Assembly (NCBI RefSeq): GCF_000003815.2
Contig: NC_049996.1
Coordinates: 5,782,012-5,846,011, forward strand
From: Branchiostoma floridae
Taxonomy: Eukaryota > Chordata > Leptocardii > Amphioxiformes > Branchiostomatidae
Direction of reading: 5' to 3'
Length of the DNA: 64,000 nt
Part shown: positions 1 through 64,000 of the stretch, in pieces
Position numbering within the stretch: the stretch's first letter is position 1
How the letters are laid out: the number at the start of each line of letters is the position of its first letter
Program-made: the position numbers and the translations under genes
The notes under the pieces: model-generated
Seen by the model: only the letters and a program-made list of their open reading frames with translations
Told to the model about the DNA's origin: nothing
The model's database searches: none

Positions 1-205
1 CAATACGACAGTAATTGCCCCAGGTGCGGAAAAGGTACTGTAGGCTTTGGACCACCAAAATGTGATCTATTTATTGGAGCATATTTTGACACTTACGTGA
101 AAGGTCCAGGCAACGAACACGTGACCTCTAGTGTCCTTTCCAACTAGCCGTAACGTGTGACCACCGACGTCACTACTTTCACGCTACGATTATCAATGTC
201 CTCAC
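1..205. other. Left edge, unassigned
   Basis: A plus-strand frame is open from base 1 to a TAG at about 145 (48 codons, with a Cys-Pro-x-Cys). It has no recognised homology and is probably chance or repeat sequence. On the minus strand a GTAAGT donor lies near 100, so a further short exon of the CUB-tectonin gene could be present, but I could not confirm one. Confidence 0.2.
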
Positions 206-853
206 CCGAATGTTCCCACGCGGTACATGACAGTAGAGTGGATAGAGACGGCCCACACACCAACACGTCCCACTGAGATGAACAGGAATCGCTCTGTGCC
301 GACTACTTCCCAACGAGTTCCTAATATATCAATATTTCCTCTTATCTTTTTGTATTATTATTATCATTAGTAGTAGTAGTAGTAGTAGTAGTAATAGTAG
401 TAGTAGTAATAGTTGTAGTAGTAGTTTCATTATCACCATCATTATAATAATTAATATTGTTGTTGTTGTTGTAGTAGTTATTATTAGCATCATCATCATT
501 ATCAGTATTATTATTGTTGCTGTTGTTACTATTATCATCATTATCATCATCATTATCATCATTATCATTATCATCACCATTATCATCATTATCATCAGCA
601 TTATCATCATTGTCATCATTATCATCATTATCATCATTGTCATCATGATCACACTTACAGAAAGAACTAAACTGCACAACTGCTGCCCGCCTACCTTGAG
701 GGACTGCTGCGGTAATACCTGTGCGTCGCAACGGCCTGCCGGACTCATCCAATGCCCACACCTGATTGGTGGAGGAGCTGACGCTGATTTGTTTGATCCT
801 GACGTCACTGATCCAAAGCCAGTCAGGCTGGAGAGCGTCCTGAGCAGACGGCT
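206..853 (-). CDS. Exons 9-10: tectonin-type (TECPR) repeats
   Basis: Exon 853-695 (phase 1-1, after a strong pyrimidine tract) encodes PDWLWISDVRIKQISVSSS, then VWALDESGRPLRRTGIT. Exon 320-206 (phase 1-2) encodes GTRWEVVG, FISVGRVGVWAVS and YRVGTFG. The pattern W-x(n)-ISV-x(n)-VWAV-x(n)-YRxG is that of tectonin beta-propeller blades. The first acceptor splices in frame to the preceding CUB exon (codon G|AG). A propeller needs five or six blades, so more should lie to the left. The intron between the two exons holds a trinucleotide microsatellite. Confidence 0.7.
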
Positions 854-3800
854 CTACATTGCCAGGAAAAACGACGAGAAAACACGAGATTATTGTGGAA
901 CCACATGTCTTTCAAGAGTTGGCGTCTCGATAACTATCTGTCCTCTTCTTCAGCACTGCAGCCAGATATCAATGCTAGCAATGCGGTCTCAAACGTAAAG
1001 TAGTCACATTTTGGACTGCATAGTTCGCAATGACACCTAGCTGAAGTGCAAAAGTGAAAATCATTTTTTTCGTATTTAACATACCTTGTATTGATATTCC
1101 ATTATGGGGCAAACACACTTATCGAAAATAGTCTGAGGCATCAAATAAATCTGTTCGGATATACAGATTGTACTCTTCAGTACAAACCTGTGGTACCACA
1201 AGGTGGTGTACCAGGTATGCAGTACAAACAAACAAAGATATCACACATTACATAATATTGTTCCTGCTCTTTCGGGGAAAGTAAAATACAGGGAGGACGG
1301 CAAGTGGCGGTAAAAGATTTTGTGGGTTTATCAAGATCTCGTCTAATGTTGTCTTAGTTTAACATTTTACAATCAACAGGTCCGTCCGAAGTTCTGAGAC
1401 GTACCTGACCGATCCCCCACCGCTTCGTACCGAGCCGAAAAGCCATCCCGACGAATAACGAAATCGGTCATGAAGACGACAACCAGACTGTTTCCTTTCG
1501 AGACTCTAGGCATGGGGAGACACGTGCCACAGATGGCTGCTCGTGTGGAACCATAGGGGTCGTCAATCACCACTTGGTCTCCAAGGCAGTATTGAGTTTC
1601 AGCGACATCAAATTCCGTAAACATTAGCTTGACATGTTTGTGCACGTCGACGGTGATGTCCCACTGTTGATACACATTGTTGCTGTAGGGGGACCACGGG
1701 AAGTTCATGGACGAGAATGAACCAGCGTCTTCTGACAGTAAGTGGACCCGTTGATATCCTTTTTGATCTTTGAAAAGCAATCAAACATATAGCATTGGTA
1801 CAGCTATAAAGTTTCATATTGATTTGTAAGATTATTTACCTCTGGATATTTCCAACAAGCTACATAGTATAGTATGTACCGAGTATGTTCCTGTCATTTA
1901 GCACAATGGAAATGTAGATTTTCCTCCTCGTGAACGTTAAATTTCTTGACCTATCCCGATTAAAATTTTGCAACTCAAACACCCCCTGCATTTCCAAAGA
2001 AATCCAAAGAGGGCATGTCCCTTTTGTACTACTACAAGAGCTACCTGCCAGCCATAGCTTGTGCAGAACGTTGTTTTTTTAAATATTGCAAAGGGATAAT
2101 TGGACAAAGTAACGATGTATTTTCATGGTATTCCGTATGCAGATACCCCAAAGAGAGATGTACACAATGAAATAGAAATTATGCAAATCAGGACTTAATT
2201 TGAATAATTAATTAGGACAGGTGATTATGTTTAACATACCGTCTGCAGACCTGTTCTGCACGTGATAACGAATCCTAAACCCCGTCGTTGCGATCTCTCC
2301 ATCACTGTGAAAGTGAAGCGCCAGGGTAGACGCCATGGACACGTACACAGTCGAGTTGAGAAACCCGCAAAATAATTGGTAGAAGCCTATATATGGGACA
2401 TCGTAACAGCCGAAAGAAGGTCATATACGGACAGAGACGTAGAAACGCCTGGCTTAGTCCAATTGCTTGATTTATTTTGTCTTAAATTATGTTCCACTTG
2501 GATGTCTAAAACTACTGTTATCGATGACCAAATCCTTCTACATATTTGTAATTCCCGACCCGTCGTCGTCTGCATAAGGTCTCATCCATGTATCTTTCCG
2601 ATTGAGTAAAAGAGTACAGATTTTTAAAAAACGGCTGTTGTGATTAAAACATTAAATTGAAATTATCAGGTAATGTTAGGCATCCGTGCGGTTGGTCGGA
2701 GGTGTACAGTGCGGTCGTACGCTAGCAGCGCGGAAAAGTGTCTCTTGCGGGGAGTGACTAACTGTAGTTTGTAATTGCCGTTTGTAATATAATGATGAAC
2801 AGGGATTTTGTGGTAAGAGGTGTTGACAATTTTTATCATCATATACGTTATGTGCTTGACAAAGAATGGATGATATGGCCCTGGTGCATTTCTTATAGTT
2901 TTATTATGACTGCACCCATGTAAGATACGCATTTTACATTACATGTAACGACAATGTAAATAAACAACTCGTGAATGAGACCCTGGTCTACGTTTGAAAG
3001 ATGCTCAACAGGCGTCACTGTGCTGGGTGCCGTTACGCCGTACAACGTTAACTATATTATGCATGTACTATGTTTATGATTATTCTTATACTTACTAATG
3101 TATGTCAGGTCGTGTATTTGAAACCAGTCATAGAGGCACCTTGGCTGATACTCGATGTTGAATTCCAGAAACTCCAGCACCACGACCTCTCCTGGGTCCA
3201 CCGATATCTGCCAGCTAACTCAACATTACAAAATATATTATTAAGAAACTCAGGAAACCTACACTTTTCTTTGCCTGACAAGGACTGCCAGAAGTTAGAT
3301 TGCGTAAATAACTTTAGGGGCAAAGAAGAAGTCTTGTTTTTTGTTCTTTGCCATCGTATCAACAATTTGCCTTCTTGGTGTGCTTATTGCCCCTGGTATT
3401 CTATGCCGAAAATGTTCACGATGAAGGAAGTGTCTATACGTATAGGAACTGTTTGGGAAGAGTCCACACAGGGTAATTGAGTATCACATTGTTTTGCAAA
3501 CCACACGTCACGTAAGGAATTGAAAGTGGAATTCTGCAGAAAGTCGTAATAATGAAATCTTTTGGTACATATGTATACTCTGTCGGAAATAACACCCGAC
3601 TGTGAAATTAGGGTTTCTTTAATGTCTGAGTTGTGACTGAGTGAAAATTACAGATAATCCCATTGTAGAATATTTACGTGCAGTCGACGTTGGTTGGATA
3701 TGTCCCTCTCGTCAGATCTCGTGGTGAAGCGATCTCTCCATCCTGTCCATACACATAGCGTCCGGTACTGCAGGCAGAGTCTTTTGTGGGCATAACATGA

Positions 3801-6800
3801 AGATTAGTACGGTTGTGTCAAAGGGGTGACAGTTCGCAGCCGTCAGTTCGCAACAAGGCAAGTCTTTTCGCAACAAGGTACAAGTTGTTTCGCAACATTT
3901 GAATGTTATTATTCTTGATAGAATAAATACATTTTTAATCCCCAGGCCCTACGGTCCCTGTGCACGCCGCGTATGAAACTGTACCGCCCGGCGTATGAAA
4001 ATCACCCGGCTGGCAGGTCCATGGGGCCCCATGTTCCTCTGCCGCCGGGGTTGTCTTTCGATTCGCACCCGATAAGATTTTTACGCGGTAGGAGTATAAT
4101 TATGTTAGGAAAGCGATTTTTAATACTACTAGGCTATCAATTAATAACATTCAAATGTTTCGAAACTACTTGTATCTTGTTGCGAAAAGACTTGCCTTGT
4201 TGCGAACTGACGGTTGCGAACTGACATTGTTGCGAAACAACCTGAAACCGTCAAAGGTTATTTACAGCAGTGTTCACAAAGCCTCAGTCGGAAAGAAGGA
4301 GCAACTCAAATACCTATAACGTATGAACTATAAACTATAAAACTTTACAAGAACGTCTTTCAAAATCCAATTCATTGTAAGAATTTCTTTGCAGGAAACG
4401 CCCATTTGAAAATTATGAATTAGAGAGGGGCTATAGGGGAGGGTCCAGCTAATGAACTTTCAATTGCATTACATAGTTATATATAATCAAGCCACGTAGA
4501 ATTGGCTGCAAAACACGTTTACCTACATTTCAAACGTCAAGTCTTTACACCCACTGCAAAACTGGATTTGTCAGGTTTGTTTTCGGTCAAAATATTGAGA
4601 GGTCATCTCTGGCTGTCTAGCGAGCTATTGCCAAAAGATTGAAACGACACCAGGATTTCTACCCCGGTCGTAACGGGTTAGTCCACTCAGTGAGCTACCA
4701 TTCATGGGTCATATACAGGTCAAAACATGGAAAAGCTCAAAATCGTTTTACCTGTACATTCTTCTGTCCTCCTTACCAGAAATTGGACCTTTATGATCAA
4801 ATTTTGTAAAAGATCATAAAAAAGTCAATATGCGCGGTGCGCTCGACTGCGCAACTCAAATGGTGGTCCCTCCCCTTCAAGATCAACTCGTGCAATATAT
4901 ACTGAATCATGTCAAACCTTCACAGGTTGGGGGCCGTGCGGTCCAGTCTCTTCTATCACCAGACATACACGTGATGTGTTCCTGGCCCGTCAATATGAAA
5001 CCTTCATGGCAGCCGAACGAAACCACCGCCCCCGCGGTGACGCTGTCGCCCTGCCTGTAGCCGTTGTGCGGAACGCCAGGGTCCGGGCACAGAGCGCTCG
5101 TCAGGTTCACTGTTAATGCTGTACAACGGAACGTTTATGGTTATTACATCCTGTATTCACATCTAAGAGGTAGGTAAAATATTGAGCAACAAGAATAACT
5201 TTTTTATTTGCTTTACAGGGCTCGAAATAGTACCTGCATATGCACGTTAGTGCAGGTAAAATTGGAGCTGTGCAGGTATTTCTGTTGTCTACCTGCACCT
5301 AACCTGCACTGGTTCATGTTCTGGATTTTATACATAAATGTCCTATGATATAGATGTATGTGGATTGTTGTTAGCTGTATTCCCTGTTACCACCTATAAA
5401 GTATAAAGAAAAAATTAGCAATGGTTCTACAACAATTTTAGCATAATCCAAACTTCCTAAATTCAGAGTGGTGCAGGTAAAATTTGTCTGGTGCAGGTAA
5501 TTTTCAATGTTACCTGCACCAGTGTAGGTATTCAGAAAAAAGTATTTCGAGCCCTGCTTTAGATAGACAAGGAAAATGTGGCTCTGCATGCAAGTTAGTT
5601 TTATTTTAACGGAAGGTAAAAGATAGTCCCCAAAGTCTTTTGACGCCGCAAGGGCACGGTATTGGAAGGCGAAGTTCTTCTCCCTTCCACCGCATTTTAC
5701 CTACCCAACTGAACTGAAGCAAATATCATGATTGTTTATTTGCAAAATCATGCCCGAGGGCTAATTGCATATACAGTCTCAAGAACTAAGCTAATTGCAT
5801 ATACAGTCTCAAGAACTAAGAGAAGTAAATAGAATAATACATAAAACTAGTGTCTAATCAACTACATGATACTATGGATACTATTGTCGGGTTTGACTTC
5901 TTCTTTGAAGGCAGTGGTTAATGAACTGTCCCAAGTTCTGTATGATGGTGGGATTTTGTGCTTTTAGTAGAAATATAGTCTTTTGTTGATCATTTAGGTG
6001 GTAAAAGCTTGGTGAAATAGTGGCAACTGTTTGAAATAATGTGTTTCTTTCGGTTTCATATTGGGTACACTGATAAAATGCGTTTCATTTTCCACTGCAT
6101 TCATTGGGCAATATGTACACAATCTCTCGTGGACAGGGAGCTGTTTATCATGAGCACCCCGATATGCTAGGATGTCACAGCCGAAAATTTGAGATTTTGC
6201 ATCCGAACATTTGGGCAAGTCCAATTTCCTTTCGTGTTGTATTGAAATCATCACATACTAAGTCCTTTTCAAAAGCGTCCTCATTACCCTCGAAGTGTAT
6301 CCTGAAACCTTCCGCAGTAAAAGCCCCGTCAGTAACCAGGACAAGGCGGATGGTGCTGGACGTAGAAATGATTTCCTGTGGAAAGTTCTGTCCTATCAAG
6401 TTGAGACAGAACCGCATTAGTATACACATCGCCAAACGAGTTCATACCTTCGAGAAGTAATTTTGTCTCATTATAATTCAAATGATATTGAAACAAATCT
6501 TTTAACATTGCTCATAATTCATCGAACTCATATGTACTCAACATGAAGTTCCTCTCATTTAGTACAATTGCTATTTAAATTTTCCTCAATAATTATGCAA
6601 ATCAAGTCTAAAATTGCATAATTTACATAACGTTACGTTGGTCTTTATAAACGTTACCTACAGGCCAAACGTCACGAAAATACCGCCACCCCTCTTTGGC
6701 TAATCCTTTCAAGGTCTGCAACTGAAACGGAGTCCTACAATTCCAAAGAAAGCTGTCAAAGGGCCCAAACGTGTGGTCGGTTGCTTTTCACCGACCACAA

Positions 6801-9194
6801 GAGCTAACCAAAACTCGTGCCCATATCTTTTTCAGATCACAAGGTATCAACACCGGAAGTTCCTTTGTACTACCCAAAATCGAATCATGTCAAGGTCTCG
6901 TGAAGATCTACCCACATACTAAGTATAAGAGAATTCCCCCAGCCCGTGTTGAAAAACGGACAGTACACACGAACGCCACCGAAAACACAAACTTCTTGGC
7001 GAATAGACACATTTTTGACACCTCGCCACCGAGTCAACTCCTTAAGATTCACCTCTGCTTAATCACCTTGCCCGTTGTTGACCTGTCTTGCTTATAGACG
7101 CTGTCTTAATTACTATTAAGCTGTACATGTATGTTATTTGGCACGAGCCAATCAGCGCCTAGATTTCAAGTGTCCAATATGGCGGGTATGCAGGATATCG
7201 AAATTTGTTCATAGACGACCGTCTCAGTCATGAATATTCATGACATGCCTTAGTTAGCAATAGCGTTTCATTTGGACAACAAAAATACATTTTCTGAGTC
7301 AAAAAGGGTAAACGACTGGTTAAACACACAGCGTCAGAGTACGGAATACCGAACAAATGATTCTTCTTCTTTTACATCTTCATTGATTTTCAAAATGACT
7401 TTGTTATCTTTGCTCTACTAATTAGTACTAGTATCGGATATGTTTGAACAATTTCCATCATATTGTTGCTCATGTCCAGCTGCTTTGTAATACCTCCAGC
7501 ATGGTCGAAACTTTGTGGAAACAGACAATTGATACGTGCGTGCAGGAATATCATCCATATAATCAAATCAACATGGCCTTAGGATCAGTATAAAACTCAA
7601 CAAGCCTACCACTGTACTCTCCCAGCAAAGTAGCATCGTCGTAAACCGCAATCCAGTCGTAGAGATCCTCTAAACTGAAGGCTACTGGTGTCAACTTGAC
7701 GACCTCCCCCAAGGCGACCTCTATGGTCCACGTACAGAACATGTTGTTGCCGTACTGCCCAGGGTAGTTGGGAGAATCGATGTAGCCAGACGATTGGCGG
7801 GTTACATAACCACCGCACTCCCCTAAACAGACAGGAAAATGGAACAAGTTCTTACTGCCTTGAAAGGAAAAACGCTGTGTTTCCGGTTACCTGACTGCAA
7901 AATCCTACCAACCATAGTCTTTTTTTTCACCGCTGTCAAAGAACATATTCCTTTCCATTAAACATCTGTGCAAAGAAAAGTTGTAGAATCGTTTTCCAAA
8001 ATGTTCTCCTCATTTCTGTTGCAACAGAAAAATTTGATATAAACAGACCCAATAAACCTAGGTCCCCTTTATGTTGACACATTGCATAATAGTACACCTG
8101 CATAGTTGAAATATAGTGTTGGGACTACAGGTGTCTTGCTGCATGTCCCTTTTGTATTTTTAAACTGTATGTTTTTGGATCACTTCGACCGAGATCTAAA
8201 TATAAAAGAAGAACATCCCGGCCGGCCTACCGAGCCTTTTTTTTACAGTGCCGTAATTGGAAACAAAGCATTCTTCCTAGGCCTTATATAGCGTGAATAT
8301 GTTTTATAGTTGCAATTCTATGATAACAAACATTTCTTGTTCAAGAAAAAAAATGAAATGCATTATTTCATTTCCCGTCGCTTTATGTAAAAGCAGAAGA
8401 GACTGTTTTGTCTAATGAAGCTGGTACTGGCTCAGTCTAAAAAACATACATGGTACAAAATAAACAAGAGCTCGGAGACCTCATACTTCCATAGAATATT
8501 TTAATTATGCAAATGACTTACCATTAACACATCATATGCATGGACACCTTTAACTAATTTACACATGTTAAAAGTATGACATTACTACCACTCATCACTG
8601 CTGGGATGAATTGTCACTTGCATAAATTATGCAAATTGGGCCAATGTTCTCATAATTAGTGTAAGTTAATCTTCCGCCTTCCATGGATGACATGCATCAA
8701 AGTCATAGTATGGAAAACACTTGTTTCATAGAATCTATGCAAATTGAGTTCCAATTTTCGTTTCAATGTCTGAGCTATCCACATACATTAAATCATGTAG
8801 ATTCATTATTCTTTTCATGAGTTATCCTCAAGCTCTATAGATCAAAAGCCATCTGTCACCAAAAAAATAAGATCATATCATGACCAGGACAAAAGATACA
8901 TAAACAAAAAGTTCTGCTGCAGTACGCAAGGTCTCACAGGAAGGGCCCACGTGGCAACTATCAACACAATCCGCCAAGGCATTCTTGGGTTATACTGTTT
9001 ACAGACATACACCGAATCACACAACAAACCAGACAAAACATTCCCTTCTGGCGAGGGGATCTACCGTAGCATATGTGGAATAAGATGCATCTCTATATTA
9101 AAGTGTAGTTGTACTTACCATGTTCCTGGGCGTGTCCCGGTATGTTGCGCCACACCGATGTTGTTAAGAGAAGTACTTTAAGAGACCAGAGCAT
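206..9194 (-). CDS. Secreted CUB-CCP-CUB-CUB-tectonin repeat protein, 5' complete, runs off left edge
   Basis: Ten coding exons, joined by hand: 9194-9119, 7822-7610, 6392-6288, 5109-4918, 3780-3678, 3214-3096, 2386-2240, 1731-1405, 853-695 and 320-206. Each is bounded by AG/GT, and phases agree at every junction (1,1,1,1,2,1,1,1,1, then 2 at the end), giving about 518 residues. The ATG at 9194 has an in-frame TAG upstream and opens a signal-peptide-like stretch (MLWSLKVLLLTTSV). Domains in order: CUB ~27-131, CCP ~138-194, CUB ~198-318, CUB ~319-427, tectonin-type repeats ~428-518. CUB and CCP modules mediate extracellular protein binding; tectonin repeats form beta-propellers that bind sugars or lipids in lectins such as tachylectin and fish-egg lectin. 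A secreted or matrix recognition protein is inferred. The end lies beyond the window. The exon chain is strong; no transcript was available, and an alternative exon could be missed. Confidence 0.8.
352..653. repeat. Trinucleotide microsatellite (AGT/ATC/TTG-type)
   Basis: About 300 bases of near-pure triplet repeat: tagtagtag, then ttgttgttg, then tcatcattatcatcat. It lies in the intron between the two tectonin exons. Open frames through it are low-complexity artefacts. Confidence 0.95.
1405..1731 (-). CDS. Exon 8: third CUB domain
   Basis: A 109-codon phase 1-1 exon with donor CAG|GTACGT at 1405. It carries the CUB core (YQQWDITVD, YCLGDQVVID, CGTC, VVVFMTDF, DGFSARYEA). The first disulfide is lost: there is no N-terminal Cys, and YQQW replaces the usual C-x-W. 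The second Cys pair is kept. Two-cysteine CUB domains are known, so this may be functional. Confidence 0.82.
2240..3780 (-). CDS. Exons 5-7: second CUB domain
   Basis: Exons 3780-3678, 3214-3096 and 2386-2240 together encode one CUB domain. It begins with a Cys and GRYVYGQDGEIASP, reforms the C-T-W motif exactly across the first junction, continues with PGEVVVLEF and CLYDWF, then Phe-Cys-Gly and HSDGEIATTGFRIRY. Phases are 1-2, 2-1 and 1-1. A TACTAAT branch point precedes the 3780 acceptor. All four CUB cysteines are present. The exons are too short and scattered to be found by a simple open-frame scan. Confidence 0.82.
3825..4249. mobile_element. Foldback DNA element with 8-bp target duplication, intronic
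   Basis: Arms of about 95 bp (3826-3922 against 4133-4226) are inverted copies rich in the motif cagttcgcaacaaggcaag. Both ends are flanked by the octamer GTCAAAGG (3817-3824 and 4250-4257), a size typical of hAT transposons. The left arm lacks about 20 bases present at the right end. The interior is GC-rich and has no transposase frame, so this is a non-autonomous element in an intron of the CUB gene. Confidence 0.75.
4918..5109 (-). CDS. Exon 4: CCP/sushi domain
   Basis: A single symmetrical phase 1-1 exon of 64 codons. It shows the four-cysteine sushi pattern CPDPGVPHNGYR ... VSFGCHEGF ... ITCMSG ... W ... PTCEG, including the invariant Trp before the last Cys. Length and exon structure match complement-control modules such as those alternating with CUB in CSMD and SEZ6 proteins. 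Confidence 0.88.
5216..5556. mobile_element. 341-bp MITE with CAGGGCTCGAAATA ends
   Basis: The 14-bp perfect terminal inverted repeats are cagggctcgaaata (5216-5229) and tatttcgagccctg (5543-5556). They are flanked by CTTTA on both sides (5211-5215, 5557-5561), a probable 5-bp target duplication. The interior holds several gtgcaggtaa motifs in both orientations. There is no coding frame. The superfamily is not assigned: CAGGG ends suggest hAT, but the duplication is too short. Confidence 0.75.
5761..5820. repeat. Perfect 30-bp tandem duplication
   Basis: Bases 5761-5790 and 5791-5820 are identical, a very recent duplication in an intron of the CUB gene. Confidence 0.97.
6288..7822 (-). CDS. 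Exons 2-3: first CUB domain
   Basis: Exon 7822-7610 encodes ECGGYVTRQSSGYIDSPNYP and the C-T-W motif followed by W-x-I and the YDWIAVYD core. Exon 6392-6288 supplies the C-terminal strands, with the TDGAFTAEGFRIHF end typical of CUB. The intron is preceded by a good branch point (tactaat) before the 6392 acceptor. The canonical second disulfide is absent: where family members have a Cys-Gly pair this one has Ser-Gly at the exon junction. Confidence 0.82.
6560..7100. repeat. Dispersed repeat with ATGCAAAT/ttgcataa and '...gggcccaaa...' blocks
   Basis: This belongs to a repeat family seen again at about 8.4-9.1, 9.36-9.62, 22.2-22.9, 24.4-26.0, 27.58-27.9, 31.07-31.25 and 54.2-54.4 kb. Shared blocks are an octamer-like atgcaaat ... 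tttgcataatt section, a gctagggggcccaaa section and a '...gttcttgagttat...' section followed by a CA-rich tail. Similar repeats are widespread in marine invertebrate genomes. No protein is encoded. Confidence 0.6.
8400..9115. repeat. Dispersed repeat copy (octamer/'cggagacctcatac' family)
   Basis: Contains gagctcggagacctcatact, shared with about 25.39 kb, repeated atgcaaat/gcataattt sections, and the tail blocks described for 6.6-7.1 kb. It lies in intron 1 of the CUB gene. Confidence 0.55.
9119..9194 (-). CDS. Exon 1: signal peptide
   Basis: The ATG at 9194-9192 is followed by a short hydrophobic run (VLLLTTSVW) and an AQ-EH context that could be a signal peptidase site. The donor CATG|GTAAGT at 9119 is near consensus and leaves phase 1, which matches the next CUB exon. 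An in-frame TAG lies about 36 bases upstream, so this is probably the true start. No TATA box is evident in the AT-rich sequence beyond 9200. Confidence 0.7.
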
Positions 9195-10130
9195 GGCTGG
9201 GTCTGTTTCAAGACAACCGTGCTTCAGGTACTACTGGATACAGATCTTTACAATCTGTAAAGTATCATTTGTTTAAATTAATGAATCGTATCTTTCTGTA
9301 ATTAATATAACGTTATAGTATCAAACAGAAAAGGTTTTCTTTTTATCAAGACACACCCTCTCGACACCTATCAACCTGCCAAATATCATGAAAGGCAAAC
9401 CACAGCTTCTGGAGTTACCTACCTACCTACCTAGTCTCTTGACTTCCTGGTCGTTGGGGGGACAAGGTAGCCATGAAGATGGAGAGTTGTCTCCAGGCCT
9501 GTCTGTCTCTTGCTTCTGGAGTTATGCACACATAAATCCACTGCTACTCCACCATAGCACAACCGAAATAGAACCTCCTGACGAAGGCAAATATAACCTA
9601 CTAGCGAAGGTAATTAAACTGGAACGTTAACGAGTGAGTACGATATGTGTGTAAAACCTGAGGGTGTTGCGGCGGCCATGGTCGCGGTTTGAGAGATGGG
9701 AGCGGGACCTGATATGTACTGCTCATCTCCCTATTCTGGGGTATCTGTTTTAATCTTATATTCGTCAAATAAAATCACCTGTTTTAAGATATTTACAGCT
9801 GTTTTTCCTGCACTTCAAAATTTATTGTTGAAACTAACAAATCGTGATCAAACATTTTCACGTTGCTTCTTTAACCCATCTTTTGGCCTATGTGCAAACT
9901 TATTTCGTTCAATGACTTTAGTATGTAAAATGCAACAAGATCGAGGAAAAACATAATGAATAGAAACGACCCCATACCTTCCTCAAGCAAAATACTATTA
10001 GTAATTAACGAATGAAAATAAAGTTGCTGTCATCTAATACTACTGAAAGATAAATTTTCCTCATATTTTATGCAAATGATGTCCTAATTTGCATAATTCA
10101 CCCTCATCTATAGCTATCTATTCTATTTCA
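9195..10130. other. Upstream of CUB gene; repeat fragments
   Basis: A putative promoter side with no clear TATA box. A dispersed-repeat copy lies at about 9360-9620 and an atgcaaat/tttgcataatt block at about 10040-10105. No convincing coding sequence. Confidence 0.4.
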
Positions 10131-10136
10131 AAGGCT

Positions 10137-10320
10137 GCAACTGGCGTCGTGTGTGGCGTAACTGGTGTTAAGCTGGGACCTTTGAGGTCCACAGTTCGGT
10201 ACCCACCGTGCCCCCGACGTTGTGCTCTTTAATTTGGAACACGACCTTCCTGACTTCACCCAGGTGTAAAGATTGGTACCTGACTTCGGTCGGGGAGGTA
10301 AAAGACTACCTTGCATGTAC
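10137..10320 (+). mobile_element. tRNA-derived SINE
   Basis: A tRNA-like head with an A-box region (tggcgtaactggt) and a B-box-like ggtccacagttcggtaccc is followed by a conserved body: tgcccccgacgttgtgctct, cttcacccaggtgtaaa and gtcggggaggtaaaag. The copy at 14385-14587 has the same parts on the other strand, which confirms the family and its limits. Confidence 0.7.
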
Positions 10321-10526
10321 TTTGCATGTGGCACTGTTAAGATAAGTTCCAAATTTGTGCAGTGCCACATTGTCATTGTCTGTTCCAAAGCAAAAACAGT
10401 CGGCAACTGAAAACGACTAACGTATTTTAACAGTGCCACATACAAATGACATACAGAAAGTAGAGGTACATGGACTGTCTTTCTGTGGCTGTACGGACAG
10501 TGAGTAGGTATCCATTATTCACTGTG

Positions 10527-11845
10527 TCTATGGTACGGTATTCGCAGCCCATCGGTCTCTTTACCTCCCCAACCGAAATCAAGAACCCACTTTTACACAG
10601 GTGTGACAGCGATCTCGCCCCCCCGGCGATCTCGCCCCCCCGGGGGGCGAGATCACTAGCGTTTTCGCCCCCCTTTAGCGTTTTCGCCCCCCCCCCCCCG
10701 AGCAGCTGGCTACTACATATTACAGGTGCGCTACCTGGTACTATACTGCACCTGGGGAGTAACGTATATGGTGTGTTACCTGGTACCTATATGGCACCTT
10801 ATTACCGTACCAAAAGATGTCATACCTCGAAAGTCGATACTATATTGTTCGGTGCAAACATGACATTGAAATGAAAAAGACAATTTTTGCAGCTGAGGTG
10901 GCATAAGAACAGTGCTACTGCGAACGTATAAATCAACACCGTCTATGGTACGGAATACGTCAGCTATAAGTTTTCAATTTGTCACAGTGTTTTCTATCTT
11001 GTGCTGGAAACATTTCCAAAGCACTAACAAAAACACACGTACGTAAATAATAGTTTCTCATTATAAACACTATCTACGCGCAAGTTGATATAGCTGTTGC
11101 TAAATGCTACACAAACACTGGTAAAGTACCTGTCTTAAGAAACACGGGTAAATGCATCAGCTCCTAAATACTAGAAAAAACAGTCATGTTGGAGGTGAAG
11201 ATAACCCTTGGCCAGGTGCATATACTAAAATGTGCGTTATTCTAATTAATACCTAATATTTGCATAATTAATAAAGACATTACATAGTTCTTTTGTGGTC
11301 ACTTCATGGTAGAGACTTCATATTGGAGATATATAGGTTGCTTGAGGACAGGTGAATACAATTAAATACATCTTATGTCAAGACTCAGGTATATGCAATA
11401 ATGGGAATACAAGGGACCAAACCCTCCTTGTCTGAAACAAGTTCAACTATCTTATTACCATGTAATTACGTTAATATTGATACTATGAATGGAGTTATGT
11501 ATCAAACTCGTGTACTTATATCATTCTGAAACTACATTTTGTGATTTATACCAATCAACTTTTAAAATGTCATGTAAACCCGTTTTTTTTGGGGGGGCGA
11601 AATCGCTAAAGGGGGGCGAGGTAGGGGGGCGAGATCACTAGCCGGGGAGGGCGAGATCGCTAGTGATTTCGCCCCGGGGGGGGGGGCGAGATCGCTAGTG
11701 ATTTCGCCCCGGGGGGGCGAGATCGCTAGTGATTTCGCCCCCGGGGGGGCGAGATCACGGGGGGGCGAGATCGCTGTCACACCGGGATGTAAATCACTTC
11801 TTCCATTAGACAAGACCGAACCACATACCGTACCAAGGTTCATAT
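10527..11845. mobile_element. Large GC-hairpin foldback element
   Basis: The outer parts are inverted copies. Tggtacggtat near 10530 and the ggtgtgacagcgatctcgcc run at about 10606 reappear inverted at about 11770 and 11830. Both ends carry short arrays of a quasi-palindromic unit, ggggggcgagatcgctag and its complement (10610-10700, 11585-11775). The left end also includes a fragment of the SINE body (10558-10606). The middle is AT-rich without coding frames; ctacctggtact repeats at 10730-10800. Confidence 0.55.
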
Positions 11846-11939
11846 TAATCTACCCATAATTAACTGCGCTGTGGTGTTTGAGCACAAACAGCGTCACAAA
11901 CACGGCTACAAAGTAGGCTAACGTGGACATAAATTTCCT

Positions 11940-12292
11940 TATAGTATGTGGAGAAGGACAACCTCAAGCCAACCGTCCACACTTACGCCACATCTTCAGA
12001 AAAGACGCTGGAGCCGCATGTTCCCCGTTGATGAACTGTGATTGGTTAAGCCACCAGGGCACCTTGCACCTGGTCAGTGCACTATGCACTTGGCCTATAA
12101 AAGCGAGGACATGCTGTACTATGCTCATTCGAGCCCATAACACTGAGGAAGCCACACGGCGAAACATGTTTGTTGTGTGTTGGTTCGAATAAAGTTCCTA
12201 AACGGGGAACATGCGGCTCCAGCGTCTTTTCTGAAGATGTGGCGTAAGTGTGAACGGTTGGCTTGAGGTTATCCTTCTCCACACACTCTATA
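11940..12292. mobile_element. 353-bp element with ~90-bp inverted arms around a mini transcription unit
   Basis: Arms of about 90 bp (about 11940-12033 and 12200-12292) are near-perfect inverted copies. The flanks are 14-bp direct repeats, gacataaatttcct (11926-11939) and gacataaacttcct (12293-12306), one mismatch. Between the arms lie an inverted CCAAT box (gattggtta), TATAAAAG (12096-12103), a hammerhead-like fold (12109-12169) and AATAAA (12188-12193). There is no protein frame. The parts recall the terminal repeats of Penelope-like elements or retrozymes, but the assignment is inference. Confidence 0.6.
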
Positions 12293-13129
12293 GACATAAA
12301 CTTCCTGGCACAGCTATAGCAAACAGCAAACTTACCCTAAACTGCAGTCATCTATAGTTCTGTCCCCGTGAGGATAGTGGCGTTCTGTTCTAACGTTACT
12401 TTGGGGATATCTCTGACTGGTACGAGTGCGTCACAATACTTAATAATTCAGTATTCGTCTCTCGACTCAATCAACACAGCAGCATTAATCGACTCACGCA
12501 GACCCGAGTCATGTATTGTCAGACCCGACTGATTATGTTTCCCGTATAGAAAGCATATTATTTGTGCTGATGAGTCTTTTTTTCTTTCTTTCTTCTTCTT
12601 CTGTCGTTTTTGCCAAGCCTCAGGGTGAGCCTATTTTCATTTTTTATTATTGACGACGCCTCATTAGCGGGCCTAATATGTATAAATTGTGTGCGAGTAG
12701 CTTGACAAAAGGCAAATTACTAGGAAGGAAACATCCTGCGTTTTCTTGCAATTGCCTTTCTAGTTACAATTGGAATGTCAAGCGCCAAAAAAATTACCAC
12801 ATTTATTTCTTTATTGTTTGCCTTCGGTTCAACAGCCCATACACACACATATGCAACACATGAAAAACTCTTTCTTGTTCTTTTCTGATCAGGCACCAGG
12901 TGCTCAGTATTTGGTACGTCTACAGGTTTATTAGCCATTTTGTACATCATTCACAGTGTGACATTAAGCCCTCTTCACTTTGTCTATCCCTGTCCGTCTG
13001 TCCATTTTCCCCTCCTGCAATATCACACTGTCGAACAGTGAGTCCGACAGATTGTTAGTGGATAATATATGGTGCATTTTGTAAACAAGCACATCATCAA
13101 TTCATATTGTACATATCTTGGTTCAGCGA

Positions 13130-13332
13130 CCCCATACCATCACCATTATCATCACTATCGTCATCAACACTATCATCACCATTATCATCACCAACATCAT
13201 CACCATCATCATCAGTATCATCATTACCAACATCATCGTCATTATCATCATCACCACCACCATCATTATCAACGTCATCATCACCATCATAATCATTATC
13301 ATCACCACCACCATCATCATCATCAACATAGA
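13130..13332. repeat. (ATC)n microsatellite
   Basis: About 200 bases of imperfect cat/cac triplets, open in several frames for that reason only. Confidence 0.95.
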
Positions 13333-14384
13333 CCGTTTTACGGTTTATTCTCCAGTAAGGTTTCTCATCAGGTCATATACTTTCCATCAGGTCCTTTCTA
13401 AACAGGTTTGATTCGGGTTTGAATGTTGAATGGTGTCTTAAATGTACAACCGACCTACAATGTACCTACTAGATGAATGACAATATATCTAGATATATTT
13501 ACATTCATGACAGTCAGGGTTGATCGCTTCCTTTCATATAACATAGCTTCACTTTGACTTTATTGACGATGAAACAAGTCATTACATGGGACTGCCTATG
13601 GCTGCGTTTTACTGTTAAGTTCGACGTCTGTTTCTCAATTTTCCATTTGATGCTGCATGCCTTACATTCTTCCTCCTTCTGCTAGTTTGACAGTGTTACC
13701 TGCACATCTTCGCGACCCTCCGAGGGCACAGGACACCAGTGGAAATCTGTGTTGGAGATAATGTAAACAAGGCATCATCATCATCATCTTCGCCGCTAAT
13801 CAGCAGTGCAAACAAAACAAGGCATGCGCAAGTTCGGGTGTCATCATCTCATCCGTGAACATTCCAGCTTATCCTACAGTACAATGCTGTCTCAATTGCC
13901 AAAAGTCCAATGTCAACAATGGTGGAAAATATTTCACTGCTTCAAACAATGTCGCCATATTCGTTTCTGATGACGTCAACTTAGACTGACCACTTCAAAT
14001 AAGATGGACCAAAATGTTGTTTTGTTTTACCAAACCTGAAAGTCTACATCCTACATGTCATCAATATGAATTTCTCTTACATTTACCAAGAAAAGGGCTT
14101 CTACAAGTATTAAAATGGCTAAAAATTGGACCCTTAGAGTAGGTGTTCACTGACCTTTGCCCTCCTAGATGTCGCCCTTCTGAAGAAGCAGCGCCCTCGT
14201 GTGGCGATTGTGGCGCACGATCGGCCACTCGTCCACAACCACGCCCTGTCAGAACAATAGAGCAAAATCAGATTAGATAGGACTTTTTATTTCTATTTGC
14301 TTTTGGACAGACGAGGACAATGTGGCACTGCACTCAAGTTTTGTAACTTATATTAAGAAGTTATATTAACAGTTTCACATACAC

Positions 14385-14587
14385 GGTACAGACAGAAGGT
14401 AAAGGTAGTCTTTTACCTCCCTGACCGAAGTCAGGTACACATTTTTACACCTGGGTGAAGTGAGGAAGCTCGTGTAATGTGCCTTTTCCAAGGGCACAAC
14501 GTCGGGGGCACGGCGGGGACCGAACTCAGGACCTATAGATTCCGAGCCGAACACTCTACCAGTCACGCCACGCCTGACGCCGTAGAT
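14385..14587 (-). mobile_element. tRNA-derived SINE
   Basis: On the minus strand the head reads ggcgtgactggtagagtgtt (A box) and ggtcctgagttcggtcccc (B box). The body then matches the copy at 10137-10320 (cgtgcccccgacgttgtgcc, tcacccaggtgtaaa, ggtcagggaggtaaaag). The tRNA resemblance is clearer here than in the other copy. Short poly-T-flanked ends; no target duplication was identified. Confidence 0.75.
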
Positions 14588-14674
14588 AGGACTTTTATAT
14601 AGCAATTTTATTAGATGTTTATGAAGTCACACGGGGAAAACAGCATGAGCACTATGATATCTGATTTAGGGTCA

Positions 14675-15235
14675 TTATTACCTTCACCAAGACGATTATG
14701 TTTTCGATGCTGTTTGTGGATGGGTGTGTTTGTAGGTTTGCTTGTGGATAGCATAACTCTAGAGGTTGTGGATGGTTGTCGGCAATACGAAGGTCAGTGG
14801 CTTTCCTTTGGTACTGCAGCAGAAGTTCTTTTTCTGGACATGCTATGTTAAAGAATGGGGACCCCTAGCAGCTTTCTTCAACTACAAAGAACGATTTTAG
14901 TTATCATCTTAAAGGGCAAATCTTTAGTTACCATCTTAAAAGGCAAAGACTGTACTTTTAGTTATCATCTTAAAGGGGAAAAAAGGGGTTTATGGATCGC
15001 CATAAGTTTTGGTATGTAGATACCATGAGTGATGATTGACATTAATTCTGTCGTGATGATGCGGTATTTTATCTGAAATATTGAAATGTGGTGTCCATCT
15101 GGACTACCAATGAAAGACAAGGGGGAGGGCACTTGTTTTGCTGACCCCAAACCCACATACCAAATATCATAGAAATCCGTCAACAGTTCTTGAGTTATCA
15201 AGGTATACAGTCAATTCAGGGGCGTAGGCATTCTT
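14675..15235. repeat. Dispersed repeat fragments, short tandem 'tcttaaaagg' block
   Basis: Holds a common invertebrate repeat block beginning ttaccttcaccaagacg, then a three-fold repeat of ttagttatcatcttaaaggg (about 14890-14980), then a copy of the ccaaatatcatagaaatccg ... gttcttgagttat block. Confidence 0.5.
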
Positions 15236-15451
15236 TACAGTATTATGATTTCTCTATATAAAGATATCTAAAATGCACGAATGCATCACGTTGAGAATTG
15301 ACTGTTCTCAAAGTGATACACTCGTGTATCTTCAGAGCAATTGTATTTATCTATTTATTTCTTTGGTTTTGCTGTTCAGCACGCACAACCAGCAACTGTA
15401 ATACTGTAAAGAATGTCTCCGTCCCAGAGGCGTCACTAAAAAAACACTCAC

Positions 15452-15584
15452 AGACAGCCCAGTGCTCCTCTCCAGCTCGCCCCCGCGGTCAGCATTGAAG
15501 AACTTGTCCCATTCCCTCTGTGGCACCTTGTAGTTTGGATCCTTGGCGGTGCACATCGGAACAGGCCTGCGCTTCCCCCAAAAT
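15452..15584 (-). CDS. Possible isolated exon, unknown protein
   Basis: A minus-strand frame between acceptor gtctttcgtag| and donor |GTGAGTG encodes about 44 residues, including RRPVPMCTAKDPNYK and VPQREWDKFF. It is far more protein-like than the surrounding repeats and is GC-rich. I do not recognise the family and found no matching neighbouring exon, so it may be a relic captured beside the minisatellite. Confidence 0.3.
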
Positions 15585-15604
15585 CTACGAAAGACCAGAG
15601 CGTC

Positions 15605-16030
15605 AAGTGTGTACGCGGTGTGTGAGCAATGCACACGCCGGTTTTTGCCGTGTGCGAGCAATGCACACGCCGGTTTTAGCAGTGTGCGAGCGATGCACAC
15701 GCCGGTTTTAGCAGTGTGCGAGCGATGCACACGCCGGTTTTAGCAGTGTGCGAGCGATGCACACGCCGGTTTTAGTAGTGTGCGAGCGACGCACGCGCTG
15801 GTCTTGAGCGGTGAATGAGCATTGCACACGCTGGTGTATGTAGTGTGCGAACAGTTTACGCGCTGGTTTAAGCAGTGAGCAATGCGCACACGCTGTTGTG
15901 TGTTGTGCGCGAGCAATGTGCACGCTGGTGTAAGCAGTGCGTGACCAGTGTAGACGCTGGTGTTTTAGTAGTGTACGAGCATTGCAGACGCTGGCGTGTG
16001 TAGTGTGCGAGTAGTGTACGAGCCTGTTCT
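15605..16030. repeat. 32-bp hairpin minisatellite
   Basis: About 13 copies of a 32-bp unit, nearly identical at the left and diverging to the right. Each unit contains gtgtgc-gagcgat-gcacac, so single strands can form a 6-bp stem with a 7-base loop. Open frames on both strands are by-products of the repeat. Confidence 0.9.
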
Positions 16031-16406
16031 GACGTACAAAGCGGGGTGCCTTTGCGGTAGTAGGAGGGCAAAAATCATGTGAATTTGTTATATTTGTTTG
16101 GTATTATGTTAAGGTAATAGATTTATTTCAGTAAGAAACGAAATGTAAGTATGTTCGCGTATCCGTCAAATTGTAAGGTTATGGTAAAACATGTTACTAA
16201 GATTTTTTATTGCAAGGAATAAAAGTTTTATTCATCTTGTATGCTGCTCCTTTCTTCTGTCTGTTTTAAAGAATTATGTTGAGATTTCATGTTAGATAAA
16301 ACATTTACACAATTTAGTTTAATTGATTTATACAAAGATTTAATCTCATTTAGGCTTCTCTTGGGGCTGACATTAGCACAAATGTTAATCTCCAGGCAGA
16401 TCCTAC

Positions 16407-16512
16407 GGTGGCATTAGATAGTATCAAAAGCTGCCGGAGGAGCAAAGCCGGACTAGGAGCCTTTGGCAAGCTGTACTCCTTAACCAGCTTTGATACTGTC
16501 TTATGCCACTGG
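16407..16512. mobile_element. Small palindromic element
   Basis: Ggtggcattagatagtatca at the left pairs with the inverted tgatactgtcttatgccact at the right (about 26-bp arms, few mismatches), enclosing about 50 bases. It could be a MITE or a stem-loop RNA gene. No flanking duplication was resolved. Confidence 0.45.
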
Positions 16513-17369
16513 TAAATTTAACTTATACTCGTTGTCAATCAATTTCAGGTATGTGGTAGTCAACTAAAACCAGATCTCAGACACCAAGGTTCTCTTATGA
16601 TACCATTTAATGCTACGTTTGATATATTACATTGTTACTCGTACTTTTACAGTTAGCATTTTGTTACAGAATTTCAATAATTTTCTCATCATGCATGCAC
16701 AATCTATAACAAATCAAGAACGAACGTCAATTTTGTTCAGCTTAATACATTTTTCTGCTAAATTTTTTAAAAAATGAAACTTTTTGTCTAAACCACTTGT
16801 TCACGGTGACTTGTTTATTAATGCGATGGTCACATTTCCAATTCTTGACCCAACCAGCCTTTCTGAACGAAAATCAAATAATTCATATCAATAAAATTGA
16901 AATATCAATTCTGTACACGAATGATGCTCATGATTAGATTTTACATTTTTTGTTGCCTTTTGTATCATACTTTGCACTCCCGCACACTGCCAGGCCAGGG
17001 TTGAGAATTATGATCGAATTAGAGACACCACTAGCCTTTAAGAATTCCACATTAACAAAATATACAAAGGTACTCTTGGGAATACATTTCATACGTTAAG
17101 AAATTACATGATAGAACCATAAAGCTACTTGGAGGAAACTAAAAGGCCTACTACATTCTTTCGCCGTTCTTAGTGTGTGAGGACTGGGCCTTTAGCCGTA
17201 CCTTTTGTTTTGCTTTCAAATGCTCTTGGAATCCTGTCTGTGGCTCGTTCCGGTTTTTTTTTCATTTAAAGGTTATCTATGTTCTTGATTGCCTTTGTTC
17301 TGGGCTTATTCTCGGTGGCTTAAATCTTAAGCATAACGGCCTCTGTTGCCATGACCATAAATGTTTTGT

Positions 17370-18525
17370 TGCTATTATCCTAAAAAAAATTAGCTGGTAC
17401 GGCGGTCGTGGAGAGTTCTGTTTCTATGATCCTAAAAGGTTCTGTTGCTGTGATTCTAAAAGCTCTGTTGTTATATAGATCCCAAAAGGTTTTGTTGCTA
17501 TGTCCCCAAACAGTTCTGCTGCTATGATCCTAAAACTTCTGTTGCTATGACCCTAAAAATTCTGTTGCTTTGATCATGAAAATTCTGCTGATACGATCCT
17601 TAAAGTCCTGTTGCTATAATCCTCAAAGTCCTGTTGCTATAATCCTCAAAGTTCTATTGCTATGATCCTAAACGTTCTGTTGCTATGATCTTAAAAGGTT
17701 CTGTTGCTATGATCCTAAACGTTCTGTTGCTATGATCCTAAAAGTTCTGCTCCTATGATCTTAAAAGATCTGTTGCTGTTATCCTAAAAGTTCTGTTGCT
17801 ATGATACCAAACAGTTCTGTTCCTATGATCCTAAAGAGTTTTGTTGCTATGATTCTAATAGTTCTGTTGTTATATATGATCCCAAAAGGTTCTGTTGCTA
17901 TGATCGCAAACAGTTCTGTTGCTATGATCCTAAAGGTTCTGTTGCTCTGTATGATCCTACAAGGTTCCGTTGCTATGTTCCAAGACAGTTCTGTTGATAT
18001 GATCCTGAAAATTCTGTTGCTAAGACCCTACAAAATCTGTTACTATGATCCTAGAAAATCTGTTGCTATGATCCTTGAAGTTCCGTTCCTATGATATTAA
18101 AAGTTCTGTTGCTATGATCCTAAAGGTTCTGTTACTATGACCCTAAAACTTCTGTTGCTACGATCCTAAAAGGTTCTGTTGCTATGATCCTAAATGGTTC
18201 TGTTGCTATGATCCTAAAAGTTCTCTTGCTATGATCCTAAAAGTTCTCTTGCTATGATCCTAAAAGTTCTGTTGCTATGATCCTAAAAGTTCTGTTGCTA
18301 TGATCCTAAAAGTTCTGTTGCTATGATCCTAAAAGTTATGTTGCTATGATTATAACCAGTTGTGTTGCTATGATTATAACCAGTTGTGTTGCTATGATCT
18401 TAAAAGTTCTTTTGCTATGATCCTAAGCAGTTCTGTTGCTATCATCATAAAATGTTCTTTTGCTATTATCCCAAACAGCTCTGTTGCTATGATCCTAAAA
18501 TGCTCAGAATCTGTGATCGTAAAGA
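17370..18525. repeat. 23-bp minisatellite array, ~1.15 kb
   Basis: About 45-50 copies of gttctgttgctatgatccta plus aaa, most regular between 18090 and 18350. Variation in A-run length and single bases rises towards the ends. Short frames reading repeated SVAMILK-type peptides are artefacts. Confidence 0.93.
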
Positions 18526-18529
18526 GTTG

Positions 18530-19700
18530 ATTTGTTATTATTGTCAGAGACAACCAGACCATTCCAGTCGCTGTAACTTCAAATATGGATACCTGAAAGT
18601 TTTCGTCCGTGTAAGAACTTACCATGGTTCATATATCCACCTCTACTATACATGTATGTCAATCAGCACACCAGGGTACTGTACTGTGATTTACGGTACT
18701 AAAATGTTAAGGATCTGCTACTATAATCCAATTCCTTACATCTAATCGCCCAAACAGCAGTGTCTGTTGTACAACCTGGTAGGGAATCAGATACATTATA
18801 ATTATTATAAAAATGATATATGTCAAAGATAGGAGAACAACTTGGGTTTTTACCAAAGTCACAAAACTGTAAAAATCTCACTTCACAGTGGGGCTTTATG
18901 CTTCAAATCATCACAAACGAAACAGGACTCACAAGTGCCACGCAGATGTTTTGGGTTACTACACCGGATTTAGTGACAGATATTTGTCAAATAAACCATG
19001 AAAGCGTTTTAAAGTTTTACCCATCAGGGAAGCTATTACGATGAACCTTGTTCCCTCAAGGTGTATTCGTCATGAGAAGTGGACTGTAGAAGAATAAATG
19101 GAGGTTTGCTTCTGTGAAATTGGCAAAACGTGTCCTTGCTGACATGCTGAGAAAGTTCTTAGTTGAGACACCAGTGAGTGAAGTTCCGAGAAGCAATTGG
19201 AAATGGCGATTGAGTAACATCAGGAGCTAATGCTTTTGAGAGAGAGGATGTAAGGACAGTACTGCAACAGGCTGTACAACCATTAGAATCAACTATGTTT
19301 GACAGGTACAATTGCTTCTACATGCATGCTCCAAACGAAGACTGTGCAAATCAATGTTCTATGAGAAACATGTATGCACTAAGATTTTATGTGCGTATAA
19401 AGTAACTTTCAAATAGATATTTAGAAAAGGTTTCTGATGTTATAGTATCCTTAAGTCCATTTCAAAGCCAGAGGGGCATTCCGATAGTTTGTCACTTTTC
19501 TTTCGACAAGTGATATTTTCAATCGCCAATACAGATGAAAAGGAAAATTGGCCTTAAACTCAGCACAATAGCCGATTTAATCTTTTCTTTAAGAATCAAA
19601 AGAGTTAAATGAAATCCGCCTATTCACATTTCGTGTGAATCTTATCAAAATTTGAGGTAAAACCTATGGTTATGATTTACAACTCTTGAAATGACTAAAA
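18530..19700. other. 3' flank of the LRR gene
   Basis: AT-rich with no convincing exon on either strand. On the minus strand an ATTAAA (about 19574-19579) lies some 125 bases past the LRR stop codon and could serve as its poly(A) signal. Confidence 0.4.
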
Positions 19701-19701
19701 T

Positions 19702-21735
19702 TCAATGGCCTTCCATGTGTTTGGGTGCTACGATCATATAGCCATCAGCATCAGTGGGTAAAGCTGTGTCCTTTGTTTGAGGTTGGTAGTAGTGCATGTT
19801 TTCATTAGTGCCTATTGGCTGCTTGTGATGACTGTTTGTAGGCATCTCATACAGAACATCTTCTGGTGTCATATACATGGCACCATCTGGCACCACATAC
19901 ACACAATCGTCATCACCACGGGGAGGAGGGAGGGAGTTAGGCTTGTCTTTAAGACGTGACTTTCTTTTGGATGGCGCTAGGGACGTTTCTTCAGTAGGCT
20001 GTCTTGGACCTGCATCAGCCGGCATCTCATACAGGACATCTTCTTGCTTCATGTACAGGGCACCATCTGGCTGCACATAGATGGTCTCATCATCAGTGAT
20101 TGTCTGACACTGGCCCTGCCCTGTCTGATCATGACCACTGGTCACTAAAGTAGCAGACTTGGCAACATTATCCAAAGCAATGTTAGAATTAGGACCTGAA
20201 GAGGGGCCTGAAAGGGGATTCTTGGTCCTCCTCTTGCACCAGATCGTGAGAATGACGGTGCCGATCAGTGCAATACCAGCTATTGAACCCCAGATAGAGC
20301 CAATGATAGCAGGTATGGGGAAACTGGGATAAGATTTTATGGAACTGCCGCTTTTGGGTTCGTCTGAAGTGGTTTGCAGAGTCGGACTTTCTGTCGCCCC
20401 AGTTGTGCCTCTTTTACCTTTAAAGTCTGTTATTATGCAGTTGTAATAGTCATTAGATGTTATTTGCGTATCAGCATGGGAAATTTCTGTTTCCGGCTTG
20501 TCTGAAGTGGCTTGAACGGTAGAACTTAGTAATGCCCTTGTTTTGGCTCTTTTTCCTACAGGGCCTGCTGTTGAGCTAGCTGCTGTGTAATTATGATTGT
20601 TTATAGAAGTTGATCGGGCATCAGCATGGATACTAATGCTTTGAGGGGGTGAAGCTACTGTTGGTTTTGTTTTGCCTTTTTTGTTCTTGACTGTGAAGCC
20701 AGATGTTGTGCCTTTGTAACAGTCGTTAAAGGTTACTTGGACAGGCAATGTTGAAAATGTGGTTTGCTCTGCACATATCAAATCGTCAGGACTGACATCT
20801 GTAAGCTTCTGTCCCCGTAAGTTGGCGGGTTCGGCACAGGTTATCTTGTGTTTATATGAAGGAAATTCTGTCGAATCTAGCCTGAAGGGAACCATCTTAC
20901 AGTCACACTGCCAGGGGTTCCCGTTAAGTTCTATGTTTAGATTACACGGCAACAATCTGAAAGCTAAAGGGGTAATGGCAGACATCTTGTTGCTCGTAAG
21001 TGTCAACTTTTGCAGCTTGGGTAAGTTTACAAATGTACCTGCCTGAATCATTGTTATCTGGTTGTCGTGCAGAAACAACGTTTGAAGCAGGGGTAGATTT
21101 ACAAGTAAACTTGCCTGAAGCATAGTTATCTGGTTGTTGGACAGGTGCAATATTAGTAGCTGGGGTAGATTTTCAAATGCACCTTTCTGAATCATTGTTA
21201 TTTGGTTGTAGCTTAGCCACAACTCTCGTAGGCAGGGTAGATTTGTAAATGCACCTTTCTGAATCATTGTTATCTGGTTGTTGTGCAGGTACAACTTTTG
21301 AAGGAGTGGTAGATTTACAAATGTACCTGCCTGAATCATTCTTATCTGGTTGCTGGACAGGATCAATATTTGTAGCTGGGGTAGATTTTCAAATGCACCT
21401 TTCTGAATCATTGTTATCTGGTTTTTGGACAGGTCCAAAATTTGTAGCTGGGGTAGATTTTTAAATGTACCTTTCTGAATCATTGTTATCTTGTTATGTC
21501 CCAAATCTAACTCTGTGAAGGATGTTGGGAGGTTCACATTGATGCTGGTGAGGCCCAGAGCACGGCAATCGCAGCGCGGTGGTGCGCAGCTGCGGCCGGC
21601 GTTCTGAGCTGATGATGGTGTGCAGTTGCTGTCGGCTTTCTCACTTGATCCCCACAACCACCCAGCTACCTGCAGGTTGGGCACCATCAGGATGATGAGA
21701 AGGAACATCAGCAGGTGTCGCAGCTTTCTGTCCAT
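19702..21735 (-). CDS. Leucine-rich-repeat type I transmembrane receptor with YxxP tail, 677 aa
   Basis: The whole coding region is in one exon. Residues 1-25: signal peptide (MFLLIILMVP core). About 45-60: cysteine LRR N-cap (C-x-x-x-C-x-C). About 72-265: eight 24-residue LRRs with a nearly constant NQITMIQKGAFENLPQLQ core. 273-321: LRR C-cap (NPWQCDCK ... C ... C). 322-470: Thr/Ser-rich stalk with near-repeats. 475-499: membrane helix, then KRRTK stop-transfer. The tail has YxxP at Tyr 553, 569, 613, 621, 629 and 649; 553-574 and 613-634 are duplicate blocks. YxxP is the known docking motif of Crk and Nck SH2 domains, so phosphotyrosine signalling is inferred. The ATG has a perfect CACCATGG context. 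A ttttttttacttag acceptor 14 bases upstream shows a 5'-UTR intron. Recognition of microbes or of cells is possible; the ligand is unknown. Confidence 0.92.
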   Translation of the reverse strand: MDRKLRHLLMFLLIILMVPNLQVAGWLWGSSEKADSNCTPSSAQNAGRSCAPPRCDCRALGLTSINVNLPTSFTELDLGHNKITMIQKGTFKNLPQLQILDLSKNQITMIQKGAFENLPQLQILILSSNQIRMIQAGTFVNLPLLQKLYLHNNQITMIQKGAFTNLPCLRELWLSYNQITMIQKGAFENLPQLLILHLSNNQITMLQASLLVNLPLLQTLFLHDNQITMIQAGTFVNLPKLQKLTLTSNKMSAITPLAFRLLPCNLNIELNGNPWQCDCKMVPFRLDSTEFPSYKHKITCAEPANLRGQKLTDVSPDDLICAEQTTFSTLPVQVTFNDCYKGTTSGFTVKNKKGKTKPTVASPPQSISIHADARSTSINNHNYTAASSTAGPVGKRAKTRALLSSTVQATSDKPETEISHADTQITSNDYYNCIITDFKGKRGTTGATESPTLQTTSDEPKSGSSIKSYPSFPIPAIIGSIWGSIAGIALIGTVILTIWCKRRTKNPLSGPSSGPNSNIALDNVAKSATLVTSGHDQTGQGQCQTITDDETIYVQPDGALYMKQEDVLYEMPADAGPRQPTEETSLAPSKRKSRLKDKPNSLPPPRGDDDCVYVVPDGAMYMTPEDVLYEMPTNSHHKQPIGTNENMHYYQPQTKDTALPTDADGYMIVAPKHMEGH

Positions 21736-21752
21736 GGTGTCTGGCTACCTAA
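21736..21752 (-). promoter_or_regulatory. 3' splice site of 5'-UTR intron for the LRR receptor
   Basis: The minus strand reads a long T-run, then acttag|GTAGCCAGACACC directly before the ATG. The first exon must therefore lie further right. Confidence 0.6.
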
Positions 21753-22199
21753 GTAAAAAAAAAGGAAAGGCCTCTCTGCTAATGTATGCGATATTTTCAC
21801 ATTTGTTGGACTTTTTCAATGTGCAAGAATTGTTTCTCCCTAATGCTGCTGTGCTTGTTGGAGTTATCAGTTTCAATGAAGCCACATTCTTATCCTCTTG
21901 TATGCCAGGTTTGTGGTTAAATACAATACAACTATTTACATCAGAAGGCTCCCACCCACATACAAAAAGTGTGGTAATTAAAACTATTCCCATGGCGACG
22001 GTTTTGTTGTTTATAAGTATTAATGATTGTTGTTATAGGTGTGTTGTATTTGTGTTCTATCCTTTCGCCTGCCTGTATGTATGAAGATGATTATCTCATC
22101 TACATAAATAACAGTGTGTTCAAAGTATGAAAGTCTTAGCCAAGAAAGCTATTGTAGCATGCATTTTCTCAAACATTATGTAAATGAGACCCTGATTCG

Positions 22200-25100
22200 C
22201 CCTTCTTACGTCCGATGTTCAACTTAACGTACTTGTTGCTGCCAAATGTCGGAAGAATGGAATTTCGTCATTTAACACTATAATAACAATTTCTCATTAA
22301 TAATGTAAATTAGGTTACAATTTGCATAATTGATGTCTATCGGTGTTTATCTCCTTTCTAGTTACATATGTCATGTTAACGTGTCCTAGTAGTAATGAAA
22401 TACTGTGGCTTAATACACTGTGCTCGTTAGTTATGCAAATTAGCTCGGGGTCTGCATAAACAGCCCTTATTTATGGAAGGCATCTCCGAAGTTATCTACA
22501 TATCAAAAATCACGATGATCAGTCAACCCCTTCCCGAGTTATTCGCTTCCGAAAGTATGATGCAATTTTGAACGTGCAGACGAATTGCTGTAGAATTTAG
22601 GGTATTTTGCCAATCAGATATATACTTAAAGTAAGCATAATATTTCTCTCTTTTTGAATTACATATGGCATATTTTTTCAGCATTTTAACATGAAATGCA
22701 GTGTATTTATAAACTTTCCACATTGATTATGCAAATCAGCATTTACATTTTTGTAATCATGTTAGGCATCTCTGAAGCTATCTATATTCTAAATATTATG
22801 ATGATCCGTCAACCCATCCCGAGTTATTCCCCTCTAAAGGGATGATACAACTACGCAGGTGTGGAAAAATGTCTGACATGCCTGCGGAATTTTGGGAATT
22901 CTTGTCAAACGGTCGCACACTCTACTATTAGGCTAGCCCCTGAGGCGTCACCAAAAACGATTCACGAATAGATACTTGACTTATGCTGCTAAACCACTGT
23001 TACACAGCTACAAACATTAAGAAAATATGATCTTTTATCAAAGGTAAAAAAAATGAAATGATAATGTTAATGAAACTATTGGTAAGTTCATGCCAGGAGA
23101 CTAATTGCAAGTACATGGTAGAAACATACTTATTCCTATATCTACACCAGGCTTTTTTTGGATTCCTGGGGCCAGGCGGGGAGGTGGGGGCGCTTTTTTG
23201 ACCCCCTTCGTAATTTCAAATCGGCTTGGGTTACAATTACCAAATTTGGAAGGGATGATGTACTAGTTAATTTTTATATTTTCTGTAATTTTTGTATCGT
23301 TATGACGTATCATTACTTAATCATGACGTAATTATGACGTCATAATGTCATTTTTTTGGCTAAAATCGTCAAAATATGAAATTTCCGCTACACTTAAAGG
23401 TATTGAACAAAACGATAACTATAAGGTTATCTTATTTGTGTCCAAGTCTGCCAAATCTTTTATTACCAATGACGACGACATTGACGTCTATATGACATCA
23501 GAAAATGACGTCATTTCTCCGCCATCTTGGATCGACAAGGTTGAATTTTCTAAAATATGACCTTTTCCACATACAACCCAAAACCCCAATAGAAATGGAC
23601 TATAAATGATCGAGTGATTGTGTTTTGTAAGAAAATAAAAGATTTTGACGATATTTGAGTAAAAATAACATGTCTTTATCGTTGAAACAGACATTTTCCG
23701 CCATCTTGGATTTTGACCCAAGACGTCATCAAATTAGCATAAATTATGAATATCTCATTAAAAAGAAACTTAAAATTACACAGGATGTTAATGATATAAA
23801 TAAACAAGTTTGATCTTGCACTAAAACCATGAAATCCCATAATTCAAACAAATCAGTAAAGTTGGGAAAATATGCCTGTCAGAAACCCGTCATCATGGCA
23901 ACACGAAAAATCACAAGCTAATTTTTTCCCACAATTGTTGCCAACAATATTCTAGGAAAAGTCACTAAGTTCCGTTGTCCTAGCACATGTCGTTCGCCAG
24001 TTATACGACGTCAAAGTTGGCGCAGGCACTTTTACCCCCCTGGTCTGGATAGGGTTAAGTAATATACATTAACATTTATAATGGATAGTCATCAATATCT
24101 TAAAACTCAATAATCATTATATTACAACTGAAACAGCAGAAAAATGATGATGATTAACTATGCAAAAATAATAGAATCATGATTATTATCATACCGCTGA
24201 AATCAAAATCTAAAGTCACTACAATATATAGATAAAATTTGTAAAAAATGCTATTGTTATAGAGCGAAGAACCACAGCAGTGATGTCGTCAAACTATACA
24301 AAAGGAAACAATCTTTACACATTAAACCATGCTGAACAATTAAACATTAGCATACAAACTATAGAAAACAGATTTTCGCATATATTATGCAAATCATTTC
24401 CTTGTTAGCATAATTGGCATCTGCTTATGTTTCAACTTTCATAATTTAAATGTTTAACATTTATTGAAGTCCAGTTAAAAAATAAAATTATTTAATTTCC
24501 AAATTGATTATGCAAATTGAGCCATCATTTGCATAACTTGTATAATATCATGCAAATCTTTTGGTAAGCTACCTGCATATCTAAATTGATGTCAACCCGT
24601 AATTTTTTGGTCGTTATCATTATCTCTTGACTGTTATTTATTAGCGTTTTGTTGTCCTGTATGTGTGTCTTTGTTTTGTTTATGTATATGCGGAGAAGAC
24701 CTCGATAAGCAGTGCCTGCTTTCTGTCTCATCCTCTTTAAAAAATGTGAATAACAAGAAAAAAAACCGTCATTCCTTTCTGCAGTTATCCTCTTTGGAAT
24801 GTCTTGACAAAAATGCCCCTGCAGTTCCAGAAACAAATGCTAGGGGTCTGAAACTTCCCCACTTTGTTATGACGCTGAAAGCTATCTACCACTAAAATGT
24901 CAAGACCACATCATGTCCAGGACAAGAGATACTTTGAACAAACTGCTATAATAGATTATTCTCAATAATTATGCTAATGTACTTTTTTATTTTGCATAAT
25001 TGATACTTAATTGTGTACAACATTATCTCATTAAATCATGAAAATTCGTTGTTCCCTTCATAAGTTATCCACTCCAGAAGTTTTTGACAAAAATGCTTAA

Positions 25101-26600
25101 GATATTCCGAAAATAGATGCTAGGGGGCTCAAACTTACGTCACTTATTCCTGAGCACAAGAGCTATATAATACCTAAAATTCGTGACCATTGCTTGTTCA
25201 AAGCACGAGATAACAAAACCAGAAGTTGTGCTGCAGTACCAAGGATAGCCGCTAGGGGGCCCAAAATCCAATCATTTCTAGCTTTTATTACACCCCACAA
25301 ACACACCAATTATGAATCCAATTTATCCAGGCGTTTTTGAGTTATCTCCTTATCTAGACAAATAGACAAACGCAAGTGAAACAAGAGTTCGGAGACCTCA
25401 TACTGCTATTCTTCCACCTACCACAAACTACATATGTTACAGGATTTTGAGTCCTATAATGGAAAACATTTTAAACATAGATTTTCCTCATTAAGTATTT
25501 TAAACATAGATTTTCCTCATTAAGTATTCAAATTAAGTCCACATGTGCATAATTAGCATATCATTATGCAGGGCTCAGCCAAAGGTAACCGCATGCTAAA
25601 TATCATGAAAGTCGATTGTTCCTATACTCATTTACGCTCCTTGGAATATTTTTGGACAAATTACTTCTGTAGCTTTAAGGGCAAGTCGCTAGGGGGCCCA
25701 GACATACATCACTTATTCCTTACATCACAAGCCATCTGTCACTAAAAAATCAAGACCATAGCATGTCCATGTCAAAAGATACAAAAAATGAAGTAATGCT
25801 GCAGTACCAATGTAACATATCAGGGGGCAGAAAATTGACCCTGCCCCTCGTCTTCCCAATTCCTAATCACATACTAAGTATAATTTTCATCCATTAAGAG
25901 GTTCTTGAGTTATGCTGACCACAAATATCCGGAAAGACAAACAGACAGACTCACACACAGACACACCAAAACTATACTTCAATTTTTCATGGAAGTAAAT
26001 ATAACCTCCGTGACATTTCATGGAGGTAACAACCGATCCGGACAATGACGAATTATTAGCATACAAACTCTATTATAACAACTCATCCCTACAAAGTCAA
26101 ACCATGCAAAGAAGTCAAACGGTAAAAGTGACACTAGTGTGGTAAACTGACATCACCAACAAAGTTGGTAATCAATCTCATAGCTTCCATATTGGTGTCA
26201 CTTTTACAATTATCCAATAAGTTTTATTTCTAAAACGACAGTCCTGGGTATCTCGCAAGTGTCACTTCTACAAGTACAATTATCAGACTACAAGATATAT
26301 ATTTGCTCATTTTGGTACTTTATCGACATGTTGACCACCCCTGAGAAGAAAGAAAAATTCTTGTTTGTTTTTTCTGAAATCAGGCGAAAATTAAAGCACG
26401 CGCTGATGTCATCCAGAAAATTTACTTGCTGTGGCCTAATTAGCATTTCTTAGAGAGAGCGCCAGACCACTTGTTTACACTGATGTGCCGAAATGTAGTG
26501 TAACAAACAGCCTTAGAGTAATCTTACTGATATGCATGATATCTTAATGTTCTGAAGCTCGCTGTTTGAATATTAATATTTAAAATGGAGGCTGTTTACT
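22200..26600. repeat. AT-rich region of dispersed repeat copies
   Basis: Several copies of the atgcaaat ... tttgcataatt block (about 22.28-22.45, 22.72, 24.38, 24.51, 24.96, 25.53 kb) and of the gctagggggcccaaa and gttcttgagttat blocks (about 24.8-26.03 kb). From 23.14 to 24.06 kb a section with several tgacgtca-like sites and twice 'ccgccatcttgga' may be a separate element bounded by accagg/cctggt. No convincing coding sequence. If the LRR 5'-UTR intron is real, most of this is intron. Confidence 0.5.
25468..25528. repeat. 30-bp tandem duplication
   Basis: Ttttaaacatagattttcct plus cattaagta occurs twice in direct succession, a recent local duplication inside the dispersed repeat. Confidence 0.9.
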
Positions 26601-27206
26601 CTTTTTCATTCACTGACATTCACGACGTAGTTTAGGCCAGGTCAGATTAGATCACATCAATTTAATCCCTCGGTGCTGAAATGATGAAGGAGTGGGCGCT
26701 TGAAATTAAAGAAACCACGAAACAGGAATTCTGTTAGAGACTAGGCACATTCGACAGGAGCCAAAGTCATTATATTTCGCTTGTAGACATTTTAAGCATT
26801 GAATCATGTAGTTTGAGTGAAGAAAACGTATAAAGAATTAGAAACAACTTTCTTCACTGTTTTCTTTTTCCAACTCAGAAAAACGACCGAATCCAAATAA
26901 GTAGCATTGGTGTAACTGAGACAATAGGAGGTGCAGGAATATGAAAGTCGGTAACATGCCCTATCCATATTTTTAAGTGAGAATTGCATTTTCCAATGAT
27001 TGGCACCTGTCAAAGGCTTGATTCTATGACTAGTTTTATCAGTTTTGTTAGTTATTTGGAAGTAATGTTGCTGTCCATGATATAAATGCAGCCGTATTTG
27101 CTGCGCGACGTTTTGGCCGCTGCCTTTATTGTGGCATAACAAAGTACTTTTCACCAGGTGATTTGATTTCTGAGAACACACTTACCTTAAGTTTCTCCAA
27201 ACTCAC

Positions 27207-27420
27207 CTCGTGAGCTGGTCAGAAACTCCTCAGTTGCCACCTTCTGTTCTGGGTGAGGAAGTCATGAAGGGCTGTGCTCAGTCCTCGTGTTGCACTGGTG
27301 CCTGCCAGATGCGAGCTCGGTGTGGCCTTTACGGAGCGGAGTGGGGAAAACAATGTTTAATTAGTCTAGCTTAGGTGGGCGTGTTGATTATCTGAAGCTG
27401 ACGTCACCAGTGACACGAAG
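27207..27420 (-). promoter_or_regulatory. Candidate non-coding first exon and promoter (possibly of the LRR receptor)
   Basis: A GC-rich island in AT-rich surroundings. The minus strand ends at 27207 in CACGAG|GTGAGT, a good donor, with a second GTAAGT about 20 bases further on. A consensus CRE, TGACGTCA (27400-27407), lies at the presumed 5' side. It would splice to the acceptor at about 21750 across a 5.4-kb intron. This is inference from position and splice signals; no transcript was available. Confidence 0.3.
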
Positions 27421-27579
27421 GTGCTCAAATAAACATTAATAGACCAGAAACTGACCAAATGTAAACATGTAGAGCGGCTCTTAGAAGGGACAATACATTA
27501 GACTTCATCCTTATGGTGTTCAAACTCATATTTTAGAACATTTGGCCGGAGCAATCAATATTCAGTACATTCGTACAAG

Positions 27580-27900
27580 CTGCTAGGGGACCCAAACCCA
27601 CACCGCTTACTCTTAGCATCAAGAGCTGTCTACCACTCAAAAATCATAGCCGCAGCATGTTTAGAACTTGAGATATTCAACCAGGAAGTTCCATTGCAGT
27701 ACCGTAACAGGTTGCTAGGGGGCCCAAAATCTGATCGTTTCCAGGTCTCATCAAGACCTACTCGCATATCAATTATCAATACGATCAATTCAGGCATTCT
27801 TGAGTTATGCTGGTCTTCTACATACGTACATATATACATACAAACAAACGCCACCCAAAATATAATCTTCTCGGCGAAGGTAATGAAGATAAACGTGGCA
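27580..27900. repeat. Dispersed repeat copy
   Basis: Contains gttgctagggggcccaaa, cattcttgagttatgctgg and a terminal tcggcgaaggtaa, the most complete copy of the family in the window. Confidence 0.6.
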
Positions 27901-28148
27901 TCATTTGTTTTGAGTTACAAAGGTTCTTGTCTTGGATAGCGCTAGCTTTGTTAACTGTTTACTGTTTTTGCACTGGATCGATTGATGCGTTTATAAAAAG
28001 TTATCACATAGTTTCATTTAAAACAATGTAGTGGTCTTGAGATGATTTTGTTTTCAGCGGCACTATCGTGCTCTTAATTTGCAAACGGGCTTTCGGCACA
28101 CAAGCTGGTACGATGTACGCGGTGTGTTTGTTACAGTTACGTTCAAGT

Positions 28149-29588
28149 CTACGTTGCTAGAATTACACAGATGATACAGGCTGCCCAGTTGTTCTCAGTA
28201 AGGTCAAGGTCGGCCGTCTCTTCCATGCGGTTTGATGCTCTTGCGAATGCCGCACCAGCCTCAAGATGGCGCCCGATACGCCATAAAGCATATCCCAGCA
28301 TGGACCAGGAAAGGGAACTGGTGACATTGTCTTCAACTTGACGTCCAAAAACGTGAACGATCTGATCAGCTTCTGCCTGGTGTTCAGACTCTAGAAATGC
28401 TCTGATCTGAAGGAAGTATGCGAGATGTATACAGGGAACGTGAAGCTCCCCTTCTTTTTGGTACATCAGCTCGTTTTTTAGCTCTTCTGGCATAAAGGCC
28501 ATGTCTGGACGTCCAAATGTGATGTTCAGCGTAGATCCAATTTGACAATCCTCTGTGATAACCTGGAGAAGGACGAACATGGCTTCTTCCCACTTCTGGT
28601 TGAGGCATAGAAAGTTTCCATATTCTGTCATCGCCGACAAATCACTATTGCCGCACATGGCCAGGTGATATTCATTATCGGCTTTCTTACTTATTTTAGA
28701 GGACAGTTCTGCATTACTGCACGCCTGGGACAGTCTTGCTTGTACATGGTACATACGTGCCAAGTTGCGTCTAGTTGTGTAATCTTTTGGATCAAGGTAG
28801 ACAACTGTCTCGAGGAAGTGAATAGTTTCAGCTAACCCTTCCTTATAGGTAGCGTTCGCGAGCCTACGGTATAGATCTGGGTCTCCTACGTCCTCCTCTG
28901 ATTCTTCGAGAACCTCTAGTGCCTCCTCTACTTTGCCTTCGCGAACGAGGCTGGCACACTCAAGGTATACACTTGTGCACATACCGCCCTCTACATTGGC
29001 GAGGTCACTGTCCTGTCCATACAATGAATATTTCGCATGGGCTTTCCCATAGTACACATAGGCAAGAGAGAACTGACCGGCTGTCGCGAGAGCTGCCCCG
29101 AGCACAGCTTCAAAATCTCCCACCTGAACGGTTCTCCGATCTTCATCTGGCACGCTGTCCAAGAGTTCCATGGATTGCGGATTGCGTCGACTGCTTCCTG
29201 AATTTTTGCCGCCTTAAGTAAGATTTGGCCCAAATTTCTGGTGTACGTCGCTTTCCTTAGTCTCTGTTCTTCCGGAACCAGGCGCAGGGCCTTCTTATAA
29301 TTCATCATCACTGCTGCAGGATACTCCGCGTTTTCATAGTGAGAAGAGGCTAGCCGAGCTAGACTGTGTGCTAGTGAAGAGTCCTTTCCACTCGTATCGG
29401 TAAATTTTCCATACAGATGAACACTTCTTTGTAGACATACCAGACCATTCATGTTGGACCCAACTGATCGATACAGTGAGCCCAGTTCATAGTGAATCTG
29501 TGCTAGGCGTCTTGATTCGGCGCCTTTGCTCTCCATGATCGTTACAGCATCAAGAAGTTTCTGTATGGCCTCTTTCTTGTACATCTTA
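28149..29588 (-). pseudogene. TPR protein, 3' part (frameshifted)
   Basis: Two overlapping minus-strand frames (29588-about 29175 and about 29190-28149) form one protein of tetratricopeptide repeats, for example LAQIHYELGSLYRSVGSN and EAMFVLLQVITEDCQ. The frame changes once between 29171 and 29190 (one base lost or two gained) while the protein similarity continues. The resemblance is to the long TPR arrays of nephrocystin-3, kinesin-light-chain-like and TTC28-like proteins. It is directly continuous with the part at 30661-31069 once the intervening element is ignored. A sequencing error could explain the frameshift, but not the insertion. Confidence 0.75.
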
Positions 29589-30660
29589 AGCCCCGGTCAC
29601 AAAGCGCGTACGATTCCTTGCGATTCCTTCCGATGCGCAGGATAAGCGCAGTGCGTCGTAAGTCGGGGGAGAATCGGAAGCAATGGTTTAAGTATATAAA
29701 GCCGTGGTCACAAAGCGCGTAGTGCATCGTACGATGAGGTCATAAGAGCGTGCCTGCGTCAATCGCAGTGAATCATAGTAAATCGGGGAGCGTCGTATGG
29801 CGAAAAATAGAGCTAAAATGGATTTTGAACATGTTCAAAATGTCGCTATCGTCGTAAGATTTTATTTGCCCCCATAGCAGAGTTCATTACGGCAATTTTT
29901 GTCTACTGATGAGGTTATAGATTTATGATTTTTTAGCAAGTTGTGATGGTTTCAGTTTTCCCTGATATTGTCGATATTGATGAAAAGGGCAAATATATCA
30001 GTCGCAACTGCCACAATCGTAACCAGAGAACAGCGCGCCCCGCACAGGTGATGCAGACAATTGTTTGATTGCTTCATGCACGTGAGTTTTTAATTAGATC
30101 AAATCTCAGCTCTCGTCGGTCTTGGGTCAGTTTACCATAATCGTAGTAACCATGAGGACAACACGAACATAAAGGCAGGCTCTATGAGTCGGAAATACAT
30201 ATGATATAATGCTTATGATATGATTTTTGTATGATGGCATCTTTTTGTTGATAGCATATCATGATACAATCTTCGAAAATGCCTGACACGTAGAGCCGGC
30301 AAGCAGGCCGAGATAACCATACTAGTACTCACGCTTGATTTGAACTTTTGCTTGTAATACTCTTGTTGTCATGGTCTTTTTAAATTTATTTTTACAGTTA
30401 AAGATATTATATATATATATAGGAAGGTATTTAACAGCTATGTCCACATTTTGTTGGTTAAAGGAGCGCAAAAGCGGTCAGACGGCTGTACAGAAGAGAC
30501 ACAAGTGAAAAATCGTGCGACGCTGGAAAAATTTTGAACACCATCCGATGCGTTGCGATGGCTTGCGATGCTTACGATTTTCTTGCGATGTACTGTGCTC
30601 ATCGTACGATATGCGGAATAGTCCATCGTAAGGAATCGTACGCGCTTTGTGACCGGGGCT
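29589..30660. mobile_element. PIF/Harbinger-type non-autonomous element inserted in the TPR coding exon
   Basis: Terminal inverted repeats of about 35 bp begin AGCCCCGGTCACAAAGCGCG and are flanked by TTA on both sides (29586-29588, 30661-30663), the 3-bp target type of PIF/Harbinger. The 1072-bp interior contains further TIR-like gcgatgcgttgcgatgg tracts and no transposase frame. The chimeric frame reading from the TPR gene into the element stops at 30438. Confidence 0.85.
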
Positions 30661-31069
30661 TTAGCTGTAGCGAGTGATTTCCCCGTGACGCCCATCGCTG
30701 TTGCCATGTGTAGAATTTGTGTTTGTCCGAGTCTTTCTAACATGGCCTCTGCTTGTTCGCTCATCATCGGCGATTCCCGATGTAGGTCCATCTGCTGAAA
30801 AAGAACAGCAATATTGACCATGCTTGCTGCTATGCTTGGGTGGTCATTTTCTATTCCATGAATTCGCCGTTTAATGTAGAGTGACCGTTGTAAGGCCTCT
30901 AATGCCATGTCGTCTTCTCCCATTGTTATGTAGACAGTCCCAATATTGTTGTATCCAGCTGCTGTGTCCGGATGAGCTGTGTCTCGTCCAAACAGACGAA
31001 ATTGCATGTCCAATGCCTTCCTGTAGAACGCTTCCTTCATTCTCCCGAGTTTGTTGGCAACGTGACCAT
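30661..31069 (-). pseudogene. TPR protein, 5' part (truncated)
   Basis: Encodes TPRs of the kinesin-light-chain style: AAGYNNIGTVYITMGEDD, LQRSLYIKRRIHG and HPSIAASMVNIAVLFQQM. The frame runs back to a TGA near 31078, just where a dispersed repeat begins (about 31070), so the 5' end is lost or lies in another exon. With the Harbinger-like insertion and the downstream frameshift, this allele is very unlikely to make a full protein. Confidence 0.75.
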
Positions 31070-31250
31070 GGCTTCTTCAGAACACGAGATAGCAAAACCG
31101 GGAGGTGCACTGCAGTACCAAGGGAAGTCGCTAGGGGGCCCAAAAGCTAATCACTTCCAGCTTTCATCACACCCCACCAACACACCAAGTATGAAAAGCA
31201 ATCCATCCAGCCGTTCTTGAGTTATCTTGTACATGACATTTCATGGAGGC
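31070..31250. repeat. Dispersed repeat copy abutting the TPR relic
   Basis: Cgctagggggcccaaaagct and ccgttcttgagttatcttg mark the same family as at 25.2 and 27.7 kb. Confidence 0.6.
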
Positions 31251-31257
31251 AAAAATT

Positions 31258-31347
31258 GTAACAAGTGGGGTTCGAACCCACGATCTACGGCTGCAAAAGC
31301 AAATCGCTATCTGCACCCAGCGCCTTAGACCGGTCGGCCATGCTGAC
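31258..31347 (-). tRNA. tRNA-Leu-like relic (pseudogene or SINE head)
   Basis: The minus strand begins GTCAGCATGGCCGA, has a D arm (GGTCTAAGGC), a long variable arm and a perfect T arm (GTGGG-TTCGAAC-CCCAC). The A and B boxes and the class II shape match tRNA-Leu. The acceptor stem pairs poorly (three of seven mismatched) and the anticodon loop has eight bases, so it is probably not a working tRNA. Confidence 0.5.
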
Positions 31348-31689
31348 TCAATTACGTAATCAGGCGTATAGAAGGGCTATTAGAAGGGTTTGGTTAAATT
31401 GACTGAACAATGTAGTCGAAGGGCCAAGCATCGAATATTCGGTTCTACTTCCGGGGTTTTCTAAAACGGCTCAGATCATATAGAACGCGTTATTCTCTGA
31501 AGACACGGTGCACGTCGGGGCACAGCTTGAGGCCGTTGCATGGGTGTAAACAACTGTCTGTGGTGCAACAAAGAGACCTTAGACTTGTATAATGTTTATA
31601 CTTTTTCACATCTACAGGATTTTCCAGCACAACTATGTACACATTTTGCGCGTTACAAAATGACATCTGGCACTATGGCTTTCGAAACT

Positions 31690-32790
31690 TTAGCAATTTT
31701 GGTCCAGTCTACTTGTCCTTGTCTGTTTTACAATTCACCTAGATCCAATTATCTAATGCCACAGTGTGATAGTCCATTTCATTGCCTTTACAATGATACC
31801 AAAGTTCCCTGGTTAATTTCAGGAGCAACGAGTTTAGACCAGAAAACCTGCGACAACACGTTGGGCGACCTCGGTAGAACGTACGGGGCGCAGCGTCTTC
31901 AACAGAGTGAAGATTTTTATATGCCAGTACTATGCTAGTAACCAATAGCGTCGACAATAAATTATACATCAAATGAAAGCTAAGGTTTCCGTGAGCCAAC
32001 ACAGAACTTTCAAGAGGGATAGAGAACTCATCATGACTGTAACGCCGTTACAAAGATGACTGTCAAGTTCTACAGCTACACGATGAGATACTGCGCTCCG
32101 CGGTAGAACGCACGAGGAGCAGCGTACTTTATAACGGAGTGAAAATCTTCTATTTGGGTGCTGCGCTATCAACCAATCAAGTCGACAAAATGCTATACAT
32201 CAAATGAAAGGAAAGGTTTCTAGAAATCATTACACACATTTTCAAGAATATTCATGAACTCTACGTGCTTACAACACCGTGATAAATTTGACCGTCTAGT
32301 TCCGTAAATTGTATGCAGAGCGACCGCGTTCCGAGTTAGAACACGCTAGGTGCCGCGTCTGTATAACGAGGTGACAATTTTCAGTGTTGTACCATTGTGC
32401 AACAAACCATTTAAAGAGACATATAGATATATATCAAGTGAAAGCTAAGTTTTTGGAGAATCATCATATCAACTTTAAGACGGATGGAGAATTTTAGGAG
32501 CTTACGATCCCGTGACAAAGATTAACATAAGTCCCGTGCTTTCTACTGGGCCGACGCGTTCCAAATGTGTTCGGAACGCGCGCGGCGCGGCGTCTTGATT
32601 TCAACAGAGTGGCCATTTTCTATTTGGGTGCTGCGCTATCAACCACTCCAGTCGACAATAAGCTATATATCAAATGAAAGGTAATGTCTCTGAAAATCAG
32701 CACACCGATTTTCAAGAATATTCATCAACGTTTTATGCTTGCTAAAAGCCAACAAACTTCCCGTAAAGTGTGCGATGTTCATGGAACGAT
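31690..32790. repeat. ~240-bp tandem repeat, about four copies
   Basis: The block 'cgacaataaattatacatca'/caaatgaaag recurs at about 31.95, 32.20, 32.43 and 32.67 kb (spacing 235-250). Other shared blocks are gttctgcggtagaacg-like and cttctatttgggtgctgcgc. The copies are well diverged. Confidence 0.75.
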
Positions 32791-32979
32791 TTTTCAAAGT
32801 GTAACTCAACAAACACCAATGATTTGACCATGATGAGACGCGCTGAATCCGGCGCTTTCAGCATGCCAAATCTCATGGACCTGTAGTCAACCAACTTTAT
32901 GCTATGAGTACTTAAGTAAAGGCTAGTTTCACGGGAGAGGCGCGTGGCGTCGTTTTCGCTGTTTTGTAAAATAAGTTTC

Positions 32980-33261
32980 CTAATTATCCTGCGTAATCAT
33001 TGGTCCTCCGGTGTAGGTGAATAGATGATGCGGAGATTGCCGTCTGAAGCCTAAAGTTTCATGGTTTCTAATGCGACCGCTCCTGAGCGGTCGCGTGCTT
33101 CCCCGAGGAAAATGCCTCAGGGCGGGCTGGGTGGGTCGCTTTAGGCCCAGCGGCAGCCGGAGAACCAAATTGTCTGCACATAGATCACTCCACGGTCATC
33201 CTTATATGGTGATATGAGAGATCACCTGACCTTCTGACCAATGACATCGCAGGACAATTAG
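32980..33261. mobile_element. Short internally deleted DNA element (282 bp)
   Basis: The ends are inverted: ctaattatcctgcgtaatca and the complement of the right end at 33240-33261. Its first about 67 and last about 103 bases are the same as the ends of the 3.7-kb element next to it. A strong palindrome (gcgaccgct-cctg-agcggtcgc, 33073-33094) lies inside. Confidence 0.7.
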
Positions 33262-34279
33262 TTTCCTAATTATCCTGCGTAATCATTGGTCCTCCGGTGT
33301 AGGTGAATAGATGATGCGGAGATTGCCGTCTTCCGCACTAGTTGCCCGTGTTACTTCTGCCCTTACCTTCCCTAAAACACGCCCAGTGTGTCTAAGTAGA
33401 TCAGACTCTTTATCTTAAACCATAACTTACCCCAACTCTCATTTCATTTTATTCAATCTATCATTTATCCCCACTCTCATTTCACGCTATCCAATCCCCA
33501 ATCTCCTTTCATACTAACAAACCAACCTCTGTTCTCACTCTCATGTCAAGTTATATAAATCATCAACTATTCCCACTCTCAACTCAAATTACACAAACCA
33601 TTATCTGGTGCCGTTCGCAATATGTAAATCAACTATCAAGCTCGTAATAGGGATCACCATTTACCCCAGCACCTTACACCGCCTCATTTAAGAATAAATA
33701 AACTAAGACTATGAGCACGACAAAAGCCTCTCAAAACTTAAAACTTTTCAACCATCAGCAAACTAAGAAAGAACATGTTACAGAAAAGAGACGCACCACA
33801 CAACAAAGTTCTTTATTAATAACCTGAAAACATCAGGTGAATTCACGTATATACAAAACACATAAATACATATATGCCATTTGCCTATCCAAGTTTATCA
33901 AAGTCTATCTAGGTTATAAAATTGAAAATTGAAGATGGTATATAGTCATATCAAACCAAACAACATCTTCTTTACAACAATATCCAAACTCAGACGATGC
34001 CTCGCTGGCCCCTCCACGGGAGCTTCTGCAGTCAGAGAGTAGATGATGTAACAGGGGTCGGAATTCCGGGCTTCATCTTGTGGCTTACGTCCGTGCTTCG
34101 ATTAAACAGAAGCTCGTAGCCTGGTCTGTCTCTTCAATATCTGTGCGCTGAATCAGAGCTTGCAATTCCTGTCAGTAACATGCCACGCACAAACACTTCT
34201 TTTACTTACACGTTAACTCGCCTCTTCACATCAACCAAGATGTCTAGCATCGAAACAAACATCGATACTTTAACAAATT

Positions 34280-34690
34280 CTACACATAAATAACCCATAA
34301 CGACTTAGTGCCGAACCAGGGAACAAGTTTATACCCCAACGACTTAGTGTCGAAACCGGGGACCAATACTTTACACCCCCCAACGACTTAGTGTCGAAAC
34401 CGGGGACCAATACTTTACACCCCCAACGACTTAGTGTCGAAACCGGGGAACAATAGTTTACACCCCCAACGACTTAGTGTCGAAACCGGGGAACAATACT
34501 TTACACCCCCAAGGACTTAGTGTCGAAACCGGGGGACAATACTTTACACCCCCAACGACTTAGTGTCGAAACCGGGGGACAATACTTTACACCCCCAACG
34601 ACTTAGTGTCGAAACCGGGGAACAATAGTTTACACCCCCAACGACCGGGGAACGATATTTTACACCCCAACGACCTAGCGTCGAAACCGG
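34280..34690. repeat. 43-bp minisatellite
   Basis: About nine copies of caacgacttagtgtcgaaac followed by cggggaacaatactttacaccc. Each has a cgac-ttagt-gtcg stem-loop. Confidence 0.92.
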
Positions 34691-35164
34691 GGAACTGATA
34701 CGAACAAGGAAAACAAACAGAAGAAATCGCCAGCTGACTCGGAGCCACCACTGCTAGGACCAGGACTGGTGCTTGCTGCCTTGGCACCGCCACGTGAACC
34801 AGGACTGGAGCCGACTGCTGACTCGGAGCCACCAACTCCGGGACTGGAGCCTGCTAAGCCGACGCCGTCAATCCGTCTCCTAAAGTCGTTACGGGAGCTA
34901 TTAACAAAGACATACGTAGTTATTAAAGCCTAAACACAAATGGCAAAAACAAACGTTGCAACATTAATATTCTCTCTTCCATACCAAACCTACCACACTG
35001 CTGCCTGGTTACAAAGCCTAATAAAACAACAACAACAACAAAAACGAAGCATAGAAAATCTACTGGAGAAAACAATGCAGACAATAGCAAACAAACACAG
35101 AAACCCACGGTAACGAAACAAAAAACCAAAAACCGCTAGTGCCACCACAGCTCAAGGGCCCGAG

Positions 35165-35360
35165 GGCTGGAATCGCTTGCTGACTGCGCGAACCGGGACT
35201 GGAGCAGCCTGCTGACTCGGTGCCGCCGCCGCGTGAACTAGGACTGGAGCCGCCTGCTAACTCGGTGCCGCCGCGTGAACCAGGACTGGAGCAGTCTGCT
35301 GACTCGGTGCCGCCGCCGCGTGAACCAGGACTGGAGCCGCCTGATGAACCGAAGCCGGCC
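35165..35360. repeat. GC-rich minisatellite 'ccaggactggagc'
   Basis: Four units of cgtgaaccaggactggagc with ctgctgactcggtgccgccg; a related degenerate stretch lies at 34730-34860. Confidence 0.85.
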
Positions 35361-36959
35361 GGCGCCGCCGTCTCCTGTCTCAATCAGGTAACCAGGAAAG
35401 GACTGGCTCGTGCCGGCTACTGCGGGGACTGGTAAACAAAGACGTACATAGTTAACAAGCGCAATATGGCAAAACAACGTTGTAACATTCTCTCTTCCCA
35501 ATCAAACCCAACTACACTGCTGCCTGGTTACAAAGGGCCACAACGTGCCGATAACATGCCTCCCAGGCAGCCTTTTATACAGCTCCCAAACAACTTCCAA
35601 ACCACAACTGGCACGTACACGCAAACCCAACCATGCCAAAGAGAGGAACTCGAAATGCGGAATACAACAGTTTCCCCAGCGAAAATAAATCAACATCAAA
35701 CCCCCATACACAATCTAATAATTCAACGTATCCTCTGAAACAAATTCAATCGAAAGCAAAGCTTACGTAACCGTAAACGTTTTTCACCAACCACCGGAAA
35801 AATCAGGAATCTGAAGAACTTGTCCACGTGCAGCACGGTGTCGCTAATTCCTGACAGCAGAGCCGGCAAAATCTGCATATGAAGTCTGGCCTCGTGATAG
35901 CGTCAATTCTGTCGTCGGCCAGGAGATCTGTGAAAAATAACAAACATGTGAAAACCTGCGTGTGCCACTCGCCAATCCTCCTTGCTCGAGCCGATTAACA
36001 AACGTCAGAAAGAAAACGAAAATCTCAACAAATAATTACGTTAACACCTAATTATCCAAACGCTCCCTAACCCGGCAATAAGGAAAACAAGGCAAACCAT
36101 CTGCATCTGCATAGGATACCCCCAAATGACCCCGCGAGGGGCAAAAGTAGGGGGGGGGAGCTGAGGCTCCCGGGTTAGGGCGGGCAGGCCGCCTGAGGAC
36201 CAACAAGGAATGCAGGTGATGGGAAATTAATTAAGTCAACGTGTGTCCGGGCCTCGTGGTAACCCCTGCAGTCTGCACCACATTTGACTCTCTAAACTTC
36301 CGGCAGATAAAACAGTAAGAGACACACATAAAACATATCGCACATGTGCACCTCAAATCTTCCACAAATCTTAATGACCAGTGCGGCTTCCATAGGAAAG
36401 AAACGCTCCAAGTTAATTAGTGGAAACACATTCTGCACCTGCATGGCGGCTGGCCATCGTATACGTAGCTGAGAACAAAGGAAAATCGTTCATCTTGACA
36501 ACATGCCCCCAAAAGTATCTCGTCAAGCTGAAATCTTGGTAAACTACAAGAGAAGAAAAACTGAAACAAAACGGAGTCAAATGTCGACGCTGGGGGAAGA
36601 CAAGCACACGAAAAGGCAACAAAGAATGTCAGCGCATAACACGTGGGCACGGAAATTTCCCCTCAACGAATAAAGCACGTAAAACAAATGTCACCATTTC
36701 ACCAAACGTTCATTTTCCCTTCTGAAGAAAAGGGAGCACGGATAAAGCATTTCTAGGCAAACGTGGCTGTCCTCAAATCGAAGCTTGTAGACATTTTCCT
36801 CGGGGAAGCCGCTGTGGTCGGGAACGGAGAAAAGCGTGGCCTAGGCTGACGGAGAACCAAATTGTCTGCACATAGATCACTCCACGGTCATCCTTATATG
36901 GTGATATGAGAGATCACCTGACCTTCTGACCAATGACATCGCAGGACAATTAGCGTGTT

Positions 36960-38110
36960 CTAGAGCATTGGCCCTTCGACTAAATGCATCTATCCATGCA
37001 TCCATCCATGCATCCGAAACGGTTGAACGAACCGCTTCTGTCGATTCAATTCGATCAAAAGTCAGGTTTCCGTCTGTTTATCGAGGTTTAAATTCTAAAG
37101 AGCCGTATGGAAATTGTCAGAAATTGGCTTTTAGACACTATAGGAGGTGGGCTATCCTGTCAAGGTAAATTTTCATGAAGTTCCAGATTTATAACATCGG
37201 CCAACATGGGAAAGGGAATTCATAGCTCCTTAAAGCCGGGATCGTTTTTCTTCAGGTGGTATGTAGTGATAGCCTACTTAACACACTACACATCTCTTCC
37301 GCACTTTTGCAAACTGCCCGCTTCTATCTCCGACAATAAGATCCAGGTTGTGCTTTACACTGTGTGAGAATGCATTCTTGCATATATTTGGGGAGCAATG
37401 TGTTTCTTAGGGCATTCACGGCGAAATAGTTAAGAGCTTGGTGTCGGACGCGTTTGACTCTGAAATTGCGACCTCTGGCCTACCGCTTCATGCCAAGATC
37501 CGCCATTTTAAACAAATTTTACTTAGAAGCGACGAACTTAAAACGCGACGGCAACGGCGTTTCGCTTGATGACCCAAATAGCAGCGTTTTTGCGCTTTCG
37601 ATGAATTTGTGTCATCGAAGATTGCAAAAGAAGGTATCACATGTTGCATGGAAAAATCAGACAGCTTTGGTTTTTAAAAAAGTGTTAAAATGATACTTTT
37701 CGGGTCCAAAATCAAAATGTCACTAGTATATATTCTACCCAAAATACAGAGGCAACAGACGATACCGATATAATATCAATACCTTTCTCGGAAATAAGTA
37801 GGAAACGGCTTTCCATCGTATGGATTATGTTTTGCGTCTCTTGCCGGAACTATAGGCATGAGGGTGTCCGCCTACCAACGAAATCGTAGAAGAAACTCCG
37901 GTCCGAGACCAAAAGTGATGCACACACGTTTTGGACATGACTGGGAAATCGCGAAAGGCCCGCATTTCCCGTTTTCTGACTAAATGTATTACTTACTTTT
38001 TAGTTCTGACAAACGCAGTGGAGGGCCAGGAATTCGTATCAGCAATAAGCTACTTCTTATACGTTGATAATATACCTGACGATCGACTTCGATCACCAGG
38101 TAGATTATAT
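36960..38110. other. No gene seen
   Basis: A small (atgcatcc)n stretch lies at 36980-37015. Several open frames exist but none has recognisable protein features or paired splice sites. Confidence 0.4.
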
Positions 38111-38112
38111 AA

Positions 38113-38320
38113 GAGTAAATGCAGAAACTTTAGCGGCGGTATAAAGTTCGCTGTTTTCGCGGTGGCCGCTTCACCGCGAATTTAAAACCACCGCGAACAT
38201 TTTTCCATGGCAGTAAAAGGCTACAGTGCATTGTGCTACCGCGAATCTAAAACCACCGCGAAAAGTCCTTTTTCCGCTACCGCGAAATTAAATCCCCGCG
38301 AACTTTAATGCATTTACAGT
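38113..38320. mobile_element. MITE with GTAAATGCA ends ('ccgcgaa' family)
   Basis: The ends are gagtaaatgcagaaa and the inverted atgcatttacagt. The interior is built of accaccgcgaa motifs in both orientations. A second copy lies at 59270-59414. Confidence 0.75.
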
Positions 38321-39089
38321 ATTACATTTTGTATATCAGACAATTTCCGTCGTAGACCTATTTGTTCTCGTCGTTAATGCGCTAACGAACGTATTTGGTA
38401 TCTGCGACCACTCATTGACAACTAGACATCTAAAACGACGACTTGAATATAATGAAAAGTGCTTTTTTTAATCACAGGTCACATATACTGTACATGTAAA
38501 GTAGTGGTATACTTTGAGTCTCACATTTCATTACGTATAGTTAGGACACATGCATAGCCGCTAGTGCTTCACAGCACGAAAACAACTATTTAAGCAAAGT
38601 TTCAGAGATACGTATAAAGCCCTTAAAGGCGGTGAAATATTTCAGAAGATTTTAAGATCTATTAAAGGCATCGGAAACATACATCTGGCCTTTACGTAAG
38701 ATTTCAGCGTTTGTAAATGTAACTTAATCTGTCGTGTTTCTTTACGTGAATTTTACATCTATTTTAGTATGACAAAAAGACAACTTAAATGTCTTAAAAA
38801 GTTATAAAAGATAATCCGTATTACAGTTTTACCACTGTGGTTATATTTTCTGTCAAAACTCATAAATACCGTTTCTCTAGATCTGTTACAAAATACATGT
38901 TTACCAAACTTACATCGGCTATGTCAAATATAATAAGCCTTTGTCTGGTGTTTGATAAAGCATTGTGTCATCTGTTTTAAAACAGTGGCAAGATTTACAG
39001 TCACAACTGACAATTGCGTTTTCCGGTACAAAATGTTATGTTAATACCTCAGCAAAGTCAAATACAATACTCGCAATGTTTAATTCGAA

Positions 39090-41230
39090 CAGGGAAGACC
39101 TCTTACGTTTGGCTTATATGCGCTCCCTTACGTTATATGAAATGTTGCGTTTTTCTGTTGAATATACGCCATGAATAATTTATTTCGAACCGTCGTGTAC
39201 GCAAGGAAGACCTCCCCCCGTTAGCTTATATGCTGCCAAGACGTATATGAAATGTTGCGTTTTTCTGTTGAGCATACGACATGTTTAATCTTTAAATCCG
39301 CGCAGTTTAAGCGAACTAGGGGAGACCTCCCCCGCTTAGCTCATATGTTGCCAAGACGTATATAAATGTTGCGTATTTCTGTAAAACACACGATATGTTT
39401 AATCTTTGAATCCGCGCAGTTTAAGCGAACTAGGGGAGACCTCCCCCATTTAGCTTATATGTTGCCAAAACGTATATGAAATGTTGCGTATTTCTGTTGA
39501 ACATAAGACATGTTTAATCTTTAAATCCGCGCAGTTTAAGCGAACTAGGGGAGACCTCCCCCGTTTAGCTTATATATTGCCAAAACGTACATGAAATGTT
39601 GCGTATTTCTGTTGAACATACGACATGTTTCATCTTTGAATCCGCGCAGTTTAAGCGAACTAGGGGAGACCTCCCCCATTTAGCTTATATGTTGCCAAAA
39701 CGTATATGAAATGTTGCGTATTTCTGTTGAACATACGACATGTTTAATCTTTGAATCCACGCAGTTAAAGACTTTCAGCGAACTAGGGGAGACCTCCACC
39801 GTTTAGCTTATATGTTGCCAAGACGTATATGAAATGTTGCGTATTTCTGTCAAACATACGACATGTTTAATCTTTGAATCCACGCAGTTTAAGACTTTCA
39901 GCGAACTAGGGGAGACCTCCACCGTTTAGCTCATATGTTGCCAAAACGTATATGAAATTTTGCGTATTTCTGTGGAACATACGACATGTTTAATCTTTGA
40001 ATCCGCGCAGTTTAAGCGAACTAGGGGAGACCTCCCCCGTTTAGCTTATATGTTGCCAAAACGTATATGAAATGTTGCGTATTTCTGTTGAACGTACGAC
40101 ATGTTTAATCTTTGAATCCGCGCAGTTTAAGCGAACTAGGGGAGACCTCCCCCGTTTAGATTATATGTTGCCAAAACGTATATGAAATGTTGCGTATTTC
40201 TGTTGAACATACGACATATTTAATCTTTGAATCTTCGCAGTTTAAGACTTTCAGCGAACTAGGGGAGACCTCCACCGTTTAGCTCATATGTTGCCAAAAC
40301 GTATATGAAATTTTGCGTATTTCTGTGGAACATACGACATGTTTCATCTTTAGATCCGCGCAGTTTAAGCGAACTAGGGGAGACCTCCCCCGTTTAGCTT
40401 ATATGTTGCCAAAACGTATATGAAATTTTGCGTATTTCTGTGGAACATACGACATGTTTAATCTTTGAATCCGCGCAGTTTAAGCGAACTAGGGGAGACC
40501 TCCCCCGTTTAGCTTATATGTTGCCAAAACGTATATAAAATGTTGCGTATTTCTGTTGAACGTACGACATATTTAATCTTTGAATCTTCGCAGTTTAAGA
40601 CTTTCAGCGAACTAGGGGAGACCTCCACCGTTTAGCTCATATGTTGCGAAGACGTATCTGGAATGATGCGTATTTCTGTCAAACATACGACATGTTTAAT
40701 CTTTCAATTGAATCCGCGCACTTTTAAGCGAACTAGGGGATACCTCCTCCGTTTAGCTTTATATGTTGCCCAAACGTATATGAAATGTTGCGTATTTCTA
40801 TTGAACATACGACATGTTTAATCTTTGAATCCGCGAAGTTTAAGAGAACTAGGGGAGACCACCCCCGTTTAGCTTATATGTTGCCAAAACGTATATGAAA
40901 TGTTGCGTATTTCTGTTGAACGTACGACATGTTTAATCTTTGAATCCGCGCACTTTTAAGCGAACACGGGGAGACCTCCCCCGTTTAGCTTATATGTTGC
41001 CAAGACGTATATGAAATGTTACGTATTTCTGATGAACATACGACATGTTTAATCTTTGAATCCGCGTAGTTTAAGCGAACGGGGGGCACCACCCCCGTTT
41101 TATTTATTGGCTTATACAGTCTCAAAGACAAAGGTTTTATGAATTGTTGCCTTTTTCTGCTGAACATACGGCATGTTTGAAGCGCAGTTTATGCGAAAAG
41201 GAGGAGACCCTTCACTTTTAATATACCGCA
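39090..41230. repeat. ~115-bp satellite array, ~17-18 copies
   Basis: The unit contains gcgaactaggggagacctcc, ttgccaaaacgtatatgaaa and acatacgacatgtttaatct. Most copies are 115 bp; some have a gactttca insertion near the start. The edge copies (39.1-39.3 and 41.05-41.2 kb) are the most diverged, as in an array homogenised from the centre. Confidence 0.95.
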
Positions 41231-41285
41231 TATATGGTCTGAACTTCCAGGGTCTAACTCAGGCCGCCTGTTTTTTTGTGGCAAG

Positions 41286-41687
41286 TTGAGCCGAGAGCTA
41301 AGCGCCGGTAGAAATCCCGACTACTACACTATTACTATCTCCGCGACTCAACCTCTGCTTGAAGAATACGGATGTAGTAAACATAGCGTTTTGTGTAGTG
41401 AGTGGTGTTTTCTCTATATTTTTCTTACTATTAAACGGCGAGCATTTCTACAAGTAAATGTACGAATGATGTTTACTTCTTTATCTGCAAGCAAGCGTCA
41501 AGAAAGAACAGTTTGGGCACACAGGCAGTGTCTTCCTGTGTTGCTCTTGTTTGTTTTGGTTATTGTGATATGCGTGGGCAGGCTAGATGTAAATTTATTC
41601 AGCGTTAATTCGTACGCGTATGCGCCATGGGGCGCGTCTCCGTCTGTGGCCGGCATACTATACATACACAGCGGCTGTGTCATGTGA
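41286..41687 (+). CDS. Doubtful ORF with a transmembrane-like segment
   Basis: The frame encodes 133 residues. KRQERTVWAHRQ is followed by about 20 hydrophobic residues (LPVLLLFVLVIVICVG), the layout of a type II membrane anchor such as in Golgi glycosyltransferases. A possible donor (GAT|GTAAAT) follows the hydrophobic segment. It lies in a unique 900-bp island between two satellites. Nearby short frames (41700-41802, 41840-41970 plus) could be further exons, but I could not link them. Probably chance; reported because it is the only non-repeat sequence between the arrays. Confidence 0.2.
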   Translation: MSRELSAGRNPDYYTITISATQPLLEEYGCSKHSVLCSEWCFLYIFLTIKRRAFLQVNVRMMFTSLSASKRQERTVWAHRQCLPVLLLFVLVIVICVGRLDVNLFSVNSYAYAPWGASPSVAGILYIHSGCVM

Positions 41688-42349
41688 TAGGATGTATCCA
41701 ATGGCAGAAAAGAGTGGGGGTTCAAATTTACCGGCACGGAGCGGTTATTTTCCAGGCGTTCATTTGAAGAGAAGTATTGAAGAACGTTTGGACCTGTTCT
41801 AATCCGCAAGTTGTGGCCGTTACCGCATAGGACCCCCGTTGACGGAATTTGACGCAAAGAGAGGAGGTGGCTATCATTCTGTACAAGCTGATGCTGTTGG
41901 AAATTGACACAGAATGGGAAATCACGACCATTGTACCATCCGGATTAATAGAAGCCGAGACTGCAAGCTGAACATGTTTCGCGTCCAAATAATCCAAGAG
42001 TCCAAGACCATCCAACAACACGAGTCATATCGGCCACTACTCTAGATCTTACCGGATTCTTATTCCTGTGGTGGCCAGATAGAACTGTGTGCTCTTTTTA
42101 ACTTACGCCGAGACGCTTCGTCCGACACTGGAAATGTTACTGTGGACTTGGATGCTGCACAGAATTGCACAACCGTTGTGATTGCTTCAACTGCCGACTA
42201 CATCAGAATAATAGGCCACAAATACCTAGTAGGCTGTAGTTTTTTTTTTTTACTTTTCCATGTAATATTTTCTCGTGATTCAATAAAATGTCAAAGTGTC
42301 ATCCATTGCATTTTCTTGCTTTAAAATGTGCTTATGATTATTCTGCTAA

Positions 42350-43300
42350 AATGGCACTTATCCACACCTTATAATCAACCTAATGCATACGTATATGAGA
42401 CGTACAGAGGGAACTTTAAACATGTCTTAAGGGTGTTTTAGTGCGTATATATGACAACTTTTAGCTGCTAAAACGAAAAATATAGACTCTTAATGCACAC
42501 GTATATGAGACGTAAATAGGCTTTAGATCAAATAAACGTGAAGTTTAAACATGTCTTAAGGGCGTTTTAATAAGTATTTATGGCGAATTTAAGCTGCTGA
42601 AAAGGCACATAAACACACGTTATAATCCACTTAATGCACACGAATATGAGACGTAAATAGGCTTAAGATCAAATAAACGTGAAGTTTAAATATGTTTTAA
42701 GGGCGTTTTAATAAGTATTTATGGCAACTTTAAGCTGCTGAAAAGGCACATAAACACACGTTATAATCCTCTTAATGCACACGTATATAAGACGTAAAGA
42801 GGCTTTAGATCAGATAAACGGGAAGTTTAAACATGTCTTAAAGGCGTTTTAATAAGTATTTATGGCAACTTTAAGCTGCTGAAAAGGCACATAAACACAC
42901 GTTATATAATCCTCTTAATGCACACGTATATAAGACGTAAAGAGGCTTTAGATCAAATAAACGTGAAGTTTAAACATGTTTTAAGGGCGTTTTAATAAGT
43001 ATTTGTGGCAACTTTAAGCTGCTGAAAATGCACCTAAACATACGTTAAAATCCACTTAATGCACACGTATATAAGACGTAAAGAGGCTTTAGATCAAATA
43101 AACGTGAAGTTTAAACATGTCTTAAGGGCGTTTTAATAAGTATTTATGGCAACTTTAAGCTGCTGAAAAGGCACCTAAACACACGTTATAACCCTCTTAA
43201 TGCACACGTATATAAGACGTAAAGAGGCTTTAGATCAAATAAACGTGAACTTTAAACAAGTTTTAAGGGGGTTTTAATAATCATTTACGACATCTTTAAG
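42350..43300. repeat. ~141-bp satellite array, ~7 copies
   Basis: The unit holds cttaatgcacacgtatataa, ggctttagatcaaataaacg, gggcgttttaataagtattt and aactttaagctgctgaaaag. Copies start at about 42.49, 42.63, 42.77, 42.91, 43.05 and 43.20 kb, with a diverged one before. Confidence 0.93.
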
Positions 43301-45230
43301 CTGCTGAAAGACAACTGGAAAACCGGAAAATAAGGACTAACACGGACCTACGGAAAGACCACTTAAAGGCAATATTTACGTACTCGTATAAGGGGTGTAT
43401 AGGTCTGTAAAGAAGGAAAATACGTCAACATTACGCATGGTTTCAGCACGCTTAAATACCGTTTTTCGTGCCGTGCTTCTGGTCATTCCTGTTAACATTA
43501 ATTCCCTTTCCTGTAAGTTCCGCAATACAAGTACATTGAAGCTCGGGTTTTGATTAGGTTCGAACAGTACGGCCAAACATTTTTGTCGACTTTGTTGTTT
43601 GGCTTGCATTTGGAATCGTGGCATGGGACCGTCAACGGGAAATAATTCATTGCTAAACAAAATCATACTAAATATAAATAAATAAAAATAAAGCTAACTA
43701 GAAAGGCCGACATTTGCTTGGGTGCAAATACAGCATATTTCAGCCATACCCATTCCCACGCAACATTGGACTGTTCCAAGTCACCCCTGCGCAAAAGTGC
43801 AATATTTAAACTGTAAGTTATCCCCAAAAGAGAACTAATATTGTGAATTGATTCCAGGTCAAAACAGAGCTTGCCCAATATGAACCGGGCCCATATGGAA
43901 GAATATAATCTTCCACAGGAGCGCCTATGCATAACTGATTGGCTTTTAGAATTGCGGCAGCTCCTATTTTTCCGAGAGTAAAAAAAAACGCATCTTCAAT
44001 TCAGAAGATTTTCATCATGAAATTACATGACGCCATTCAACAATTTCCACTTCGATAACTAGGTCTAAGTACCGTCATAATCTCTTTGTGATGTGGGTAC
44101 ATTTATTATTGCATTGAACTTTTTTTTTAATCAAGTAGGGCTTACGTTTTAATAATCGTCAAGCAGGTGCAAGTGTTGTGTAGTAGGAGTGTGTTGTTGT
44201 TGTTGTTGTTTTTTTCAAGCTAAAAACTTCAATCTTCTTGTTTTGTATGAGCATAAACGGAGACGTCTCGAATTTTTAGAAGAATTTTACCACCCTGTCG
44301 CTTCTTTTCTTTTCTGAAAAATCCCAGGACCAACAAGTTAACTTGATTTGGCTTTATCTATATATTTCATTTTCCTTCGAATTCTTTGTTAAGTATATGC
44401 CCTGCATACCACTGTTAAATTGTTTTACTTTGTATGCAATCAGCCATCGGACGTAATCTTGTCTGAGTGTTGTAATTTCCTGCTCGTAGCGTGCGAGACC
44501 TAGAGGATAGGAGTTTCTACCTTGTTCGGGGGTTTCTTTTCGGAGGTCAGTGGTGATACTCTGGTACTAAGAGTTTTTTATTGGGCTCAAACTCTGGCAG
44601 TTTAAAGTTACTTACAATTTGAATGTACAAAGTTTACGTCAAAAAAGAACAACAACAACACTAACGTTAGAAGTACCTACATTTGTTTGGGGAAAAATAC
44701 ATGCATTCTCGCCACTGTCAAACTTACGTATCAAAACTAAACGCAAACTGTCCAATTTTCCCGCGTTTTCTGCCAAGTAACATTTTCTCGATTGTCTCAA
44801 CTAACCCCCAAAGTCAAATCTGCCAAAAATGATTGATAGTGCCATGCGGAATGTTGGTAAATTCATCGACACAGACTTGTATTCTGACGTTCAATGCACG
44901 CGTACCGTCCGCTACCGCTCAAATGACCCTGTCTGAGCTCAAAATCTTCGCAAACTACAATTTCAAACCGGGCACAGGGTAACATATAGCCACTGTAAGG
45001 CTGTAATATGCATCTGTTTGTGTATAAACGGGATTGCAAGGCCCCGCTTATGAATATTAACTAGCATTGGCCTTTCTCGTCGCTGATTGGCTGGCGCCCA
45101 TAAAGTAATTAACTCTCGCTCTCCCCAGACCGATGGCACCTGGCACCTGTGGGCTCTGGGGTCACGGGAGTTCACAGGAGAAGGCCGAAAGAAAACCAAT
45201 TTCCCCTCAGAAAAGTGCAGAAATTAATAA
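43301..45230. other. No gene seen
   Basis: AT-rich sequence with a (ttg)n run at about 44190 and a (caa)n run near 44650. Open frames are short and featureless. Confidence 0.4.
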
Positions 45231-45234
45231 TTTG

Positions 45235-45605
45235 AAATTGGTTCATGCCAAAAATTTTACTTGGATCATTTTACCAACTATCTAATGCCTATCTACACCA
45301 AATTTAAGGTTATTCCATTGTAATTCAATGGTACAGGGGGTCAAAATATACCGTTGTGGTCAAAACGTGACCTTTAAACTTCAATAAAATCATTTTAGAG
45401 GCAGATATGAAAAAAATGAAAAAAATGCACCTCGGTATTGACCCACTCTACTCTTGTGCCAAATTTCAGGTCATTCGGTCCCGGAACGACGGAGATGATT
45501 CGATTTGAAGATTTGACAGGAGAAAGAAAGAAAGAAAGAAAGAAACATTACGAATACAATATATTTCACCATACCATATATGGTATGGCTGAAATATAAT
45601 TAAGG
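45235..45605. repeat. Dispersed repeat ending in (gaaa)n and a 'catatatggtatggctgaaa' tail
   Basis: The block gccaaatttcaggtcattcg, cggaacgacggagatgattc, the gaaagaaagaaa run and the palindromic ataccatatatggtat are a familiar repeat arrangement in marine invertebrate genomes. It lies directly past the 3' end of the next gene. Confidence 0.55.
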
Positions 45606-45649
45606 CAATTTTTGTTAGTTTTGTTCATTTTTACGCAATAATCTGTTTA

Positions 45650-48600
45650 TCAAATGTCCATCGCACGCATATATTGTCCCTCTTCCTGCTTGTTTGGCAC
45701 AGCCGTGTCGACTGACGCGTCAACCATATCGCACAGCCCGGAGCCGGTCCAGTCGTACGGCTCGATCCACAGGTAGTTCTGGTACCTGGCCACCATGTGG
45801 TCGGGACATGTGGAGGTGGACTGTAACGGGGAGCCGGGGTGCTCCAGAACGCCAACTCTGCGGTACGGCGTCAGGTAGTGATCCATCGGTTCGCTTCTCC
45901 CCGTGGCGCCGAAGCGGAGCGGGTAGCTAAGTTGGCGCGGCGAGCCCGGGCTGGTCGGGGGAGGACTGTCCTGGACGTGCTCCAGCCCCGGGGGACGGGG
46001 ACGGTATAACGGAGGAAGAGGCGGCGGTCTGCTCAGGCTCTTCAACGGCTTGCAGGAGTGCCACAGCCCGTCGTCTGAGCGGCTCAGGGACAGGTTTGGG
46101 GTGACGCTGAAGTTCCAAGGCGTCTCGTAGCCGTCGACGCCGTCGTCTTTCTTCACGTTGTACGACGCGTTGGAAATGTCGACAGGCTCACACGTATTGT
46201 ACATTGACGCGAGGTTCCCCTGAGGCTTGAAGCGTTTGCCTGTACTGGTATCTGCCCCTGTGCGCGTACGCTTCTTAGGCATTTTGTCATCAAGACGATT
46301 CGGCTGGCTGGTTTGCAGGGGGTTCGAGGAGCTACTTCCACTGCTTTCTCCCGTTTTGCCAGTACTGGTACCTGAGCTGCTCTGACCTCGCGTCTTGGGA
46401 AAAGCGCTTGTGGAGGATCCTGCTGTTGTTGCCACTGGGCTGTTCACATGCACATGGCCATGGGGACTTGGGTCATCCTTGCTTTCAGTTCCAACTAATA
46501 GTCGTATGGCGTCTTCTAGAGGAATCCTGTCTGGCAACACTGCCGGCAAAGCTAGTGTCGCTGGTGCCGTGATTGTGTTGTTGTTGCTATCTGGTGATGG
46601 CGTCATTAGTGGTACAGCCATCGCCGTTCTAGTGCTGGAGCGGCCCTGCATCGGCATCGATACTGTCGCTGGGCCCAAGTTGTCGGTTTTTCCGGATTTC
46701 ACTGCAACAGGTGGTTTCCTTGGTCTGCCTTTTCGACCTGCCTGGTTGTTGTTGCTCTTCTTCTTCTTCTTCTAAAAAAGAGGCACCGAAAGTTAAGTTA
46801 ATGACGAAGTCACGTGGAAGTCCTCTTTAGAATTTTGAGGACAGTGCGGACATTGTAGCATTGCAATCAATGTTGGCACCAATTTAGTACGTACATAGAT
46901 ATGCTAATTTGACCGATTAAATGGCTGACTAGAAGAAAAAGTACAGGTTCCTGAATAACGAAAAAAACTGACCTGAAGAACTAAACGTGCTGTGAGCGTG
47001 GACGTCATAGGGGTGGACAGTGACATCTGCTGTCGTGTGTCGCTGGACTGCTGACATACAATAGCTTCACGGCCCGTATTGGAGTGGCCCTGTATCGGCA
47101 TCGCTGCTGTCGCTGACCTCGCTGCAATGGGTGGTTCCCCTGATGGCGGTCTGTCACTGCGTCCCGCCTGCAGCTGGTTGTTCTTTTTCTGAAAAAACGA
47201 GGCCCCAAAAGTTACGTTCATGACAATACCTATGATGATAAGACCTATTTCATATATGTCTTGTTTAGGTGTTTTTAGGATATTACGGATATTGTAGTAT
47301 TACAAACAATTTTGGCACCCCGTAAGTGCATGTACTAAAGTGACCGATTGAATGGCTGACTAGAAGACAAAAATACAATCAACTGAATGGTGGCTGTGCT
47401 ATAACGAAAAAAAACTGACCTGAAGACCCAGTGTAGTGAATGGTGACGTCATAGACCTGGGCAGTGACGTCTGCTGTTGTACGTTGCCGGACTGCTGACG
47501 TGCGGCTGCTTCACCAAATATACTGGCTCTTTGTTCCCTCATAAACTGTCGGGAAAAGGGGTACCAACTTAAGAGACCTCGTCACATGAAGATCATCACA
47601 CAGGCATGGTCAAAGACGGAAAGTAAGATTACAAGTGTACACTGTGCTGAATATTAACACCACACAGTGAAAGATAATGATCTATCATATGTCATCGGGT
47701 AAAATCTGACCTGTAGAACCTGCTGAGGTGTGGGCAGTGACGACAGAGGTGGCGGATTGGTCGGCCAGGATTTGGGCAGTGACGTCAGGAGTGGCGGATT
47801 GGACAGCCGAGGTGTGGGCAGTGACGTCAGGAGTGGCGGGTTAGACAGCCGAGGTGTGGGCAATGACGTCAGGAGTGGCGGGTTAGACAGCCGAGGTGTG
47901 GGCAGTGACGTCAGGAGTGGCGGATTGGACAGCCGAGGTGTGGGCAGTGACGTCAGGAGTGGCGGATGGGACAGCCGAGGTGTGGGCAATGACGTCAGGA
48001 GTGGCGGATTGGACAGCCGAGGTGTGGGCAGTGACGTCAGGAGTGGCGGGTTGGACAGCCGAGGTGTGGGCAATGACGTCAGGAGTGGCGGGTTAGACAG
48101 CCGAGGTGTGGGCAGTGACGTCAGGAGTGGCGGATTGGACAGCCGAGGTGTGGGCAGTGACGTCAGGAGTGGCGGATTGGATAGCCGAGGTGCAGGGACT
48201 GCCGCCAACCTCTGCTCGTGTGAAGAAGGAATTTCAGCGTCGGCATTTCGGATGGAGCGAATTCCCTGTGAGAAAAAGTTAATTTCCGTGTAAAAGAGAA
48301 TGCCATCTGCACAAAATAGAGGAAATCGGAGTTCTTTTCCACATGAAATTTGTACGAGTATAGGGGTCGATGCCGATCTACGTGAAGCAACAAGCTAGAG
48401 AACATGGTCAGCTTGGTATTGTGAGACAATACCTGTGATAAAGAAATGGTCAACAAGTCAAGTAAATGGTTATCAGTAAAGTACACTGCATACAGTAGTA
48501 TGAAACAACGATGTTCCGTTTGTTATCTGACCTGCTCAATTTCCTTTGCTGTATACACAGCCTGGATGGGCATGGACCTCAGGGGTGTCTGAGTTGAAGT

Positions 48601-51600
48601 TCGGGGTGCGTGCCGTCGTCTGTGGGCGTTTTCATCAGCAGGTACGATGTCACGGAGCCTGTTGTCTCTCGGGTTGTCCGTCCGGACACCATCAGGTACG
48701 ATGTCACGGAGCCTTTTGTCTCTCAGGTTGTCCGTCCGGACACCAGCAGGTACGATGTCACGGAGCCTGTTGTCTCTCGGGTTGTCCGTCCGGACACCAT
48801 CAGGTACGATGTCACGGAGCCTGTTGTCTCTCGGGTTGTCCGTCCGGACACCATCAGGTACGATGTCACGGAGCCTGTTGTCTCTCGGGTTGTCCATCCG
48901 GACACCATCAGGTACGATGTCACGGAGCCTGTTGTCTCTCGGGTTGTCCGTCCGGACACCATCAGGTACGATGTCACGGAGCCTGTTGTCTCTCGGGTTG
49001 TCCGTCCGGACACCATCAGGTACGATGTCACGGAGCCTGTTGTCTCTCGGGTTGTCCGTCCGGACACCATCAGGTACGATATCACGGAGCCTGTTGTCTC
49101 TCGGGTTGTCCGTCCGGACACCAGCAGGTACGATGTCACGGAGCCTGTTGTCTCTCGGGTTGTCCGTCCGGACACCATCAGGTACGATGTCACGGAGCCT
49201 GTTGTCTCTCGGGTTGTCCGTCCGGACACCATCAGGTACGATGTCACGGAGCCTGTTGTCTCTCGGGTTGTCCATCCGGACACCATCAGGTACGATGTCA
49301 CGGAGCCTGTTGTCTCTCGGGTTGTCCGTCCGGACACCATCAGGTACGATGTCACGGAGCCTGTTGTCTCTCGGGTTGTCCGTCCGGACACCATGTGGCA
49401 CGTTTTGGGGTGGTGCAGTGACAGCCGTCGCCGCTAGGAGACGTTGTACATTACCACCGCTCTGTGACATCTGTTGGACAAGGATGTTTCCAAACGGACA
49501 TGAGGTAAAGAAACACTTAAAATCACTTCTATATCGACATATTTAATCACCGATATCAAGTCTCAAGATACTTTTGTATCAATATGGTGGACACCTTACT
49601 TACATGTACTTGTAAAATTAAGTTTCAAGTTGATACTTTTCTTGATCTCGTGACATCACGCCCATAACATGTAACATAATATCCCATAGCTATACAGAGC
49701 TAATCCCCGCACAACGTGTTGGAACTTGCCGTCTTTTTCTGATATATTTGACGTGACAATCTTCATCAACAAATGATAACTGCTGATACATAGTTTTTCC
49801 TTACTCACCTGTGAATCGTTACTTGGTTGGATGAGCTGTTGTTGGACAGGGTACAGCTGGGCCGGTGGTCTGCTATCCGTCTCCTGGTCGCTAGGAGGCA
49901 TCCCTGACTGACCCAGGTTGTGCCGGAGACGTCCGTCCGGACGTTTTGAGGATTCCGATCTGACCGACTTCTCCTGCAACTCCGCTGCCACTGGAGGCCG
50001 GCTGCTGCGGCTGGCTCCATCACCTCCAATCTTCGCGGCCAGCGCCGCCGCCTTTTTGCGGAAGAGCTTCCGGAGCTTTTGGTCTCTTCTGATCTTCTCC
50101 TCCTCTCTTTTGAGGAACTCGACGAGGGTCTTCCCAATGCTTGATCTCGATGACGTCGACTTCTGCGTGATGACGTCACGTCCGTGACGCACGCCTGCGC
50201 TCTTGCCGTCTGTGCTGACAGCAGGTGTTTCTTCCTGGGTTGGTGCAGCGGCACTCACATCAGCTGAGCCGCAACAGCGTGTTGCTGAACTGTGTGATAG
50301 CTCGGGTTGTGGTGAGGTAGGGTGGCTTGTGGTGGCGGTCGTCTTCTTCTCTGTAATGAGAGGGCATAGGGCCTCTTTACGGGCGCGTATCTGTGACGAG
50401 ACTTCCGCTAGCTCATGCTGGCTCATCCGCCGCCGTGCTTTGATCACTCGGCGATCGGAAGTTGGACTCTTCTCTGTCTCATCCGGGACCTTGGTGCCGG
50501 TTTGCACTGTAGGTGCACTAGAGGTCACGTTTCTGCTATCCCCACTCCTGCTCCTGTTCATGTACTCTGTGTACGAAATCCGACGTTTGTTGCCTTTGCC
50601 ATCTTGACGACGGGACTCGTCCGAGTCCTCAAAGGTAGAGCAAGGGCGCTTTATACTACCTGTGTCGTCATGGCAAACGTTGGGTTTAGTTGATTGGTTT
50701 CTGTGTACGACTGCATACTCTTTACTTGCTCCAGCTGCCTCCTTGGCTTTGTATTGAGGAGGCGGTGCGACACGGCGGAGTGTCAGCGCGATAGGAGGAG
50801 GAGACAGCCGCCTCTTCTCCTCTCCGGATGGGACAGCGGTTGGAGTGGGGGACGCGATCCGTGAAGACTTCTCCTGATCTGAGCCGTGCCTCTCCTGTCG
50901 CGGCCTGCTCCGGCTGGAGCTTCTGTCGTCTTCACACTCCTCGTCTTCGGACAGCCATGAGGTGTTGTATGGCTGCCTCCGTCTGTCTCTGCGCTTTGTT
51001 GTACTCATGCGCTTTGATACAGCGGTCTGAAAGGGTAACACCCAACAATATATATGTCTGTTATTATCAGTATATCATGTTGTACCAAGCAAAGAACTCC
51101 TATTTTGTCACTGTTGTTAAACGACCATCCAAAAACAGGTGAATATGCCAGCCTTTCTTATTCACTTGCTTATGAACACAAGTACTCGCCAAATATATCC
51201 ACACACAACGAAACGGACCCGTCCTTGGTGCTGACACAGCTACACAAGGAAATCCTGTAATATGTGGTCACTATTATTTCAGCTAGGGCAGTATCATTTC
51301 GGTACATATTATTCAGCTGGTATTGTATGTCGATACGACAAATTAGAAAATGGGGATAAAAAGACTGTCGAAACAGCACCTCCCTCCTGTTTGTAAGCAG
51401 TCTATCCGTTAAACACTACATGTATATATCAGCAAAGGATCACAAAGTGTGTTGGTGAGGGTAGGTTGAAGGTTCAAGTGTACGAAGTTACCTTGTACGT
51501 AGTGTACGGTGTGTCTGATGGGCACGACTTCAGCTGTCCTGAACCGTGCCTGTCCTGTCCCTGTCTGTCCCGGCTGGGGCTCCGATCGTCGTCCGTGAAC

Positions 51601-52635
51601 TCTCCGTCACCGGCCCTCCATGACGATTCGTAAGGCCTTTTCCTTCTTTCCTTGCGGTTTTGTGCCCCTTTATGTTTCGACACAACCGCCTGGAAGGGCA
51701 ATATTGAACAATGATACACAGTCGTATCATGAACCTAGATCCCAGAAAAGTCACTCGGTATAATTATAAATTGCAAAAGAAAAAGATAAAGACGATGTTC
51801 AAAACTGAGTAAAACAACATCCTATTTCACTTCCTTCAAGGAAGATCGGGAAACATATATAAACTTTTAAATAACGGCTAAAACCACATTCCGCCATAGT
51901 GAGGACACGTTAAAACTGAGTTACCGTACCTTGTCGTAAGGCCGGGCTCCGAGAGTAAGGGTCTCCTCCTCTACACACTGTGGCAGCGGGAGGGTCATTC
52001 CGGGGGGAAGCAGGAAACCTAAACGTGGACGAAAGGAACTTTGTTGTTGTTGACAAGAATTGATCGTAGAAGACACACCATCAGGAAATAGTAATGACAC
52101 AAGTAATGTGAGATAGTTTGCATCAACACAAGTGATACATCTAGCTAAATAGACAAAACAAATTTGTTCAATGTCCGAGTCATATGGTGAGAATTAAACC
52201 TTGACTCGTACCAACTATCAATGCACCTTTTTTTTCAACGTTATCTAAGCTTATCGACGGGGGCTCTTAGATGTGAACAGAACTGACGATAGGTTAGTAC
52301 TTAGTAGGTATGTGGAAATAGACGATTGTTCACTGAAGATGTTCTTCACTTTGAGTGTTAAAAACTAGAGCAAAAATACAATCTAACTTGAAAGTACTGA
52401 CCTAGTGCTTTACATATATGATTAAACTAAATCATACAGATGCAGGGATAGGCAACTATGTACGTTAACAAACAAAATGTACAAGTCAGTTTGACGTAAA
52501 AAGTTGTTGATGCTCACCAAACTGCTCCCTTCTAGACTCTCGCTCTTCTCTGTGGAGAGCGTGTCTCTGCGCCGACTTAGCGGCTCCCTGTGTCCCGGTG
52601 ACACCGAATCTCTTTTCTTTACCTGGCTTTGGCAT
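45650..52635 (-). CDS. Nine-exon gene for a 1526-aa basic, probably disordered repeat protein; function unknown
   Basis: Exons: 52635-52518, 52018-51930, 51689-51492, 51026-49809, 49470-48532, 48265-47711, 47545-47420, 47188-46973, 46771-45650. All junctions are GT-AG; intron 1 is phase 1 and the rest phase 0, and the sum (4581 nt) is a multiple of three with one stop. Start: MPKPGKEKRFGVTG; exon 1 joins exon 2 (FLLPPGMTLPLPQCVEE) exactly in frame. Residues 70-135 and the start of exon 4 are duplicates rich in Arg, Ser and Asp. 430-480 holds a helical basic stretch (FLKREEEKIRRDQKLRK). Exon 5 has 14 copies of an 18-residue unit and exon 6 has 10 copies of a 14-residue unit. Exon 9 begins K-rich with an AT-hook-like GRKGRPRKPP. 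A nuclear, DNA- or RNA-associated role is possible from composition alone. I do not recognise the family. Transcripts would settle start and exon use. Confidence 0.78.
46973..47545 (-). CDS. Exons 7-8: related short exons
   Basis: Exon 47545-47420 (42 codons) and exon 47188-46973 (72 codons) are both phase 0-0 and end alike (QQTSLPRSMTSPF...LGLQ and QQMSLSTPMTSTL...LVLQ). The donor sequences cag|gtcagttttttt are also the same. Exon 8 in turn resembles the start of exon 9 (KKNNQ-QAGR ... MPIQGHSNT against KSNNNQAGR ... MPMQGRSST). Serial exon duplication is the simplest cause. Confidence 0.72.
47711..48265 (-). CDS. Exon 6: 14-residue proline-rich coding minisatellite
   Basis: A phase 0-0 exon of 185 codons with 10 tandem units of PTPRLSNPPLLTSL (42 bp each) and a degenerate final unit, preceded by GIRSIRNADAEIPSSHEQ. 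Each unit has PxxP-type spacing and possible proline-directed phosphorylation sites. The DNA unit includes the palindrome TGACGTCA. Confidence 0.8.
48532..49470 (-). CDS. Exon 5: 18-residue coding minisatellite
   Basis: A phase 0-0 exon of 313 codons containing 14 tandem units of VRTDNPRDNRLRDIVPDG (54 bp each, about 48640-49395). Differences are confined to T/M, D/A and one NLRDK unit. Flanks are MSQSGGNVQRLLA and MPIQAVYTAKEIEQ. The near identity of units implies recent expansion or ongoing homogenisation. The unit is charged and hydrophilic with no aromatic residues. Confidence 0.8.
51492..51689 (-). CDS. Exon 3, a duplicate of the start of exon 4
   Basis: AVVSKHKGAQNRKERRKRPY ... ESSWRAGDGEFTDDDRSPSR aligns along its length with the first 65 codons of exon 4 (AVSKRMSTTKRRDRRRQPY ... 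TSWLSEDEECEDDRSSSR). Both follow a similar acceptor (tgcccttccag, taccctttcag). A pair of tandemly duplicated exons or a shared domain repeat. Confidence 0.75.
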
Positions 52636-52879
52636 TATAAATGCCAAATAATCTGTTACACGCGCGAAAATAATTTCTTTAACGGCACGGGTGAAACACA
52701 CGTGCGGTCACGGTGAAAGCAAGAACTGCTCTGTTTACTAGAGCGGTTGTCAGGTTCGACTTCGAGGCATAAAGATGTTCTGGAACGGTGCATTGTTGGG
52801 TGGGGGCGTTCTTTCATCCTTACCTGAGATAACCCCAAACTAGGTACCGTTCGGGAACAAGAGACACTGTGTACAAAAT

Positions 52880-54115
52880 AAACAAGTGACCGTAGGTAAC
52901 ATACTCTGTGACCTAGTTATGGTTTATGTCGGTTGTGATGTTTTCTGTGGTGTCTGGCTCGGTGTTTATATCGCATACAGAACACATCACATCAGCTTAT
53001 ACCAAAAACTTACTTAAAAGCTAACATATCTATCACTGCCAAATTTAAAATAGTCCTGTACGCATTAACAGCGGGAATCAGCGTCTCAATCGAACGACAA
53101 CAAATGAAAACAACAACGCACACCATTTTAAAAAGTGGGTCAATCACAGCTGTGGACAGCTGCCCACACGAGCCCACATCTGCTTGGAGATAAATAATTG
53201 CCAAATCCCATCGTCTATAGGCCAGCTGTTCTACAATACCAGGGAAATAGGGGTGACATCTCAAATTATTACATCGATAATGAAAACAGCTACCGCGAAA
53301 AAAAATTGATCCCAAGGATCAAACACGTTCTAACCATAAAATGTATATGACTATCAACCGCGCAAAATGTTAACAGTATGCTATGTCAGACCAACCTCAA
53401 TATTGGAAACGCAAAGCTCGAACGAGATGGCATATTCCGACGAGGACAACATCTGCTTGACGGTATCAAATTACTACAAGGCTTAAGGCGCAATCATAAG
53501 GAAGACCTGAACCACTATACCGGACTNNNNNNNNNNNNNNNNNNNNNNNNNNNNNNNNNNNNNNNNNNNNNNNNNNNNNNNNNNNNNNNNNNNNNNNNNN
53601 NNNNNNNNNNNNNNNNNNNNNNNNNNTATCAGCGGGAGTCATGGTGACAATGGAAGGACAGCAGTTGAACATAATGTCGCTCCCCATTTCAAAAAGTGGG
53701 TAACTCACACATGTGGACAGCGGTCCGAAAGACGCCCACATCTGGTTCGAGTTAAGTAGATTACAAAGAGGTTGTGAAACGAAGAAGACTGTTCGATTGA
53801 TGTACCAACCTGATGAAACTATTTACGGTATTACATCCATAATAAAAACAGCTACAGCGAAAAAAAAATAACGTACATCATTTCCCAACGGAGTACAGAC
53901 GACATGACAATCCACATGCGATTTCGGCATACGGAACATAGAGAAATAGGTGCGAACACTCAACGCACAAAGTGATTACAATACTCTGTTACTGGAGGTT
54001 ACCCTCTGGACAGTGTCACAGAGTAACAAGTGATCGTAGGTAACATAGTCTGTGCCGTCGGTCTGGTATATGTTGGTTGTTTTGTCTTCTTTGGTATGTG
54101 ACGTTGTGCTTATAT
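52880..54115. repeat. Direct duplication around the assembly gap
   Basis: Two blocks occur twice in the same orientation. One is 'cgtaggtaacata ... tggttgt...' at about 52890-52985 and about 54030-54120. The other is 'cagcgggaatca ... aaaaagtgggt ... cccacatctg ... acagctaccgcgaaaaaaaa' at about 53068-53305 and 53629-53865. The order of blocks relative to the gap suggests a tandem unit that the assembler could not close. Confidence 0.65.
53527..53626. other. Assembly gap (100 N)
   Basis: Exactly 100 undetermined bases, a conventional gap size rather than a measured one. Open frames that cross it are not real. Confidence 0.99.
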
Positions 54116-54234
54116 CCTATAATGATTCTTTTCATGGTGTAAAATATATCGTTTTATTTAAAGTTGCTTAATATGTCTGTGTCATGTGATTCTTAATGTT
54201 AAAAACCTGGTATGGATGGATTGTGAGGTATGGA

Positions 54235-54400
54235 TTGTGACTCGGATAACATGTGGTCAACATACCAAATATCATGGCAATCCATTCAGAGGTTCTTGAG
54301 TTATACTGACCACAAATATCCGGAAACACAAACACAAACACACAAACACAAACAGACACACACACAGACACTTTTTCATGGAGATAACTACTTTACCTTT
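54235..54400. repeat. Dispersed repeat tail
   Basis: Ccaaatatcatggcaatcca, gaggttcttgagttatactg and a (cacaaa)n tail match the copy at about 25.87-25.96 kb. Confidence 0.6.
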
Positions 54401-55560
54401 ATATACAGATAGCGTGTAAGATTCAACGGAGTGTGCCCGATTTCTGTAACTAATCATATCAATTGTTTTCTATGCAACATTACATGAGTTGATTGTCATC
54501 TAGGCTTTAACCTGAAGTGCGATACCTATCAATTCATATATTCTATTAGATTGAAAGTGTTGTTCTTTGGTAGGTCGGATTTGTTTATACAGTATATCAA
54601 CACCGCATTCCGACACATGTTGGATCTGCATTATACTCACTCCATGTTTGTCGAAAAAAAATCTATTCAAACTTTTACAAAGATAATTAGGTTATGGAAA
54701 ACTTCAATATTTGTATAGTTCACTTTCCCACAGTGTAATTTTTTGTTTATATCGGTATTATGGAGATTGTCTGTCTGGCTTGGTTTTTGTCGAATATTGA
54801 GGGACGGAAGTTCGACCCTCCAGCTGAATACTAATGAACTCAGCAAACAAGTGGGTAATACCGACCATTAAAGGCAAGTAAGCAAGGTGAAAATCAAGAT
54901 CTACTGGATTTCCACAAGCACCCCTCCCCCAATACACATTTCATTGTTTCAAACCAGATGTGCATATTAGCCCTTATTGTTATGTTTACTAGGTTGTTAA
55001 GCTTTATCCTATACCTCTATTTTGTACTTTGTGTAATAGTTGTTGCCATACATTGTACCATGTTCAATTGTCGTGCAATAAAGTTCTTCTCTATAAATTT
55101 ATCATTATGTAAGGCTCACACCAAATACAGACATAAGTCACATGACAAATCGATGTAAGGGAGTTGTTTAGACCAAGTAACCAATCACGGGCTTAGTTTC
55201 TGTGATCAGCTTGCGTGACAAGATTCAAATGTTCTCAGTTGCAGCCAGGGGTTGAAATTAGTAGTCACGTAGTTTAGTCCTCACTGTAGTGCATTGTAGT
55301 AATATTAGCCGTATTTCTGCAACTCTCTGTAACCGTAACTTGACATTTGCAAGTCTTGACATGTGTTGACCATTGTATACTGTAGACAATTGTATTTAGC
55401 CTTGTACATTGTAGTGTGGATTGTGAATTTAATGTACAGCAAAGATCAATACACAACGACACAAACCCGGCTTGGCGTCATTTATATATAGTACAGTTAT
55501 AACTGTTAGCTCCTATAAGATAAAGAACCCTACCGCTAGACCAAAAAGTAACAGTTCAAT
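54401..55560. other. No gene seen
   Basis: AT-rich sequence without paired splice signals or recognisable protein. Confidence 0.4.
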
Positions 55561-55564
55561 CATT

Positions 55565-55747
55565 TCAAAGTACGAAATTTCCTCCACCAAAAAATTCCTT
55601 CAATAACGTTTCAATTGCAGATGGTAACGTTAGCAAAGTCCATTGAGATTTACCAAGGACTTCATATACAACAGGCTCTGCCTCTGAGGCGTCGCCAAAA
55701 ATGGTTATCGTGTGGTTCCTTCCACGGGTCAGTCCATTAAAGTCCAC
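55565..55747 (-). CDS. Possible terminal exon, unknown protein (IFGDAS motif)
   Basis: A minus-strand frame of 60 codons starts straight after a strong acceptor (cttttgcctccttctag|) and ends in TGA. It encodes VDFNGLTRGRNHTITIFGDAS ending in a hydrophobic FFGGGNFVL. Composition is protein-like. I do not recognise it, and no upstream exon was found. Short decayed relatives of its FGDAS region appear at 15.4 and 22.9 kb, so it may come from a mobile or repeated sequence. Confidence 0.35.
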   Translation of the reverse strand: MDFNGLTRGRNHTITIFGDASEAEPVVYEVLGKSQWTLLTLPSAIETLLKEFFGGGNFVL

Positions 55748-55919
55748 CTAGAAGGAGGCAAAAGTCTACTGGTAATGTGTCTTATTACGCTGTTTGGAAA
55801 AGTGAATACTAAACTCACACTATAAATGTAGGTTAAGTATATATTACTTAATAGACATTTGATTTTTCTGGGTAAACGTTCTGTTTAATTTTGACATATA
55901 TCACCCCCGTTGTTGAACA

Positions 55920-56030
55920 GACTGTTCAGGTCCAAGATGGCCGAAGGCGGAAGTAACTGTTAAAAGGTGCTCGAAAGTTTCTTTCAAAAGTTGATGGAAG
56001 TTTTCTGGGGACAACCATGCAGAAAGTAAG
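55920..56030 (+). promoter_or_regulatory. Possible first exon with AAGATGGC motif and donor
   Basis: Ccaagatggccgaaggcgg resembles a YY1-type start element. About 80 bases on, ATGCAGAAA|GTAAGTA is a good splice donor. It could be a 5' exon of the NLR gene 2 kb downstream or of nothing; weak. Confidence 0.2.
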
Positions 56031-56340
56031 TACAGTTACCGCCTGTCGACTGTTCAGTGTTTCAAAATCCACCAGGTAATTCTGATTATTCGGCAAAATA
56101 ACCTATTCTAACGGTCCGTATTTTAGGTCCAAAGTGCAAAGAGTCTGCAAATCGAAGTAATGGGATGGTACTTTTACTTACTGAAAATGGTTACGGCAGC
56201 CTTCTTTTGCCCTTAGACCATCACGGAAAAATTGAAACAGAGTTTAATATTTGCGCTATAAGAGCAAATAGAGATATGTAAGTTACTTAGAACCGAACAC
56301 ACTGTTGGTTGGTGAAGTCATACACGGTCATTGTACAGGG

Positions 56341-56920
56341 GTCAGCCTAAACACCACAAACGACCACAAACGACTCTAATAAGCAGTGCATTTGGGGCAA
56401 CGACCTTGTGTACGCTCTGGGGACATTTATGAATTAAAGAAATGCAGCAAGTCTTACGTATTCAACAGTTGTTTTGAGTTAGTCCAGTTTCAAGATTAAT
56501 AAAAGCATTTCTTGGCCACCATTTTGGATCGTGTGTTCTTGCATTTGAGGCTCAGAAACACTTAGTATACAAGTTTCATAAGTTGACAATGATCGATAGA
56601 ATTGCGTTAATAGAATCTATGAACCAACAGCTTCCATAGTTTTATCGTCCTGTCGTCTATGGAGCCGAGGAAGGTATTGAGAGCTTCGTTCCGCATGCAG
56701 ACTGCTAGCATGGGCGATCCAACATGGCCGCCAAGAATTGCTTCGATCTTGAAACCGGCGGACTAACTCAAAATAACTGGTGAATACGTAGGGCTGTCTG
56801 CATTCTTTAAATTCATAAATGTATAAACATTGTCTCAAGTGCGTCACACAAGGTCGTTGCCCCATATAGACTGCTTATTGGAGTCGTTTGTGGTTGTTTG
56901 TGGTGTTTAGGCAGACCGTA
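56341..56920. mobile_element. Long foldback element with ~200-bp inverted arms
   Basis: Left arm about 56341-56540 and right arm about 56695-56920 are inverted copies over their whole length. Shared parts are cctaaacaccacaaac, ggggcaacgaccttgtgt, tacgtattca and gttttgagttagtcc, with indels. The spacer is about 150 bases and no frame is conserved. A transcript across it would fold into a long imperfect hairpin. Confidence 0.7.
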
Positions 56921-57060
56921 TGTACAGTATATACGAAGGCCCATACATACAATGTGGAGCCTATACACATGAGGCTTTTCATTGACGTCATACTAAATAT
57001 AATTTGAATAATCCGACGACCATGTTGGCGGGTAATTGAATTAAGCAGCTGCAAGAGCAA

Positions 57061-58022
57061 TGATATTAATCCAACATGGCGCAGATACTCAAGAGAGTTT
57101 TCAACAGAATTTTAATGTAGACAAGGGGAAAAGAGGAATGGATGGATGGATAATTTGATTATTGCACTTCAATAAAAATATTTTGCAGCCAGTCGGCTGA
57201 ATTGCATGTTTTTTACATGTCCGTTGTTGAACTTCCAGTCAATTCCTGGTTTGATGTTTCTTATGTTCACCTCTATTCAGAGAACATTGTCTCTGAGGTA
57301 CAGTTACTAATACCTGAGTATTGGTATTTTTTATCACCAGTCTTGTTGGTATTGGGCGGACCGTCTACTCTCTCTTCATAGCCAGGGGCTGAATTGCAAG
57401 GAACTTTCATATTGCTATTATCACAAGGGTCTGGATCATCTGCAATTCAGTGCTATTTCAGGTGATCTCAATACAAGAGTAATTGTCCCAGGGGCAGGCC
57501 ATTGGACTGTAAGCTCTAAACCGCTCACACCAGGACACCACTTTTTTTATAAGTGTACTGGGTACTGGGTTTCAATCATTAATGTGCTTGAGGTGTGGCT
57601 GTCCTCAAGCAAGGGATCCCAAAACACTCTGCACAAACTAAGTAGAAGCATAAGCTGCATAATTGTTTGAGACCAAGTTTGGTAGAAGTTATTTTATTGG
57701 ACCAGTAAGCCGCCAAGCGTGTGAAAGCCTGTTGATATAATCTCAGACTGTTCATGTTCAACTATTCGGAAACTACAGGTCATATTCTGCTTTGTTTGTC
57801 TTGTATATATTGCCATATATTGATTTATATCTAAGGCATATGCTTGCTTACTTGATTAAGGCGAGTCCTTCTGGCCTCGAGTAATATAGGCACATAGTAA
57901 TATTGTTTCAGGTGTTGTTGCCACGTACTTGTACCTATAGCTAACACACACCTGTCTGTTCCAGGTGCTCGTATAATCATCACGTACCTGACACTTGTTT
58001 GAGTCACCTGACACTTGTCATC
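57061..58022. other. Upstream region of the NLR gene
   Basis: A tggatggatggata run lies at about 57140. Tgtctgttccag|GTGCTC just before the start codon could be the acceptor of a 5'-UTR intron. Two copies of cacgtacctgacacttg-like sequence lie at 57980-58020. No TATA box recognised. Confidence 0.3.
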
Positions 58023-61000
58023 ATGGCTGAGGGACAATGTACAACGGGTCACTCATGTGAAACTGCAGGTGAGACCAGCTGTGTTTAGTTCACTGAAGAG
58101 CTGAGATAATCCTTCGTGACTGGTCGTGAAAGAGAGAAGACAGACATTATGTACAGGTATTACAGGTTCATTGTACCGGGTAAATTCCCCAAGCTCTTTT
58201 TGACAAGCACAATGAATAGTGGACCACGGCTCCACGTCATGTCTTAATACCCCCTTCACATTAGGCGCGATTCGATCGGACGATGAGTCTGCGAGCTCTA
58301 AATTACGAGGAGGCATGACCCTGACGGGAAGGGGGAACTCAGCCATTTCTTCGTCCGCATCAGGGTCATGCCTTCTCGTAAATTAGAGCTCGCAGACTCA
58401 TCGTCCGATCGAATCGCGCCTAATGTGAAGGGGGTATTAGGACAGCAACCCTCATATATATATCTATAGCAGATGTGTTGGGTGAGCGACACTGCCAGAA
58501 TTGTATGATGGCTTTTAGTTCAAGAGGCAGAGACACTTAGACTACACAATCTACACTGACTAGTGCTAAATCTTGAGAGTTACAGGTCATCTGAGGTGAA
58601 AAGAATTTTGGGTTTAAGGTCCACAAAAGGAACTTTCTTGTCTCCTTGAAGGAGTTAAATGCTGTATTTACACAGATCTACACATTATCTTAGGAAAGAG
58701 TGACAAGATGATGAAGGTGCCATCTATAAACTATATATTGTTCCACCAGAGGTCACAAGAGGGACATGATCTGTTTTCATCTTAATGTTGAAATGCTTCA
58801 AAGCTGAAGTTTTAGTGAGTTATTACAAACATCAGATGTGCAAGCAAGGATGCTAACATAAAATTACATAATTGTTCATCCTAAATACCTCAAAACTCAA
58901 TGAATTCTAAAGCATTAAATGGCAGTGCTACTTTGGGATCAGTGAAATTAATAGTTCTAATGCTTCGTCTTCATCTCTCTGAGACAGGCTCACCTCAAAC
59001 TTCTACCAGCCAGCTGAAGAGGAAGGGGGAGGATGGAGAAGGGTTTCCTGGGAATAAGAAACCAGCTCCTTTTGGAGAGGAAGGGACACCAGTGGGAGGT
59101 TCCATATATGGTATGTTATAATTTATATTACAATGTAATTTTAGAGTGAATGTTCCAAAGGATGATATCTAAAGCTAGCTGTAAAAGTGCAAATATGCAG
59201 ACAAATGTATTTCAGGCCCTAGTAGCAGTATTGCCATTATTAATTTGCAGAAGTAAAAGAAAAGCATATACTGTAAATGCATTTAAGTTTGCGGGGATTT
59301 AATTTCACTGTAGCAGGAAAAAGGACTTTTCGTGGTGGTTTTAAGTTTGCAGTGAAGCGGCCACCGCAAAATCCGCGAACATTAAACCACCGCGAAATTT
59401 TCTGCATTTACAGTATTTATCTTTGAATGAAGTGATGATGAACATCATATGCAAACATGATGTTGATGGCAAGTTATTCTGATTCATTAAACCATACTTT
59501 TTATGTCACTTTGCAGGGGTTCATAAGTACTTTTATTACATCAAAGAAAAGGTGAGCTCAGACTGGAAGGACCTGGCCTTCCATCTTGGGTTTGAACAAC
59601 CCGACATCGACAACATCGAAGGGAGAAACCGAGATGACAAGTCTCGCTGTATGGACCTGTTGGAGGAATGGCTGAAGCGTAACGGAGAGAGAGCCACCAT
59701 AGAGGTCCTGATGGAGGCTCTGACTGAGGCAAACCTGCAGAGTGTTGTGGATGGGATAAGGAAGGAGTTACTTGGTAAGAAGTATTTGTAATAAATATTC
59801 CCAGCATTGAGTTTGTAGCTTTCATCATTATGCACATGGAAAACATAGTTTCATTGCACTGGTATGTACCAAAGTGCTGTATTTTGTCATAGAAAAAAAA
59901 TATATTAGGGGCAATAAAACCTGATGACGTCATCAATATGGCCCCCAAAAATCATATTTAGAATTCTTTCATGACCATCTATCAATATTCGTTATGGCTC
60001 CATTCTTTCTTAATTCATTGATGAGAAAACAATGGAAGATTAAAATGCCAATTCAGCCAACCTAAATACCTTAGTTTTATCAACTGAGTTTAAAGTTACT
60101 ACTGGTAAGATTACATCATTCTGAAGAGTTCCAACCTCTTAAGATTTTTTGCTCCTCTATTATTTTAAAGATATTAAACAGGAGTGATGCTGGATCAAAT
60201 CATTGTGACTCGGTTAACATTCACTTTTGAGAAATCCTGAAATCGTCCAGTGTGTAAATCCCCTAAGATAGATGTTTAGACGGTTTTGTATCTTTGGTGA
60301 AGAAACATTGATCACGTATCAGACCTATTCTGTCTATTTCCAGAAGTGGCCTCTCCAGTTGGAGCTACAGGAACAGAGTCGTCTACATTGACAGGTATGA
60401 ATCAGGCAATTTCAGAGTCTAAATCAGATTTGACACAAACTCTCATCTAAGTCTATACTGCTGGCAGGTTCTATGATGTACAGTTTAGTTTTAAATCTAT
60501 GTTTTAAAAGTTTACCAGAGCGAACTATATATAAAGAATAAGTCCTTGGTGTCTTGCTATAATGGAAAGCAGTGTGTTTGGTGAGTACTGCCAGGACATT
60601 AGGTAGAGTGTTTCCTTACAAAATGGAAGGAAAAGGCTTGGTGAGTAACTTGTATAAAAATGCAAGGTACCTGTATCTGTGCAAGTACTATAATTCACTC
60701 ACTGCTATACTATAATTGCAGATCAAACTTCTAAAACTTGAGGCTTGTCCTCTTATGTATCATGATGTTTTGTGTTTGCACTTTTATGAACTGTAAGTAA
60801 TTGTTTTCTTCAGTTGGTTTCAAATCTTGCACAGTGTCCTAATTTATATTCCAGATGTGTTCCAGGAGTCTGTGAAGAAGTACTATGAGTTGAAACTGTC
60901 TCACTTTAAGCCTCTGATCTGGAATGACAACTTCACACTTTCCCTCAGCGATGTTTTCACCCAGTTAGAGTTGATGCGAACACCAATGGGACAACAAAGG

Positions 61001-63606
61001 AAAGAACTGAAGTCATTAGACGACTTGCTTAATCCAAATATAACAGGACTGTCCAAAGCACCAAGGTGTATTCTGATTGATGGTGAAGCCGGAGGGGGAA
61101 AGACAACATTTCTGTCAAAAAAAGCACTGGAAGCTGTCTCACAGAAAACAGAGCTGGGTAGGCAGCACAACATTGTCCTGTTTATCCGACTTCGAGAGGT
61201 GAGCAAGGGGGAGACCATAGAGGAGATGGTGTGGGATCAGTGCGTTCCCAAAAGGAAAGATATTAATGTAGAGTCCATTGAAGCAATCCTTGAGGAAAAC
61301 GAGTCCAGTGTGCTCTTCCTCCTAGATGGGTATGATGAGCTGCGGCCTGAGGCCAGGACTGCCAGTCAGGCCATTCCCAAACTGCTGTCTGGCAAGTTGT
61401 ACCCTAACAGCACGATTGTGATCACCTCCCGACCCTCAGCAGGAGTGCAGCAGCACACCCGGCCAGACTGTCATGTGCACATCATGGGCTTCTCTGATAA
61501 ACACGTTGAGAAATACATGCGACAGTATTTCACTCTTGTTGGGAAGCAAGAACTGACAAAGGCACTTGCTGAACATGTCAAAGATAAATTTTTGAACACT
61601 TTAATCTATACACCAATCTTCTTGATGTTCATCTGTGTGTTGTGGGAAGAGGACCAACAGTTAGTGTCTACAGGAACAATCACAGGCCTGTATGACAACC
61701 TGCTGACATGTCTGGTTAGAAAGTACTGTAAGCGGGAAGGAGTGGACATGCCAACAGAAGGGCTACCTACAGAGGTTGCTGAGTCATTACTGCAGCTTGG
61801 CAAGCTTGCACTGGATGCACTGCTGAGGAACGATACCATGCTTGATCTTACAGAAGTAGAGAGAGAAAATGTGAATTGGAAGTTGCTGTTAAAGCTGGGT
61901 GTGGTCTCCTTGGAGGATTCTTCCTCTAAGTTGCATCCTAGGAAACAGCTGAACTTTCCCCACAAGACCATGCAAGAGTTCCTGGCTGGACGGTATGTCG
62001 CTCGTGCTTTGGTGAGCCAAGACATTGTAGAGCTGCTACAGCTCACCTCTATAGCAAAGGCACTTGAACTCAGCAACCTGCTTCAGTTCACGTGTGGCTG
62101 TGAGTCACGGGCAGCACAATCTGTGATGCAAGAACTGAGCAATCTTAGTAAGAAGGAGTTTTCTCATTTACAACCAGATGACTTTCAGGGGTCCCACCTA
62201 CCTGTAAAGCAAGAGATAGGAAGATCAGTTGAAACGTACAAGAAGTTCATTTTGGTCTGCCTAAATCTTCTGAATGAAAGAAAAGAGCTGGATGTACTAC
62301 ATGCTGTCAGCAGAGCCCTGCCAGTTGTAATTATCGTCATGGACCACATCTGGCACAGTAAACAGAGTGATGCATTGAATTATTACTTGAAAAACATCCA
62401 ATCATCACATCTTCCCGATAGAATGGTGCTAGAATCAAGAAGTGTGAAAGCTTTTCAGTGCCTGGAACAGCTTTTCACAACCCCCATTCCTGGCTTAAAG
62501 TTAGACCTAAAACTTAGCAATGTTCTGACATTTTACTCAGCTGATGAAACAGCCAGACTGGTCTCAGTTCTGAAGAATGTGCCTTGTCTGAGGGCACTGG
62601 AACTGTCATACTTAGAGGTAACGCCATCATCACTCCAGCCTCTTTTGTTTGGGTTCAGCCACGTGTCTCTGTTAGAGGAGCTAGATCTTATGCTACGACT
62701 TTGTGATGCTGAGATGGAATTCCTGCCGGTTGTGCTGTCCAGTTTTCCACACCTGGCTGTACTTCGTGTTGGAGAGACAGCTGCTGGCATGGCTTCCCTG
62801 GCTCCACACATGCGCCACCTGGTGAGACTGAGAGAACTGTGTATCCACAGAAGTGATATCAGTGACACTGATACAGAGTCTCTTGTTGCTGTCCTGCCCA
62901 CCTTCACAGCGATGCAGGTGTTGGTGCTTGTTTGGACTGGTATAAGTCCCACAGGCATGTGCATACTAGCCCCTGCTCTGTGTCAGCTAACCAGACTTAT
63001 CAAACTGGACTTAAGTCATAATTATAAAATAGGAGACCCTGGGTTGGAATGTCTTTCAGCTATCCTCCACCACCTCACAGCCATGAAGGTGTTGGTTCTC
63101 ACATCGACAGGTATCAGTGACAAGGGAATATCATCTCTGATCAAGGCTTTGCCTCACCTGGAGGAACTACAGGTGTTAGATGTGAGTAGCAATGACATAG
63201 GAGACACTGGGATTGTCTCACTGGTGCAAACACTCTGCCAGCCAAGCACTTTGGACACAGAGCAAAATCCGCCTGGTGACAAGAGTCTGACCGCAGACCC
63301 CACACTACAGGTGCTGAAAATCGGGTGGAATAAGAGAGTAACAGGAGCCGGGCTGGGGAGGGTCACACAGCTCATCAGTGCACTGCCGGCACTGATCTTT
63401 CTGGACATATCTGGAGAGTCCTGCACTATTGGTCACACGTACACACCCGTACACCTGCCGGACACTGCAGCCATGGCGCTGGCTGAGGCTCTACCCAGAC
63501 TCCCTGCCCTGGAGGGGCTGGCTTTGATGCACATCTCCATGAAGCCTGCAGGGTTCCAGGCTGTGGTGCATGCTGCTGAGGAACACCCAACACTGGAGAG
63601 GTTACA
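58023..63606 (+). CDS. DEATH-NACHT-LRR receptor (NLR), at least 1076 aa
   Basis: Exons 58023-58068, 58988-59110, 59517-59774, 60344-60394 and 60855-63606. All junctions are phase 1 with good GT-AG sites; the ATG has a catcATGG context. Residues 1-56: short polar leader. 57-142: Death-fold domain (DWKDLAFHLGFEQPDIDNIE, LLEEWLKRNGERATIEVLMEAL). 143-159: Ser/Thr linker. NACHT: P-loop GEAGGGKTT at 236-244, Walker B LFLLDGYDEL near 317, sensor VITSRP near 350. Helical NACHT-associated region to about 730. 732-1076: ribonuclease-inhibitor-type LRRs. Proteins of this layout are cytosolic sensors that oligomerise and recruit partners through Death domains; the family is greatly expanded in amphioxus and sea urchin. 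Ligand and pathway are not shown here. The in-frame TGA after 63606 overlaps a GTGAGT donor (TTACA|GTGAGT), so a further LRR exon probably follows. Confidence 0.9.
58247..58437. mobile_element. Near-perfect palindromic MITE in NLR intron 1
   Basis: Arms of about 80 bp (taccccc ttcacattaggcgcgattcg inwards, and its mirror) differ at only a few positions, with about 30 bases between. The end sequence is similar in style to the Harbinger-type element at 29589. TTA/TA flanks make the exact target duplication ambiguous. Confidence 0.8.
59270..59414. mobile_element. MITE with ACTGTAAATGCA ends, second copy
   Basis: Actgtaaatgca at 59270 and tgcatttacagt at 59403-59414 are perfect inverted ends. 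The interior of gcgggg, ccgcgaa and accaccgcga motifs matches 38113-38320. It lies in intron 2 of the NLR gene. Confidence 0.82.
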
Positions 63607-64000
63607 GTGAGTTATATTGGTTTGGGCATACTGTACTCTAGAGTAGCTTAGAAATGTAAGGTGTAGCAAGATACTTTTTTTCAAGTAGCAGCTGAGTAAC
63701 AGTTACTGTAGTGTAATGTGGCTTGACTACAGTTCACATTTCAGAAAGTATTTGATAAAATTATAAGTGGTAAGATATGTGTCTTGTTTGTTTTATGACG
63801 ATTTCCATTAGGCCACAGTAAGTAAATTTTATGGATGACATCCTCTGCAGACTGCAAAAATAGTGCGATAGGGCAAAAAACAAGATGGCTACATTTTCAA
63901 AAATAGGTACCATAAAGTTGTGATGAATGTTGTAACAAGAATTAAAGGGACAAAACATGGTATCAGAGCCAACAAGACATTCATTCCTGTATTCAAGACA
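63607..64000. other. Downstream of the NLR LRR exon
   Basis: If the donor at 63607 is used, this is intron. No acceptor-bounded LRR exon is visible before the window ends. Confidence 0.4.

Follow-up and report, generated by a model that had tools for sequence, protein, structure and literature searches.

Does one end of this stretch of the Branchiostoma floridae genome encode a single protein in which CUB and CCP modules are joined to tectonin repeats, or do neighbouring genes merely appear to be joined there? The feature lies in a window of 64,000 nucleotides, the whole stretch of DNA that was analysed, and on balance we think that it is probably the 5' portion of a single long gene for a soluble mosaic protein of 1969 residues with a role in recognition, one of about 19 such loci. 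Of the species compared in one study, lancelets have the largest proportion of 1-1 phase exons, and exon shuffling in them is fast (PMC4284660), while some of their 'novel architectures' are attributed to prediction errors that fuse neighbours (PMC4967905). With an order that recurs at about 19 places, this locus is a test case in the dispute between the two views, that new domain combinations in lancelets are genuine (PMC4284660) or that they come from faulty annotation (PMC4967905). Lancelets are already known for shuffled proteins, and the mosaic described here is a further variant of such proteins.

Exon chain and gene model

Between positions 9194 and 206 of the window, ten minus-strand exons form a single open reading frame whose internal edges are all AG/GT (Table 1), with exit phases of 1-1-1-1-2-1-1-1-1-2 from exon 1 to exon 10. 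The first-pass annotation had proposed this span, with inner edges at 1405, 853, 695 and 320, and had stated that ten small exons agree in splice phase; the edges all fit the chain and the phase agreement is borne out. The encoded order is a signal peptide (recognised by eye), CUB, CCP, CUB, CUB and two tectonin blades.

Table 1. Exons of the gene that lie within the window, with splice phases and supporting matches.
Feature	Position	Strand	Remarks
Exon 1: ATG and putative signal peptide	9119..9194	-	exit phase 1; signal peptide by eye; exon read in this gene
Exon 2: CUB1, first part	7610..7822	-	phase 1-1; Pfam; CUB or CCP relatives upstream at 18/19 loci
Exon 3: CUB1, second part	6288..6392	-	phase 1-1; Pfam; C10 copy matches weakly
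Exon 4: CCP (Sushi)	4918..5109	-	phase 1-1; Sushi E 1.9e-07; CCP matches upstream at 18/19 loci
Exon 5: CUB2, start	3678..3780	-	phase 1-2; C10 copy match 42%
Exon 6: CUB2, middle	3096..3214	-	phase 2-1; equal-length counterparts in C10 and C19 copies
Exon 7: CUB2, end	2240..2386	-	phase 1-1; equal-length counterparts in C10, C16 and C19 copies
Exon 8: CUB3, complete	1405..1767	-	phase 1-1; Pfam; counterparts in C10, C16 and C19 copies
Exon 9: tectonin blade 1	695..853	-	phase 1-1; Pfam; matches at 17/19 loci, by reading of listed matches
Exon 10: tectonin blade 2	206..320	-	phase 1-2; gene runs on left of window

The window cuts the gene. Exons 11 to 36 lie leftwards on contig C18, from 5781707 down to 5747918, and the full model is a phase-consistent open chain of 36 exons and 1969 residues that runs from ATG to stop. 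Past the window it adds the rest of the propeller, as the earlier proposal to extend leftwards for further blades had anticipated, then 13 LDLa exons and F5/8C-like, C-type lectin, CUB and C-type lectin domains. The exon scorer behind the model, trained on 14 exons, gave many doubtful exons, which were kept if domain content or the C10 copy agreed; chain building permitted a GC donor, exons 21 and 31 were altered by hand and exon 36 was added in the same way. Weak splice sites are the donors of exons 29 and 32, the latter having to be GC although its C10 counterpart has GT.

A Pfam search with the joined protein, which the first-pass annotation had put forward as a check, used the product of 14 exons, the ten in the window and four to its left; CUB, Sushi and Tectonin were all found. 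The window holds three CUB stretches (whole-protein E 1.3e-59; singly 1.1e-21, 5.5e-19 and 9.7e-19) and one Sushi, and both families exceed the Pfam cut-off. Tectonin and Hyd_WA both exceed the Pfam cut-off: the best Tectonin stretch (residues 650-726, exon 13) falls outside the window, while the best of the four Hyd_WA stretches (E 4.1e-19) covers residues 470-499 in window exons 9-10; by eye, the propeller has six blades in total. Ldl_recept_a passes the cut-off with 7 stretches (E 4.3e-30), against 13 LDLa exons by reading, and Lectin_C passes it twice (E 6.3e-13 and 3.1e-14), whereas F5_F8_type_C (E 5.2e-06, 27.0 bits) stays just below its cut-off of 28.2. Read from the sequence, the module order is most likely signal peptide, CUB, CCP, CUB, CUB, tectonin propeller, 13 LDLa exons, F5/8C-like domain, C-type lectin, CUB and C-type lectin. 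The joining in the originally proposed secreted CUB/CCP-tectonin protein is well supported, but its composition was drawn too narrowly, given the LDLa modules, F5/8C-like domain, two C-type lectins and fourth CUB, and the layout recurs at about 19 loci.

Relation to known proteins and possible role

Among the titles and abstract openings listed in searches of literature that includes few subscription journals, none describes a CUB-CCP-CUB-CUB-tectonin-LDLa-lectin architecture. A text search of that literature found no paper naming 'tectonin domain' and 'CUB domain' together, and in the one paper where tectonin, CUB and amphioxus all occur the words stand among its references. Among the systems available for comparison, Tectonin 2, fish-egg lectin and horseshoe-crab L-6/tachylectin-1 are stand-alone propellers, CSMD and SEZ6 are CUB-CCP array proteins with a membrane anchor, and cubilin and PCPE-1 lack, to our knowledge, CCP, tectonin and lectin modules. 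The present protein shares the tectonin propeller with the secreted tectonin lectins, with phmmer matches to Laccaria Tectonin 2 (5fsb, E 1.1e-05) and, weakly, to fish-egg lectin (4ruq, E 0.058), but in the present case that propeller is linked to CUB/CCP and LDLa modules within a much larger mosaic of 1969 residues. As in CSMD and SEZ6, a CCP follows a CUB; unlike them, it has no CUB-CCP array but a single CUB-CCP unit followed by CUB-CUB, LDLa and lectin modules. No membrane segment is evident from its hydropathy. Cubilin and PCPE-1 are among the best solved-structure matches of the CUB/CCP region (3kq4, E 1.6e-43; 6fzv, E 8.7e-24). CUB and CCP are also shared with C1r, C1s and the MASPs, CUB1 matching C1r (6f1c, E 1.5e-14) and MASP-1 (4aqb, E 2.6e-14); for EGF and trypsin domains of that type, Pfam gave no match to the model at E values up to 0.1, and a MASP-like protease was rejected because the model has no protease domain. 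Lancelet ApeC proteins (fucolectin, two C-type lectin domains, CUB, APEC) are likewise mosaics of several lectin types with CUB, but they have APEC at the end, and the passage that describes them does not name tectonin, CCP or LDLa (PMC12373286).

LDLa repeats are shared with LDLR-type proteins. A membrane receptor was considered because lancelet Adhesion GPCRs, too, contain LDLa, CUB and C-type lectin domains (PMC2246102). It was set aside because the model has a stop codon after its final lectin domain and shows no evident membrane helix or anchor by hydropathy, the highest 19-residue value being a borderline 1.63 in the F5/8C-like region.

The suggestion of a lectin-like recognition molecule with complement-style partners, made in the first-pass annotation, remains a plausible guess. 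We infer the ligand, partners and role alike in proposing a soluble multi-lectin recognition protein that is perhaps an opsonin. In such a protein the tectonin propeller, F5/8C-like fold and C-type lectin domains would bind glycans of microbial or other foreign origin at multiple sites, the LDLa array would serve as a spacer held by calcium, and the CUB/CCP head would join subunits or dock soluble partners (ficolins, MASP-like proteases, surface receptors); bound particles could thereby be clumped, coated and taken up. The domains of human tectonin (TECPR1) bind M-ficolin and LPS (PMC2707011). The last C-type lectin domain has a QPD motif at residue 1920, and neither EPN nor QPD was found in the first. 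QPD is a mark of galactose-type binding. If these proteins do bind microbes, they would make up a family of soluble recognition molecules, with a complement-like head and several lectin folds, in a basal chordate.

Egg coats and mucus also contain CUB, LDLa and C-type lectin modules, which counts for a reading in which the gene model is right but the role is a non-immune one: that of a lectin of the egg coat or of gamete recognition, or of the feeding mucus in pharynx and endostyle. Fish-egg lectin, the weak match noted above, is itself a tectonin lectin, and the large copy number is compatible with an immune or a non-immune role alike. Antibacterial activity is, however, reported for a tachylectin-related homolog of B. 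belcheri, and we regard the non-immune reading as rather unlikely.

Copies across the genome

Tectonin exon 13 occurs at no fewer than 19 loci, counted genome-wide among the best 114 of 235 tectonin-block candidates. By reading of the listed matches, LDLa exon 14 is present at 19/19 of these and tectonin exon 9 at 17/19, being absent among the matches listed at C14:1.08M and C14:1.19M. At 18 of the 19, a CUB/CCP match is present upstream (among the best 150 of 1232 CUB1-CCP candidates), where any CUB or CCP match up to 45 kb upstream on the same strand was accepted and the count took in matches near the 19 loci and two at C2:14.45M, leaving out matches elsewhere. Several copies have more than one such match upstream. 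To establish how far this departs from chance, 119 tectonin matches were grouped into 40 clusters (best 150 of 164 tectonin and 150 of 968 CUB candidates): 17/40 have a same-strand CUB match no more than 20 kb upstream, against about 0.1 expected, and none of the 150 scored lies downstream or on the opposite strand within that distance. The co-occurrence of CUB with tectonin exceeds chance, and since the same layout is found at about 19 loci, the unusual module combination looks real. We tentatively raise the possibility, itself doubtful, that these germline loci constitute an undescribed soluble multi-specific recognition system, whose diversity would come from copy number and from differing numbers of CUB-CCP units.

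The far end of the gene deserves separate consideration. The front could be right and the transcript end earlier, for example after the LDLa array, with the F5/8C-lectin-CUB-lectin tail as a separate gene; the weak exon 29 donor, the GC donor of exon 32 and the distance to CUB4, which differs widely by locus (14-57 kb), would suit this. We nevertheless consider it improbable, as CUB4 and the last lectin exon lie downstream on the same strand at 19/19 loci (within 70 kb; among the best 82 of 771 tail candidates, using 19 CUB4 and 20 last-exon matches of 88), and in the C10 copy the counterparts of exons 27-33 follow in order.

Support for the single long gene also comes from exon-level comparison, which covered three of the 18 other loci (C10, C16 and C19) and, beyond exon 14, C10 alone. 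Counterparts of exons 7-13 follow in the same order on all three (exon 9 of C19 placed by hand, and likewise requiring a GC donor), and those of exons 6-33 do so on C10, except for exon 19, which the search missed. Exon lengths on C10, left free within 30%, equal those of the model in 18 of the 27 exons found; equal phase is a condition rather than a finding, because the search took only candidates with the model's phases. Automated picks were judged wrong for C10 exons 2 and 5 and C19 exons 2 and 9, and the exon search did not find C10 exons 3, 4 and 19, C16 exons 2-6 or C19 exons 3-5, for which stretch ends, breaks or divergence may be the cause. In the C10 copy, one CCP exon carries an in-frame stop, and CUB1 appears to be broken. 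Over exons 7-13, dN/dS is 0.13 (C10), 0.25 (C16) and 0.20 (C19, exon 9 omitted), rough values given the high dS, which point to sequence constraint on the family.

The junction between CUB3 and the propeller

In 15 copies, at 15 of the 19 loci, CUB3 and the first tectonin exon are separated by 186-4620 nt, the gap being below 500 nt in 8, 4.6 kb in two and above 1 kb in three more; the exon 8-9 intron of the C19 copy is 170 nt long. All four copies read have a phase-1-compatible donor and acceptor here, and read-through beyond the exon 8 donor stops at dissimilar points, after 10, 6, 29 and 40 residues. No in-frame ATG precedes exon 9 in three of these four, and the C10 copy has one at the exon 9 acceptor. 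The introns of all four hold short ATG-to-donor frames (9, 2, 20 and 6), mechanically possible as first exons. The short-gap evidence covers the exon 8/9 junction.

That neighbouring genes (CUB-CCP; tectonin; LDLa/lectin) were duplicated as a block and wrongly joined is very improbable: fused neighbours are a known error type of lancelet gene models (PMC4967905), block duplication would also produce the gene order at 19 loci in a chain known from genomic sequence alone, and short frames and gaps of 1-4.6 kb (5/15 copies) leave some room for it, but the short gaps, the fit of donor and acceptor and the dissimilar read-through stops all speak against it. At several loci the distance from CUB3 to the first tectonin exon could not accommodate two genes, which is relevant to the dispute over lancelet domain combinations. 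As the shortest gaps leave no space for two genes, the copies support the junction in the single gene, and with it the link at the phase-1 acceptor at 853 from which the first-pass annotation had derived the joining of CUB to tectonin.

The exon chain and the full gene model

The minus strand carries exons 1–10, which begin with the start codon at 9194 and close with a donor that follows 206; splice sites were resolved to single bases. All internal edges are AG/GT, consecutive exons are compatible in phase, and joining them gives a reading frame free of stops. This agrees with the first-pass annotation, which had described ten phase-consistent exons and whose edges at 1405, 853, 695 and 320 coincide with our splice sites. 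The Pfam search it proposed, with the protein of exons 1–10 plus four further exons left of the window as query, placed three CUBs and a single Sushi/CCP domain in the window, as well as a tectonin propeller which starts in exons 9–10 and carries on to the left.

The gene is truncated by the window, which covers 5782012–5846011 of contig C18, and the suggested leftward extension for further blades completed the propeller with exons 11–13. By eye, its W...G...W repeats form six blades, two of them in exon 13 and a single one in each of exons 9, 10, 11 and 12, compared with four Hyd_WA stretches reported by Pfam. Exon 14 is an LDLa module, and 12 more LDLa exons follow it. Next come an F5/8C-like domain spread over two exons, a first C-type lectin domain, a small linker exon and a CUB; another C-type lectin domain completes the chain and closes with a stop codon at C18:5747918. 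The full model comprises 36 exons and 1969 residues, including 117 cysteines. In its later part LDLa (7 stretches), two Lectin_C domains and the CUB exceeded Pfam cut-offs, while the F5/8C match fell marginally below its own. No membrane helix was evident in the 1969-residue model from 19-residue hydropathy judged by eye, which peaked at a borderline 1.63 within the F5/8C-like region. The exon 29 donor is weak, the exon 32 donor would be GC here (GT in the copy on contig C10), and exons 21, 31 and 36 were placed by hand.

The CUB–tectonin junction

Banyai and Patthy (PMC4967905) caution that apparently new domain combinations in lancelets may be neighbouring genes fused together. The link between exon 8 (CUB3) and exon 9 (the first tectonin exon) was tested against other copies in the genome (513.4 Mb, 431 contigs). 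With the best 150 of 968 CUB candidates scored, 17 of 40 tectonin clusters were preceded on their own strand by a CUB match no more than 20 kb away, against about 0.1 expected, and no scored match lay downstream or on the opposite strand within that distance. With protein queries, tectonin exon 13 was found at 19 loci and exon 9 at 17 of these, being absent at C14:1.08M and C14:1.19M, all among the matches listed.

Counterparts of exons 7–13 occur in the same order on contigs C10, C16 and C19, with identity per exon of about 42–84%. The exon search admitted only phase-fitting candidates, so that equal phase is a search condition and not a result; length was free within 30%, and of the 27 C10 counterparts recovered in the exon 6–33 range, 18 have the same length as in this gene. 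Exon 9 of the C19 copy was overlooked because its donor would be GC, and was placed by hand. In the four copies the CUB3–exon 9 introns measure 551, 386, 1044 and 170 nt, and they match each other at chance level only (lowest E 0.055). Measured in 15 of the 19 copies, the distance separating the CUB3 and exon 9 matches is 186–4620 nt, below 500 nt in 8 and above 1 kb in 5.

These short gaps, together with the same exon order, bear out the proposed joining of CUB and tectonin modules. It is very improbable that the CUB/CCP and tectonin parts are two separate neighbouring genes: while short ATG-to-donor frames exist in the exon 8–9 introns of all four copies (9, 2, 20 and 6) and the C10 copy has an in-frame ATG at the exon 9 acceptor, 170–190 nt leaves hardly any room for one transcript to end and for a promoter and another signal-peptide exon to follow.

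A family of about 19 loci

The single CUB–tectonin gene belongs to a family in which CUB and CCP matches related to exons 2–4, both kinds at each locus, lie within 45 kb upstream at 18 of 19 loci; several carry more than one CUB or CCP match, which suggests that loci differ in how many CUB-CCP units they have. The C7 locus has no such match upstream (all among the best 150 of 1232 candidates). LDLa exon 14 was read at all 19 among the matches listed. Downstream of exon 13 and on its strand, all 19 also have the fourth CUB, 14–57 kb away (with only a partial match at C19:2.78M), and the last lectin exon, 15–61 kb away. The 19 loci need not equal 19 distinct genes, since the C14 cluster may consist of recent neighbours and C251 may be an unplaced haplotype.

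The C10 copy, read as far as exon 33, is interrupted by an in-frame stop in a CCP exon and seems to be broken within CUB1, beside long N stretches. The front of this copy may be decaying, the defects reflecting either decay or an assembly fault. Over exons 7–13, dN/dS between this gene and the C10, C16 and C19 copies is 0.13, 0.25 and 0.20 (C19 without exon 9), and 0.22–0.32 among those copies; in several exons dS approaches or exceeds saturation.

Among the best 150 of 968 CUB candidates, 23 of the 40 tectonin clusters had no match within 20 kb upstream; several of these have many tectonin matches close together (C5:28.1M, C4:3.0M, C13:13.9M, C61), and they may form a distinct group of tectonin genes. 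Apart from the 19 loci, C2:14.449M carries CUB and CCP exons 54–63% identical to CUB1 and the CCP of this gene, with no tectonin match nearby among those listed in the genome-wide searches.

Possible function and neighbouring features

Our literature search, as far as its sources extended, found no protein described as combining CUB with tectonin. Since precedents exist for tectonin lectins, for CUB-CCP proteins and for lancelet lectin mosaics, the combination would be novel only as an arrangement of known kinds of module, with a function that is predicted only. According to PMC4284660, lancelet exons are strongly biased towards phase 1-1 and are shuffled rapidly.

The exon chain encodes a cysteine-rich mosaic protein, probably with an N-terminal signal peptide, whose CUB/CCP head precedes module types that bind sugars or membranes in other proteins. 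The propeller and lectin domains, the last of which has a QPD motif, would bind microbial glycans at several points, and the head would join subunits or dock ficolin- or MASP-like partners. This QPD motif lends indirect support, as does human tectonin, which binds M-ficolin and LPS (PMC2707011). An egg-coat or mucus role is a less probable alternative.

Other features in the window
Feature	Position	Strand	Support
Long trinucleotide-like repeat run within the tectonin exon 9–10 intron	about 360–650		
680-codon open frame, hydrophobic start, leucine-rich-repeat array	19705–21744	-	LRR_8 E 3.3e-50
Open frames with tetratricopeptide repeats	28152–31076	-	TPR_12 E 1.5e-16 in one
Coding-length tandem repeats in two blocks, several frames open	47657–49542	both	
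NLR-type gene, 937-codon open frame, NACHT and leucine-rich repeats	60797–63607	+	NACHT E 1.4e-23

The 680-codon frame perhaps encodes a secreted or surface LRR protein, and the tandem-repeat blocks are probably minisatellites. The tetratricopeptide frames also match the NPHP3 TPR model, below its cut-off. The distance between the NLR-type gene and the CUB–tectonin gene's start is about 52 kb.
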